DNA from: Diadema setosum
Taxonomy: Eukaryota; Echinodermata; Echinoidea; Diadematoida; Diadematidae
Assembly (NCBI GenBank): GCA_033980235.1
Contig: CM067077.1
Coordinates: 11,632,102 to 11,696,101 of the forward strand
Direction: 5' to 3'
DNA length: 64,000 bases
Part shown: positions 1 through 64,000 of the stretch, piece after piece
How positions within the stretch are numbered: the stretch's first letter is position 1
Layout: the number at the start of each line of letters is the position of its first letter
Notes under the pieces: model-generated
Told to the model about the DNA's origin: nothing
Database searches by the model: none
What the model saw: only the letters and a program-made list of their open reading frames with translations
Translations under genes and position numbers: made by a program

Positions 1-343
1 TTTTGAAAGAAATTTACCTTAACGATAATGGTAACAATATGAATAATCAGCATGTTTTAAAATATATAGTGCATTCTAAGGAGAAAACAAATGCTTTGTC
101 AGCTTCTCAGACTTCAGAACAGAGACGAAAAAATTGTATATATTGTTTTATGCATCTCTCTGTAAAGTAGGCAAATTCGTAAAGATAAAATTGTACAGAT
201 TACCATCCCGTTGTGTTCTAGATGTGACTAGTCTCGATAGGTGTCAAAGTTTTTGTAAGTACACCTGAATCTATAATTACCATCACACACCGTGATCCAT
301 GCAAAAGGATTTTTTTTTTTAATATACTCGTCTTAACTATCAG

Positions 344-504
344 GAGAAGGTGGATTCACCGAAGAAGGAAACAAAGGATCGAAACGAGCATCCAATTTGA
401 AGGGAACGAAATTCGTTCCCGGAGATCGGGTTGCCATGACGGCCTCGCCGGACACACTGTCGAACATGGGTTTGTCCAAAGAAAGCCAAAAGCACGTCAA
501 AGAG
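344..504 (+). CDS. Kinase-gene exon 1 of window: start of first mind bomb repeat
   Basis: The acceptor ends ctatcag at 343 and the donor gtgaga starts at 505. The exon begins with two bases of a split codon and reads [11 protein letters not shown], then [21 protein letters not shown] is typical of the start of an SH3-like mind bomb repeat. The incoming phase proves that at least one further exon lies upstream, outside the window. Confidence 0.75.
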
Positions 505-2946
505 GTGAGAACATGAATTTCTGAAAAATCGAAGTCTTTGAAGCAATTTCCTTTCTGCCATTGTTGTTTAATTATTGTTCATTGGTATCGTTATCATTTG
601 TTTAACAACACTGAACAAGATGATGATTCTTTAGCAATGTCCCTCTCCACAGCTCACATAGACGCAGACACATACAAATACATACGAAGAGTTTGTTCGC
701 AAAAACCGATAAGTCCATATTTGCCGAATAGAGATAATAGAGATATTTGCGATTAAAGGTCAAGAAAAATAAAGAGAATAATAGAAAGTTTTTGCTTCTT
801 TCGACCATAACTTCAAAAATATACCTTTATATGTAGTGACCTATACCATTTAAAAGGTATTATTTTGTACTTTATGACAGAGACCGTACTTCAAAATCTT
901 CAAATATGGACTTATCAGTTTTTGCAAACAAACTCTTCATACATACATACATACATACATCCCGACCGCTAAGACTGTCTTTATTTGTATATTCTGAGGA
1001 CCTAGACGTGTCTGCATTGACTTCAATGCGATAACTTTCTACACGATCACGAACAAGTACAAAATATGGTAATTAAATGTTTGTATATTTCAGCCAATGT
1101 TTTCTAGAAGTACTTTCATTAAGTATACTCGGAAGGTTATCTTCTGTTTCATTCATTATTTTAATAGTATATAATGCACACTGTAAACACTTTGTACGTA
1201 AACCTGTACTTTGTAACATTAACATGACTTATTGTATATCCAAAGCACAGTTTATTGTGCCCTTGTAAATAATATATAATCAAATATGGTGTTTTCGTTA
1301 TTCCACGTCACCTGATCTTTGATATTATTTTGTCTGTAATCTGTAGGGGAACTACATTTAACAAGCAGTGCTCCTAAGTAGTCCCCTGCACATTTGTACA
1401 TGTTGTAATTTTATCTAAAAATATCACGATATTTTGTATTATACTCTGATAGTTATGATATAATGACCACTATGTGTTCTACCCTGTATATTATGAGATA
1501 ATGTCCACTATGTGGAATATGAATGAATACACTTCATTTCATTTCATTTCATTTCATTTCATTTCAATATTCACAATTAAAGATTCGTATGAATACATAA
1601 TATGGACCTATACAAAACTCAAACGAGTCATAAAAACCATAAGCAGTATAAAGCGGAATGCCAAATCATGTTGGCTGCAATAAATTTGTCGACAATAAAA
1701 AAAAAAAAATAAATAAATAAAAAAAAAAGAGTAGGCAATTAATCCAAATTTAACGTAGAAGAAAAAAAAACATTGAAAGTTGGACAGTAGTGATATATTT
1801 CCTTATGATTAAGGCTTTATTGCGAAATGTTTACATGGTAGGATGTTTTGTGATTATACAACTGACCTATATGCATCAAGTGTAATATCTCGAACATTTT
1901 TATATCACTGCTGCCAATGGTAAAGAGTAACTTCACCATTTGACAAAATTTTGAAAGAAAAATGTATATCCTTATCGACAATTACTTTAGTATGCACTGA
2001 GCCTTCAATGAAAACTTTCAGGAGAACAGGGGCCTTGCTACAGACCCCAACAGTGACTTGCTCATCTATCTGTGAAGAATATGTGATGACATCATTATTT
2101 CGGCAAATTTGCAAAAGTTTTTACAAGTGTTCACAATCCCTGTTATCATTTGGTTAAAATATGGACAACTTTTAGAACTCTTTGAACTTTTTTTTAACTT
2201 CATTTCAGCTGTTTATAAATCGTTAATCCCTTCTTTGCCTGACTTCATTGTATGTTAGGGTCACCTTGATAAGGTAATGCACTTAAAGTTTGCATAATGA
2301 GGCAGGGGAGTAAAATGATCACACATGTTATCAAGTATGACACAAGCACTCAGTCTCTAGATTTAACGGGACGTATAGTGCAAAATACACGACACTATAC
2401 ACTTTGACTATTGTACACAGTGTATAGGCCATGAAAAAAAAAAAAAAAGGCGGGTATCATCCGACTTTGTAATGATTGCATGGATATGATTCCTTTCCGG
2501 ATATCCGTGATGTAGGTCACTGGAAAAATTGGCTTCGTGCAAAGAACAACCCAAACCGATGCTCACGTGGCGTACCAAGACGGACAGGTGGAGATTCTTC
2601 CGGCAGCCATCTTGGAAAAGGTAGGTCAAAGCTCCAAGACCCCCTCCCCCTCTTTATATTAGTTTTCCTGCGTAACCACTCAGTCCATCCCACCCGCCAG
2701 CCTCCTTTCCGTTTCCGATCGGCGCTAGACTGTTCTGATATACAAACCGTGGATATCATGATAGGCCTAAAGAACTATGGATTAATTTTTTATCAATAAC
2801 AGCCTCAGTTATAGCGGGGCCATGTTTGGAATGAGATGGTCAAATAGTGCTTATATAGGACATGTATCTTCTCGCTTATTTCCCAATGAATAGTACCTTC
2901 CAAATATTAAAGAAGGCTATTACACAGACACACACACACAATCATT

Positions 2947-2995
<49 letters not shown>

Positions 2996-5900
2996 GAATA
3001 CACAGCAAAAAAAGTAAGTTCCCCCTTAACATTTTTTGATATATCTCAAAAAGTATTTTACGGATTGTCATAATTAAAACAGGAGTGGATAGGGAATGTC
3101 ATTACTCATAACATGAATGGCATATCATTGCCACCAGATATCAATATTGGTGTAAACAAACGCATTTTATGTCAAAATGCATGAGAAAAAAGTTGCGCTT
3201 AAGGCTATATGAAGCATATTGTGTAAATTTCCTATGTAAAATAGCAAATGACCTTTTTAAACTGTGTAATTCTCAGGAATTTCTTCAGGTACAATTTGCT
3301 TCCCTATTAAACAGGTGTTATGCATACTTTTTAAACAATAGCCTTTTCAATATGAAAATGTTGGTAGAAACAATGTGATTTGTAATTGTCCCCGCCGAAC
3401 GAGTTCGAGCAGGGGACTATGAAACGGGCTCCGTACGTGTGTGTGTCTGTGCGTCCGTCCGTGCGTCCATCCGTGTGTGCGTTCGTGTGTGATCAAAATG
3501 TTCAATTTGCTACTTCTCTGTCATTTATGAACCAATTTTGATTCTGTTTGCTTTATGATAGCACTACATGGGAGCTTTAAAACTTCTACACAGAATTTCA
3601 GTTGTGACCTTTCACCTTGACCTTTGACCTATATTGTACATTTTGCTAAAAAATGCTACTCCTTCGCCATTTCTAACCCAATTTCGATTCCGTTTGCTTT
3701 ATGTGATGGCACTAGATAGGTGAGGGCTTCAAAACTTCTACACAGAATTTTGACCTTTGACTTCTTTGACCTTTGACCTTGATTTTTAACCTATATTGTA
3801 CATTTTGCTACAAAATGCTACTCCTTCGCCATTTCTAACCCGATTTCGATTCCGTTTGCTTTATATGATGGCACTAGTTGAGGGCTTCAAAACTTCTACA
3901 CAGAATTTTGACCTTTGACTTCTTTGACCTTTGACCTTGATTTTTGACCTATATTGTGCATTTTGCTACAAACTGCTACTCCTTCGCCATTTCTAACCCG
4001 ATTTCGATTCCGTTTGCTTTATGTGATAGCACTAGGTGAGGGCTTCAAAAGTTCTACACAGAATTTTGACCTTTGTCTTCTTTGACCTTTGACCTTGATT
4101 TTTTACCTACATGTATATTGTACATTGGCTACAAAATGCTACTCCTTCGCCATTTCTAACCCAATTTCGGTTCCATTTGCTTTATGTGATGGCACTAGGT
4201 GAGGGCTTCAAAACTTCTACACAGAATTTTGACCTTTGTCTTCTTTGACCTTTGACCGTGATTTTTTACCTATATTGCACATTTTGTTACAAAATGCTAC
4301 TTCCGGCGGGGACATATATTACGCACCGCGTAATTTCTACTTTTCCTTGTTCCAATTAGGGTTGATCAAATTAATGTGCCTATGGCCATTTTGCATCATG
4401 CGCTCAAGCTGTAGATCAGTTTGTTGAGAGAAATGGCATCGAACGTATGGAGTGGCTTGCAAGATCCCCTGACTGTAATCCAGTAGAGTATCTTTGGGAG
4501 ATCATTAAGCGGAAAGCGAGCAAGAAGGTGAAAGATGACACTTCACTGCAAGAATTTCAGCGCATCTTGCCGAGAGCATGGGCCAACATTGAGCAGCGCC
4601 AAGTACAAACCTTAAACTGCCTTTATAGTTAACAGTACGAGGAAGAGATGCCGGCTGGTCATTGAAGCTGAAGGTGGACATATCAATTATCAAATACTTC
4701 ACTGTATACTCATGAAAAGAAAGATAGAGAAATATGCAATAAACCATGCTTAAATGTTCAGAATCATTAGTGATTGTTTGATTATTTGTGTAAAAGTCAT
4801 TGAAAATCACTAAAGTGCAACTTTTGTTTCCATGCATTTTGACATAAAATGCCCCTTTTCACACCAATAATGATATCTGGTGGCAATGATTTGCCACTCA
4901 TTGTTATGAGTAATAAAATTCCTTATCCATTTCCATTTGAAATATGAAAATCGGTTAATCTTTTTTTTTTTAGTTATATCCAAAAATGCTAGGGGGGGGG
5001 GAGCTCACTTTTTTTTGCTGAGTGTATATTAAACACATACATACATATACGTGTATACTACTTTACTTGTTTCGGTGAAACCAATCATTTAAAAAAAAAA
5101 AAGTCAGTAAAGACGTAACGATATTGATAACATATTATTGATAACCAAGGTTCTTTGAGTGCATACTTCACACTACAGTATGTCCAAAAAAAAAAAAAAA
5201 CACAACGGGGCATTCCGCAATGATATCTTTAAAAATAGTGAATCAATCTAAATACAAATTCAGGGTATGAAACTATAACTCATTGCCCACAACTTACAGA
5301 AAACCCCATTCGATTTGCTTCAGTGGTCAAAGAGAAATGAGGAATTTTGTAGAGGATGTCGAGAATCTCTTCTGTCCAAGTTCTGTCTATTATTCACACA
5401 CAAGATCATCGAAATGCTAAACTCCGATTCATGATATGCCTTACAACAATCCACATTTCTCTGTGACCGCTTAACCAATTCGAATGGGGATTTCTGCAAA
5501 ATAGAGCTAAAATGTTATATTTGAAGACCCTGAAGTAGCATTAAAAAAAAAAATCATATTGGGCGTTATCAGTGCGAAAATCTGATTGTAATTTTTGAGG
5601 GGACATCTGCAGTAAGTCGCCCCAAAAATTACAATCAGATTTTCGAATTGATAACACCAAATATGATCAACCTGTGTAAGTGCTACTTCAGGGTCTTAAA
5701 ATATAACATCTTAGCTCTATTTTGCAGAAAACCCCATTCAATTTGGTTAAGCGGTCACAGAGAAATGTGGATTGTTGTAAAGCATGTCATGAGTCTGATT
5801 AATCAAATTTTAGCAATTCAACGCTCTTGTGTGTGAATAATAGACAGAATTTGGACAAAAGAGATTCCCGACATCCTCTACAAAATTCCTCATTTCTCTT

Positions 5901-8900
5901 TGACCACTGAAGCAAATCGAATGGAGTTAGGATGTGGGCAATGATTTATAGTTTCATACCCTGAATTTGTATTTAGATTGATTTACTATTTTTAAAGATC
6001 TATCATTGCGGAGGGCCCCGTTGTAATTTTTTTGGGGACATACTGTATAGGTACACTGGAAACTCTATAGGGTCATATAGAATACATGATTACACAATTT
6101 GGTATATATATGGATCCATCGACAGCAATGTCCGCCTCAAGTCTAATTTCTTTCACTATATGCTACCCACAGTGAGGCACCGCGTACGTTTGGGAAGGGA
6201 ACTATCTCTTGCACTGTATATGTATGTAAACGCTATTTCCAGCCATAAGGGGAAATGCGGAATTAATGATACTCTGGGGAAATATTTAGAAAATAGCAAC
6301 TATTGCCCTTTTTGAAAAATTATGCATAAATACTGGCTCAATGCAGAATTGAATTGACAAGAGCGCAAAATGCAAGTTATACCACTAAATTTTGTTTCAA
6401 ATGAGAAAATACACCTCAGTCTTCTTTTAGAAAAAAAAAAACAGATATCGTACAACCATTTCTTGCATCCCTGCCAATCTCCCATAAATTGTATTGATGG
6501 TATAGTCCGCTATCTGTACACACTATAACATCTCTGCCCTATTGTGGAGTGAAACGTTTATGTTCTTTTCGAAAAATGAAATAAAGTTTGAATTGAATTG
6601 AATTGAATTGAATTGAATTGAGTAGTCCTGAGGCCATAGATATTCTTTTTTTTATTTTAAATGATGAAAAAAAAAAACGTTGTAAAACCTTGAAGGGAAT
6701 CAAAATTGTCCCCTTTGGAACGAATTACCCTTAAGATATATCTATAATTATATATATGTTTGTGTGTGTGAGTGTGCGATCGTGTGTGCGTATGTAAATG
6801 TGCCTATCTTTGTTTGTGTCTGCACATCAAACGTGACTTAGTTATAACCATGATTAATGCTTTGTACTGTGCAGGTGCCAGATATAAAAAAAGGAGACAA
6901 AGTTCGCGTCAAGTCAGACAAGGCATTACTCAAGAGATTGCTTCCGGGTCACGGCGGCTGGAATGACGACATGAAAAAGGTATTCTAATGTGCTTGCACG
7001 TTTGCCTCTTTGCTTTGTTTCGGTATTTTTTTTTATTTTATTATTTTTTTTTAGCAAGCTTGTTGGTTTTTTTTTTTTTAAGAAGACGAAATAAGACGAA
7101 ATATCGGTACACTTTTCCTTTTTGATACTATAAGATATTGATCACAATTTTGCATAATGATACTACGCAAAACGAGCAGATTTTCATGATGCAAATTGAC
7201 TCTCTGCTGATAAATCGGTACGATCATGAAAGATCTTGCCTTACGAAGTCTAGACGTTGGTGACCCTGAGATTTTCATCACATAAAATGTGTTTGTTATG
7301 CTCTATCTTTTTGTAGCAATTAAATTCGGTGTGTGCTTATATCATGTATTTTCAGACTAAGTGTTTACGTGTTGCATCTTTGACAATATCTTAACATGCA
7401 CATTTTGCGGTCTTTTCATTTTAATCATTGAAAAAAAAATCTTTCACGTGTTTATGTATAATGCGAAACACGATGACACACCATTTAAATCAATATTGCA
7501 AGCTCCCCCCCCCCCACACACACACAAGCACAAACACAAACGTACTTTCTCTATTCTCTCTCTTCCATCTCTAACTTTATATATTCCTGTATCTCTCTAC
7601 CGATCTCTCTATCCATCTGTCTATCCATCTAACTATTAACTCCTTCAAACCCCGATACCCCAAGGATCTTGGCAAATCTGCCAAAGTGATGAAGGTCGAT
7701 ACAGACGGGGATATAATTGTGAGGACGAAGCAGCGACGATGGAATTTCCATCCATGTTGTCTCGAAGTCGTCCAGAAGAGCGCCTACACCAAGGGTGACA
7801 GCGATGACGATGATGATACTTCGACTCTCAAAGGTATAATACACTGGATTCCCATAATAATGTAGTCCTCATTTACGGACCGGCAGTTTTCTTTCGTTAT
7901 AACCGAACAACAAATAATCAATTAAAATGCATAAAGCCGATAATGTTGCGGCCTGAATTGGTCGTTTACTTCGTTGTAACCAGAATCTCATTTAACCGTG
8001 TTCGTTATAACGGGAGTGCACTGTACTAACCTTGCTGCTGCTACAGTGCACTCCCGTTATAACGAACACGGTAATAGTGAAATTCAAGTTTCGAACTAAG
8101 TGAAAATGATGGCCCCAACATTACCCGCACTATATTTTTATTTATTGTTGTTCGGTTATAGCAAAATTTCGATCTAACGAAAGAAAACTGTCGGCCGAGT
8201 CCCGAGGACTTCGTTATGACGGAAGTCCACTGCACTACATAATTATGATACTTCAATGTCAATATTCTGTTCTTTACCTTAAACACTAGGTACACCAACA
8301 TTTACGGGAATATTACTGAGAAGCGTGGAAACCCCCTATATTATTTCCTTTTTCTAAGACAATAAATCATAAACCAATACAACAGCCAGTTATTTTGTGT
8401 GTGCGTTTTAACGCGTTCTTGCAATACGTATCGTACGCTATACCTTTTGTTTTTGTGGTGCTGATGTGTGTGTTGGGGGGGGGGGGATGAGGCTAATCCT
8501 CATATTTCCTTCCTATTATCATCATTTACTGCAACCCACAAAGTTGCAGTACGCATACTTTCTAATAAGCTGTACCAAAGACTCATTTTGTACGTCCCAT
8601 CTCAAACACATCATTATGCTCCTGTCCACTCGAAACATAATGATAGATATCCTCCCACTTCTTCCCCTTAGGCCTGGGTGGGGACACTCTTCTGAAACTA
8701 CTGGCGGCCGCAGGTGGAGGCGAGAGTGTCGGTGGAAGCGATCTCCATAAGCTACTGGAGAAGTTAGTGGCCTCTGACAGTGATAAGGGCGACTCCAGCG
8801 ACTCGGACGGAGAGTTAGGCCCGGGCGTCAAACGGTTCCACTTAGCAGCAGCAATTGGAAATGTGTCAAAGGTCACCCAAATGCTTAGCCAAGACCCTCA

Positions 8901-11900
8901 TTTAGTAAGTGCCCCTAGACTTTGACATTGGGAACTATTGTTACATCTCATTCATGCTAGAGAAATAAGATGCTACGACTGTATGATAGGCCGACTAAGT
9001 TTTTAAGTCGAACATATGAGAGATGTATAATAATCGTAAGAAAAACGAATTGTCACCGTAACCGAGTCCCCCATTTTAGTCCTGTTGTCATGATTGTTCG
9101 TTCATGTTTTTACTGCTTGCTCCAGCTCTCATCCAAATATAAGAACCAGACAGCGCTCTTCGCAGCTATTGGCCACAACGAGCCAGAAGTTGTAAAGGCG
9201 CTAGTGGAGGCAGGAGCTGACGTCACACAACGGAGCGGCAAGATGAAGGGCACAGTTTTACATCATGCCACCGAAGGGTAATTACTTTTTATGTCGTAAG
9301 TTTACCTGGGACCATGTTCCTGGTCAGGATCCGCTTTTGAAGATGGTCCCCTGGATTTCAAATTTCATACATATCATAAATCATATACCTCATAGATTCC
9401 TCTCATCTGATTGGTTAAAAGTGGAGTCATGAAAATAGCTGTGCCTCATATTGTATCAAAATGACGTCATGATTTACTGTGCCCGGGGCATAGAATCAAC
9501 TGTGCCCTGTAAATAGGTTTGGAGACAGTCGCAACCCCGTACACATATAGATCACTCATATGTACGCACCAATGATACGACCACCGCGCTGTCGATCAGC
9601 GTTGATTACGATTGCTGTAAAAGAGACTAGAATCTATATTTTCAGTGTCTAATATTTCGGAATCTGTATTTTCGGTATGTAAAACAAATAATGACAGCTT
9701 GATATTCGGGGCACAGTTAAAATTATGTAGGCCCTCGGTGATGTGAAAACCATAACTATGCCCTGGTTTTCACATCACCCTGGGCCCATTATTTTAACGG
9801 TGCCCCTCATAGCAGTCATTATTTGTATATTATTAGAAGTGTTCCTAGCTCTGTTATACCTTCAATTTGACAGTGCGTTGTACTTTTTCTCTCTATTCAT
9901 TTTCCTGTAAATGATTGCACTCCATAATGTACATTGACGCGGACGAACAATTCGTACAGTCTATATGACATTTTTTTTTTTGGTCATATGTATATACATG
10001 TATTTTGTTGAAAACGGATTGCAGATATAACTTGGATTAAACTGAACTGACCTAACGAATCAAATAGAATTCAGAAGGAGTGGCAGATCTGATACCCTTT
10101 CATACGCTCAACGGATTACATCTGCATTATTTGAACATAAATCGGAGAGGGCCAAGAGCAATGTGCATATTTCTTTTAATATCTGCCTCGCGACCAGACA
10201 GTAAGTTTGTGAACGCAATATAATATTACGATAACACCGACTATTTCCAAGGTCATCCTTTTTCCGTTGTAGCAGTGGATAGTGCCCCCCCCCCCCCTCC
10301 CGAGCTGACAGTCCGCGCACCTGTCCGTGCTGGACGCCCCCTCACGGAGCAAACTGCCTGCCTTGTGAAAACTCTTTGAAAGTTTAAAAAAAAATAATAA
10401 TAATAAACGAAGAAATAAATATACATAAAATTAACATAAAATTATGATGTATACAAAAGGCATATTCAAAGTTGTATAGAGATCAGCAGATTTTACATGG
10501 AGAGAAGAGAAACTGGTAATTATAGATTTAAAGCAGATTGAGAACGAGGATGGTAATGACCAGACTACAGTACACTAAGATGTGGCGATCATCGTTGTTT
10601 GCTAAGCGATGAATTGGCTACACCCTGAGAGGAAACGGAAAGAGGCCAAAAAACAACAAAAGGGGTATAGGAAGTGACTGGCACCGTTCCTGATCGCCCA
10701 CAACCCTCCCCCTCTCCCTTCCCCAATCCCCCCCCCCCCCCCCCCCTCCTGACCTGTATACCGAGATCGCGCCTACGATGATTTAGTAAACATAACCATC
10801 CTCTGTGTCATGGATTTTGGACAATGTGTTATACAACACTATGGGGTTTTCTGTGCCAATCGGCACCCAAGAGCACACAAAGGGTTGAGGGAATAATTTA
10901 CCATTTGCAGATGAAACAAAAACCCAGCACTTCAAATAGTTCTGAAATGTGAGTTAGGGATAGAAACAACCAAGATAAAAGTTTGAACCAGTATAATCGA
11001 TCTTAAGTATTGTTGAATATACAAATGTGAACAATAATTGCAATAAAAAAAATCCAGACTAAACCGTCTACAGTTATGGATTAATGAGAAACATAGTGAT
11101 ATCTCCATATATTTTAGGCTTTATTGCAAACATTTTATCTGGTATCACAGGATGTTCTGTGATACAACTGACCTACACATAATTATGCATCAAAAGTGAT
11201 ATCTTTCGGTGACAAATATTTTTAAATCACTGCTCCCAAAGGTAAACAGCAGCTGAAAATATGACAACGGAAAGTAAATAAACACAGATAACAACAAAGC
11301 AAAACAGTTTCTTGTTCAATCATACTGATGTATTAAGAATTATGCAGCTCGTATATCATACAAACATTATGACTATCATTATTACGTAAGCGCTCATTTA
11401 TAAGCGCTTTGCCACTTTATAACCACTATGTTATCATTATATCGTTTTGTTGTTAATAGGGGATACGTGGATATCCTATCTTATTTACTGCCGCTGTGTG
11501 GTCCCATACTGAACGCAAAAGCAAACGAAGGGCTGACCCCACTGCACGTGGCAACCTTGAGACATCAAAACGAGTGCGGACAAGTTCTCCTCCTTTACGG
11601 CTGTAGTCCAAATGAGAAGGTTAGTTATTGAAGTTTGTTTCATTTCACTTCACTTTATCTTCATCATGTATTCCAGAAGACGGTGACCTCATGTACATGC
11701 ATAAAAAACGGATGTTATCCTGTAGACATACAAGATAACATTTGACGAATCATGGTTAATATAGATTGTAGAAACAAAGAAAGCAACATTATCCACTTTA
11801 AGTAATATGCCTACACTGCTTGAATTAATTACGAAAAGTTCAGACAACACAAAACAAAACTCATGCATCTTGCAATACACTTGAAGGCAAAATTAAGTGT

Positions 11901-14900
11901 AGAGTATACTACGTATATTATGGTTAAGTCCCCACCCCCCCCCCCCCTCTCTCTCTCTCTCTCTGTATATTAATCAAAACTCTAAATATCCTCCGGCGAC
12001 GAACTGACTTCCATCCGAATACATACAGATTAATCGATAATCGAAAGATAAATGGACTGTTAAAATCAATGGCCTTGTAGTTCAATGATACTATGAAAAA
12101 AAACAAGAAAAAGAAAGCACGCAAAGGCGATTATATGTGATATGAAAAGCTCTATCAGTGTAAATATACATTTGCTAGAGTCAAATGTACTCACATGTCA
12201 ATGTAACAAAGGACTGTAAGAAACATAGTTGCCTACCTTTACAAAGAAATAGTAATTATGTGGTACATTGTGTGGTATGGTATCAAGGATACTGCTCAAT
12301 ATAGGTCGACATCCCCCCCCCCCTCCACTTCTTCATAAGCTCACAACATTGCTAACGTATACTTTAATCATACGGCTAGTTGCAATACAGAATCGAATGT
12401 CAGATGGAGTAAAATATGCTTTGATCATGACATTATCATTAACATTATTGGTATACCTAATGAACATTATAGTGAATGAGTGTGATCTCACCGTAAAATC
12501 TCTTCCTGTTAGAAGCCATCTTTTGCTGATGTTATTTATTTATTTTCTTGTTTTAGTTTGGTAAAAATCAATTGATTGTCAAATTGATGCCATTCTCCAA
12601 CACACATTTTGTCGGTTGGTTGGTCTGAATCGCATTAGCTCGCAGTGTCGATGAAACTGACTTTTATGACTAAGGAAGAAAAACCACGTTTCTGATGTTA
12701 TTCTTCAATTTCTCCGACACATTTAAAACTTTACTTGGTCTTAAAATCACTGCTATATAGGCCTGGATTTTCCACTTTGTGATTTCCGCAAAGTATTCAT
12801 TCCAGACTTGGTAAGCTCTTTCAATACAACGTCCTATCTTGTCGATTTCAAGAACAGGCCATAGTAGTATTGTTGCTTGTCTATTATACGCGAGCGGAAG
12901 TAACTGTTGCGACCGGGGTAGTACATTTCCTGTGTCAAAACACAAGGAAAGGCAATAGCATATGTGAAATTAAAAGGAAATAGTCGTAACCTTCAGCTAT
13001 GCAAGTTCATGGCTTTCAATTTCGGTACAGTACACCCCGCACAACCAGGTTTGATCTACACACAGCGTTTTGTACTAATTGTACCGGATAGTTATGTATA
13101 CCTACATGTTAACGTGTCTTGAAATTTTGATAATGGTATTTCGACATTCCCATTTTGTTAATCGTATCGTTTCACACACAAAAAAAAATCTCATTATCGT
13201 GGTGGATTTTTCGTAAAGCAACATTCTAGAGGAAAAAACCACACAAAAAACAAGTATTCATATAGTAGATATAATAAGCACACAAAATTGATAAGATTTA
13301 AAAAAAATGTAGCTGGTATAATCAATTATAATTCCCACAGATACCAGGTGTTACAACCACTACGTCACAAGTTCACAGAATGCTCAAACATGTATTTTGA
13401 AGATGTTTTTTTTTTTCTTTTTTTGGAACATTTTTATGATTCAGCAATCTTATGTTTGTCCGTTTATGAAGGAAGCTGAATCATCACTGTCATGAAAATG
13501 TTTGCAATTATGATGTAAAAAAAAAAAAAAAAAACCGCTTCACCAAACCACATACGATGATATAAAGGCCGTGTCACACCGTTCCGGGCAAGCTATGCGG
13601 GCTTGTGGCGAGGAGGTCACAGTTTCCAGCACGTAGAAGATTTTCAGCGGGCGAACAAGAATGTTTGCAATTTTTATTCATGCCTTGTCATACCGTACGG
13701 GGGAAGTTTTGCGGCTTGACTTGCGGGAAAACAAATTTACTCCCCGGAGCTCTCCTCAGTTGGTCCGCACCTGACAGTATCTAGCGCGTATCTATAGTTG
13801 CCCGGAGGTGCTCACGCAAGTCCGATTTAACCGCAGCCAAGTTTTGAGCATGACCAAAACTTTTTTTCCGAGTGAGTCGCGGGAATGCCCGCAGAGGTCC
13901 ACGCAGAACGCCAGTAGGAGGCCCTTAGCGGCAGCACTTCCCAGGCAACTCCCACGCAGGTACTTCGCAGTCCCGTATGCAGCCAACATAATGAAATTCT
14001 ATGGGATTTCAGCCATTCCATTAGAGAAATTCCTTCACCGAGTTGTCAGCCCCCACGCGACTGGCACAAAGGTCACACAGTATACTCCAGCAAGTAAGAC
14101 ACATGCGCTGACTCGCTCAAATCCAGTATCCGTCCTAAGGAATGTCCGGTATGCTAGAAAATCCCTACACGTAACAAGCCCGGGTAGCTTGCCCGGAAAG
14201 GTGTGACAGGGCCTAAACACGGTTGCGGGTAAAAAAAAAAATAAAAAATATGCGTGCGCACATCCGGGCGACTGCGGTTGAGATACATGCTAGGTACTGT
14301 CATGTGCGGATCATCTACGGGGACCTCCGGGTAGTCAAAATTGTTCTTTGTAAGTCGCACGCAAGGCTTGCCCGGAAAGGTGTGACACGGCCTTTAGGAC
14401 TTGCTTTTAATAAAGACTCGTACCTAATCAACATTCTAATCTTCTTATCATCAAAGCCAATGTGTTTTTATAATACAAGAGTATAGTAAATATACGTTGT
14501 ACTTAGTTTTCAAAAGTTAATACATGGACTGCGAACATAACGATTTCATCGTTTGTTTATATTTCAACAAAATTTGCGATGTGCTTTTTGCTATATAACT
14601 TTATTTTACCAATTTTTAGGACAAGAAGGGAAACACTCCTCTGCTTGCTGGGATGGAAAGACCACATGACGACCTTGAGTTCATGTTTGATGCCCCCGAC
14701 CTTGATGTCACCTCCACAAATAAGAAGGGATTTAACGCACTTCACCAAGCCGTTTTCCACAACCGTCGCAAGTAAACTTCCATAATCCATGTTTCACACA
14801 TCCTGAGAACGTTGTTATCCATTTTTTTTAACTGATTTACTCTAAATATTATTGCTAAGGTCATTATTTTGTTGTCATAATTATTCATAGATCATGGTCT

Positions 14901-17900
14901 TATTTGCCAACATGACGTTAGAATATTTTGTATTGCGTCCGTACGTCTGTAGGAGAGTTTGGCTTTTCTGAATCAAAGTGATGATAAATTCCAAATAAGC
15001 TGTCATCCGAGAAATACCAGGACATTCTTATTTCCTTGGCAAATTTGATTAAACTGAAATTACTGCAGTGATATGTTTACATGGAACGTTGAATGCACGC
15101 ACCAATCTGAGTTTCACGTTCATATTTTCTGCCCGTTTCTGTTGATATTTCTCGCATACCTTTGGGAATGACTTTATTTTTTTATTTGTTTGCTTGTCCA
15201 TGAATCCGAAGTATCCCCAAATAAAATAAACAAATAAAGCAACAAAACATATATTATTTTGTTGTTGTTGTTGTTACCGCGGTATGAATCCACCCGGAAT
15301 TGTTGACGTTTTGAAAAAAATGGAAATAAGGAAAATCAAGATCAACCGAGTTTCAACGAATAGCTTCATTTTTATCATCATTGTCATTTTTGATCATCTA
15401 CTGCAGAACGGCTCAACTGCTGCTGGACCGTTTTCCTACCCTGGGGCCTACCCTCGCAAGTTCTCAGTCTACCCTGCATATCGCAGCCATCAACAACTAC
15501 GCTGAAATGCTGGAAATACTCTTGAAAGCTGTACGTAGGCAAAACGAGACGTTATCATTTCAACATCCTTGACACAAATATTAGTCTGTTGTCCTCTTTT
15601 ATTCTTGCAACTTCCATACCATCTTCTGCTACATAATTATTGTTTTTTTATGTTTTATAACAACGTTAAAGTCAAAAAAAAAAAGAATTGCCTTAAATGG
15701 TCACGACTTATTCGTTCATTTTCTATCGTGTTTTGAGTAATTTAGTTGCTTTATTTGTCATCTCTGTCAAAAAACATTATTCCATTTTATATTTCAGGTA
15801 TTTGCTGTCGGTGAAGTTGGTAGTTTTTCATTTCCTTTTTTTTTCTTTTTTTTTTTACAGTTTCTCTTACTCTTGTATATCAATTGCTGCATACTGCTCC
15901 TAACAAGAAACGTTTATACTTCAGATGTACAGTCTGTATTTGTATAGAAACAGACAGACAGATCGGTAGACAAGATGGTAACAGTAAGTAAAGACAGATA
16001 TGAAGAGCTTGCTTCCAAAAGACGCTTAAATTCATTGAAAAATGATGGATTTAGCGCCTTTTGGAAGCAAGTTCTTCATACATAAACATAATACACATAT
16101 AGGCCTACAAATGTTCATAGAAACAGGTCTGATTGAATTGCAGGGATCTGTAAACATAGATGCCCTAAATGGAAACAAAGAGACTCCCCTGCATCTGGCC
16201 GTCCAGGAAGGCGGAAGTGAGTGTGTCGAGCTCCTGCTCGCTCATGGAGCCAACATCAACGCGAAGAGCAGGAAGGGAGAAACGCCGCTACACATGGCAG
16301 CGCGGCTCGGCGACAACGACAAGACGCCTAAGGATACCCCGACGTTGTCCGAAGTAAGTCGGTCTCCAAAGTGTCAAGTCCATTGTGTGTATTGGCAGGG
16401 GTTGACATTACCCGTGGTCCGGTGGCATGTGTCACTATCGAAATTGATATCGGGTCAAAAATATCCAAAAAAGATTATCTTTAGATGGTGCCATTGGGCA
16501 GCAAAGATTCATAATAAAGTTTAATAATGTCCCTTTTTAAAAACGGGCCAATATATATATTTTTTTTTCGAGCCCCTAACATTTTAAATCCTAAGATTTA
16601 ATGGCCCAATCGGACCTCTAGAGAAAAATGTCAGTGTCCAGCCATGGTATATGCAACTGTAAAAAAGCTTAGTAAGTTTGCTATTTTTGCGCAAGATCCT
16701 ACCCTCCCCAGTGATTGCGACTATATAGTAACGGTCGTCTATCGTATGTGTCGACATAACTCTTAATACTCTCAACAATGCTCCTCATTTCACTAAAAAT
16801 ATATGTTTGTGTGTGTGTTTTCTTTTCAAATCACATCAGTATTAACCTCTCATACGAGATTTGTTTCCGGTAGAGCGGTGAGGCAAGTCGTGCAACTCAA
16901 AGCAAGACGTCCTTCTGTGTGACGTGATGCACGGTGTGAGCAGAGTTCGAAGGTTGTGCTAATCTTTCATAAGTAACGTTGACCTTTCCAAGTCATTCCA
17001 TGACACTAGCTAAACCCATCTTCGAATAAGCATTTTGACAGCACAGTTACAGTTCGCAAATTTCTTGCTTGAAAACTAAACAAATCACGGTATCTTCTTT
17101 TCTTTTCTTTTTTTTTTTTGCGAAATGTAGTTTCATTCTTTTTCTTTTTATTTCATTCTTGTGTCGTCTTTCTTGTATGCAGTTGAAGGAGAAATTCAGC
17201 CAACACGGAGTTTCGTCCACAGCAGACGCCTTGCTCGTCCTTCTTGTCAATAATGGGGCCAAGGCGGATGAAAAAGATCGACGCAGCAAAACTCCGCTAG
17301 ACTTCATCAAAAACGAGACCCTTAAGGACCTGATAGAGCGACTATACCTTGGAAAAAGGTGAGAATAGCACCCGGCATGAAACGTCACAAATAAAGTCGA
17401 AGTGAGCTGCAAGTACAGTTCGACCTCGATTATCCGGCCATGTCGGGACCGGCGCACATCCAGATAAGCGAATTGGCCGGATATGGGAGACACACTGTTA
17501 ATGTATTTAGCTGCCGTCAGAGCTGCCGTCCCAGTGCACTGGCAACTAGGCAGGTGGTGTAATATATGCTAGCCTGCGCAAAATTGTAGTCCCTTCTTCA
17601 CAAAAATAAAGTATTTCATCTTTATGTGAAAGTCATACATGTTTTACCTCATTAGATTCTGAGAAACCTATCATGTACATCTTATGAATTTCGTGAAATA
17701 GATCCATGAAAAGACGTTAAAATCACTGTTTTTTTTTTCTCAATTTTTGGATGAAAAAAAGTCCTTCACTGCGTGAACGCGTCCGGATAATAGAGATTTC
17801 CGGATAAAAGGAGGCGGGATAAACCGAGGTCAAACTGAGGAAGAGTTCTGTCTATCACACGAGGTAGTAAAATCCTCGCTTAGAATTTCGGATCATTACA

Positions 17901-20900
17901 AGAATTCTGTAGCATTTCAACATTAAAACTGATGTTCTCGGCTCGGTCAGTTGTGGCGAATTCTAGCTCCGTGGTACCTTTTGAAGGAGTATTGCTAGTC
18001 TTGCTCCTATATACAGTGTATAAATCCGATGTTGGACAGTAGTGCTTTACTGCTTATAAAAGATTTGATTATTGAAGGGGTTTCTCTGCTAAACTGTTGT
18101 TGTCATTTGTGTTTCGCCGGTGAAACAAGTGGTAGTATATCTAAAAACAGAGCCTAATTCAAACCTATCAGCAGTAGCGCATGCTCTTTCCACTCATTTT
18201 GGGTAGAAAGTGCTTGTTGAGTGTGCTGTAGTTGGGAATAGTCTTCTCTTTTTGAGGGAATGAAAGTATATTCATTTCAAGCTCATGACATGTTCATGTA
18301 TTATCTGCGCTCAAAAAGAAGTGAGCTAGAGCAGTGCAGCAAATCGGTAATTCAGAGGCCTCATATTTTTTTGGAGAAAGAGATATCGCTGCGGAATACA
18401 TTGTGCTGCTATTTCCTACTTTGATGAGATTATGAACATTCACATTACCGGTAGCTTACAGAAGATTTCAAAGCTGCAGTTATTTTTTTTTCTTCAATCC
18501 GACCTCACCGTAGACATCACAAGAATATACCTGGTAATTGGGAGATCCGCAGAAGAAGCAGGCTACTGTCAACTGGCAGTCGGCTACACCTTACAAGCAC
18601 TTTGAAATTATTTCTTTTTTTGGATGAGCGTACACTGAAACGTGAAAAGATGAAACTGTCTATATATGGGGAGAGTAGGCATAGAGATAGAGAGATGTTA
18701 CTGGTTTGATGTTCGTTTTGTTATGGTTCTCATTAAAGTCTGGTCCTGGAATCCACAAACGTAGAGAGAGTCATGCACAAGAGCGGAAAAGGCTTTGTCA
18801 CGCATATTGCCGACATTGTCAATGGCGATGCACCTCAAGGCTTGCAAGGTATGTATGGGTATTATAGCCCTGCTCTACATTGGATAAGACATCAGATTCT
18901 GACAGATTTACGGTTCAAATATCGATTCACCTCAGACATTCCTACAGGACATGCTCCACCCACTTTTGCAACTTGAGAAATGAGCAAAGGAGCAAAAATT
19001 ACCATGGCGATTCCGATATGAGCGCTCGGAAGAATACAGTTAGTAGATAATCCAATCCACTGTCATGTTATGTGAGAAATTATGTCGCAGGAAAGAAACG
19101 GGCAACTGAAATAGCTGTACACAATTGCGTGTGCAGATTAATGACGGTCAGAATATGTCTTGGATTAGCAACGCCGGGAAGAAAGAGAGGCTTCCGAATA
19201 TTTGCAACAAAAATAAAAAATATTAGTACAAATGCAGTCATTTTATTTTTTTTTTTCTGGACCTGCAATTTGTAAATGCCAGTATGAGGACAAACCAACA
19301 TCCTATTCAGAATGTATATTAATTGCAGTTGTAAATAACCTAAAGTTGCTACACTACAACAGAACCCCGCAGTGTATTTGGATTGATATTCAATTGCCAC
19401 ATCATGCATAGCTTTTGTTAATTGGACAATTTAATGGATTGAGTGCGATTTTTTAGAAATGCCGTATATTGAGAGCGGTTCAACCCAATCCAGTAAACAG
19501 ATTTCATGGTGGAAATTACCTTGGAACAGCCATAGCTAACTCTAGAATTTTGGTTTAACACTTTAATGACAGCGATGACTCTTCATGTTATATTATGCAG
19601 ACTTTGAGGGCGTGCATCGCGTTGAACCGGGAGAGATCCGACTGGAAGAGTTCATCGGAGAAGGAGCCTTCGGAAAGGTTCACCGCGCTGTGTGGAGGGG
19701 GACTCCGGTGGCAGTAAAAGTCTTGTCCACCAAGAAGAACCAGAAACATGATGTCGAAAGGGAGGTTTCGGTGCACAAGTGAGAGACGTATTCGAAATTT
19801 GTTTTGGGTTTATGTGGTCGTTTTTGTTGTTTCTTTTTGAGAAGTAAAATTCCATACATGGGAAGTTGATATAAATAAGCAGAGTACTGGTTTCGGGAAT
19901 GGGGGAGGGGCAGTGTTGGGGAATTTCCGCAGCTTGGGGGTTTCTAGAACATTACTTAATTCTATCATGTCAATAGAAGGAGTCCAGTCTACCGGGTAAC
20001 TTCGAGTTATGTGGGTACTCTACCGTTATAACCACTTGCTCTTAAAGCTTAGGCCAATCTTCGGGGCAAATAACAACAACAATCTTCTACGGGTATTAAT
20101 TGCAAACGTCCCACTAAGAGATGATAACAGATGAAGGGTTGACCCTATAAAGCATACACTAACAAAATGAGTATTAATGGAATACAAACAGCAAAAGACT
20201 GAAGTGCCAATCTTCGACATGCAAATTGATACAGTATGCAAAGAGGACAAAAATATTTGTGTTGCACCGCCCGTACTGAAATGGATCAAGAATGACTTAC
20301 CATAGCCATGATAAAGCCAAGTCACTATGTGAGTGTGTGAACATATTTCAGTACGATGTATTGTGATTGTGCCCTTTTTATTGCCCTTTTAAAGCCGCCA
20401 TCACTAACCAATTACTGTCTCAACAATTGACAGGCGAACTCGACATCCTAACATCGTCCGCATGATGGCGCTCTCATACAAAGACAAAGAGACACTCTTA
20501 GTGATGCAGCTCGTTGAGGGCAGCAACTTGCAGGACTTGCTTTTCAGTGACAGCCACCAGCACAAGGTCTGCAATAACATTTATTCGCCTGTTTATTCAC
20601 ATGGCCGGCAGAACGGGGGAGGGGGCTCACCCCCCCCCCCCCCAAAAAAAAAAAAAAAAAAAAATATTATTCGCTCCCCCCCCCCCCCCTCCTACTTTTG
20701 AAAACGTTCCGCCGGCCCTGACTCGATTGTTTGGGTGTATTCTTGCAGGATTGACTAATAGTGTACACCATAGCCGTCTAATGGTATAACCACTGTGTAA
20801 TTTGTTTCATCATCAATATTACACTGTAGGAGACAGCAAATGGAGCACACCAATTGATACAGTTTTGCAACAATCTGCCGTGAAGATGTCAGTGTCACAT

Positions 20901-22298
20901 AGATATGATTATGCAGTCAGACAGGTAGTAGGGCCTTCATAAAGCATTTTAAACCCAAAAGGTCAAGTCAACAAAGCACAATGACATGTTTCATTAAAAC
21001 TACATAGTCTGGTTTCCAGACCCTTACTTGAGTTTTTGACGTCAAGGGCGTCAATATCCTGCATATAGCAAAACAGTACGAGAAGAGGGTCTGGAAGACA
21101 CACTACATTAAAACAAAATACATGTACTCTTTAAGTTAAGTGTTTGAAGTTTTGACAGAATGTAGTTGATAATGACGTTGACACACACCTGCTGTTCCTA
21201 TTTGTATTTTGTGATCCTCTCTCGTTCATAAAGTCTCCCAAATATGTCTTCTTTGCTCCTTCCTTTCAGATGTCACTCACCAAAGCTGAAAAGGTCCAGA
21301 TAAGTCTTGAAATTCTTCAGGCGATTCGGTTCCTTCACGAATCCAAGATACTCCACCTCGATATCAAGCCATCTAATATCATTGTAAGCAGCACTATTAT
21401 TTCCCTTTTCTTCTTATTTTGTTTGTTTCAATCTGCTATTAAACGAATCATACACATTGCAGTGATCTCTTGCAAAGTTCCCGTACATACACAACTTGTT
21501 CCAGAGCATACACGATAAAACAAACAAATGTGAATATGTGGATTGTGAATAAACACACATCGATATTATACAAAATTTAGCAGTCTCACTTTTTCCATAT
21601 ACGTGTATATCATAATGAAAACATGTTCCAATATTTCGTTCTCGATACCAACCAAAGACCTCCCAACCTTTCTGACTGAAAAACGGGAATGATTTGGCTC
21701 AAAAGTGGGAAAGAAAGAACTGTGTCCAGAGCAGTGGTAAAATCACCAGGAGAAATAGGAAACTTCTATTGACAGAAGATGAGAATGATCAAAATTCAGA
21801 TTCTCTCCTCTAAATTCAGAAGGGCTGGGAGTTCGATCTGCAACCACATTATTCTTTTGGTTTTCTCTCACGCCTTCACAGGTGGAGAAATCAAGTAAGA
21901 AAGCATACCTCTGCGATCTCGGGCTTGCACACATGAAGTCCCGCGACTCCCCCGAGGATTCCAAACCGGGCGTGCGCGGCACGATCTACTACATGCCGCC
22001 AGAGTGTCTCAAAGGCCGACGGGGACGGGACAAGGGGGAAAGCAAGATGACCTCGGCATGTGATATTTGGTCTCTAGGGTGCACCCTCCTCGAACTGTTC
22101 ACGGAAAAGCCGCTGTGGGGCGACGGGGATAACCTCCTCCTACTGGGCCGGCTCGTGGGCACCCATTCCCTGCCTCCACATCTGAGAAAAGCCGATTCCG
22201 ACATCAAACGCATCCTGGCGCCGTGCTTCGATGAGGACCCGAACGAGAGACCGTCAGCCGCTCAACTGATGAGCCGATTCCAGGAGCTTGGCTATTGA
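344..22298 (+). CDS. MIB2-like protein with C-terminal kinase domain (16 exons, 5' end missing)
   Basis: Sixteen exons joined by GT-AG introns give 898 continuous residues with no phase conflict. Residues about 22-88 and 89-180 resemble the two SH3-like mind bomb repeats (second one with GHGGWNDDM and [11 protein letters not shown]). Residues about 230-560 are eight or nine ankyrin repeats ([26 protein letters not shown]) in the order and spacing of MIB2, including its DVT-TN motif. After a linker of some 50 residues comes a protein kinase domain (about 631-898): glycine loop GEGAFGKV 638-645, Lys658, Glu673, HLDIKPSN 751-758, DLG 772-774, PPE 799-801, DIWSLG. All catalytic residues are present, so activity is predicted. 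MIB2 proteins end in RING fingers; no cysteine-rich ring is seen here. The N-terminal MIB-HERC2/ZZ part, if any, lies outside the window. Cytosolic signalling is inferred. The alternative, two adjacent genes, is opposed by phase-matched exons bridging ankyrin and kinase parts. Confidence 0.85.
686..938. mobile_element. MITE, GAAGAGTTTG family, copy 1 (253 bp)
   Basis: Imperfect terminal inverted repeats of about 35 bases start gaagagtttgttcg and end caaacaaactcttc. A 4-bp duplication atac flanks it at 682-685 and 939-942. Short ORFs here are by-products of the repeat. It sits in the first visible intron of the kinase gene. Confidence 0.75.
1393..1566 (+). mobile_element. Retroposon 3' tail with (ATTTC)n end
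   Basis: The stretch from ttgtacatgttg to actatgtgtt recurs at 36714-36805. It ends in seven or so copies of a 5-bp ttcat repeat, as expected for the 3' end of a non-LTR retroposon. No coding part is left. Confidence 0.5.
1786..1945 (+). repeat. Dispersed repeat family R1, partial copy
   Basis: Similar to 11100-11250 and 28480-28710: shared words include ggctttattgc, caactgacct, atgcatcaa and tcactgctgcc. Family type unknown; termini not defined. Confidence 0.55.
2516..2620 (+). CDS. Kinase-gene exon 2: end of first mind bomb repeat
   Basis: A phase 0 to phase 0 exon of 35 codons ([15 protein letters not shown]...[11 protein letters not shown]) with acceptor tgtag and donor gtaggt. The VxGKIGxV core followed by a short basic/acidic strand pattern is that of an SH3-like mind bomb repeat. 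Confidence 0.75.
2948..2992. repeat. (TA)n microsatellite
   Basis: About 22 TA units following a short CA run. It abuts the 5' end of the Tc1-like element at 3001. Confidence 0.95.
3388..4336 (+). mobile_element. Helentron-like non-autonomous element nested in the Tc1 relic
   Basis: Left end gtccccgccg and subterminal complement cggcggggac at 4304-4313 form a short inverted pair. A small hairpin, attacgc-acc-gcgtaat, ends the element at 4318-4334. The middle (about 3490-4300) is a tandem array of a 158-162-bp unit, marked by ccttcgccatttctaaccc at 3661, 3823, 3981 and 4143. Subterminal repeats, internal minisatellite and terminal hairpin are the layout of Helentron-associated elements (HINEs). 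The exact class is inference. Confidence 0.6.
4350..4632 (+). pseudogene. Tc1-like transposase C-terminal fragment
   Basis: In-frame residues from about [16 protein letters not shown] through [18 protein letters not shown] to the stop after LNCLYS. SPD-NP-E-LWE is the conserved end of the Tc1 DDE catalytic domain. The N-terminal DNA-binding part and first catalytic residues are lost, so it cannot be active. Confidence 0.85.
5174..6047. mobile_element. Fold-back element with ~430-bp arms
   Basis: The left half (5174-5603) is matched in reverse by the right half (5617-6047). Outer ends read tacagtatgtcc and ggacatactgta; near the centre gaggggac faces gtcgcccc. Between the arms are only about 13 bases. 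Divergence between arms is visible but modest. It lies in the intron between kinase-gene exons 2 and 3. ORFs here are not coding. Confidence 0.85.
6560..6620 (+). repeat. Retroposon-like tail with (GAATT)n
   Basis: A polyadenylation-like aaataaag is followed by six or more gaatt units. This looks like the 3' tail of an inserted retroposon; its body (about 6480-6560) is short and unrecognised. Confidence 0.5.
6875..6979 (+). CDS. Kinase-gene exon 3: second mind bomb repeat, first half
   Basis: Phase 0 to phase 0, 35 codons. It reads [12 protein letters not shown] and ends with [14 protein letters not shown]. The GHGGW-DDM motif is a hallmark of mind bomb repeats in MIB1 and MIB2 and is the strongest single link to that family. 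Confidence 0.88.
7665..7833 (+). CDS. Kinase-gene exon 4: second mind bomb repeat, second half, and acidic linker
   Basis: The exon reads [16 protein letters not shown] then [13 protein letters not shown], which corresponds to the LGK-G-V-KV--DGD and W-F-P parts of a mind bomb repeat. It ends in an Asp-rich stretch (DSDDDDDTS). It ends in phase 1 before gtataa; the acceptor is cccaag at 7664. A MITE starts only nine bases past the donor. Confidence 0.85.
7842..8023 (+). mobile_element. TA-flanked MITE, GTTATAACG family, copy 1
   Basis: Right terminus cgttataacgggagtgcactg is followed by TA; left terminus cactggattcccataata is preceded by TA and is diverged. About 182 bp. Related copies at 8044-8232 (inverted) and 59360-59533. 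CAGT-type ends with TA targets suggest pogo/Tigger-like mobilisation. Confidence 0.75.
8044..8232 (-). mobile_element. TA-flanked MITE, GTTATAACG family, copy 2 (inverted)
   Basis: Starts cagtgcactcccgttataac after TA and ends cgttatgacggaagtccactg. It lies head to head with the copy at 7842-8023, only 20 bases apart, so the pair can fold into a long hairpin. Confidence 0.8.
8672..8904 (+). CDS. Kinase-gene exon 5: low-complexity linker and first ankyrin repeat
   Basis: The exon takes phase 1 from exon 4 and ends in phase 0 before gtaagt. It encodes a Gly/Ser/Asp-rich linker ([23 protein letters not shown]) followed by the first ankyrin helix pair, [19 protein letters not shown]. Confidence 0.85.
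9126..9277 (+). CDS. Kinase-gene exon 6: ankyrin repeats
   Basis: Ankyrin repeat sequence [20 protein letters not shown] and VEAGADVTQ, then [10 protein letters not shown]. It begins in phase 0 after tccag and leaves two bases of a Gly codon before gtaatt. Confidence 0.87.
9278..11459 (+). other. Intron 6 of the kinase gene, no gene found
   Basis: AT-rich sequence with C-tracts at about 10285 and 10729-10747. A repeat copy occupies 10893-11262. Around 9430-9830 several ggtgatgtgaaaacc/ggttttcacatcacc inverted words suggest an undefined old element. No exon-like stretch with consistent frame was seen. Confidence 0.6.
10893..11262 (+). repeat. Dispersed repeat family R1, copy with empty site
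   Basis: Near-collinear with 28262-28714: both begin taatttaccatttgcagatg and end atcactgctcccaaaggtaaa. The present copy lacks the 85-bp insertion found in the other one, which makes it the empty-site reference. Confidence 0.8.
11460..11619 (+). CDS. Kinase-gene exon 7: ankyrin repeat
   Basis: Completes the split Gly codon of exon 6 and reads [14 protein letters not shown], then [19 protein letters not shown] and [11 protein letters not shown]. This is a canonical ankyrin repeat (G-TPLH-A). Ends in phase 0 before gttagt. Confidence 0.88.
11620..14619 (+). other. Intron 7 of the kinase gene
   Basis: Holds a C-run plus CT repeat at 11935-11966, AT-rich filler, and the MITE at 13566-14395. 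ORFs at 12268-12564 and 12670-12945 show no family signal and no exon-like context. Confidence 0.6.
13566..14395. mobile_element. GGCCGTGTCACACC DNA transposon, non-autonomous, with internal end copy
   Basis: Left end aaaggccgtgtcacacc and right end ggtgtgacacggccttt are inverted repeats that continue with ccgggcaagc. A third, same-orientation copy of the right end lies inside at 14178-14214 (gcttgcccggaaaggtgtga). The GC content is well above the intron. The 132-codon ORF at 13808-14206 lies within it and has no recognisable domain. Confidence 0.75.
14620..14771 (+). CDS. Kinase-gene exon 8: ankyrin repeats
   Basis: Reads [18 protein letters not shown], then [19 protein letters not shown]. 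The DVT-TN-GF-LH order is the one seen in MIB2 ankyrin repeats. Ends in phase 2 before gtaaac. Confidence 0.87.
15407..15530 (+). CDS. Kinase-gene exon 9: ankyrin repeat
   Basis: Completes the Lys codon split at exon 8 and reads [13 protein letters not shown], then [20 protein letters not shown]. Acceptor ctgcag, donor gtacgt, leaves in phase 0. Confidence 0.87.
15999..16080. repeat. 82-bp hairpin just upstream of kinase-gene exon 10
   Basis: Arms 15999-16021 and 16058-16080 (tatgaagagcttgcttcc against its complement) pair with one mismatch; the middle also pairs (cgct-aaa with ttt-agcg). Ends 64 bases before exon 10. Either a tiny MITE or a structured intronic RNA. Confidence 0.6.
16144..16353 (+). 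CDS. Kinase-gene exon 10: two ankyrin repeats
   Basis: Seventy codons, phase 0 to phase 0. Reads [45 protein letters not shown], then a polar loop [11 protein letters not shown]. These are two near-consensus ankyrin repeats. The loop sits where MIB2 also has a long insertion. Confidence 0.9.
17183..17358 (+). CDS. Kinase-gene exon 11: last ankyrin repeat
   Basis: Reads [36 protein letters not shown] and [18 protein letters not shown]. The [18 protein letters not shown] block is a C-terminal ankyrin repeat, as at the end of the MIB2 ankyrin array. Ends in phase 2 before gtgaga. Confidence 0.87.
17416..17836. mobile_element. TA-flanked MITE, CAGTTCGACCTCG family
   Basis: Begins cagttcgacctcgattatcc after TA and ends ggataaaccgaggtcaaactg. 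Inner words ggccggata / tccggataa repeat the terminal motif. About 421 bp; the CAGT...ACTG ends place it with the pogo-like MITEs. Confidence 0.7.
18739..18848 (+). CDS. Kinase-gene exon 12: linker bridging ankyrin and kinase parts
   Basis: Not recognisable by family, but its phases (2 in, 1 out) match both neighbours exactly. It reads [19 protein letters not shown] and [18 protein letters not shown]. It lies where MIB2 would lead into its RING fingers and contains no cysteines. It is the physical evidence that ankyrin and kinase exons form one transcript. Confidence 0.72.
19601..19778 (+). CDS. Kinase-gene exon 13: kinase N-lobe, glycine loop and catalytic lysine
   Basis: Starts after tattatgcag and completes an Asp codon from exon 12. 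Reads [19 protein letters not shown], then [13 protein letters not shown]. It contains the GxGxxGxV loop (638-645), the VAVK lysine (658) and, near the end, the helix-C glutamate (EREV, 673). Donor gtgaga splits a Lys codon. Confidence 0.9.
20434..20566 (+). CDS. Kinase-gene exon 14: kinase N-lobe to hinge
   Basis: Completes the split Lys and reads [19 protein letters not shown], then [23 protein letters not shown] and the MQLVEGSNL hinge are typical of subdomains IV-V of protein kinases. Donor gtctgc is weaker than the others. Confidence 0.88.
20600..20720. mobile_element. Small GC-rich MITE with C and A runs
   Basis: ggccggcagaacg at the left and cgttccgccggcc at the right form inverted ends around long C and A homopolymers. 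Located in the intron after kinase-gene exon 14. The proline/lysine ORFs over it are artefacts of the homopolymers. Confidence 0.5.
20721..21269 (+). other. Rest of intron 14 of the kinase gene
   Basis: AT-rich intron sequence. No ORF, repeat end or RNA signal was recognised apart from the polypyrimidine tract before exon 15. Confidence 0.5.
21270..21383 (+). CDS. Kinase-gene exon 15: catalytic loop
   Basis: Phase 0 to phase 0, 38 codons. Reads [19 protein letters not shown], then IKPSNII. The catalytic loop is HLDIKPSN instead of the common HRD form; the proton acceptor Asp753 and Asn758 are kept. HLD/HMD variants are known in MOS, PKMYT1 and WEE1. Confidence 0.9.
21882..22298 (+). CDS. Kinase-gene exon 16: activation segment, C-lobe and stop
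   Basis: Terminal exon, 138 codons plus TGA. Reads [15 protein letters not shown] (DLG instead of DFG), [11 protein letters not shown] (PPE instead of APE), [35 protein letters not shown] and ends FQELGY. The CF-EDP-ERPSA block is subdomain XI. The exon is clearly more GC-rich than the flanking introns, as are the other coding exons. Confidence 0.92.
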   Translation: MEKSSKKAYLCDLGLAHMKSRDSPEDSKPGVRGTIYYMPPECLKGRRGRDKGESKMTSACDIWSLGCTLLELFTEKPLWGDGDNLLLLGRLVGTHSLPPHLRKADSDIKRILAPCFDEDPNERPSAAQLMSRFQELGY

Positions 22299-22719
22299 GT
22301 AGAGATGGGCAACTAGCTTGGGATGTTTGATGCAGTGCAGAATCTGCTATATCTCTTGGAGATGTAAACCTATCGACTAAAATAGTTGACAAATTAAAAT
22401 GACAAACTGCTGTTACTCTCATTAGATACAGTGTAGTTGAAGTAGAAGTCACACAAAAAGCTGATTTGTACAAAATCTTTTATTTTACAGTTCAGTTGCT
22501 ATGTCTCTTGAAGATGTATCCACTAAAGTCGACCAATTAAAATGTGAAACTGCCGTTACTCATGTTAGATACAGTGTAATTGCAGTACAAGCTGATTTGG
22601 AAAATAAAAATCTTTTGTTTTTGTTTGTTTTTACTTGTTTTTATGTTTTGGTTTGGTTTAGTTTTCTTCTTATTTATCTATTTATTGCTATCCTATTGCA
22701 GAAGCAAAAGGTAATATTT
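22299..22719 (+). other. 3' flank of the kinase gene
   Basis: Contains two diverged copies of a ~110-bp stretch (about 22345-22460 and 22490-22600; shared gatgtaaacctatcgactaaa-like and gttagatacagtgta words). No clear polyadenylation signal before the MITE at 22720, which carries an aataaa at 22797-22802. Confidence 0.45.
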
Positions 22720-22969
22720 GAAGAGTTTGTTCGCAAAAACCGATAAGTCCATATTTGCTATTAAAATGGAGATATTTGCGATTAAAGGTCAAGAAAAATA
22801 AAGAGAATAATAAGAAAATTTTTGCTTCTTTTGACCATAACTTAAAAAATGTACCTTTATATGTAGTGACCAATATATCATTTAAAAGGTATTAATTTGT
22901 ACTTTATGACAGAGACCGTACTTCAAAACTTAAACAATGGACTTATTGGTTTTTGCGAACAAACTCTTC
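22720..22969. mobile_element. MITE, GAAGAGTTTG family, copy 2
   Basis: Starts gaagagtttgttcgcaaaaa and ends with its complement gcgaacaaactcttc; flanked by attt on both sides (22716-22719, 22970-22973). Close relative of 686-938. It contains an AATAAA about 500 bases past the kinase-gene stop codon, so it might supply the poly(A) signal. Confidence 0.8.
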
Positions 22970-22973
22970 ATTT

Positions 22974-25938
22974 AATGGAGCTGAAGCATATAATGGCATT
23001 TTAAGGTATACACAGTCTGCATTAACAGACGTCAAGTCCACGTAACAATGATACAAGAACATTTTTCTTGTATTTTTGAAATGTCCAATATGGTACATGT
23101 AACCAGATCTTCCTTCATTGTTTAAAAGGAATCATGCATATTGCAATGTAAAGTCTAACAGTGGTATTGTAAACAAAATGTGCAATTGCAAGTAATTCGC
23201 CTGGCATTGTTTGTTTCGTCTTGTGTTGTTTTGTTTTGGGTTGTTGTTTTTTTATTTTTATTTGATATTGGTATCTTAATTTCATTGTGCAAAGAAACCA
23301 AAATCCCCCATTCATAACAGTAAAACCATGTTCTGGGGAAGAAAGTGACACATAAAGCTATTCTTTCGTTATTATTATTTTTATAATTATCATTATTATT
23401 AGTAGTAGTAGTAGTAGTATTGTTATTGTTATCATTATCATTATTATTGCTGTTATTATTATTATTATTTGCAAACAAATATGTTTCGAAATGGTCTGTT
23501 CACAATCACACTCTGCATTTTTTTTTCAGAATGTAATAGTAGGAAAAACATGAAGACAATACCAGAGAAGAATGTACAGAAGAACTGAAAGTTTGTTTAG
23601 ACTTTCTAACAAATTTGACTTTGTTAATAAGCAACAGTGCTGCATTTTTAAAGACAATGATACAACTCATTTCTTTTCCAGTGTGGCCAAACTATAGGTG
23701 TACAGTAGAATCGAGTGCCGTCCACAAGCATAACGTACAATATTTTCAGAGGTATAGATTCTTTACTTTTTTCCTTTTAATGACAAGTTGCTTTTCTGAG
23801 CATGTAGATGTTACAAACAAGTCACATATTTATACAAAAGTTTTATTATCATTATTGTTGTTGGTATTATTATTATCATTACTGTTTATCGTTATTATAA
23901 TTATCAATATTACAGCAGTTTACAGCAGGTTTTGTGTGTGTGTATGTGTGTTTACATGGGGCTTAATGTAAAAAAAAGAAGCTGAAAATGCATTGCACAA
24001 ACGTTAAGTGTTCAAACTGTATGATAGTACAGCTATGATGCCAACAAACAACGGCTGTACTCCTGTTTGGTAGAACTTCATCTGGTAGAATATTTGACTA
24101 TGTAATATTTAAGTTGTAGGTGTGAAAGGGAATATTCAACACATAACTGAAATGGACATTGTATAATTACTGCGTAGCATAATGTTTGTATCTTACTGTG
24201 CGCGTGTGCCATACAAGTTGAACAATCATGTCTATCGTCACCTGTACGGACAGATCACGTACGGAGGGGGGGGGGGGGGGGGGGGAGTTGAATAATATGA
24301 CACCTAAAAAAGAGGACAATCACATTCTCGATATCGGGTTTCCCTCTGTATAAGGGTCATGCCTCTACAATCAAGGTACATACACATGTACAAACAATAG
24401 AAAGAAAAAGAGTTTTGGTAAAATTATCTTGAGAGAAGAAAAGGTTGAGGTAACAATATCAGTATCTGTCTTTTTTGAAATGCGGATTCACTGTGTTTTT
24501 CTCATTATGACCTTTCAGTGTTCTTTGATGTCTTACCATGGCATCCTTGATTGCTGTTGTGTGCATATAGGCCTATGAACAGTAGTGAAATTAAGTGTAA
24601 ATGCACACACGTTTTTTGTTACGATTCCATATCATGTTTTCAATATTTGCCTGTACACTTTGATTCCGATGCAAATGCACAGATCTACGGCACATTCATG
24701 CACATCTCTGCCAATGAACGGAAATCTTCCACCGCCCATAAGGCCACTTGGGCACTATTTTATACACAAGTTATTATTTTTCTAAGTTTTTCATGGAGTG
24801 TCAGAATGGTCTATCCACATTTGTCTTTGTTTTGGGGTTTTGTGATGGAGAAAAATATAAACTGTATATATATTCAGGTTATACTGTACTTTGTAATGTC
24901 ATCGACTATGCCCTACTGGATTGTTTCATTGTTTTGATATTATGCTGTTATCATTTTTTTTTTTTTTCAGCATGTCCTGGCTGGTCATAATATTATGAGT
25001 TCTTGTTGTAAACTTATGTGTATATGACATTTGCTTGTGTGAAGGTGCTATTACAATAAGAAAACAAAAGAGATTATGTTTCTTCTCTCTCTCTCTCTCT
25101 CCAAGATTGCAGTTTGTTTGTTTTTGTTTTGTTTTATGGAGTACAAAATACAATACACATACTGTCATACAAATGTAAATGTGACTGCTCAGCTCAAACC
25201 CACAAAAAGAGGCCAAAACAAATTCCCACATTTCTACATCACTTAAAGGATTAAGTTCTACATTTTAAAATGATACATAACTTTTAAACTGGACCATCTT
25301 GACTGACATAAGATGGAGTTGGGATGGACCGTGTAATAACAATGGAGAAAACAGGATTTGAAGACAAAGGTCACTGAGGCATGCTGTGCAGATGTACCAA
25401 CGAAAATTATTATGCATTCTATTCCCAAGTGAAAAGCAACGCCTGTCTGAAGAGGTATTGCCACGAAAAAAAAAAAAATGCTAATTATTTCACTGTCCAT
25501 TTTGTTTTACGTAAGCCATCAAATTTTGACAGAAGGTAAGGACAAGATACATCTCAAGACAAACTGAAAATTTCAGTATATGTCAACCAAAATGACATAT
25601 GTTGTCCCTTTACAGAGAATCCTAATTTGCAACTTTGTGGGTTTTTAGCTGAATGGCCACATATTATGGAATATGTTACACAAAGAATCTGTTACTGATA
25701 AAGGAAACTTTGGTGTGCAAGAGTGTTGATGGAACGATGATCAAATTTATTCAGATTATAGTACATTCAAATTAGTGTATAATGTATCAAGAAAAAATAA
25801 ACATGTATGGATTTATGTCTGCAATACATATCAAAACCCTATACGATTGTTGCATAAAATAAATACACTGTACACTACCATATTGATTCTGTATCATGCC
25901 ATTGCACATGAATACCATGAATTGGTAAAATTGAATTA
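22974..25938. other. Convergent intergenic spacer, no gene found
   Basis: Holds an ATT/ATC microsatellite at 23361-23473, a second at about 23838-23910, a run of twenty G at 24266-24285 and a CT run near 25085. ORFs here are driven by the low-complexity tracts. No spliced exon could be supported. Confidence 0.6.
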
Positions 25939-26121
25939 CAGCGGAAACTTGATATAAAGAGATCTGACATAACAAAGTCCATGATATAACAAACTAATTT
26001 CTCCAGTCCTAATTAATTTATTTCCCTTGTTGCACTGTTAATTGACAATTGATAACAAAATATCTGATATAACGAACAAATTGTCTTGATCTAAGGATCT
26101 CATTACACTGAATTTCCACTG
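25939..26121. mobile_element. TA-flanked MITE, CAGCGGAAACTT family
   Basis: Ends cagcggaaacttgatataa and gaatttccactg lie between TA dinucleotides. Internal words gatataacaaa repeat. About 183 bp. It sits 16 bases from another TA-flanked MITE (26138-26346). Confidence 0.65.
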
Positions 26122-26137
26122 TAATGGAAAGTACATA

Positions 26138-26346
26138 CTGTAAAAGTGGATATTTTCGCGCGACTAATTTTTCGCGGCCGGCTCGGTAAGAAGAGTTTGG
26201 CATGTTTTTAATTCTGTGGAATCAAGACAGTAAGTACAGGAACATATGACAAGCACAATTATCTATGGGCTTTTATTTTCGTGCTAGTTTCTGGTAGCGC
26301 GAAATGTGCGAAAATTTCAACATTGCGAAAATTTCCACTTTTACAG
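26138..26346. mobile_element. TA-flanked MITE, CTGTAAAAGTGG family, copy 1
   Basis: Terminal inverted repeats ctgtaaaagtggatattttc and gaaaatttccacttttacag with flanking TA; CpG-bearing tttcgcg motifs inside. A second copy at 49622-49830 is highly similar along its whole length. Confidence 0.85.
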
Positions 26347-26617
26347 TAATACCTCAACCTCACATTGGAATAGTTTCTCATACCTCAATAATCTTTGGAC
26401 TAACAAAGTATCATGCATTAAGAGCCATATATTGCAAAAGAAATTTATGCATACCAGCATACACTAAAATGATGGGAATGTTTATGGAAGACAACTCTTA
26501 TCTTTGCACTTGAGCCACTGGAATGGACAAGTAGGAGATATTCATCTCATCGCTAGATGTTGCAATTGGGTCTAGGGCACTTACCCCCTGGGGAACTACC
26601 CCGGACCCTCCCTGTGG

Positions 26618-26715
26618 CCCTAATCTTAATCCTAATCCTGAACCTAATCATAACCCTAACCCAGACTGCTAATCCTAATCCTAACCCTAACCCTAATCTT
26701 TACTCTAACCTTACC
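26618..26715 (-). repeat. Interstitial telomere-like CCTAA repeats
   Basis: Degenerate array of cctaatc, cctaacc and ccctaaccc, i.e. the complement of TTAGGG-type telomere sequence, over about 100 bases. It is too diverged to be a recent telomere insertion. Confidence 0.6.
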
Positions 26716-26739
26716 ATCAAGCAGTATTTAGCAGGGGGA

Positions 26740-27394
26740 TAATTGCCCGGATATCGTTGCAAACATATTACTTCACACATACTCATACATCTAACACTCG
26801 TCCAAAAGCTCTGGATACAGCTTTAGGGACACAATGTGTAGATAACTAGCATGTGATTGCATGGGATGTAATACTGTAGTTGAAAACATTACGGAGACAC
26901 AAAGTGTGTCCTCAAAGTCATGTTTAATATTCAAAGTGACTATGAGCCTGCAATGTCTCCGAAAAGCTGGATATATCTACATTCTAGATCACATTTCTGC
27001 TCTTATTCTTATCATTATCTTTGTCATTATCACTTGGATCATTACTCTATGATTGTTATCAAAATAAATATACATGTATATATAGTTGTTGTTTTTTTTT
27101 TTGGCATAAACATGCTTACTTGCAATAAACAGAGGTGAAAATGTTGCAAGTCAAAGAAAACAGGCACTTGAAAAAAAGAAAGTGAATAATATCAACAATA
27201 TGCGAGTCAAATATTAACAACATTAAAGCTTTCTCTATATTGCAGATAGATTTAACCTCTCCCTGTTATGACTAAAACGTGACATATATTAACTTCAAAG
27301 CAAAGTCTTGAAAACAAAGTCAAGAAAGTAAACAATGCTATCTAATATACAACTCGGTACAAACAAGTATTTATATGCATGAAAGTTAATGGTC
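26740..27394. other. Spacer downstream of SELENOJ, nothing recognised
   Basis: AT-rich sequence with short TTATC/ATTA runs. It may hold the end of the SELENOJ 3' untranslated region. No ORF with family signal. Confidence 0.5.
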
Positions 27395-27485
27395 TCTACT
27401 TCAAATCAGCAACTCCCAGCCAAGGGAATAGCAGTTATAACAGTTTCCTTTCCAAGCTGTGTCATCCTGCCAGAGGTTTTGTACA
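27395..27485 (-). promoter_or_regulatory. Candidate SECIS element of SELENOJ
   Basis: Read on the minus strand, ATGA (27465-27462) is followed by ten bases, then AA (27451-27450), then an apical loop of about 24 bases. The 3' strand (ttggctgg) pairs with cagcttgg and is followed by GA (27415-27414), giving the G-A/A-G core of a SECIS. Flanking ggcag and ttgctg can form the lower helix. It lies about 390 bases past the stop codon, on the right strand and in the right place for recoding the upstream TGA. Caveat: an AATAAA at 27618-27613 lies between stop and SECIS, so that signal must not be the one used. Helix II has one bulge and one T-T mismatch. Confidence 0.6.
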
Positions 27486-27858
27486 CAACACTTCATTAAC
27501 ACTGTGATACTGCTGGCCAATTGGGTGTGAATCGAAGATTTGTGTAGGACCATTACTGGATGAATGGTTAAGTTGTAATGTTGTGGACATGTGCTCACTT
27601 GTTGTTTTGTTTGTTTATTTGTTTTATCTATGCATTCAGCTTCAAAATATTTTTGGTCTCCTCCATGACTGCAACAAGAACAGAACGAACAAAGAAACAA
27701 ACAAACAAACCGCAAGATAAAATATAACAACCTTCATTACTTCTGGTGAGCAGTCAAATCGTACAACAGCATTTGCCCATAGAATCTGTGACGAAAGGCA
27801 TGGCCATGATGGTTGGACTCATGCATGATGTAAGGAGGTGTTTGTGAGTAAACCCTCC

Positions 27859-27963
27859 CTACAGCTTCCCTCTCAGTTCAGCCAGCTGCTGGCTCTCCCG
27901 GAGAGCTCTGGGATAGTTGATCGTCTTTGCACACCAGTCACTGGGAACGCTGTTCAAGCCATT
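27859..27963 (-). CDS. SELENOJ: SELENOJ exon 7 and stop
   Basis: Acceptor ttgatgcag. Reads NGLNSVPSDWCAKTINYPRA, then LRESQQLAELRGKL and TAG. GL--VP--W--KT--YP is the usual C-terminus of SelJ. Normal TAG stop, not a readthrough codon. Confidence 0.88.
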   Translation of the reverse strand, partial: NGLNSVPSDWCAKTINYPRALRESQQLAELRGKL

Positions 27964-30900
27964 CTGCATCAATTGGAGAGAACATAGCAAAGAGAATTAT
28001 CCCACTACTCCCTGATTTAGGGGAAACAGTCTGAATGCATCAACACAATGGGATTAACTTCATAAAGAAAAAGGGTTAAGTAAATGCATCATTGTATAGG
28101 TACATTTTGCAGCACAAAGTCTAATAACTTGATATTCATACAAGCCTACAACTTCCACGAAGCTCTCAATTCAAAGCTTACATTTCTGTGCAATAAGCTT
28201 CATATACAGTGGACCGCAATATCTCTATACAAAAATGTATTCACTTTACAGGCTTTAAAGGCATAATTTACCATTTGCAGATGAAACAAAAATCCAGCAT
28301 TAGTGCTTCAAAATAGTTCTAACATGTGAGTTAGGAGTAGAAAAAAACAATGTAAATAATTTAACCAGTATAATCAACGTTAAGTATTGTTAAATATACA
28401 AAATGTGAATAGTTATAATAAAAATGTTTCCAGACTAAGCCGTCTACAGTTATGGTTTCATGAGAAAAATAATGATATCTCCTTATATTTTAGGCTTTGT
28501 TGCAAAAATTTTATATGGCAGGATGTTCTGTGATACAACTGACCTGCATTGTCATATGCACGAAACGTGATATCTTAAATAATAATTTTTAACCCGTTGA
28601 GGACGAGTCCCGAGTATACTCGGGCAAGTGTCTATGGGAAATGCGTGTTGTAGCAAAATCAAACCGTCCTCAACGGGTTAAATCACTGCTCCCAAAGGTA
28701 AACAGGACCTTTAAGCTTTATTTTGTCACATTGTACATCAAATAATACTAAGCCATAATGCAGGGAAGGTACCCCCAAAATACAACAGTTCCTTGACTGC
28801 AACAAACATACATAGGATTTTTGAAACACTGAACAAATTTTAATACATTGTACATGCTTCTTCCCCTGAATATATGCACACTATAGTTGTCAAGCATCTT
28901 ATTACCTGGTACTCCATCTCAGCCATACTGTGCTAATGCACCAAGTTATCTTGAGGATGTAATATACGAAGAATTTTCAGAACAAATTTATTTCACCTTC
29001 CTACAGGAGTGTGGGGCGCTTGTACACTTTTAATGAGTTTTTGTATCCCATCAACCCAAGCATTAGTCCCATGGGTCTTTTATTTTTCACTTGAAATATC
29101 AATATAAACGATTTGTCCTTTCCCCTACACTTTGCCCCTTGGGGGCTGTTAAAAGAGTACATGTATAAATCCCATGAGACCAGTACCTAAAAAAGCTACA
29201 TACATTTTCATCAAATGGGAAATTCATGATAATGGCAGGCTTTATAATAATGCAGATACATGTACCTGATACACAACTTTGTGTAACACCCATGTGTGGG
29301 ACAGTCACACCCGACAAACGTTAATGATTCCACTCCATTCCTTCATCGCAAAAGAGCAGGGTGCATACCTCGGTGAAGTGGTATGCCCTAAGTACATACA
29401 GTCAACCTTGCCTATGTCAAATCTATTTGAACTGAAGAAATAGCTTCAACTTAGAGAACATTAGACTCACGAGGGATTAAAATAAATGCAAAAAAAAAAT
29501 GAAAAAAAATGAAGAAGAGCAGGACATGAAAAGACCTTTGTCTTAGGTGATCATTTGACTTATGCGAGGTCAACTTAAGGCAAGGTTTAACTGTAGTTAC
29601 CCTACGTAAGACCAACTAGTGGAGGTATAAATGCGGGCTATTCCGTCATCTTGTCAGATGGAAAATGGGAACACAAAAACTCACTCTGGCTGCTAGGCAC
29701 GCTCCAATGAAAGCGGAGCGACTGGCGTTACAGCCCCCTGCACGCATAGTGGTGCGGATCCCCTCGACAAAGTCAGTACTGTTGAGGAGTCCGTGCACAG
29801 CGGACTGGAACGCCCCAGGCAAATCTGTCATTTTGATGAAACAAATAATAATCAGCATCAATACGAGCTCCTCTGTCACTTCTTACAGCTAATCAACACT
29901 CAAGTTGCATTCGCTTAAAATAAACTTATTTTCATCATAGCTTTAACACGAGTCAGTGTAGGAAAAATGATTAATCGCCAGTCTTGATTGAATTATGTTT
30001 AAAGCTAATTAAAGGATATTTTTTTAATAGCTATTATGTTGGACATACAAAGCCTTCACTGTCATAAGATATTCACTAATCACTTACAGTTAATGGTGTG
30101 ACAGAGATACCTATGATATCCTTTAGACTCGCTATATAGCCATGGGATAAAGATGGGTAAAGAACAGATGACACTTCATTAAATTTTGGAAATTCAATTA
30201 TTCATTTGCTGTTCTGAGTAAAGTTTTATTTTGTCTTGTTTGAGGTTTTCTTTTGTTTTCTTGTCACCTACTTATTTTGAAAGGCTTTCTAATAGAACAT
30301 CTAGTATACCACCATCACTTTAACATTATCACCCTTGTCATAATTACTGTTGCTCCTAGCATCTATACAAGTTATACCACATATTACTACAACTTCTTCT
30401 GCTATTACAATTCTTACAATAAGCTTAAACAGAAGTAAATGGTGGCTGAAGTTGAGGGGAACAAATGGTTGGAGTTCCTCTCTGCCACAAAGTACACAAT
30501 ATGCAAATTTGTTTTGGATCTGGTTCACTATGCATATTTTTTTTCTCACCTAGCTGATCACTGACCATTTTGCTACTGTACCTAAAACAAGATTTTTCTC
30601 CATAATTTCATGGAGGTTACTTGTATGGTGATGGCATTTTGTTACTGAGGTGAGCCTCTCTCCTTCATTCACCTCAGTTGTTCTTGAACAGTTTGGTGGC
30701 TGCAGCAAAATGAGGGACAGACTCATTCTGCCTGACATTCTCCAGGAAACCAATGATGGCCCGGTCCAAGGAATGGGCGTTGGATCGCTGGGGATTTCGC
30801 AGCTCCTTCAACACCGACTCCACCGCGTTACTGTCGCTGCCATGGAGTATGTAGTGCTCCACGATTCTTTAATTAACAGAGTTGGGAAGAAGGGAATAAA

Positions 30901-33403
30901 CCAAGGCATGTAGGTCACTTGAAATGGCAACCATTGACTTTGGCACCAAGCATTTGAACAAGATGATGAGAGAGTTTTTCAACTGCTCGACAAGCATTTG
31001 ATAAGTTTTATCACTTAAAGGACAAGTTCATGTGTGCTACATGTATGTCATGTTATCACCTTCACCAATGAAATCAAAGTCATGTTTCATCACACAATGA
31101 GAAATGATATGAATCTATGTAAATGCAATTCACTGATTTTTACATGCTTGTTAACCTGTTAAAGCCTAGTCCAAAGAATAATTGGGCAGGTGCCTATAGC
31201 AAAAGTGTGCTATAGGAAAATCATCTCTCCCCAGTGGTCTAACAGTGTCAAAGAACATCTACACAAAACTGACCTTCAGATAAGGACAGGAAAAAAGAAT
31301 CAAAAGCAACAGAAATAGACAGAAGTGACAGAAATTAGCTACTCATTATTGTGTGCAGTACCTGGCAGCAACCAGACTGTGCACAATGGCTTCATCAGCT
31401 GTCATGGTAACAGAGACAGCCTCCTCCACTTTGTCCAGCATCTCCGGTCTGCCTGCATAGAGGGCTGCTACAGGGACAACTTGGATGATGGCGTGCATAT
31501 CCTTACTCCTCTCACTTCCTGAAAGAGAAAGAGAGTGTTTGAAGGGAAAAGGCTTAGAGAAAGGAACTTTACATGTTGCTACAGTAAACCATAAACATCT
31601 TCTTTTAGTGATCACACCTTTCCAGAACAACTTGATAAATTTAGCTTGATTTCTTATGCTGCTACTGCATTGTCTTTGTCTTTGCCTTGCATTACCATCA
31701 AATGACAGTTGTTAATTGAAATGAAGTTACACAAATCTACATATAGAGTGGGGTTAACTATCCATATAATCAATTTGGTTATTCCAGAACATTCATGCCC
31801 GTAGAGTGTGAGACAATCTCTACTGATTATTCGAGAACATTCCATGCCTGTTTAGACTAAGAAAAAATCTCTACTGACCTGTTTCCTCCATGCCAGCTTC
31901 ATATTTCTTCATGAAGTCCTTGATGACCTGGTTGCGCCACGCCGCCTGGATGGGGAAACCCTTGCGCACGCCAGACTTCATGACATATTTGGCATTCGCT
32001 GAATCCTCGTACTCGGTGTCTGGGCCAAAATATCGGTATTGCGTCTTTGCAAAGTCTTTGGTGTCTAGCCCTGTTGGAAAAAGCATCAGTCAGAAATCTG
32101 TAAAATCAGATAGATAGCAAAAAATGGTCTCTTGGACATTCTATTCTTTCAGATCTCTTCTTGTTTGATTCTTTCTATTTATTTTTTTATCCTGCCCTTG
32201 GTTCATATAACGGTATTTCACACATACATTATTCTTTAGACCTTGTGAACTGAAATATATTAATTTTTTGCTATTTATCAAGAAGCTCTGACCTAAGTCA
32301 GCTTGGGACATCAACTGAACTCTATAGGAACTGCAATGTCTGCCAGGTATGCATTCTGGCTTGTCTTAAACTATCCTCAGCAGCTTGCTTGCTTGCGACT
32401 ACAATGTAGGGTTAGCAAGGTGAAAGAAGACTGCTCACCTCCACACCTGACCAGTGATTCAAGCAGTGCCAGGGTCTGGTCCCCATAACATGTGTTCTTG
32501 CCAGTCTCAATGCAGTAGAAGGGATTAGCCGATGGCACTCGGAACTCAGGATTCTCAGAGCGGCTCAGCACATCCTTCAGTTTGTTGAGATTGTAGATCC
32601 AATGGATAGGCTGAGCTGCATTCAGAGAAAAAGACACATGATCATGTTTGAACTTCTTCTTGCAAACAGCCAACACTAATATAATTCATACAGTAATCAA
32701 AAAGGTAAGATGGAGAGTTTTCATTACACAATTGTTCTTCTGCAATCTATTTGATCCAAGCATTCTGCACAAACTGAAGGTTAAGTTAGACATGTGAGAT
32801 TTTCCTTAAGAAAACAATTCACATTACAATTATGTGCATTACTTTGGCCCAATACATTACAATGTGTGAAACAATGAGTATTACAAGGGAATCAAATCAT
32901 CATCCTCCACACTGCCATGTAATTTCAACTACAAGGAAAATTCATCCAAAAGCTGGCAATGAAATTCACTAAAATCAGTCTTTGGGCATCCCCCCCCCCT
33001 TATTTTTTTATTTATTTTTTTTTTTGCACCATACACAGGATTACATAGGGTATCACCACTTTGGCCCCCCCCCCCCCACTTTTTTTACCCCAGAAGTGGC
33101 ACTAGAAAGAGAATGAAACCTTGAAGTGTGAGCGTGGTAAGGCCTTTTGTTTTTTGCGCTGAAGGCCTCTTTTTTTTCTTTTTTTTTTTCTTTTCCTTTT
33201 TTTGCTTGTTAGCTGATGAAACCCGGAAGTCCCCCCCCCCCCTCCCACTTTTGAAAACATGGTGCCAGCCATGTTGATAGCTTTTAGTGTACAACTGTAC
33301 CTTGGTTATTTCCCTGGTAGCCGTGGCACAACAGTTTGCACAAAAAAAAAAAAATGCATATTTACACTTTTATCTTTTTTCCCATCAAATGCAATGTGAA
33401 TAC

Positions 33404-33440
<37 letters not shown>

Positions 33441-33590
33441 ATATGTTTTTCCAGACTGTCTTCCTCTCCTTCCCTTTGACAATCCTTCCCCTCGATCCTC
33501 AACCAAAAGAGACTAACCGGCTGCATCTCCTACAAGAGCACCAACAATAGCTGCTATTGCCCTCTGGTTCACCACATCAGCTGCTGCCAT
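27859..33590 (-). CDS. SELENOJ: Selenoprotein J (J1-crystallin-like, ADP-ribosylglycohydrolase fold)
   Basis: Seven exons, all GT-AG with matching phases, give 345 residues from MAAADVVNQR to ELRGKL. The family fold is that of ADP-ribosylglycohydrolases: N-terminal GALVGDAAAQPIHWIY, middle NTCYGDQTLALLESL, C-terminal AGGCNASRSAFIGACLAA and GLNSVPSDWCAKTINYP. SelJ proteins are related to jellyfish J1 crystallins and occur as selenoproteins in ray-finned fishes and sea urchin; their function is unsettled and a structural role has been proposed. Here codon 264 is TGA, in frame, between FKNN and DLPGAFQS, where reading continues after a phase-1 splice. I read it as selenocysteine, supported by the SECIS candidate downstream. 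If TGA were a stop, the conserved last 81 residues would be lost although they are intact. The ATG at 33590 has a G at +4 and opens directly on the conserved N-terminus. Confidence 0.9.
28262..28714 (+). repeat. Dispersed repeat family R1, copy carrying an 85-bp insertion
   Basis: Collinear with 10893-11262; interrupted at 28593-28677. Lies in SELENOJ intron 6 (between exons 6 and 7). Confidence 0.8.
28593..28677. mobile_element. 85-bp piggyBac-like micro-MITE
   Basis: Thirteen-base inverted ends cccgttgaggacg / cgtcctcaacggg flanked by TTAA on both sides (28589-28592 and 28678-28681). The homologous copy at about 11215-11235 shows a single TTAA without insertion. A palindrome cccgagtatactcggg sits inside. 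TTAA targets and CCC ends are typical of piggyBac. Confidence 0.85.
29399..29593. mobile_element. TA-flanked MITE, CAGTCAACCTTGCC family
   Basis: Ends cagtcaaccttgcctatg and ggcaaggtttaactg between TA dinucleotides; 195 bp. It lies 92 bases past SELENOJ exon 6. A related right end (ggcaaggtttactg) occurs near 40830-40845 without a clear partner. Confidence 0.7.
29685..29824 (-). CDS. SELENOJ: SELENOJ exon 6
   Basis: Acceptor aaaatgacag, donor gtgagt. Reads DLPGAFQSAVHGLLNS, then IRTTMRAGGCNASRSAFIG and ACLAAR. GGCN-SR-FIGAC is the family counterpart of the metal-binding loop of true ADP-ribosylglycohydrolases, without its aspartates. Confidence 0.9.
30673..30866 (-). CDS. SELENOJ: SELENOJ exon 5, ends in the Sec codon
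   Basis: Acceptor ttaattaaag, donor gtgaat. Reads RIVEHYILHGSDSNAVESVL, then HFAAATKLFKNN followed by TGA and one G. The only GT donor available lies one base past the TGA, so the recoded codon is the last complete codon of the exon. Confidence 0.85.
30674..30676 (-). other. SELENOJ: In-frame TGA, predicted selenocysteine codon (Sec264)
   Basis: TGA on the minus strand at 30676-30674, preceded by KLFKNN and followed across a phase-1 intron by DLPGAFQS. Fish SelJ is recalled to carry Sec in this part of the protein, just before a PG-FQ motif (memory, not verified here). Confidence 0.8.
31362..31518 (-). CDS. SELENOJ: SELENOJ exon 4
   Basis: Acceptor ctctttcag, donor gtactg (phase 2). Reads DMHAIIQVVPVAALYAGRPE, then VEEAVSVTMTADEAIVHSL. 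A helical core of the ADP-ribosylglycohydrolase fold. Confidence 0.9.
31879..32070 (-). CDS. SELENOJ: SELENOJ exon 3
   Basis: Acceptor ttccaacag, donor gtcagt. Reads GLDTKDFAKTQYRYFGPDTE, then KGFPIQAAWRNQVIKDFM. YRYFGP and WRN-IKDF match the family. Confidence 0.9.
32439..32615 (-). CDS. SELENOJ: SELENOJ exon 2
   Basis: Acceptor gaatgcag, donor gtgagc. Reads AQPIHWIYNLNKLKDVL, then PSANPFYCIETGKNTCYG and DQTLALLESLVRCG. QP-HW-Y and CYGDQ are signature words of the SelJ/J1-crystallin group. Confidence 0.9.
33518..33590 (-). CDS. SELENOJ: SELENOJ exon 1
   Basis: ATG at 33590-33588, 24 codons plus one base (MAAADVVNQRAIAAIVGALV then GDAA), donor gttagt. GALVGDAA is the conserved N-terminal loop of the family. 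A 5' untranslated exon further right is possible but not identified. Confidence 0.85.
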
Positions 33591-34294
33591 GACGACTGAT
33601 TACTTGCAGTACTGATCCATCTATTATGAAATATATAATATACATAACATGTGTTAAAAATTAATAACAAACATTAGATCCTGGGTAGCTTGCAATTCCT
33701 TGTACCTTGAGTTCATCACTTCTGATTGAGCTGCTGGGAACTACAACTTTTGAAGCATAACTAGGGGTTCAAGAAGATTGAATTAAATTTTGGTAATATC
33801 ACATGACTTGATCAGCTGAGGGCTGCAGATTTGAAGACTGTATTACAGTAGTCCGTACATGTTCTATGTATCTGGCAAACCCATTCCAGAGCTTTCCAAC
33901 TTCCGGGAATTTATAAAACAATGAATGCACTCATGATCATGGATTTTTTTTCCCACTCAATCTCTCGCTTTTACTTTGAAACAGAGGCCAGTAAGATTGG
34001 GCAATCAAGGACTCATAGAGCTGCCTCATTCTGTCACTGACTGTGCAATAATCTCAGTTACAGCAGTAGTTTTGTTTTTTTGTTTTTTTAGTCTGAACTG
34101 AAATCAAATTGTATCATTGAAACTAGCCTGCTCCCAAAGAAAAAGAGCCAAAAACTCCTTACAGATCAGAGTTTGTTTGCTTTTTCTACTTTTTCTCTCA
34201 CAAACTCAGGGAGTTGACAGTCATGTCCAGAGCTTACCAGAGGTCAACGGGTTGGGCTAAATTCCAATAAATAAAACCTTGGCAAAAAGACCAC

Positions 34295-34325
<31 letters not shown>

Positions 34326-35640
34326 TTATATATAAATACTGTATATGTGACTTTGAAAAAGATCATATGAAGAAGCACATAACTTCACAGCATACACATC
34401 GAAAGATGCATCATGCCACTCAATTAGAGGGCAGAGAATCAGATGGTAAGACTACATACAGTACTGCACTGTACACTTGTAGTACAGTATGTACATGTAG
34501 TACTGACACTTCTGTACTATGTACACCAACAGCCCGACAGATTTACATTTTGTACAGCTATAAACTACAATGTAGGGTGATTGACTGCCTTATACTCGCC
34601 CTTAGCTACTGCCTCTACCACAATCAGAGACTCACTTACACTGAAATACAGTGATCTCTTCTTTTGGTTTGATGTCAGTCAGCAAAACACACCAATGATT
34701 TTGCATTGAATTTGCATTAGAAGGCATCGTCTTAGTGAAACAAAAACCAATGTCACTTTATGAGTGAGATGGCCAGGCTAATTCAGGTCAAATTGCATCT
34801 GGACAAAACAGGCTAATTTCACACACACACAAAATAATAATAACAATTATTAATAAATAAAAATAAATTAAAAATAAATAACATACAGGCAATACTTCCT
34901 TATGTCCCCCCTCCCCCACCCACGCACCCCACCTGCACTTGCCAACTCTGTGAGTCGGTGCAGCATCCATGCATAAAACTCTAAAGCGATCAGTGTTTGA
35001 GTGGTAAATTTATGCCAAAATTAGTTTAGTGAGCTGAGGAGGGGGAGACATATTTATCAGTAAATATGCCTAACTAAAACTAAAAGTTAAATTTACACAT
35101 GAAAGATCAAAGCACTGACATTACCTACCTACCAACCACCAGCTAACGTAAAAACTGCCGAAGCTGTGAAGAGCGTGCCAACACCAGTTTGTTGTTGTGC
35201 TTGTGGGTGGGTGCGGGCGTGGGTCCCTAGCTGGCTTCGCCTTGGGTCTTACTTGTGGGCATGCGAATATTTTTATTAGAGCAAGGAGCTTCTGAAGCTC
35301 CTTCATTAGAGCTTCTAACTCAAAAATAAGTGTGCTGCAACCGACTCGACAGCTCAGGTCCAAGCAGATTCAGCTGGCTGTCAGAGCGTTGGCGACTACT
35401 TTATTGTGAGCCTGCCATTCACGCCACTACAGCCAACAATAAGTCCCTATAATTCGGCTATTTAAAGCTGCCTGTCTTGTGCCTTCGATCTCGAATGCAT
35501 GCATACGTGATCAAATCCGATCCTCCTCCGATTGTTGCGTACATACTGTATTATATCATATCGATTAAATTCGCTGTCGCTTGGTGGCGTTGTTGATCTG
35601 CGCTGCACTGGCGCTGCGTGCTGCTGCTGGCAAGCGGAGT
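33591..35640. other. 5' side of SELENOJ, no further exon supported
   Basis: Intergenic sequence with CT repeat at 33409-33437 just inside intron 1, a TA run near 34310, and CA/AT tracts near 34820-34880. A GC-rich patch at 35150-35270 could be a promoter, but no start-site motif was identified. ORFs here lack family signal. Confidence 0.45.
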
Positions 35641-35644
35641 AAGG

Positions 35645-36120
35645 GCTCACACGGGTAAATAAATCCCCATAGAGACGTGTGTTAAAATTCAAATTTCAAA
35701 AAAATTCTGTAAAATAGCTGGGAGAAATGAGGTGTTTCATGTTCACTACTAGTAACCTGAATAAGTGAGATATACCCTTTCATCCATCAAATTCTCAAGG
35801 CAGGTTCTTCTGCTCAAACTCTGTCCAAGGGTCCGCAAAGCCAGACTACGAGTTCTTGTCACTCAAAAAATCACATATTTTCGGTACATGCAGCCAATGA
35901 AATAATATAGTCCCCTCAAATTCCATCAGATATAGCTTTCATCTTCCAACCAAAATGCAGTTTGTGGTGGAATTCATACTCAATATCTACAGCTATTCAG
36001 TTTTTTGCCAAACTGCATCACTGGTTTTTAATTGATTTTTCTCTTCATTTATTTTGGTACGAATTTGTGAAGGGGTCTGGGACATTCCATTTTATTTACA
36101 GGTATGAGCCCTAGAGGTCA
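35645..36120 (+). repeat. Dispersed repeat R2, copy 1
   Basis: About 475 bases collinear with 46955-47450 (shared gagacgtgtgttaaaattca, agctgggagaaatgaggtgt, ccaaccaaaatgcagt) at roughly 85 percent by eye. Class unknown. The two copies are direct repeats 11.3 kb apart. Confidence 0.75.
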
Positions 36121-36509
36121 TATTTTCTTAATTGAGTTTTTAACATCATAAATGTGTGTTTGATGACATTTGCCCTTACATCATATGAGAAATTACACAC
36201 TGAAGGGTTGAAAAGCTTCTCAAAGGGACCCTTCTGAAAATGATGCCCTTTGGGTTTTTGTGGGTTTTTTTTTTTTTTTATAAGATCTTGCAATATTGAT
36301 TAGTTCTTCATAAGATGAATACATAGATGCAGGCAGTTATCCTTGATTAAGGGGTTGTTATCATCACCTTATTGCCTACAAAGTACTTTGATTTATCAAA
36401 CAGATTAACTTTATGTATTTTCAGCTGATTCAGTGGTATCCATAACAAAGAAATATACAACAATCATTCAAAGTTGTGTGGTACTGATCTACGCCGGGAC
36501 TATTATGTA

Positions 36510-36805
36510 CTAAGATCTCGTAGCTCAAGAACATAATAAGAAAGCAAATAATATTGTACTTAAGCAGAGCGGGGGGGGGGGGGGGCAGAGGAGGGGTAGA
36601 GGGGGCAGGGGGAGGAGAGGGGGAAGGAGGGGAGGGGGAGGGAGGGATTTGACAGAATAGATCAACATAAACCAGCAGAATTTGTATGGGATGGATACTT
36701 CCCGTTGACTTTTGTACATGATGTAATTATTTTATCTAATAATATCACGTATTATACTCTGTATAGTTATGATATAATGTTCACTATGTGTTAAAGACCT
36801 AATAA
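36510..36805 (+). mobile_element. Retroposon 3' region: G/A-rich tract and shared tail
   Basis: 36520-36720 recurs at 46750-46940 (gatttgacagaatagatcaa, ggatggatact). 36714-36805 matches the tail at 1393-1475 and ends in aataaaatgc. The purine-rich tract 36568-36650 is low complexity. Confidence 0.55.
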
Positions 36806-36959
36806 AATGCTTGCAAAATTTTTTAATATGCAAAAGAAATGTAAAATATATGTCATGATTATCAATGTAAATATGTTTTCAGTGTCGTTCCGGTTTTTAT
36901 CGCTTCTAGAAACTCCCCCAAATATCGCATTTTTGGAGGACCCCGTTGCAGCTTTTGCG

Positions 36960-37234
36960 AAAAAGATAGTCACGTGACCAACACCCCCTGAACCGATTGA
37001 TGACGTATAAGCACGGAGTTGTGCTCAGTTAGCAGACGCCGCTCAGCACAAGCACTCAGATTACTAGCTTGGTACACGCGCGTACACGATAGCTAGCCCG
37101 GCCAGGCCCGGGCCCGCGGGATGTGCGCTCCCGGTCGACACACTGACTGTCGACATGTACGCATTACCACGTACATTATCACTAAGTTAGCTTGCACAGA
37201 TACCTGGTACCTCGAGCATAATGTCTTCCCCTAG
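36960..37234 (+). promoter_or_regulatory. CpG-rich island, possible promoter
   Basis: Locally GC- and CpG-rich (ggcccgggcccgcggg at about 37105-37120) in AT-rich surroundings, directly upstream of the possible acidic exon. No TATA box recognised. Confidence 0.3.
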
Positions 37235-37495
37235 CTATATGGGTAAACTTCGACATTGATGATGATGAAGAAGACTGCAGCTCTGACGATAGCGGAGAGG
37301 AAGAGGAGGCACATGAAGTTGAAGGGGAAGATGGGGAGGGAGAGGCAGCCGATGAACCAGAACGTTATCGTAGGGCTGCACCTTACCGATATGAACCAGC
37401 TGCATCTCCCCCGCTGCCAGTGCAAGAGCGTATGAACATGGCACCAAGCCCGAGAATAGACCTCACGGAAACGATCGCCTGTGAAATACAGAGTG
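37235..37495 (+). CDS. Possible acidic exon, unknown gene
   Basis: An open reading stretch of 86 codons between a good acceptor (tgtcttcccctag) and a consensus-like donor (gtatgt). It reads NFDIDDDEEDCSSDDSG, EEEEAHEVEGEDGEGEAADE, then PERYRRAAPYRYEPAASPPL. The Asp/Glu-rich start and the PYRYEP word resemble N-termini of P2X7-like zinc-binding-domain genes common in marine invertebrates, but the diagnostic WC-CG-C block is not in the window. An upstream short exon with ATG at 37155 would be in phase, though its donor is weak. Sits at the edge of a CpG-rich island (36960-37230) that could be a promoter. May equally be a transposon remnant. Confidence 0.3.
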
Positions 37496-37689
37496 GTATG
37501 TCTGGTATGCCCCCATATAGTTTAACGTTAGAAAGGATACACTGTATTCTACATGACTGACATTGTAAGTTGTAACTGTCTAGTAAGTAGAAGAACAGGC
37601 CCAGCTCGCTCACAAAGTGAGCGGCTACTCCGGCCGCAGCAAGCAAGCGGGAGCGTCCCGGCCGTGGCCTGGCCCGTCGGCCGGCGCTT

Positions 37690-37932
37690 ACAAGTTAAAC
37701 TACCAGTAGTAGTCTAGTCTAGTAGTAGATCTAGTAGCAGTCTACTAGTAGTTATAATAGTCAACTAGTAGTCTACTAGTACTACTACTAGTAGTGTACT
37801 ATTAATTACCACTACGGCACTAGGTCTAGTAGACTAGTAAGTAGTAATTGCAGAATCTTTGGTAGTAGTACAGAGGCTACACTCTAACGCCTAACGGTTA
37901 GGGGGATATGTTGTTACAGGGTGAGTCGTGGC

Positions 37933-37966
<34 letters not shown>
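37690..37966. repeat. CTAG/TAG-rich low-complexity region and A30 tract
   Basis: Dense tagtag, ctagtag and actagtag words from 37695 to 37870 form imperfect palindromes. A run of thirty A at 37936-37965 follows. Confidence 0.8.
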
Positions 37967-38097
37967 CCTAACCAGTTTCCCATAGTCAGTTTCTGCAATT
38001 TGATCAGTAATTTAGATACGCGTCATTTTCTAAGAAAAACGATACCAAGAATGATCGTCAATTTTGGTCGAGTAGTTTTTGTTTTATGCTAAAAATC

Positions 38098-38555
38098 ATA
38101 CTGTGGAAGGAAGCCCAAACGCCGTGCTTATCTACCGATGAATGCAACGGTGGGGCTGGATTCACGAGTAGGTCTAGGCCTATAAAGCAGGCGAGTCGCC
38201 GTAGTATACAGACACGTAGTGGTGGTGAGGCTATCGTGAAATAGGCCCCACCGCAGTCACGCGTGCACCGTACCCGTGCGTTTATAGGAAGCAAGGGTAG
38301 GTCCTCCTAGGGTTTAGGGTTAGGTAGGGTTGTATTTATGGTTAAATTGGCCGTTAAATTAGTCGAGCCGAGGGCCATATTATGAAGTCATTTCGCCGCA
38401 TTCACGAGTATTCACTGTGGAAGGCAGCCCCACCGCCGTGCTTACCTACCGAGATGAACGCCACACGGTGGGGCTGAATCAGGCGAGTCGCCGTAGTTAG
38501 TACAGACACGCAGTGGTGGGGCCTATTTCACGAGTTCGCCGAAAATAATAGATAT
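38098..38555 (+). repeat. Tandem pair of a ~130-bp GC-rich repeat
   Basis: 38098-38240 and 38412-38540 share cactgtggaagg, gccgtgctta, ctacc, ggtggggctg, gcgagtcgccgtag and acagacacg. Each unit contains an inverted pair ccccaccg / cggtgggg. Confidence 0.7.
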
Positions 38556-39019
38556 CCAAGCGTACCACAGTTGTAATCTGACATGGCAGTATTAAATCCG
38601 ATACAGTTCATTAAATATTCTTTTGTCTAAAGGCTTAGCCAATGACAATAGTGCAGCGCAGCACCTGCTATGCGCTCGCTAGCTCGCTCCCCCGCCAGCG
38701 CTAGCCAGTACAGTGCCGCCGGCCGCGCCCGCCCGGCTGTCGCTGCGCTGCGCTGGCATAGCCTTGCCAGCTCGCTGGCTACGGCTAGACTGGTCGTGAA
38801 CGACTCCGTTCTTAGACGTCATCACAATTTAAAAGTGATAGTGCGCCGCATGCGGTGAAAGTATAGCAAGTTTTCCAAAACCGAGGAAATTGTATCCATT
38901 ATGTTATCAAATATAGAACAAAATTCAGAACAGTAAAAAACCCCGCACAACCATAGAATTACTTAGAATTTAACATTTAATATTATTACATCATTGAGAA
39001 AAAAATGCCAAAACCATTT

Positions 39020-39622
39020 TATTAGGTCTTTAATATACAAATGATTCACAGGATAGAGTGTGTTAGTGAAGGTGCGGCGCGCTCGAGAGTATTGACAATG
39101 GTGCGACATGCACGAGGCGCAGCCGAGTGCATGTTTGCAACCGTTGTCAATACTCGAGAGTGCGCCGCACCTTCACTAACGCCACGAAATAATCCTGTGC
39201 ATCATTTGTTTTATAAAATGGGTAGAAAACTAACAGCATTATTCACGTACCTTTGTGGGTCAATACCAGTCAGCTACATGTCCCAAACATTTACGCACGT
39301 CACACTCGGAAATCCCGCACATAACTACTGTACGTACGTATAAGAGTATACGTACGCCACGTGTTATGCACAAGAAAGGCCGCCGGCTGTTGTGGCAGCC
39401 GCTCCCGCGGCCCGAACTAGAAGTTGTTTACAGGATTGACAGCGCGTATAGTAGCGCGTGACGCACTTGTAACAACTGATTGTGTGCGCACTGCTAGTGT
39501 AAACATTGTGACGTACGTCAGGCCAGGGAGGTGGAAGAGGGACATTTCTTAGTGCATACCTGAAGAAATTAATGCACGCACACGTGACTCATTTCAGCGC
39601 TTCCAATTGGCTACATTCTTGA
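39020..39622 (+). repeat. 602-bp tandem unit U, first copy (intact)
   Basis: Begins at the foldback and runs through cgtacgccacgtgttatgca (39351) to ttccaattggctacattc and the start of copy 2. The intact sequence gagtatacgtacgcc at 39343-39357 is the empty site for the element at 39980-45328. Confidence 0.8.
39041..39205. repeat. Fold-back segment of the 602-bp unit, copy 1
   Basis: Arms gttagtgaaggtgcggcgcg and cgccgcaccttcactaac continue to tgacaatggt / accgttgtca, about 60 paired bases with small gaps. Outer ends atgattcacagg / cctgtgcatcat also pair. CpG-dense. Confidence 0.8.
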
Positions 39623-39642
39623 ACCCATTTTATAATATACAA

Positions 39643-39807
39643 ATGATGCACAGGATAGAGTGCGTTAGTGAAGGTGCGGCGCGCTCGAGAGTATTGACAA
39701 TGGTGCGACATGCACGAGGCGCAGCCGAGTGCATGTTTGCAACCGTTGTCAATACTCGAGAGTGCGCCGCACCTTCACTAACGCCACGAAATAATCCTGT
39801 GCATCAT
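39643..39807. repeat. Fold-back segment of unit U, copy 2
   Basis: Nearly identical to 39041-39205, 602 bases downstream. The ORFs on these segments are by-products. Confidence 0.85.
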
Positions 39808-39989
39808 TTGTTTTATAAATGGGTCGAAAACTAACAGCATTATTCACGTACCTTTGTGGATCAATACCAGTCAGCTACATGTAGCACTCGCTCAAAAGTC
39901 AAGATGTCCGAAGATGTTCGTCCCAAACATACGCACGTCGCACTCGGAAATCCCGCACGTACGTACGTATAAGAGTATACCCCTTGTAA

Positions 39990-40440
39990 AAAAGTACCAT
40001 TAAGTACCATGGTATTACTATGGTATTACCATGGTATTACCATAGTAACCATGGTAAATTCATTTGTACCATAGTACTACCATAGTACTACCACAGAAGT
40101 ACCGTACGGAATAGGAAAGTACTATTTGAAAATATAGAAGTACCATAATGTACCATAGTACTACCATGAATGTACCATAGATGTTACGGTATTACAATGA
40201 AATTACAATATTTATTATATGGTTGATGTTATACTGAACAGAGTGCCATCCTCACACGTGATACTTTCATGGTTCTCCATAGTACTTTCATGGTTCTCTG
40301 TGATACTTTCATAGTACTCCATGGTACTCTTGGACATTTCATTGCACTTTGTGGTACTTTCACAGTTCTCTATGGTACTTTCACAGTTCTCTATGGTACT
40401 TTCATGGTACCTTATGGTACTTGTTTGACTGGCATATGGT
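39990..40440. repeat. Left palindromic array of the 5.35-kb element
   Basis: Variants of taccatggta, ggtattaccatgg and ccatagtacta, followed by ttcatggttctcc-like repeats to about 40420. ORFs across it are repeat translations. Confidence 0.85.
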
Positions 40441-42731
40441 ACTGCTACCATAATCTTGCAAAGTTGACTTGCCCCAAGAAAGTCAAAAACATTGAAAATG
40501 ATAATTTCCTCTTTAATAATCTAATCACTTAAGCTTGGCCTTTCATAGCATTGGAATATTGTTACAAGTGATTCTGTAGTTTGCAAAAACTATGAATTAG
40601 GCATTAAACAGCCTAAAGATTTCCACATTTTTCCTCATTTTTTTTATTACATTTTACTTGCCTATGGGTAAGTGAATTTCTTCATTTTAATTTGTTCACT
40701 TGCCCGACATAAGATTTTACTAGCCCCGGGAAAGTGTGCAAGTGATTGTGTCAGGCCCTGTTTTACTTCAAATAGTTGAAATGCGCGCAACTCGAAGGAT
40801 TTCTTCAAGTCCCTTTCGATTTGACTTAGGCAAGGTTTACTGTACTTTATCAACTGGGTTGGATGCGTGAAATCAAGTTTTCCCCTTTGAGTGAAATGTT
40901 TGAGTACAAGACCCACTAGAGTCTTGTTATTTGTTGCTTATACAGATACAGTTGCATAATTGAAATGCACTTTTCTTAATATGTATGTGTGTGTGTGTGT
41001 AATTTTAAGGCCAGGATTACGGGAATTACCATGAGTATTGTAACTTTGTGTGCTAAATGAAACACCAGTATTATGTGGCAACTGCCAAGTGCCACCAAAG
41101 TATTCACTGTGTTCTATTTGTCATGAAATCATTCAAAATATCAAATCTTGTTTTCCTGCAGTTGTATTACAACGTTAAAGTAAGTCTTTATTAAAAACAG
41201 AAAATTACTTTTTTTTTGGTTTGTGGATTATTTTGCAGATTCCTAAGGACTGTTGCTGTCTGTGTTGATTTTGAAACGGCTCATGGTGTGATGCTTATGA
41301 AACCATCATATCTTATCGTACAGTGCTTTCATCCACCTCATTCGCCAATCTCCTTTGTGCAATTTACATTAAGAAAAGAATTATTAAGTTCGAAATGCCA
41401 GTTTTCCTCAAAGAATCCTAATGAGTGGACCTGCATGAGGTTGATGAATGCATGATTTAAGGTTGTAGTAGCTCAACATTTGTCTACTAGTATCTATTAT
41501 GATAATGCATGAAGAGGATATGCATACAGTGCATATTTTTTGTTGTAGTTGTAATATACAGTGTGATATGCAGTGTGCATATACACTGCTGTAGGTTTTT
41601 TCTAACACACACATACACAGTTACAAGTGTACATAGCTTTTCAACATCTACTGTAGATGGTTGCTTATTTGTGTGTATACATTCTGTACAGGCATTGCAG
41701 GCTATAGACGTACCCTGGATGCCCAGGTCACTTCCTGTCTGCAATGTCATGTGATGTCTGGTTTTTATGCAAATGAGGTAATAATGAATAATTATCTTTA
41801 TGACAGCCAATCATTTTAAGTTACGTAATATATTCAGTATTCTTTAGCCAATCAAAATAGTTTTGCCTTTGTGGCCATTGAGAGCTGCGCTTTGCAGGGC
41901 TAGGGGTAAGTTTGCAGGCCCCAAAATTTAGTCAGTCCTGCTGCAACTTTCATAGAGTGATCACCAGTGTGTCTCTATTCTGCTTAGATCTGGCACGTGC
42001 TTGTGACTCGGGCACACGATACTGTCAGTGATGAGTTTTTATTGACTTTGAGATTAGCTAGGCCTACTTCACTGTAGGTCAACCTACTCGATCGGCCTAC
42101 GTAGACCTCAGTTGTGTTCTGCACAGTTGCCTATATACTGATTCTGATGGTGGATTCATATTTTGGACTGAGCATTATTTTTGGATAATTCCAACCCCGG
42201 AATAGCAGGCACTCCTGTGACGCTAGATTACTGCTAGAATCTACCAAGGTTTTTTTATCAGTCGTACATCGCCCTAGCCTACGCACTGCGTAGACTTCTG
42301 ATTGGATATTGACAGTAGTATGCAGTATCACATCAGGCTAGGCTATCTCCGTGGCGTAGGGAGCTAACCTCGCATTGGTCCCTACACTGACGTCTGAACC
42401 TGCCATCATTGCAGTACTCGTGGCGTGCACAGCAGGGTCCCTTCTTGGTTTCAAGCTGTTTCTTTCGACGACGCGGGCGCCCAGCACGGCAGTGAACAGT
42501 GAATACCACCCTCCTAGTTTCATCGTCAGCGGCCAGAGTTTTCTTCCAAGATTCTACGGATTATTTCTAGTGCTAGCGCCTGTGGCTGTGTTACTGTCAG
42601 ATCTAACTGTCGACGGGACTGCTACCGACATATCGACTACCGCGCTAGTGCTGGACTATCCTAGCAGGTAGCTTTTATTATTAGGTCTTAGATTTATACT
42701 TGGTACAACCATATACTACAATCCATGTTTG

Positions 42732-43075
42732 TAAACAGCGGCGGCCTCCCGCTATATAAACAGTGCCTGTAGTTAAGCTGTAGGTTACCTACTAGAAAAA
42801 GTAACAGTCCCTGCTGGTTAACGTGCGTACTGTAGTGTAGGGCCTACAGTCTGTATCCTGGTATAGGATAGGCTATCTAACGTTAGTCTATACTGTTTTA
42901 GTCTCAGTTTTGTCGGCCATTGTGATTAGAACATATGTACGTTAATGTTACAGTTTAAGCGGCGGCCTTCCGCTATATAAACAGTGCCACAGCTGTATAC
43001 TTGTCAACCAGTTTTAAGGTTAAGCGGCGGCCTTCCGCTATATAAACAGAGCCACAGCTTACTTGTCAACCACAA
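42732..43075 (+). repeat. Three TATA-containing repeats
   Basis: gcggcggcctcccgctatat at 42739 and gcggcggccttccgctatat at 42960 and 43024, each followed by aaacag and gcc. The last two units are about 65 bases apart and share a further 30 bases (ccacagct, cttgtcaacca). Each contains tatataaa, a perfect TATA-box match. Confidence 0.75.
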
Positions 43076-43624
43076 TTTAAGAACTCTGTAGACACGCTGT
43101 GTTTTCTCTGGATTTATTTTTGATGGCTGATGCCTCATAAATAAAAATGGTTTAAGCCAAATATCTTGAACAGTATACCGACCAGTACCAAAGCCTTCGT
43201 TTGCGTGGTGTAACATTTAGTGTAAAGCCTAGAAATCTATCTGTGAATCCCGTGATCAAAAGTGTGGGGTGAATGGGCATGTGGAGTCCTTGGATTTTAG
43301 TTGTTTGTTTGTTTTTTTTTTTTTTTTACTTTGAGCTACACTGAGAAAACATTCATGTGAATGGTGTGTGTGTGTGTGAATTTATTGAAGTCAGTGATCA
43401 ATACTTTTGGTTACGTTTCATCTGACATCACACACTCATTTAATACTTGCTAGGTATCTCATAGTACAGTTTGTACATCGAAATACAACAGCACCAAACC
43501 CACTAAATCATATTATGGCCTACTTCATATTGATCTCCACAAGGTCATGCAGACGTGCAATGGCATAGATTATTGCTTATGATGAGCATTTCATTCAAGC
43601 TACCACAATTAGCCATGCAAAGCA

Positions 43625-44313
43625 TATATGTGACAGTGCACCTCAAAACCAACATAAAGTCGCACACACTGATTTTGCGTGAGAACTGAAAATAAGTGAA
43701 ATGGGTCAACCTAGCCGAACTTGACTTTTTCATATTTCCTGAAAGAGCGGGTTTTCTTTTACATTATGCTAAAATTTGATAACATAAAACGGGCAGGAAG
43801 GTGTGTTTTTTTCGCAGTTTATCTCGAACATTTTTGGTAGAATAGTGTGATTAGGTGTGTCTTTAGAATCCCTTTTTCATTTCTGAAAAACCTTGTCCAC
43901 ACTCTTCACTTTCAACTCTTGAAAGGATATGGCTACTGCTTTGAAAGTTTGCATGAATTACGGACAGAATGTGTTTATGAGGCATGCTTAATTTCAGATT
44001 AATTTGATAATCCCTTCATTGTTGTTACTCTGGTGGTTCACTTCCTGTTTTTTGTCCCATTCATCGCATAGCCAGCACGGTTTGGTAAAGATTAAGCGCT
44101 TGAATAGACACTTTACTTCAGAGCCTCTTTTCTCAGTTCACACTTTTCCTGAGTTGGTGCTTTCTTTCCAATGTTTAGATAGGTTAGGAGAGTCCATTTG
44201 ATTTGAGTTATAAATCATTTTAAAGCTTAAAGTCTGCTCTTTTAGAATATGGTCTTAACGAAAAATTCATGTCCGGCGACTTTTTGTTTGTTTTGAGGTG
44301 CAGGGTCACATAT
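43625..44313. mobile_element. MITE, TATGTGAC family, copy 1
   Basis: Ends tatgtgacagtgcacctc and gaggtgcagggtcacata, continuing inward with aaaaccaaca-aaagtcgc / gcgactttttgtttg. About 690 bp, collinear with 48505-49299. Nested in the 5.35-kb element. Confidence 0.8.
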
Positions 44314-44409
44314 GATAAGATATGAGGTGAGTGGGTGGAACTTAAAGTATTATTTTGTGCTAGTACAGTTATATACTAGTGTAGTTCTGTGGATGATGTG
44401 ATACTATGT

Positions 44410-45322
44410 GATACTTGAAGTACTGTCGTACTAGCATGGAAGGACCGTGGTACCACCATGGAAGAACCGTGGTACTACCGTCTGGATGTACCGTGGTACT
44501 ACCGTGGATGTACCGTGGTACAGTAGTACCGTGGATGTACCGTGGTTCTACCGTGGTAGTACCGTGGATGTACCGTGGTACTACCGTGGTACTACTACCA
44601 TGGATGTACCGTGGTAGTACCGTGGTACTACCATAGTACTACTACCATGGTACTACTACCATGGATGTACCGTGGTAGTACCGTGGTACTACCGTGGTAC
44701 TACCGTGGAAGTGGTACTCATGGCATGGAAGTACCATGGTAATGAATGGTACTACCATGGTACAATCATGGTAATACTATGGTATTACCATGGTATTTTA
44801 CCATGGTAAATCCATGGTAAATGTACTGCCTTCATCTGTCAATTTACCATCCTATGGTAATACTATGGTATTACCATGTTGTAAAAGTACTATGGTAAAA
44901 CCATGGTAATACTATGGTATTACCATAGTATTTTTACCATGGTAAATTCATGGTAAATGTACTGCCTTCATCTGTCAATTTACCATCCTATGGTAATACT
45001 ATGGTATTACCATGTTGTAAAAGTACTATGGTAAAACCATGGTAATACCATGGTATTACCATAGTATTTTTACCATGGTAAATCCATGGTAAATGTACTG
45101 CCTTCATCTGTCAATTTACCATCCTATGGTAATACTATGGTATTACCATGTTGTAAAAGTACTATGGTAAAACCATGGTAATACTATGGTATTACCATAG
45201 TATTTTTACCATGGTAAATTCATGGTAAATGTACTGCCTTCATCTGTCAATTTACCATCCTATGGTAATACTATGGTATTACCATTGTAAAAGTACTATG
45301 GTAAAACCATGGTACTTTTTTA
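44410..45322. repeat. Right palindromic array with four 136-bp tandem units
   Basis: From 44410 short units of accgtggtac/taccgtggatg type; from about 44760 a 136-bp unit marked by ctgccttcatctgtc at 44826, 44962, 45098 and 45234. Units differ by a few bases only. The 73-codon ORF at 44415 is repeat translation. Confidence 0.9.
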
Positions 45323-45328
45323 TAAGGG

Positions 45329-45575
45329 TACGTACGCCACGTGTTATGCACAAGAAAGGCCGCCGGCTGTTGTGGCAGCCCGAACTAGAAGTTGTTTATG
45401 TCCAGGATTGACAGCGCGTATAGTAGCGCTTGACGCACTTGTAACTGAGTGCGCACTGCTAGTGTAAACATTGTGACGTACGTCAGGCTGTGCATTTAAT
45501 AAGAAATTAATGCACGCACACGTGACTCATTTCAGCGCTTCCAATTGGCTACATTCTCGAACCCATTTTATAAAC
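45329..45575 (+). repeat. Right remainder of unit U copy 2
   Basis: Matches 39349-39632 (cgtacgccacgtgttatgca, gcgcactgctagtgtaaaca, cgcttccaattggctacatt). Small deletions near 45380 and 45490 separate the copies. Confidence 0.85.
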
Positions 45576-45650
45576 CCTGTTATTTCAACTTTGCGTGCAT
45601 TACATGCATACTCTATAGTAGAGGTCATAAGATCTCGTACCACAAGAACA

Positions 45651-46760
45651 TACTGTAGGTTTTCCCATTCATTTTCAAACTTTTTTCATTCAATTTCACA
45701 AAATATTACTTTAATTTCTTACTTTCAAATTCGTCTTTCGTCGTTCATTTTCAAATAAAGTCCGTTCGATTTAGTCATTTGGCATACATTTTCGTCATTT
45801 ACAGTTCAAATTCGTCAGTCTCACTCGCAGCACTCAAAACAGCAGGATCGATTTCGTCTTTTGTCAACCATTTTCGTTAAATTTTCATTCATATTCGTCT
45901 CATATTTCTACCCGGTGTGATTTTCCAGTCATTCATGTATTGTTTTTTTTTTTTCTGTAACCGTTCACATTTTACATTCAGGAGTTAACATACACACAAG
46001 TGCCCCCCCCCCCACACACACACAGAACCACAGAATCCATACAGACACACACACAAGCAATCCGAGTACACACTGATACAAAGAGACGTATACCGTCTCG
46101 CAAACGAAAACACTGACAAACGATTTCTAGGCAAACATGATTAAAGACAAAATTTAAGTGTAGAATTGTCGCCTATTTAATGTCAAAGAATGGATAACAT
46201 AATTATGTTTGCTGCTTTCCAGGGTACAAAATTTAAACTTTGCTTCATGCATTATGATGCGAAAACCTGAACATTACGAGTTAAAGTTCAAAATGTTACA
46301 CTGACATACTGTCCTGGGTTATGACTTTTGACTGTCGTTTATCCTTCAATCATTTTCGTTGGCAGTCTTGTAAGAATAATGTGTAACGATACAGTTTACG
46401 AGAGAAAGTAAAAATACAGACTGTATTGCTGTATGTCGGCTTAAAGTTGGTTCGCCATCAAAATAAAGAATCGACAATATCTGACTAATTTGAATGAAAA
46501 ATTCATGAAATTGTGTGAACAAAGACAAATTTGATCTTCACATTCTGCGATCCGTCAGCGGGAGGGACGAATTTGAATGACAATTGACGTTTCTGAATGC
46601 TATGTCTTCGAAAATGTTTGACAAAAAAACGAATTACAATGACAATTGACGAAATTGAAGTTAGGATTTGTGTTCCACCTGCTTCTCGGGACGAAATTGA
46701 ATGATAAATCTTTGAAATTGAATGATAAAAGTGCGAAAATGGATGGGAAAACCTATAGTA
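45651..46760. mobile_element. 1.1-kb element with inverted termini inserted in the R2-associated repeat
   Basis: Left end tactgtaggttttcccattc is matched in reverse by the right end (gatgggaaaacctatagta); pairing continues over about 60 bases with tcattcaatttc motifs. The related sequence at 36520-36550 (caagaacataataagaaag) shows the join without insertion. Interior has many attttcgtc / gacgaaat words and no transposase. Confidence 0.75.
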
Positions 46761-46954
46761 CAATGTAGTAAGAAAGCAAACTTTTAATTGTAGTTCAGCA
46801 GAGTTGGGGGGGGGGGTAGAGTAGGAGGTGGGGGCAGGGGTGAGAGGGGAAGGAGGGGGAGGGAGGGATTTGACAGAATAGATCAACATAAACCAGCAAA
46901 ACCTGTATGGGATGGATACTTTCCATTGACTTGTGTGCATTACATGCATACTCT

Positions 46955-47450
46955 TAGGGCTCTCAAGGGTAAATAATTTCCCAGAGAGACGTGTGTTAAA
47001 ATTCAAAATTAAAAAAATTCTCTAAAATAGCTGGGAGAAATGAGGTGTTTCATCTTCACTAACCTGGATAAGTGAGATATACCCTTTCATCCATTACACT
47101 CCCAGGGTAGGTTCTTCAGCTCAAACTCTGTCCAAGGGTTGCAAAGCCAGACTACGAGTTCTTTCCACTAAAAAAAAAAAAATCACCTATTTTTTGTACA
47201 TCCACCCAATGAAATATACAGTGTAGTCCCTTCAAATTCCATGAGAAAAGCTTTCATCTTCCAACCAAAATGCAGTAAAAATTGTAGAGGAATTCATACC
47301 CAATATCTGCAACCATTCCGTTGTTTGCCAAATTGCATTACTGATTTTTAATTCATTTTTTCTTCATTTATTTTGGTATCTTTGGTACGATTTTGTGAAG
47401 CCGTCTGGAGCATTCCATTTTATTTTACATCTGTGAGCCCTACAACGTAA
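46955..47450 (+). repeat. Dispersed repeat R2, copy 2
   Basis: See copy 1 at 35645-36120. Preceded directly by the 36520-36720-type sequence, an order different from copy 1. Confidence 0.75.
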
Positions 47451-47458
47451 TCCCAAGC

Positions 47459-47490
<32 letters not shown>

Positions 47491-48504
47491 AGATAACACG
47501 AAACAAACAATGTAGGCCCTACTTGAAAGGAGGAAAAAGACAGTGAGTTGAAAGATGATGGGTGAGATATCCCAAAGAAGATGAGAAAGAGAAGATTGAA
47601 AAGAGGACGTAAGGAAAAAGATTGGAGCCAAGGAGTAGGAAAAGAAGAACAAGGAAGTGATCAACCAGAAGCATTAAGTCGCAAGAAGAGGAGGAGGAAC
47701 ATAAGATCCAAGTACATAGAGGAGACTAGTTTTGTAACTAGGATAGACTTACGACATCAAGAAATAAGCAGAAAGAATACAAATAGACAGCCAGCCGAAA
47801 TCACTGTGCTTCTGGCAGCACTTTGTGGCAAAGTCATAAAAAAGCTCATATCATTACATGATAATTGTCTACCGTTCAAAACCTTCTTAATGCAAAAAAA
47901 AAAAAAAAAATCCTCACTGGATTTTTTTTAAACCTCTCTTAACACTCTCTCTAACCACAAACACAGACACACACCGTCACACACACACATACACATACAC
48001 ACACACACATTGACACGATGACACAAATTAACTTTGAAATATGCTTCAAATATTTGCAATTTTTTGCACTTCTGTATTGTACACACAAGTCAAACAGAGA
48101 CTGGATGCAAATTTACAAGAGTAAAATCTCAAAAGAATTTATGTACAGCTTGTAATCAAAATCTGACTCATGAGGAGCTGGCTGATACATTGAAATGCAA
48201 ATGTCAGTTAATTCCTGATTATGTGGGAAGAAAATTTCATTTTAAATAGTGAAAATATCACATCACATCAGTACATACCAGCCTTCCTCTAGAAGTAGCA
48301 CACCTAACCTAAGTATTGAAAGAATCCATCAGGTTTTATTTGGGTTTTTTTTTTTTTTGGTTTTCAATAATTCTGTTAAGATCTTGGACATAGAGCATAA
48401 TATCCAGATGGGCTGACAGACATTATGGATGCTCTCTTTGATGTTCTTCAGTAGAAGATCCATACAGAAATGCCCCTCCCCCATCAAAAAAAAAAAATGC
48501 ATAT
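47451..48504. other. Low-complexity spacer, no gene supported
   Basis: Contains (AAAAC)n, A runs and a CA microsatellite (47960-48012). A Lys/Arg-rich open stretch of 116 codons at 47581-47931 ends in a poly-lysine A-run and has no domain signal. Confidence 0.5.
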
Positions 48505-48959
48505 ATATATGACCGTCCATCACAAAACCAACAAAAAGTCGCAACACTTGATTTTACGTGAGGACTCAAAAAAAAAGGTGACACAGGTCAACCTAGTCAG
48601 TCTTGAATGTTTCATATTTTCTGAAAGAACTTTTCTTCTTCTACATTATTTTTAATTTTGAGATCACAAAGCGAATTGGAAAATGTGTCTTTGGCAGCTT
48701 TTCTAGAACACTTTTTTTTTGGTAGAATATTGTGATTAGGTACATCTTAGAGGTCCCTTTTCATTTTTTTTAAAATCCTTTACACACTCTTCATGTTCAA
48801 CTCTAATAACTTTTGAAAAAAAATAAGAATGATGCTACTGCTTTGAAAGTTGGTATCACTTATGGACAGAATGTGCTAATAGAGCATGCACAATTTTAGC
48901 CTAATCTGACACATGTAATCCCTTTATTGTTGTTGCTATGGGCTATGGTGGTTAACATC

Positions 48960-48992
<33 letters not shown>

Positions 48993-49299
48993 TCCTTTTC
49001 ATTGCGCAGCTAGCACAGCTTGGTCAAGATTAAGCACTTGAATAGACCCTATACTTTGGAGCCTCTTTTCTCAGTTCACACTTTTCTAGAGTGTGTGTGC
49101 TTTCTTTCCAATATTTAGATAGGCGAGGACAGTCCATTTGAATTGACTAACACTTGCACATCATTTTAAAGCTTAAAATGTGCTCTTTCAGACCATGGAG
49201 CTACCAAACAGACCATGGAGCTACCAAACACTCTGCCCTTAACTAGACATTCATGTCTGGCGACTTTTTGTTGGTTTTCTGATGCAGGGTCACATATAT
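48505..49299. mobile_element. MITE, TATGTGAC family, copy 2
   Basis: Collinear with 43625-44313; ends tatatgaccgtccatcac and gatgcagggtcacatata. Has a (TTG)n expansion near 48962-48991 and a short tandem duplication agaccatggagctaccaaac near 49190. Confidence 0.8.
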
Positions 49300-49621
49300 A
49301 ACAAGAGCACTCATTACATTAATAAAAATGATAATAATAACAAAAATACATACATAAATAAGTAAACTTGGACATCACATGATTTTCATAAGTTTTCAGT
49401 TAACTGTAGCGTTTCACACACCTCATAGACATTAATAGGTGAACAATGATAAAATTAAGCGCAACGCAGAAAACAAGGTGGATGACAGTAAAGTGTAGGC
49501 CCTACATAAAGAAAAAGAGATCCCCACTGTTTCTGCAGACCTTGTTTTCAACTACATCATGTGTCAATAAAAGCAGAATCCTGGGTACGTGTTCCTCTCC
49601 CATCCCGTCAACCTTTGGTTA

Positions 49622-49830
49622 CTGTAAAAGTGGATATTTTCGCGCGACTAATTTTTCGCGCTAGGCCGGGTCAGAAGAGTTTCGCGTGTTTTTAATTCCG
49701 CGGAATCAAGACATCACGCACAGGAACGTATGGCAAGCAAAAATATTCGTGTGTTTTTATTTTCGTGCTAGTTTCTGGTTGCGCGAAATGCGCGAAAATT
49801 TCAACACGGCGAAAATTTCCACTTTTACAG
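49622..49830. mobile_element. TA-flanked MITE, CTGTAAAAGTGG family, copy 2
   Basis: Same ends as 26138-26346, TA on both sides. Followed closely by a TA microsatellite (49836-49881). Confidence 0.88.
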
Positions 49831-49840
49831 TATCTTATAT

Positions 49841-49884
<44 letters not shown>

Positions 49885-50225
49885 TAACATTGAATTTAGC
49901 GGTTTCACATAAGTTTTTGTAGGACAGCAACTTTTTCAAAGTTTGCCTATGGGTGGAAGTACAGGTCAGAGGTACAGAAGGATTAATATCACATTCTTAT
50001 TTTCTTATGGAAATTCAAATGGATGCAGGGTCAGTTTTCTTTTCATAATGTGACATCATTCAGACCAATAATTGCCACAGTGTGACATTGAAGAGCAGAT
50101 AATAGTCTCAAGACAAAGACTACAGCTTCATCACACATGCAGTCGTTACTGGCCCTGAAACCAATATCTGAGGCCACAGCACAACCATGGTGGGTCTGAT
50201 CCAAGACTACTTCCTCCCGTGCTTG

Positions 50226-50402
50226 TCAGTGCTCAAGATCCCAGCACTGCATATGTCTGTACAGTTCAAAGGTTGTTTCTGGATCTACTGCCTCTGGTCT
50301 GACCTTCTCAGGAATTAAACCTGAGACATCCAAGTTCGCCGCTTCCACTATCATGGTAGGGGAGAACATGTCGAGTATATCTGGAGGGGGAACTTCAGAT
50401 GC
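50226..50402 (-). CDS. PPP1R35-like gene, last exon
   Basis: Acceptor tttattgcag. Reads ASEVPPPDILDMFSPTMIV, then NLDVSGLIPEKVRPE and TTFELYRHMQCWDLEH, TGA stop. Confidence 0.82.
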   Translation of the reverse strand, partial: ASEVPPPDILDMFSPTMIVEAANLDVSGLIPEKVRPEAVDPETTFELYRHMQCWDLEH

Positions 50403-51216
50403 CTGCAATAAAGCAAATATGAATCAGAAAAGTCACTTTTGTTTCTTCTTGCAGCAGTTGTGACCATTTCAAGCCAGTGTGTATTACATGTGTCATATTG
50501 CTGTACATGGAATGATGTGAAAGATGGGAAGAGCAACAGTTCTCGCGTAGAAAATAAAAATGTCTGCCAGAAAGTGTTTAAATCAAGAACAAATTGATAT
50601 CACATACAGAAGATAACAGAGTAACACAAACACTTCTATAATCTGAACATGGTTGAATTTTGTTTGAGAATCTACCAGTGCTTGGTCTTCAGTAACAATC
50701 ATAACAATGATGGAACTTCTACACGCAACGGAAGTAAGATTGCTATGGTATGACACCTCTCCTAGAAGTGTCATGTACACTGTATGAGCACACTAGTTTA
50801 TAAACGAGAAAAGAGAGATAGCAATTCTTACTAGTCTTTAGTCAAGTCTTTATCACAAACATGAGCTTACATGACAAATACAATTCATCCATATTTCTGC
50901 GATGGGTTCATCTTGGTTTTAAGCTAATAATATGAATAATATACAATAATGTTGTGGAAAGAGCTCAGAATTGAGACAGACAGTGTGAGGAGTGCAACTT
51001 AACTGTATACCTCAACATGGAGCCCAGCACAAGTGATGCATTTCTGTGGATATTAGCTCAGTGGCTTTTTTAGTGTAAAGCCAGAAAATGGTAACATCTT
51101 GGATAAAAAGTTTGTCATATTTATCTGCAGGCATATGCCTGTGGAAGAGAATCATTTTTTTCTTGGACCATACCTTACTCCCGCAAGCAGTCCCAAGAAA
51201 TGTTACTAGAAAATCA

Positions 51217-51247
<31 letters not shown>

Positions 51248-53905
51248 AGGTGTATTTGAGTGTGCAAATTTTAAAGTATAACATGTGCACGCATTTGTGT
51301 TTTAGTATTAAAGTGCACTCTCGTTGAAACAAACACAGTTACAACAAAATTCTGGATACGAGGTAAAATCCTGGGCGCAAAAATTATCATCTACATAACT
51401 TTAATATACACTATGTTTTTTCAAGTGTAATGAAATTTTGGTATAACAATATAAAACTGCCAGTACGCAGGACTTCGTCAGATGGGAGTCACCTTTTATA
51501 GGGCATAATGCCTTTGAATGATAGGGGTACTGCCAATAAATCTATACACTGTACGTACGTTGTAGCTGTAAGGATATAACTCATTTGGAATCATGGAACA
51601 CCTCAGTAGCTCTCTGTACTTCACACTAATTTTCCACAATTTTCCCAGCAGACAAACAAGCAAAATAACTTACAAACTAACAAAGAAAACAAGATCTCTA
51701 CAAGTAGGGGAATAACATTGTTTACAAGCACCGAGACTTACTGTAGATGGCTTTGTGGGCTGTCTGCGCACCCTGGACAATTTCTGCATGATGGCCGTTT
51801 CCAGCGTTTCATCAACTGGCACACAGAGTCCAACAAGTCCTGAATGTTCAAATGAGGCAGAGGAGAAGAGGAACAGCATTCAGCATGCATTATTAATACA
51901 CCTCCTGTATGACAATGTTTGAACTTGTAGAAAATGCAGTTTGTGTAATGCAGTGAGTTCAACGTGACAGTTTGTAATCATATTTAAGTCATCTTTCCTG
52001 AGTTCACAATTGATGATACACTGCCAAAAGGAGAGATTGAAATAAAAACCTCTTGATAGAAAGCTTTGAGTTGAAAGATTACATCGAATTTAAATCCAGG
52101 ACATGTTAGAGTCATTTCCTAGTATTAACATGAAATATTGCTCATCACAGAGCATCAGGTTACTGCATAGTGCCCACCTGATATTACAATGTAACTGCTG
52201 AATATGTAATACGCATACAATGTTCATGGGATCATGGCAGCAATATCATCAATATCATCATGCACTGCATTAATAACGTAACTTCAAAGTGGGTTTGAAT
52301 AATTTATATTCAAAAGCCCCCTTCCCCCCTGAAAAAAAGGTACATGAGATGATTTTTTTTTTCAACACACACAAACATTCACATCGTACCTGTATGCAAG
52401 AGCCATGTTTATGAATATATAGCAGTTGGTTTTTAGCTCAGGACAAGAGTCAAAGGCATATTACATTGAAATTGAAATATTGTACGTGTACAAGGAATGT
52501 TCGCATGCATTTTAATTTTGTAACAGACAAGATTTGCAATATTAAAATGCATGTCAAAGTGTCGTGAAAATATCGTGATTTACAGTGAGTACATGTAGAT
52601 ACAACATAGTATCAGTAATAGTTTTTGTCTATTTTGCAGACCCATTTCTTTTTAGCATCAAGTTGTTGTTGTTTTTTTTTTCCTTTTCCTAATCACGGAT
52701 TACTTGTTGAAGGCAGTGTACACGTATAAAATTTTCACAAATTGGAGCCAAAGGCCTTTTTCACAGCATGACATTTTTGCCAACTGCCACTGGCATCCGA
52801 TGCATAAAGTGAAAACAATAATTTTCATTAAATTTCAATTTAGGTGATCTTGGCTCTTGCAAAATTTATCTAATTAAAATGCACATGAAATTTTCTGGTT
52901 TTACAGTGATCTGATATCTCTGCACAGTGGTTGCTATGGCTTATTGAACCTTTGTGTGTGTGTGTGTGTGTGTGTGTGTTCCACATGAAATAAGGAACAA
53001 CTCTGTTCATTGTATAAGAAGCATTCTTGTATCACAATCTCATAGTTTGCAGTACCTGTATACTTTGAATCCTTCTTGTCAACATTAGTAGTTTCAGCGA
53101 CCCTCTCATTTAAGGCAGTCCTTGCCGATTCGGAATCCTGCAGTGTCTTCAGCACAACCTCCTCTGCATCAAACGGCTGCCCCTTCAATTCCTTCAGCTT
53201 CTGTCCCAGCACGGCAGTGGAATGAAGCTCCGGTGTGGAGAGAGGACACTTTGGATCCACAATTCTCACGTGCTTCTGGCTGCTCGAAGTCCCAACTTCT
53301 CCGTTGCTTCGCCTCCCAGGGCCAGAACTGGACTTGACCATCGCAGACTTCCTGCTTGAAGTCGCCGGAACATCTTTTGCAACGTTTGAGCCTCTCTGAT
53401 TAAGCACCTGCCTGGTGAGCCTATCGATTTTGCCAGCACTTCTGTTTTCTTTGTCCTGCTTACATTCAACTTTTCTTGCATCATCGACTCTCTTGGCAGC
53501 AATTTTGGCATCACAGCCTTTCAGAAGCTGGAGATTTTGCTCGAGATTGTCTTTGTGCTTCACCTTTTCCTGCTGGAAGAGCACGCCAGGATTTGAAGAA
53601 ATCACTGACCGGCATTCATTTTTCGCCTCCCCCTGACTGAGAGACTTTCCAGCTGTCCTCGTCTCCATGCCCTGACCTGTGCGAGCTGAATTCTCAGTCA
53701 GGCCACTCCTCTTTCGCCCCTCGTCTTTACCGAATCTTGTAAGCTTCTGATTTGGCTTGTCTGGAGTGAGACTCAACAGTGGGTCAGGAAAGCAATCCAG
53801 ATTTGGCGAACTTGTCCTCTGCACGGGCGGGGGTCGAGGTTGGGGGTCAGAATCTGCATTGTCCGATATCATTTTGTCTTGTGGTGTGGCATCTGGGCAC
53901 TTGGC
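50226..53905 (-). CDS. PPP1R35-like protein (three 3' exons)
   Basis: Three minus-strand exons with matching phases. The large exon gives a disordered, basic and Ser/Pro-rich region (RSNGEVGTSSSQKHVRIVD, PLSTPELHSTAVLGQKL, QPFDAEEVVLKTLQ). The next two give a compact C-terminus: GLVGLCVPVDETLETAIMQK, then PPPDILDMFSPTMIVEAANL and TTFELYRHMQCWDLEH before TGA. This C-terminal pattern is what I remember of protein phosphatase 1 regulatory subunit 35, a centriolar PP1 partner needed for centriole maturation. No canonical RVxF PP1-docking motif is seen in the visible part. From the first ATG (53872) the product has 363 residues, but the frame stays open 11 codons upstream to the acceptor, so an earlier coding exon may exist. 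Family assignment is from memory of the C-terminus and moderate. Confidence 0.6.
51311..51494 (-). mobile_element. Degraded GTTATAACG-family MITE
   Basis: agtgcactctcgttgaaaca at the left and gacttcgtcagatgggagtc at the right echo the ends of 8044-8232, with heavy divergence. Located in the last intron of the PPP1R35-like gene. Confidence 0.45.
51742..51839 (-). CDS. PPP1R35-like gene, penultimate exon
   Basis: Acceptor gaacattcag, donor gtaagt. Completes a Gly codon and reads GLVGLCVPVDETLETAIMQK, then LSRVRRQPTKPST. Phase 1 in, phase 0 out. Confidence 0.8.
51840..53055 (-). other. Intron of the PPP1R35-like gene
   Basis: AT-rich. Contains a GT/CA microsatellite at 52953-52979 close to the exon edge. 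No other feature recognised. Confidence 0.55.
53056..53905 (-). CDS. PPP1R35-like gene, large exon
   Basis: Acceptor ctattcttttacag, donor gtactg in phase 1. Open for 283 codons, the longest in the window. Opens AKCPDATPQDKMISDN; ends KKDSKYT. GC-richer than surroundings. The antisense ORFs are shadows. Confidence 0.85.
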
Positions 53906-54727
53906 CTGTAAAAGAATAGCAAATTTTGAAGGAAGGCTTCGACAAATGAGGAGATTGGCATAAGATTACTGTGATCAGATTCTAATGCCATTGGAACATT
54001 ATTAAGCCAGAAACATTATGAAGTTTGTACAGCATTTAGTTGGAAGTTCTCTAATTTCAAAAAAAAACTTTACACCTTATAAAATACACCTCTTAATTTG
54101 TGTCACTGATATGTGAGAGACATAGTTTAGTTTTATTCTATAAAGGGTGAAAATCTAATTTGAATGGCTCCCCAAGAATAAAGGGAAAGACTTCCTTATA
54201 GCCACCTCCCCCAGTGGCCACCAACTAATTTTACCATGGATACCATTCTACAGTCCCCTACCCTTGTTCCCTTGGATGTACGGATGCACACTTTCACACA
54301 CACTTGGGAAGTGGTGGGGACATACATGTAGAGGGTAAGGAAGTCTTGCCAGGCAAAGAAGATGACTGCTTTACAAGTTATCTTTAGAATTTTGATGACA
54401 TGTCCTGTTTTGATCAAGAATGACACACATGTATACATTCTACTCCCTTCATAAACAGCCAACTGGGAAATATAACAATGTGTCAACAATTCAAATTTCT
54501 TGACTCTACCATTCAATCATACTTCAACAACATGCACTAATAATAGGATCAGTGACCCTGACCAGTGGAGTAATAAACTATCGTAGATCCCAAATTTTGA
54601 TCTCTCCATTACTTGTACTCCCAGAGTGATCTCAGTTGTAGCACAATTGTACACGTGTAGTAGATGTCTAGTAACTACTATGTCTAGATCTATAAGATAA
54701 AATAGTAGTACACATGTACTTCTAGTA

Positions 54728-55221
54728 CAGTCAAACCTGTCTATACTGGCCGCCCAAGGGAGATGAAAAGAGTGGCCATTATAGACAGGTGGCTGCTATA
54801 GACAGGTTATTGGACATTTTGGGTGCATTGCCTACTAATGTAGTGTGCGTACACGTGTGCACACAGTCATGTTCTTCATGCATCTGAAGAATGCCGGTAT
54901 TGATTGAGTTGTTGCACACTAGTTCAAGCAAGATTTTCAATATTAAGTGCATTACTATGTCTGAATGACAGGTGAACGTTGCAGTGACCATGACTGAACG
55001 CTAGCCATGAGTAATGACAGGCACGGCTGCAAAGCAGAAAAACGATGTGCTTAATTATCAGCTTGGCTGTGGCTCTGTATACTATGGGTCTGTGGCCACT
55101 ATAGACAGGCTAAAGTCTACCACGAGTGGCAAAATTGGTGGCTGCTGGCCGCGTTAGACAGGTGGAGTATATACATACAGGGTCTATAAAATGGCTTTTC
55201 TCTTGGGGGCAGGTTTGACTG
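54728..55221. mobile_element. TA-flanked MITE, CAGTCAAACCTGTC family
   Basis: Starts cagtcaaacctgtctata and ends gggcaggtttgactg with TA on both sides; 494 bp. Internal tatagacaggt words repeat. Confidence 0.75.
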
Positions 55222-55864
55222 TACTAGTCAATCCAGGTCACACATCTGACACCTACAAATTACAATATTACAATTTCATCTTCTTCAATCTCCTTAATAT
55301 TTATACTGTCCAACATCCCTATGCTGGTACCAAGCAACTGGACAAGGCCAGGGGTGTGCTGATCAGCGATACCTGTGATACTATAGCCATTGGCATTGAC
55401 TAATTTCTGGGAACCATCTTGCTGATATCAATAAAGACTAAAAAAAAAGAATTGATTCAAATCAATCATGGTCAGTCAACATATCATGGTTTAAATTTAT
55501 GTCACCACATCCACACGGTCTGCTGGTCTGAAGTTGATGCGTAGACGTCTAGGACCTACCGTTGAACTTAATATCTTCACTTAACTAGTGACTACCTACA
55601 TGTAAGTACAAAATCTAGGGTCTAGACACTACCTAATGACATGGCTAATGCCATGGCCAATGCCTCAATTGAAGCATCTCAACCAATTGTAACTTTACTT
55701 TTGATTGGAAGACCATATTACATTGTAAAATAGTTGCGATTGATTGATATCCTGAGCCTGGTATTAGTACTGTTTAATTATGTAGATCTTAATAACATAA
55801 ACATTTCTAAAAATACATGACATGTTAAATAACCGCTGTAGACTAAGTGCCATAAATTACTTAC

Positions 55865-55960
55865 ACAAAAGTAAGTCCGTGGGACTGCACAAAGTCCAAG
55901 AACAAGTTTACTCGAGTTTCGCACTCTAATGAAGACTGAAATCGATCCGTAACTTATTTG
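55865..55960 (-). other. Possible 5' exon of the PPP1R35-like gene
   Basis: A consensus donor gtaagt on the minus strand begins at 55864. Upstream on that strand lies an ATG (within ggcaagcATGgcaccaac) whose short frame MAPTSDSNKLRIDF contains RIDF, which fits the PP1-docking RVxF pattern, but that frame meets TAG before the donor. More likely noncoding. Confidence 0.2.
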
Positions 55961-56381
55961 AATCTGAAGTTGGTGCCATGCTTGCCGAATAGAATAGATA
56001 TGTTACCCGACCTTCCTCGTTTGGACAACAGCTACAAACGTAATTGGAAGAGGACTCGGACATCCAGCACTGACTCAAACTTTCCGCCCATATTAGTTTG
56101 TCGACATACAAATATACTACATGTAATCTGAAAGGCTGCCCTCCTCGACAAGGGAGGGACACACTCGATTCGCATCATCACCAACTGGGTTACACCCAAA
56201 TAGGTTCTATAGAAGAACCTCTTTGGTTACACCTTCTAACTTTTTTTTTTTTTTTTTTTTTTGGGAGGGGGGATGGCCCGGGATTGTTTGTTTGTTTATG
56301 TGTTTGTGTATTTTTGTTGTTATCTTGGTTTTCGCTTTTGGTTTTGTTGTTGTCATTTGGTTTGAAGAAGTGACGTTACAA

Positions 56382-56422
56382 TAGATAGATAGATAGGTAG
56401 ATAGATCATAGATAGATAGATT

Positions 56423-56505
<83 letters not shown>

Positions 56506-56539
56506 GGATAGATAGATAGATAGATAGATAGATACTCTA

Positions 56540-56570
<31 letters not shown>

Positions 56571-56591
56571 CTCTAATAGATAGATAGATAT
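56382..56591. repeat. (GATA)n microsatellite
   Basis: About 210 bases of tagata units with a few interruptions (ctctaata). Confidence 0.97.
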
Positions 56592-56850
56592 TGTTTTATT
56601 TCATCAAAAGGAAGGTACATAGCAGTCCAGAGGCTGAATTGCGTATCCAAGTTTGATGTAAATGTACAAGCAAAAAAACCCAATACAATAATTACAATTG
56701 TATTCACACGAAACAAATAGAAATGTACTACAAAATAATACAATTCTCTTTTAAAACACAATTTTACACAAAAGTAACTGAAAGTGAAATCAACTGATTT
56801 AAAATAATATGAAGAAACACAAAATCCTAGCTGTAATACGTTAATAATCA
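56592..56850 (-). mobile_element. Retroposon 3' end abutting the GATA array
   Basis: On the minus strand, aaataaaacaata runs straight into tatctatc units, as when a retroposon inserts and its tail expands. Body unrecognised; no open frame of a reverse transcriptase. Confidence 0.45.
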
Positions 56851-57350
56851 TTATACATAGTACGCCAACTGGCTAAAATAGATTTTAATGATTTGGTGTG
56901 GTATTCGAGTATAATTATTATTCAATTCAATTCCTTTTAATTAATTTTCATTCCTTTTTTTTTTTCAAAAGAACAAATAACTTTAAATTAGGAATGATAG
57001 ACATACATTCGGCGATGCGAAAGATAAATGACAGCTACACAAAGATTATGCATACATACCTGTAAAATAGGCAGTTATGTTTAGAGCACCAAAAAAAAAA
57101 AAAAAAAGAACTGACAGGTCCACTAAAAAGCATGCTTATAGTTATGTTGGGAACCACTCAAAATATTCTACGAGAGTGCTTAATTACTTAATACTGTACT
57201 TGACACGAAAATGATTTAAAGGGGATGGCTAGTACTGATCAGTGGGAATTAGTGGGTATGCTTGGGGATGCATATGTTACAATTCTTGTGGGATTCATTT
57301 AAGAGTACATTATATATCTACTGTTGTGTGAAAATTATTTGCTTCAGAAT

Positions 57351-57449
57351 GGTCTCATATTCAAGTAATGTGCAGTTTAATGTTTCCAGGTTAGCATGCC
57401 TGTATACAGTGACGGGACATTAAACTGCACATTACTTGAATATGAGACC
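57351..57449. repeat. Perfect 33-bp hairpin
   Basis: Left arm 57351-57383 (ggtctcatattcaagtaatg...) is matched without error by 57417-57449. The 33-base loop contains ctgtatacag. A few wobble pairs extend the stem outward. Confidence 0.85.
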
Positions 57450-58206
57450 GTTTGTATGAGAATATGAGAGTCACTACGCTGAAAGGAAAGCCAGAGTCTT
57501 CCAGTCCATTGATGGATGATTGAAGATAATATCATAGTTATTTGCTAATTATTTTCTTATTTTAAACTTTAATCGAAAACATCTTGGCTTAACAAAAACT
57601 GAAATAACTCGTTAATTCATTATGGTATTGGAGTACAATGCTTTTATAATTAATGTAGACGTACAAAATGAAATGAAGAATCTACGTTTTGGGTGCCATG
57701 TAAAGCACTCTTTGCAGTCACTGCTTTTAAAAATCACGCCCTCGTGCGTTCACGCCGAGGGAAGCAGAAGTGTACCAGGAATAATCCTACCGTTGATCAG
57801 TGCGGAATGCGACTACACTAAGCCAGATTATCCGCAAGTTAGGGATTAGATTCTTTCGAAAGAAAGTTTGATAAGGGAGGTGGCTGGGAAGAGGTGACCT
57901 CGCTTCTCTAGTTTGACCAAAAAAAAAAAAAAGAAGAGATTGTTTATGACAATTTTTACTTCTCTTTTTTTTAAACACGAACAACTTCGCATGGAAATGG
58001 TGGCTTTATTGATTTAAAAAAAAAAATGTTTTTATGTCATTGATGGACATGTTTCTGCATGTTGCCTCAATGTAGCCATTTCCATATTGATTATGACTTT
58101 GCAGTGGGCTTCGGAATCTCTCTTTCTTTCTCTCTCTCTCTCTCTTTCTCTCTTTTCTCTGTCATCTATCAATATGATTATGATCTGTCTTCCCTGCTGA
58201 CAAGAG

Positions 58207-58510
58207 CACAGTGTCCCACAGTTAAACACAATATGGTGAAACATAGTATGAACACAGATGTGAACACAGTGTGAAATCTCTTAACACAGTTAAATTCGAG
58301 AGTTTCAACGGTGTGAACAAATTGTGAATCACCAATTCACAGTGTAAATTATAAATTCTCACAGTGTTTAACAGAACATCACTACAGTATGAATACCCTG
58401 TAAAAACACACCACAGTGTGCAATAATCTTCACACTATTAAATTCGAGCGTTTTCACATAATCAACTACGTGAACACAGTGCACATGTGAACGCACTGTG
58501 GGACACTGTA
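58207..58510. mobile_element. MITE rich in CACAGTGT motifs
   Basis: Inverted ends cacagtgtcccacag / ctgtgggacactgta. The interior has ten or so variants of cacagtgt / acactgtg. About 300 bp. Confidence 0.65.
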
Positions 58511-58620
58511 TTCTTTCCAGCAGAGATTTCTTTTTGATCCTAAAAATGTCTCTTTTCTTGTCAACATATCTCCTTTTTCTATGTCTTTTACTCACTTTCG
58601 TTTCTTTCTTTCTTGCGTTT

Positions 58621-58789
58621 CAGGGGCGGATCCAGGGAGGACCGCAACCGGCGCACGCCCCCCCCCCCCCTTTATTTTTTTTTGTTGAAACAAAATAAAT
58701 AAAAAGAAAAAATGGGGGAGGGGTGCGTGCGCGCCCCCTTTAATTTGTAAACGCGCCCCCTCTTTACGGAATTGCTGGATCCGCCCCTG
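58621..58789. mobile_element. GGGGCGGATCC MITE, 168 bp
   Basis: Ends caggggcggatcc / ggatccgcccctg with gcgttt directly on both sides (58615-58620, 58789-58794, sharing one G). C, T and A runs inside. A hAT-like terminus is plausible from memory; the target duplication is short for hAT. Confidence 0.65.
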
Positions 58790-59359
58790 CGTTTGATCCC
58801 CCCCCCCCCACATCTTGCTGCACTGAACATTCGGATAAACATAACGCACCGGAAAGCACAAATTTGACAAAATTTTGCCTAATCCAAAAATGTTATTCTT
58901 GTCGGACTATCCTTTGAGAACAGATTAACCTGCTTATTGTAAGTAAAATGGTAATGTTGCTTACTTTGGTTCTTAGGCAAAATGAGCTTATTGGCACCAA
59001 GAGGGAAATAAATCCACCTTTAAATCTCTTAAGTACATGTAGTATATAGGGCGGACTTGTTCCGAGTTGCATTTTAATTTCTTAAAGGCCGATTCCACAT
59101 CATGCGAATAGCGTTGAATGTAATTCACAGTAAAGATCAGACAAATAGAATCACGTATGATGTATAGAAATAGGGCATAAGTTAAGAGAGTAATGGAATT
59201 TTAAAGCTTCACAAGATTTCATCAATTGTTGGTGATAATGACCGCAATCACATGCGATATTAGCCGAGATGATGACATCAACTAATCACAAGATCGTTGA
59301 TTTGTTAAAAAAAGACACAGAAATCATAAAAATCATATCCGTGGTCGATAAATCTACTA

Positions 59360-59533
59360 CACTGGACTCCCGTTCTAACGGAGTCCTTGAGACCGGCAGT
59401 TTTCTTTCGTTATATCGAAATTTCGTTATTAACGAACAAATAAACAATAAAAATACAATGCATATACCAGATAACTTTACTGCCCGAATTTGTACTTCGT
59501 TATAACCTTGTTCATTATAACGGGAGCGCACTG
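59360..59533 (+). mobile_element. TA-flanked MITE, GTTATAACG family, copy 3
   Basis: Left end cactggactcccgttctaac, right end cattataacgggagcgcactg, TA on both sides. Collinear with 7842-8023, including gcagttttctttcgttat. Confidence 0.82.
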
Positions 59534-59761
59534 TACTATACTTCCGCTATATTGATACATAATGCACAACAAAATAATTAAATGGAACAGGAAACAATGC
59601 AAGCATGTAAGCAACAACACAATATTCAAACTATTGATTCAAGCGTCTAATTCTTTTTATTGCAACTGACAGACAATTTTCCCTCCATTGACGTAAATAA
59701 ACAGTGAACATTCAGTGTGTTTTAATAATATGGTGATGATAAAATATCATGGGCATACATA

Positions 59762-59845
59762 CTCGGGTGAGATTCGAACCCATGCCCTCGTGATTGCTCG
59801 ACATGCATCATTGTAAGTACTGACTATTAAACCAACACACAGCAG
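59762..59845 (-). mobile_element. tRNA-derived SINE-like fragment
   Basis: On the minus strand gggttcgaatctcac resembles a pol III B box, and tggtttaatagtcag lies at A-box distance. No acceptor stem can be formed, so it is not a tRNA gene. Confidence 0.4.
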
Positions 59846-60319
59846 ATTTGTGTGAAGTTCAATGTGTAGATGGCGCTACATTTAACATCACTATACTCCA
59901 AACGAATCTTGAACATTCCATCTTGTGTCTTGCCTCAGCAATTCTGTTTATTTTATTTGGCTCGTTTTGTTCACTCCAGTTTTGTGGCATGGTGCATATA
60001 TACACAACTCCACTTTAAGCCCAAATGCCTGTGCACGTTTTGGAAAATAAAAGAATATGGGGCACACAAGTTTGAGAAAAAACACGCAAACGTCCCATCA
60101 ATCTTCTATCTTCTACCTTCTTCTGCATCTTCTCTTGCTTTTTATGATGTAGGGTTGTTGTTGTTTTTTCGCCGCTAACAATTTTGCACTTATACTGCAT
60201 GCCTTTCCCCGCAAATCGCAGCAAGTTAATTCCACTTCCATTTCAGCAAAATCGCCTCGTGCGTCATGTATTCTTCGCTGATTGCCCCGTAGTGACCTCG
60301 TCCATCTAATACCATTGTT

Positions 60320-60743
60320 CACAGCTAGAAGACAGAATGGTTCGACACCTTCTTAAGAGTCCTGGCTGCTCGTAGTTCTCCTGGAAGCTCGACCGGTGAA
60401 ATGTCGTTGTAAAAGCTCGAAGCTAACGACCGTCGCCTGAACCTCGTTGGCTGACGCGTGTCGGAGCTATAACGATCTTTACAGCATCAGTTGGTCGTGC
60501 GCTTCAATGAAGGACCACTGTTTTGACAATTCGTCGTCGTCGACAACACTGTGGTTCAGGGATCGAAGCTGACATCGACAGCGTTTAACCTGCTAGACGT
60601 CTCATCACGTGTGAGAACACCTTTCCTTGCGCGGATTCTCAAGAGGCTGTCGTGTGTGTCGTCCACCAACCGTCCTGAAGAAAAACAAGCAAGCAAACAA
60701 ACAAGGAGGGATAAACTGATTGGGACTTTGCAATGAAAGACAG
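60320..60743 (+). other. Possible 5' exon of an unidentified plus-strand gene
   Basis: A GC- and CpG-rich stretch ends in a consensus donor (gacag|gtatgt, 60744). A second exon-like stretch, 61744-61811, has a strong acceptor (tctctttcag) and donor. The ATG at 60733 spliced to it would stop after 13 residues, so both would be noncoding. No coding exon was found before 64000. Confidence 0.22.
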
Positions 60744-62068
60744 GTATGTAAAGTGCACCTTATCGAGTTTGTGTTCGAGTTCGTTTACTGTTACTCTTGT
60801 TGTTGGTGTTTTTTGGGGGGAGGGGGTTTCTTTCCATTTCTGTAATAAAAACAAACATTACCTTAAAATGTCATGACGATTTCAGCTTTTATTTCCCTCC
60901 TTTTTATGGTTCCTTTCCTCTCCCCTATACAATGTACCTTGTTCATGGGTATTGTCAAAATTATTAAAACACTTTGAGTATGTCCCTCCCACCATGACCT
61001 ATGAACCAAAGTTGAATGTTGCTCTACCAGGGCTGATCGACGTATACCATCAAGATTAAGATCAATATCACATCATTTTCCCCTCCTCCTTCTCTAAAAC
61101 TTGAAAGTGCTTGTACAGGCACCGCGACGTGGTGTAGAAGCTGACGTCCATAATATACCTATCAATCTATGTCATTATTTCTCCATGTGTGTGTATATGT
61201 GCTTGTGTTGTATGTGTGTGTGTGTGTGTGTGTGTAAAACTATAATGCTTGGTATCTTATTTGGTCCCTTTATGGGACACTGATGGACATGTAAAAAGTC
61301 TTTGATGACATATAGGACTCCGTATACAGACATGCCTCTTTATGAGGTGTTACAGCTTTATTAGAAGACCATTGCTTTGTATTGTTTTTGATTGGGTGGG
61401 GGAGGGTCCAATCCATCAGTAGAGTGGGGAAACCAGCCTCAAAATATCTGACTTAAGTGATACTTAGCCTTAGCACTGTCTAGAAATTCTTCAATTTATG
61501 AAAATCTGTTGTCGATCACTGTCGTAAAGTATCAATGGAGTAGAGATGCAAACAGGGTCAGGGTCAGATATATACATCAGTGTGGTTCATGCGTAGAATG
61601 TACATGATGGCTAATAGTAACAAATTACACGAAGCACTATATAGCTCAGTGTTCTCATTCGTCCAATCTCTTAATGTAATATTAAAAAAAGAATGATTTA
61701 TCATTACATGAGATAACTTCTAACATATCCGCGTCTCTTTCAGGAGTAATGCACATGATACTTTGTCAGCATCCAAATGAGCAATGTAGGATCAGATGGA
61801 CAGATAGAAGGGTAAATTGTTAGGATGCATGAGGCATCATAGATTAATCTGGCGCAGTAATCAGCTTTCCTTTGCCGAATTGTTTACGATTTTACCTCTC
61901 AAACCGAGGGTCTTTGGTATAGCGTGCTTCGTAGGAACAAATTCTTCGTTTGCCCCCATACCACGTTCGTACTGAAAGCTGTGGCGCTATTGTCATTTCT
62001 TTTCCAGACTTAACCTTTGAAGAGAGAGGCGGCTTACCCACAACTTTACTGAAGTGATTTTTATTCAG

Positions 62069-62070
<2 letters not shown>

Positions 62071-62118
<48 letters not shown>
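62071..62118. repeat. (CT)n microsatellite
   Basis: About 23 CT units. A GA microsatellite of similar kind is at 62729-62752. Confidence 0.95.
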
Positions 62119-62120
<2 letters not shown>

Positions 62121-62722
62121 TCTAGCGTGTATAGAAGGATATGTCCGTAATAATCTGCGGCCTGCTGGAGCCATAAGCTTCTTAGCTTTTGAACAGCTCG
62201 ACCGTCCTAGGGGACTCGATGGTTCTAATCTAGGCAAGAGAGCAAAATTGTTCATTGGAAAGGGATGGTGACTAGATAGAAAGGAGGGAGAGAGATGTAG
62301 AAGTAATTAAATAAACACATAAGAGTGAGAGAAAGATGATGATACACAATGATGGCTTCTTGTACAGCGTCAGTATCCGCCTTTCGTAGAGGGTGCCCAT
62401 GGCGTTTGATCTAGAATGTCTTAACCTCAACTGTTCAGTCAATGATATGGCTGGAATATTTGATTTCCATTATCCCGAGACAAGGATTAGGTACTATTGT
62501 TGGAAAGGTGTTAGCTGTGAAGAGGTAATGTCCTCAGGTAAGCCGTGAAGTATAATAAAGAATCCAAATTCCTGATCCAAAGGGAGGGGCATGCATCCAA
62601 AGCTTGGGTACAGAGCTATAGAAGGTTCTGTCGTCCCAAGCGGTGTAGCTCAGAGATTCCTTCAATAATTAAACTTGGTTCGCCGATCTCAGGCTACGAG
62701 ATGGTTAATGCTGGATGATGCA

Positions 62723-62759
<37 letters not shown>

Positions 62760-62817
62760 ATATAGATAGTAAGGGGGCAGTGTGAAATGTTTATGATAAT
62801 AATCATAAGGTATTATT

Positions 62818-62968
62818 AGGGAGCTTTAGATTTTAGACGCGCGGACGTTCAAAGAGAAAAAAAATCATGATCTGAGCGTGCGCAGTAGCGCGGATCAAGT
62901 TACTGCGCACGCTCAGATCATGTTTTTTTCTCTTTGAACGTCCGCGCGTCTAAAATCTAAAGCTCCCT
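62818..62968. repeat. Near-perfect 70-bp-arm palindrome
   Basis: Arms 62818-62887 and 62901-62968 differ only in the length of an A/T run. Outer ends agggagctttagattttag and its complement; inner gagcgtgcgcagta / tactgcgcacgctc. Spacer of 13 bases. Confidence 0.9.
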
Positions 62969-63200
62969 ATTTACCCAGGGTAGCATCTTCAGTGATGCCA
63001 CTGCTCTACCAAAGGGCCCTGATATTATTATTACCCTAGCCACTAGCGTTGCCAAGTACCCATTCATACACCAAGGTCGAGAAGGACATTACTGTGTTAA
63101 AACATCTTGTCCAAGGACGTTAAGCACTGGGCGGGATTCGAACTCGGGTCCTTCGAACGGGAGTCGGGAGTCTTGTCCACTGCGCCACAACGTTCCCACT
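62969..63200 (-). mobile_element. tRNA-derived SINE
   Basis: On the minus strand gtggcgcagtgg (A box, near 63190-63178) and gagttcgaatcccg (B box, near 63146-63132) are close to consensus, with the spacing of a tRNA. A non-tRNA body and a taataataat run follow. The ORF over it is not coding. Confidence 0.75.
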
Positions 63201-64000
63201 TCCAGGCCAACAGATTTCAAAAAGTGATTTCATCATTCCACTCTATTGGGTTTCGAACAATTTCTCGGACCCGTTTTGCCTGGAAGACCCTATTTGAATT
63301 TGAAAGTAAAACACCGAAACAAAACGACGACAATAATATAAAAACAAGCAAATCAAGACAAGTCCCTGAACCAAAACGGTGAGTATGATTCTGATTCATA
63401 ATCACTTGACAAAATGCAAAGAGCTCGAAAATTTGTGTGTTCTTCAAATAAACTGTTGGCATCGACAATATGATTTATGCCCATTTTCTGGAGTTCTGGT
63501 CTCTCTTTTATTATCATATCACCAACATGTGAACTACAATTTACTTAACATGTTATATACATGTATTCGTATCTAGAAAAGTTAGTAGCTACCAATTTAT
63601 TGGTGGTTACAGTGAAGAACTGAAGCGAAAACTGCAGTGATGTTCTACTTCCAGGGTATGCTTGAAGATGGAAATCTGGGGGTATAATACACCATGGGCA
63701 TGAGAAGCCGTCTCAAACACAATGCATTGGGGAGAAACAATTCCATTTCAATCCTGGCAACCGCCTAACCCCATTTCCTTCTCAGTCTTCTGCTTTTCCT
63801 CTCTCTGTCGCTCTCTGCATCTTCATTATCTTCTTCTTTTTTTCCCTATCATACCAAGTTGCTTCCACTTGACGGCAAATCGTAATTCATCGGGCTGAGC
63901 CAAAATCTCTTCCAGGCAAGGGATTAAACAAACAATGTCCCCGATTGAAAGAAAACACTCTATTTCATCCCGTCGCTATGGCAACAAACAATTTAGTCGC
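63201..64000. other. Right edge, no gene supported
   Basis: AT-rich with a donor-like gtgagt at 63380 after an open but unrecognised stretch and CT-rich runs near 63790. Nothing could be assigned. Confidence 0.4.

Follow-up and report, generated by a model that had tools for sequence, protein, structure and literature searches.

A Mind bomb-like gene with a protein kinase domain following the ankyrin repeats

Mind bomb ligases, ankyrin kinases and the gene in the window

The activity of the Mind bomb ligases resides in their C-terminal RING fingers. The RING-bearing MIB2 proteins of Diadema setosum (P0255), Acanthaster planci (P0257) and Glandiceps (P0245) share with the gene product described here the SH3_15 domain, the ankyrin array and the cap that precedes the C-terminal module. 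They differ from it in that they end in RING fingers and have no kinase, and their recognition domains are better conserved among themselves. A kinase is also combined with ankyrin repeats in RIPK4 and ANKK1, which to our knowledge have no MIB parts. In these two proteins, the kinase is N-terminal and the ankyrins are C-terminal (PMC9573974), which bears out the sequence-only reading that their order is opposite to that in the window. Membership of the window protein in the RIPK4/ANKK1 type was rejected on account of this reversed order. The oyster protein P0265 (Crassostrea virginica LOC111128440) resembles the MIB-kinases in that Mib_herc2 and ZZ are joined to another catalytic output. In P0265, six Mib_herc2 and three ZZ stretches are followed by a PARP catalytic domain according to Pfam; unlike in the MIB-kinases, the output is a PARP and neither ankyrin nor SH3_15 matches are present. 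New outputs appear to have been attached to Mind bomb modules on more than one occasion.

The window is the whole stretch of 64,000 nucleotides that was analysed. Sixteen exons joined in silico (Table 1) encode 898 residues in a single frame throughout. All 15 introns are bounded by GT and AG, and exon 1 is preceded by AG. Pfam recognises in the product the Mind bomb SH3 repeat (SH3_15, residues 94-156, E 4.5e-16), ankyrin repeats (Ank_2, E 1.3e-50) and a protein kinase (Pkinase, residues 633-891, profile positions 3-259 of 263, E 4.7e-52). The earlier claim that MIB repeats, ankyrins and a complete kinase are encoded by 16 phase-consistent exons is upheld by these junctions, frame and matches. 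The window covers the gene from exon 1 rightward; the N-terminal MIB-ZZ-MIB region and the 5′ exons lie outside it, and the gene appears to extend to the left of exon 1.

Table 1. Exons of the MIB-kinase gene (344-22298) and other coding features of the window
Feature	Position	Strand	Content and evidence
Exon 1	344..504	+	residues 1-53; linker, then beginning of SH3 repeat a; AG acceptor 342-343, donor gtgaga, in phase
Exon 2	2516..2620	+	residues 54-88; diverged MIB SH3 repeat a without HGGW; alignment
Exon 3	6875..6979	+	residues 89-123; MIB SH3 repeat b with GHGGWNDDM; SH3_15 and MIB1 4tse matches
Exon 4	7665..7833	+	residues 124-179; remainder of SH3 repeat b, acidic linker
Exon 5	8672..8904	+	residues 180-257; linker and beginning of ankyrin array
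Exon 6	9126..9277	+	residues 258-307; ankyrin
Exon 7	11460..11619	+	residues 308-361; ankyrin
Exon 8	14620..14771	+	residues 362-411; ankyrin
Exon 9	15407..15530	+	residues 412-453; ankyrin
Exon 10	16144..16353	+	residues 454-523; ankyrin; best Ank_2 stretch 435-510
Exon 11	17183..17358	+	residues 524-581; MIB2-type last ankyrin and cap; cap alignment
Exon 12	18739..18848	+	residues 582-618; linker without domain, weak acceptor; length preserves frame
Exon 13	19601..19778	+	residues 619-677; kinase N-lobe, GEGAFGKV loop, VAVK lysine; Pkinase match
Exon 14	20434..20566	+	residues 678-722; kinase; Pkinase match
Exon 15	21270..21383	+	residues 723-760; kinase catalytic loop HLDIKPSN
Exon 16	21882..22298	+	residues 761-898 and TGA; DLG and PPE motifs, C-lobe, stop
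TGA stop codon	22296-22298	+	end of the MIB-kinase gene
ADP-ribosylglycohydrolase gene	about 29.6-33.6 kb	-	ADP_ribosyl_GH, E 6.9e-31, hand-joined translation
Open frame matching PPP1R35 C-terminus	52934-53965	-	E 4.7e-12

Among solved structures, the SH3 part matches 4tse (E 6.2e-17) and 4xi6 (E 3.5e-16), both chains of MIB1. The mind bomb repeats had been described by the motif GHGGWNDDM. This holds for the second repeat only; the first lacks HGGW and is recognisable by alignment, a single SH3_15 stretch exceeding the Pfam cut-off. The ankyrin cap preceding the kinase aligns with the cap that precedes the RINGs in 12 RING MIB2 rows, and for this reason the array can be said to follow the MIB2 order, as had been proposed. 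A RING was sought in the window. The six-frame scan, which would miss a RING interrupted by introns, found no RING-like motif, and a tblastn comparison of three RING regions with the window revealed no RING homology (best E 0.95). At the level of sequence, the order MIB SH3, ankyrins, kinase in one gene, with no RING found, is thus confirmed. Since the RING was tested for and not found, we do not count the window protein among the Mind bomb ligases. What is new here is the pairing of MIB-type recognition with a predicted kinase output; the proteins themselves are public, most of them under a ligase name.

Several repeated sequences accompany the gene. Near its two ends, at 686-724, 900-938 and 22720-22758, lie three copies of a 39-base sequence (chance expectation 0): two perfect ones on the plus strand and an inverted one with 3 mismatches. 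This sequence is possibly a terminus of some small mobile element. Intron 2 contains, at 3048-4967, two inverted arms, 79 and 66 nt long and 86% and 76% complementary. Between them lie a 158-base tandem array at 3605-4301 and, at 4375-4632, an open frame that by eye resembles the end part of a Tc1-type transposase. A comparison of the window DNA with phage records gave no match.

Relatives and origin

The top match in the whole-protein search is P0001 from S. purpuratus, named 'E3 ubiquitin-protein ligase MIB2-like' (E 2.3e-119). In the search with the kinase region, at least 10 sea urchin proteins (E 1.4e-79 to 6.4e-63) stand ahead of the next match (4.2e-44) among the best 120 of 781, and a profile search added P0240 from Lytechinus pictus among the best 120 of 881. 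At least 11 kinase-sharing relatives from S. purpuratus, L. variegatus, L. pictus, D. antillarum and D. setosum are therefore found among the matches listed, all of them predicted gene models. Among these matches, Pfam finds Mib_herc2, SH3_15, ankyrins and the kinase together in nine (S. purpuratus P0127, P0128 and P0001; Lytechinus P0123 and P0240; Diadema P0122, P0125, P0126 and P0129), ZZ in all of the nine except P0126, and a RING in none of the 11. The remaining two, P0121 and P0124, have no MIB part and are perhaps incomplete models. The insert at residues about 710-935 of P0001 bears a weak resemblance to reverse transcriptase (RVT_1, 24.2 bits, below the cut-off of 29.6) and may represent a transposon that the gene model took in.

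The window protein shows the family order, its kinase lying C-terminal to MIB SH3 and ankyrins and no RING being found; the relatives share with it the position of the kinase after the MIB2 cap and the HLD loop, and differ in that their N-terminus is complete within the models. The finding of nine database proteins alike, from five sea urchin species and without a RING, agrees with the earlier statement that the kinase sits where the RINGs would be. The window kinase is 45-48% identical to those of five relatives, from which it follows that the window protein would be a separate paralog or belong to a distant species. It had also been stated that no protein with this order was described. We found no paper on the architecture in the open-licence literature (titles and abstract openings), although the sea urchin kinome of Bradham 2006 may list such proteins; the proteins as such are in NCBI and UniRef, where among the matches listed 7 of the 11, all within the full-order nine, bear E3-ligase names and the others are called 'uncharacterized' (2), 'ankyrin-3' and 'CTR1'. 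The family is tentatively considered to be restricted to echinoids. The profile search scored 7994 candidates, and P0122, P0123 and P0126 were in its query yet absent from the matches listed. Since searches of this scope overlooked known members, the lack of matches in sea stars, crinoids and hemichordates is weak evidence that the family is absent there.

In the tree of the MIB/ankyrin part, a single branch separates 9 kinase bearers from 12 RING bearers. Its support of 93/94 falls just below the level that the tool marks with a star, and it recurs in 94% of 200 bootstrap trees. The smallest starred set with the window protein also includes one RING protein, P0115 from oyster, itself on a long branch, so that a more complicated history is possible. 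For the N-terminal part of the window protein, the highest identity (32%) is with the RING protein of Glandiceps. In the kinase tree, 12 MIB-kinase domains group together, apart from 16 other rows (99/95). This tree includes P0001, P0121 and P0124, which were omitted from the MIB/ankyrin tree because of the insert in the first and the missing MIB part in the other two. Two groups are present in both trees: K1 (Strongylocentrotus, Lytechinus pictus and two Diadema proteins) and K2 (L. variegatus and D. antillarum). The window protein and P0122 from D. antillarum fall outside both, and their arrangement differs by tree: in one they pair (82/81, with a long-branch warning), in the other they adjoin without being sisters. 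Their placement is unsure because the branches are long.

The sequence-only reading held that the RING of MIB2 had been swapped for a kinase. This did not hold up, since D. setosum retains a RING MIB2 (P0255, three RING stretches in Pfam), and the kinase form is hence an added paralog. Pfam also detects the RING MIB2 form in Acanthaster (P0257), and, by precomputed annotation among the matches listed, in P0247, P0253 and P0245. The first two of these are crinoid proteins and the third is a hemichordate one. The simplest reading of the trees is one fusion followed by duplications. Duplication of the gene, together with either a fusion or exon shuffling at an exon boundary, would have produced the kinase form alongside the RING MIB2.

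The kinase domain and its proposed role

The glycine loop, VAV/IK, HLDIKPxN, DLG/DIG and PPE/APE motifs are present in 12 of 12 MIB-kinase rows. HLD replaces HRD in every row, making the loop non-RD, and the catalytic Asp, Lys and Asn are likewise kept in all. The product is therefore likely to be an active kinase, as far as its residues can predict. The best solved relatives of the domain are B-Raf (E 2.8e-29) and, close behind, Nek7 (E 2.3e-27). B-Raf belongs to the TKL group and Nek7 stands outside it. Given the closeness of the Nek7 match, the window kinase is tentatively described as TKL-like. The next nearest kinase domains among the matches listed, P0130 and P0131 (ena source), are 35-38% identical and differ from the MIB-kinases in having no MIB or ankyrin match and in their HQD or HRD loops.

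The recognition part has diverged from RING MIB2. Relative to the hemichordate RING MIB2, a RING reference that favours the RING rows and leads one to expect lower values for the kinase paralogs, the first Mib_herc2 is 42-62% identical in 7 kinase proteins and 83-89% in 4 RING proteins, and the ankyrins 31-43% in 8 kinase rows and 58-66% in 4 RING rows; the comparison took in these 8 and 4 rows out of 12 and 12. The ZZ values are 41-64% for the kinase forms and 57-80% for the RING forms, some kinase forms exceeding the D. setosum RING protein (57%). The recognition part is also more variable within the family, the ankyrins of the window protein being 28-34% identical to those of the five relatives whose kinases are compared above. 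The proposal that the substrate-binding part of MIB2 had been kept is not supported by these values, within the limits of that reference. Recognition in the kinase forms has, we infer, changed or been relaxed; a new substrate is for this reason more likely than a plain copy of those of MIB2.

We propose, with good confidence, that the window gene belongs to a family, seen in sea urchins, of RING-less MIB2 paralogs in which a TKL-like kinase follows the ankyrin cap and a short linker and acts as a partner-recruiting kinase. The MIB, SH3 and ankyrin modules would bring in a partner, and this partner or a neighbour would then be phosphorylated by the kinase tethered to them; a ubiquitin output would in this way have been turned into a phosphate output. 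Activity of a kinase with a non-RD loop may not need classical activation-loop phosphorylation, and such loops are common among immune kinases. By this rule, the HLD loop suggests that the MIB-kinases are possibly independent of that phosphorylation.

A tentative alternative, which concerns the target only and leaves the architecture untouched, places the family in innate immune or stress signalling instead of on Notch ligands, as RIPK/IRAK-like kinases with a fast-changing MIB-ankyrin sensor or scaffold. The non-RD loop would suit it, as would the recognition part varying more than the kinase and the at least three diverged MIB-kinase types of D. antillarum among the matches listed (P0122, P0125 and P0126). 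The end branch of the window protein points the same way, with a length of 1.91 in the MIB/ankyrin tree against 0.5 in the kinase tree, the two trees differing in their rows. Against it, Pfam scans of the window protein and its relatives found no death, TIR or CARD domains, and the fast change may reflect relaxed constraint alone. It is unlikely, in our estimate, that the protein is instead a phosphorylating twin of Mind bomb that marks MIB-type targets, such as the tails of Notch ligands or further partners of MIB2, with phosphate and so opposes or tunes the coexisting RING enzyme. In MIB1, the MZM and REP modules are reported to bind two boxes in the Notch ligand tails (PMC11887331). Still less probable is a kinase-dead or mainly scaffolding protein whose kinase fold serves binding: the replacements of HRD by HLD and of DFG by DLG would fit it, but the catalytic residues and the glycine loop are retained in all 12 rows.

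Integrity of the fused gene and its meaning

The partner-recruiting kinase proposed above presupposes one gene across the ankyrin-kinase junction. Direct splicing of exon 11 to exon 13 breaks the frame, which requires an intervening exon of length 2 mod 3; exon 12 fits. Site and codon models trained without this exon gave scores of -1.2 for its acceptor, 9.9 for its donor and 13.8 for its codons. The in-frame codon score exceeds both other frames in all 16 exons, exon 12 being the sole independent case since the other 15 served for training. A first scan, in which positive site scores were required, returned 26 candidates (best 9.3) and missed exon 12 because its acceptor score lies below that cut-off. 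Without cut-offs, exon 12 ranked first of 113 with 22.5, the next non-overlapping candidate scoring 10.4. Fifteen control stretches, 8 of which had also trained the intron background, reached 3.9-20.4 in 14 cases and 36.4 in one (best of nine phase combinations). Exon 12 is accordingly likely to be real but not certain. The control that scored 36.4 lies at 36000-38240 of the window and contains an open frame (37222-37560) without a Pfam match.

Read-through of the exon 11 donor meets a stop at 17360 and AATAAA at 17390 (also at 17605 and 19212), and the frame of exon 13 has an ATG at 19585, 16 bases upstream of the exon. Short forms, either MIB-ankyrin or kinase-only, are therefore possible. 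The same signals, together with the weak acceptor of exon 12, could indicate two adjacent genes wrongly joined, a RING-less MIB2-like gene and a separate kinase. We consider this very improbable and rejected it, since the identical fused order occurs in the nine database proteins of five species and three genera, and the length of exon 12 meets the frame requirement. The fused homologs largely settle this doubt. At the 3′ end, AATAAA signals follow the stop codon at 22603 and 22797. A recently retrocopied kinase was rejected because the kinase is split over four exons. Least probable of all is a decaying copy or pseudogene, which the diverged SH3 repeat a and the long MIB/ankyrin branch might suggest but which was rejected given 2699 bases of joined exons with zero stops and zero frameshifts, GT-AG at every intron and every kinase motif intact.

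The family looks like a natural instance of an E3 ligase whose catalytic output has been replaced by a kinase with no change in the order of its recognition modules. The ligase name carried by most of the relatives would assign the wrong activity to genes of developmental models such as S. purpuratus and Lytechinus. Because the RING MIB2 and the kinase form share D. setosum, the exchangeability of ubiquitin and phosphate outputs on one recognition module would be testable.
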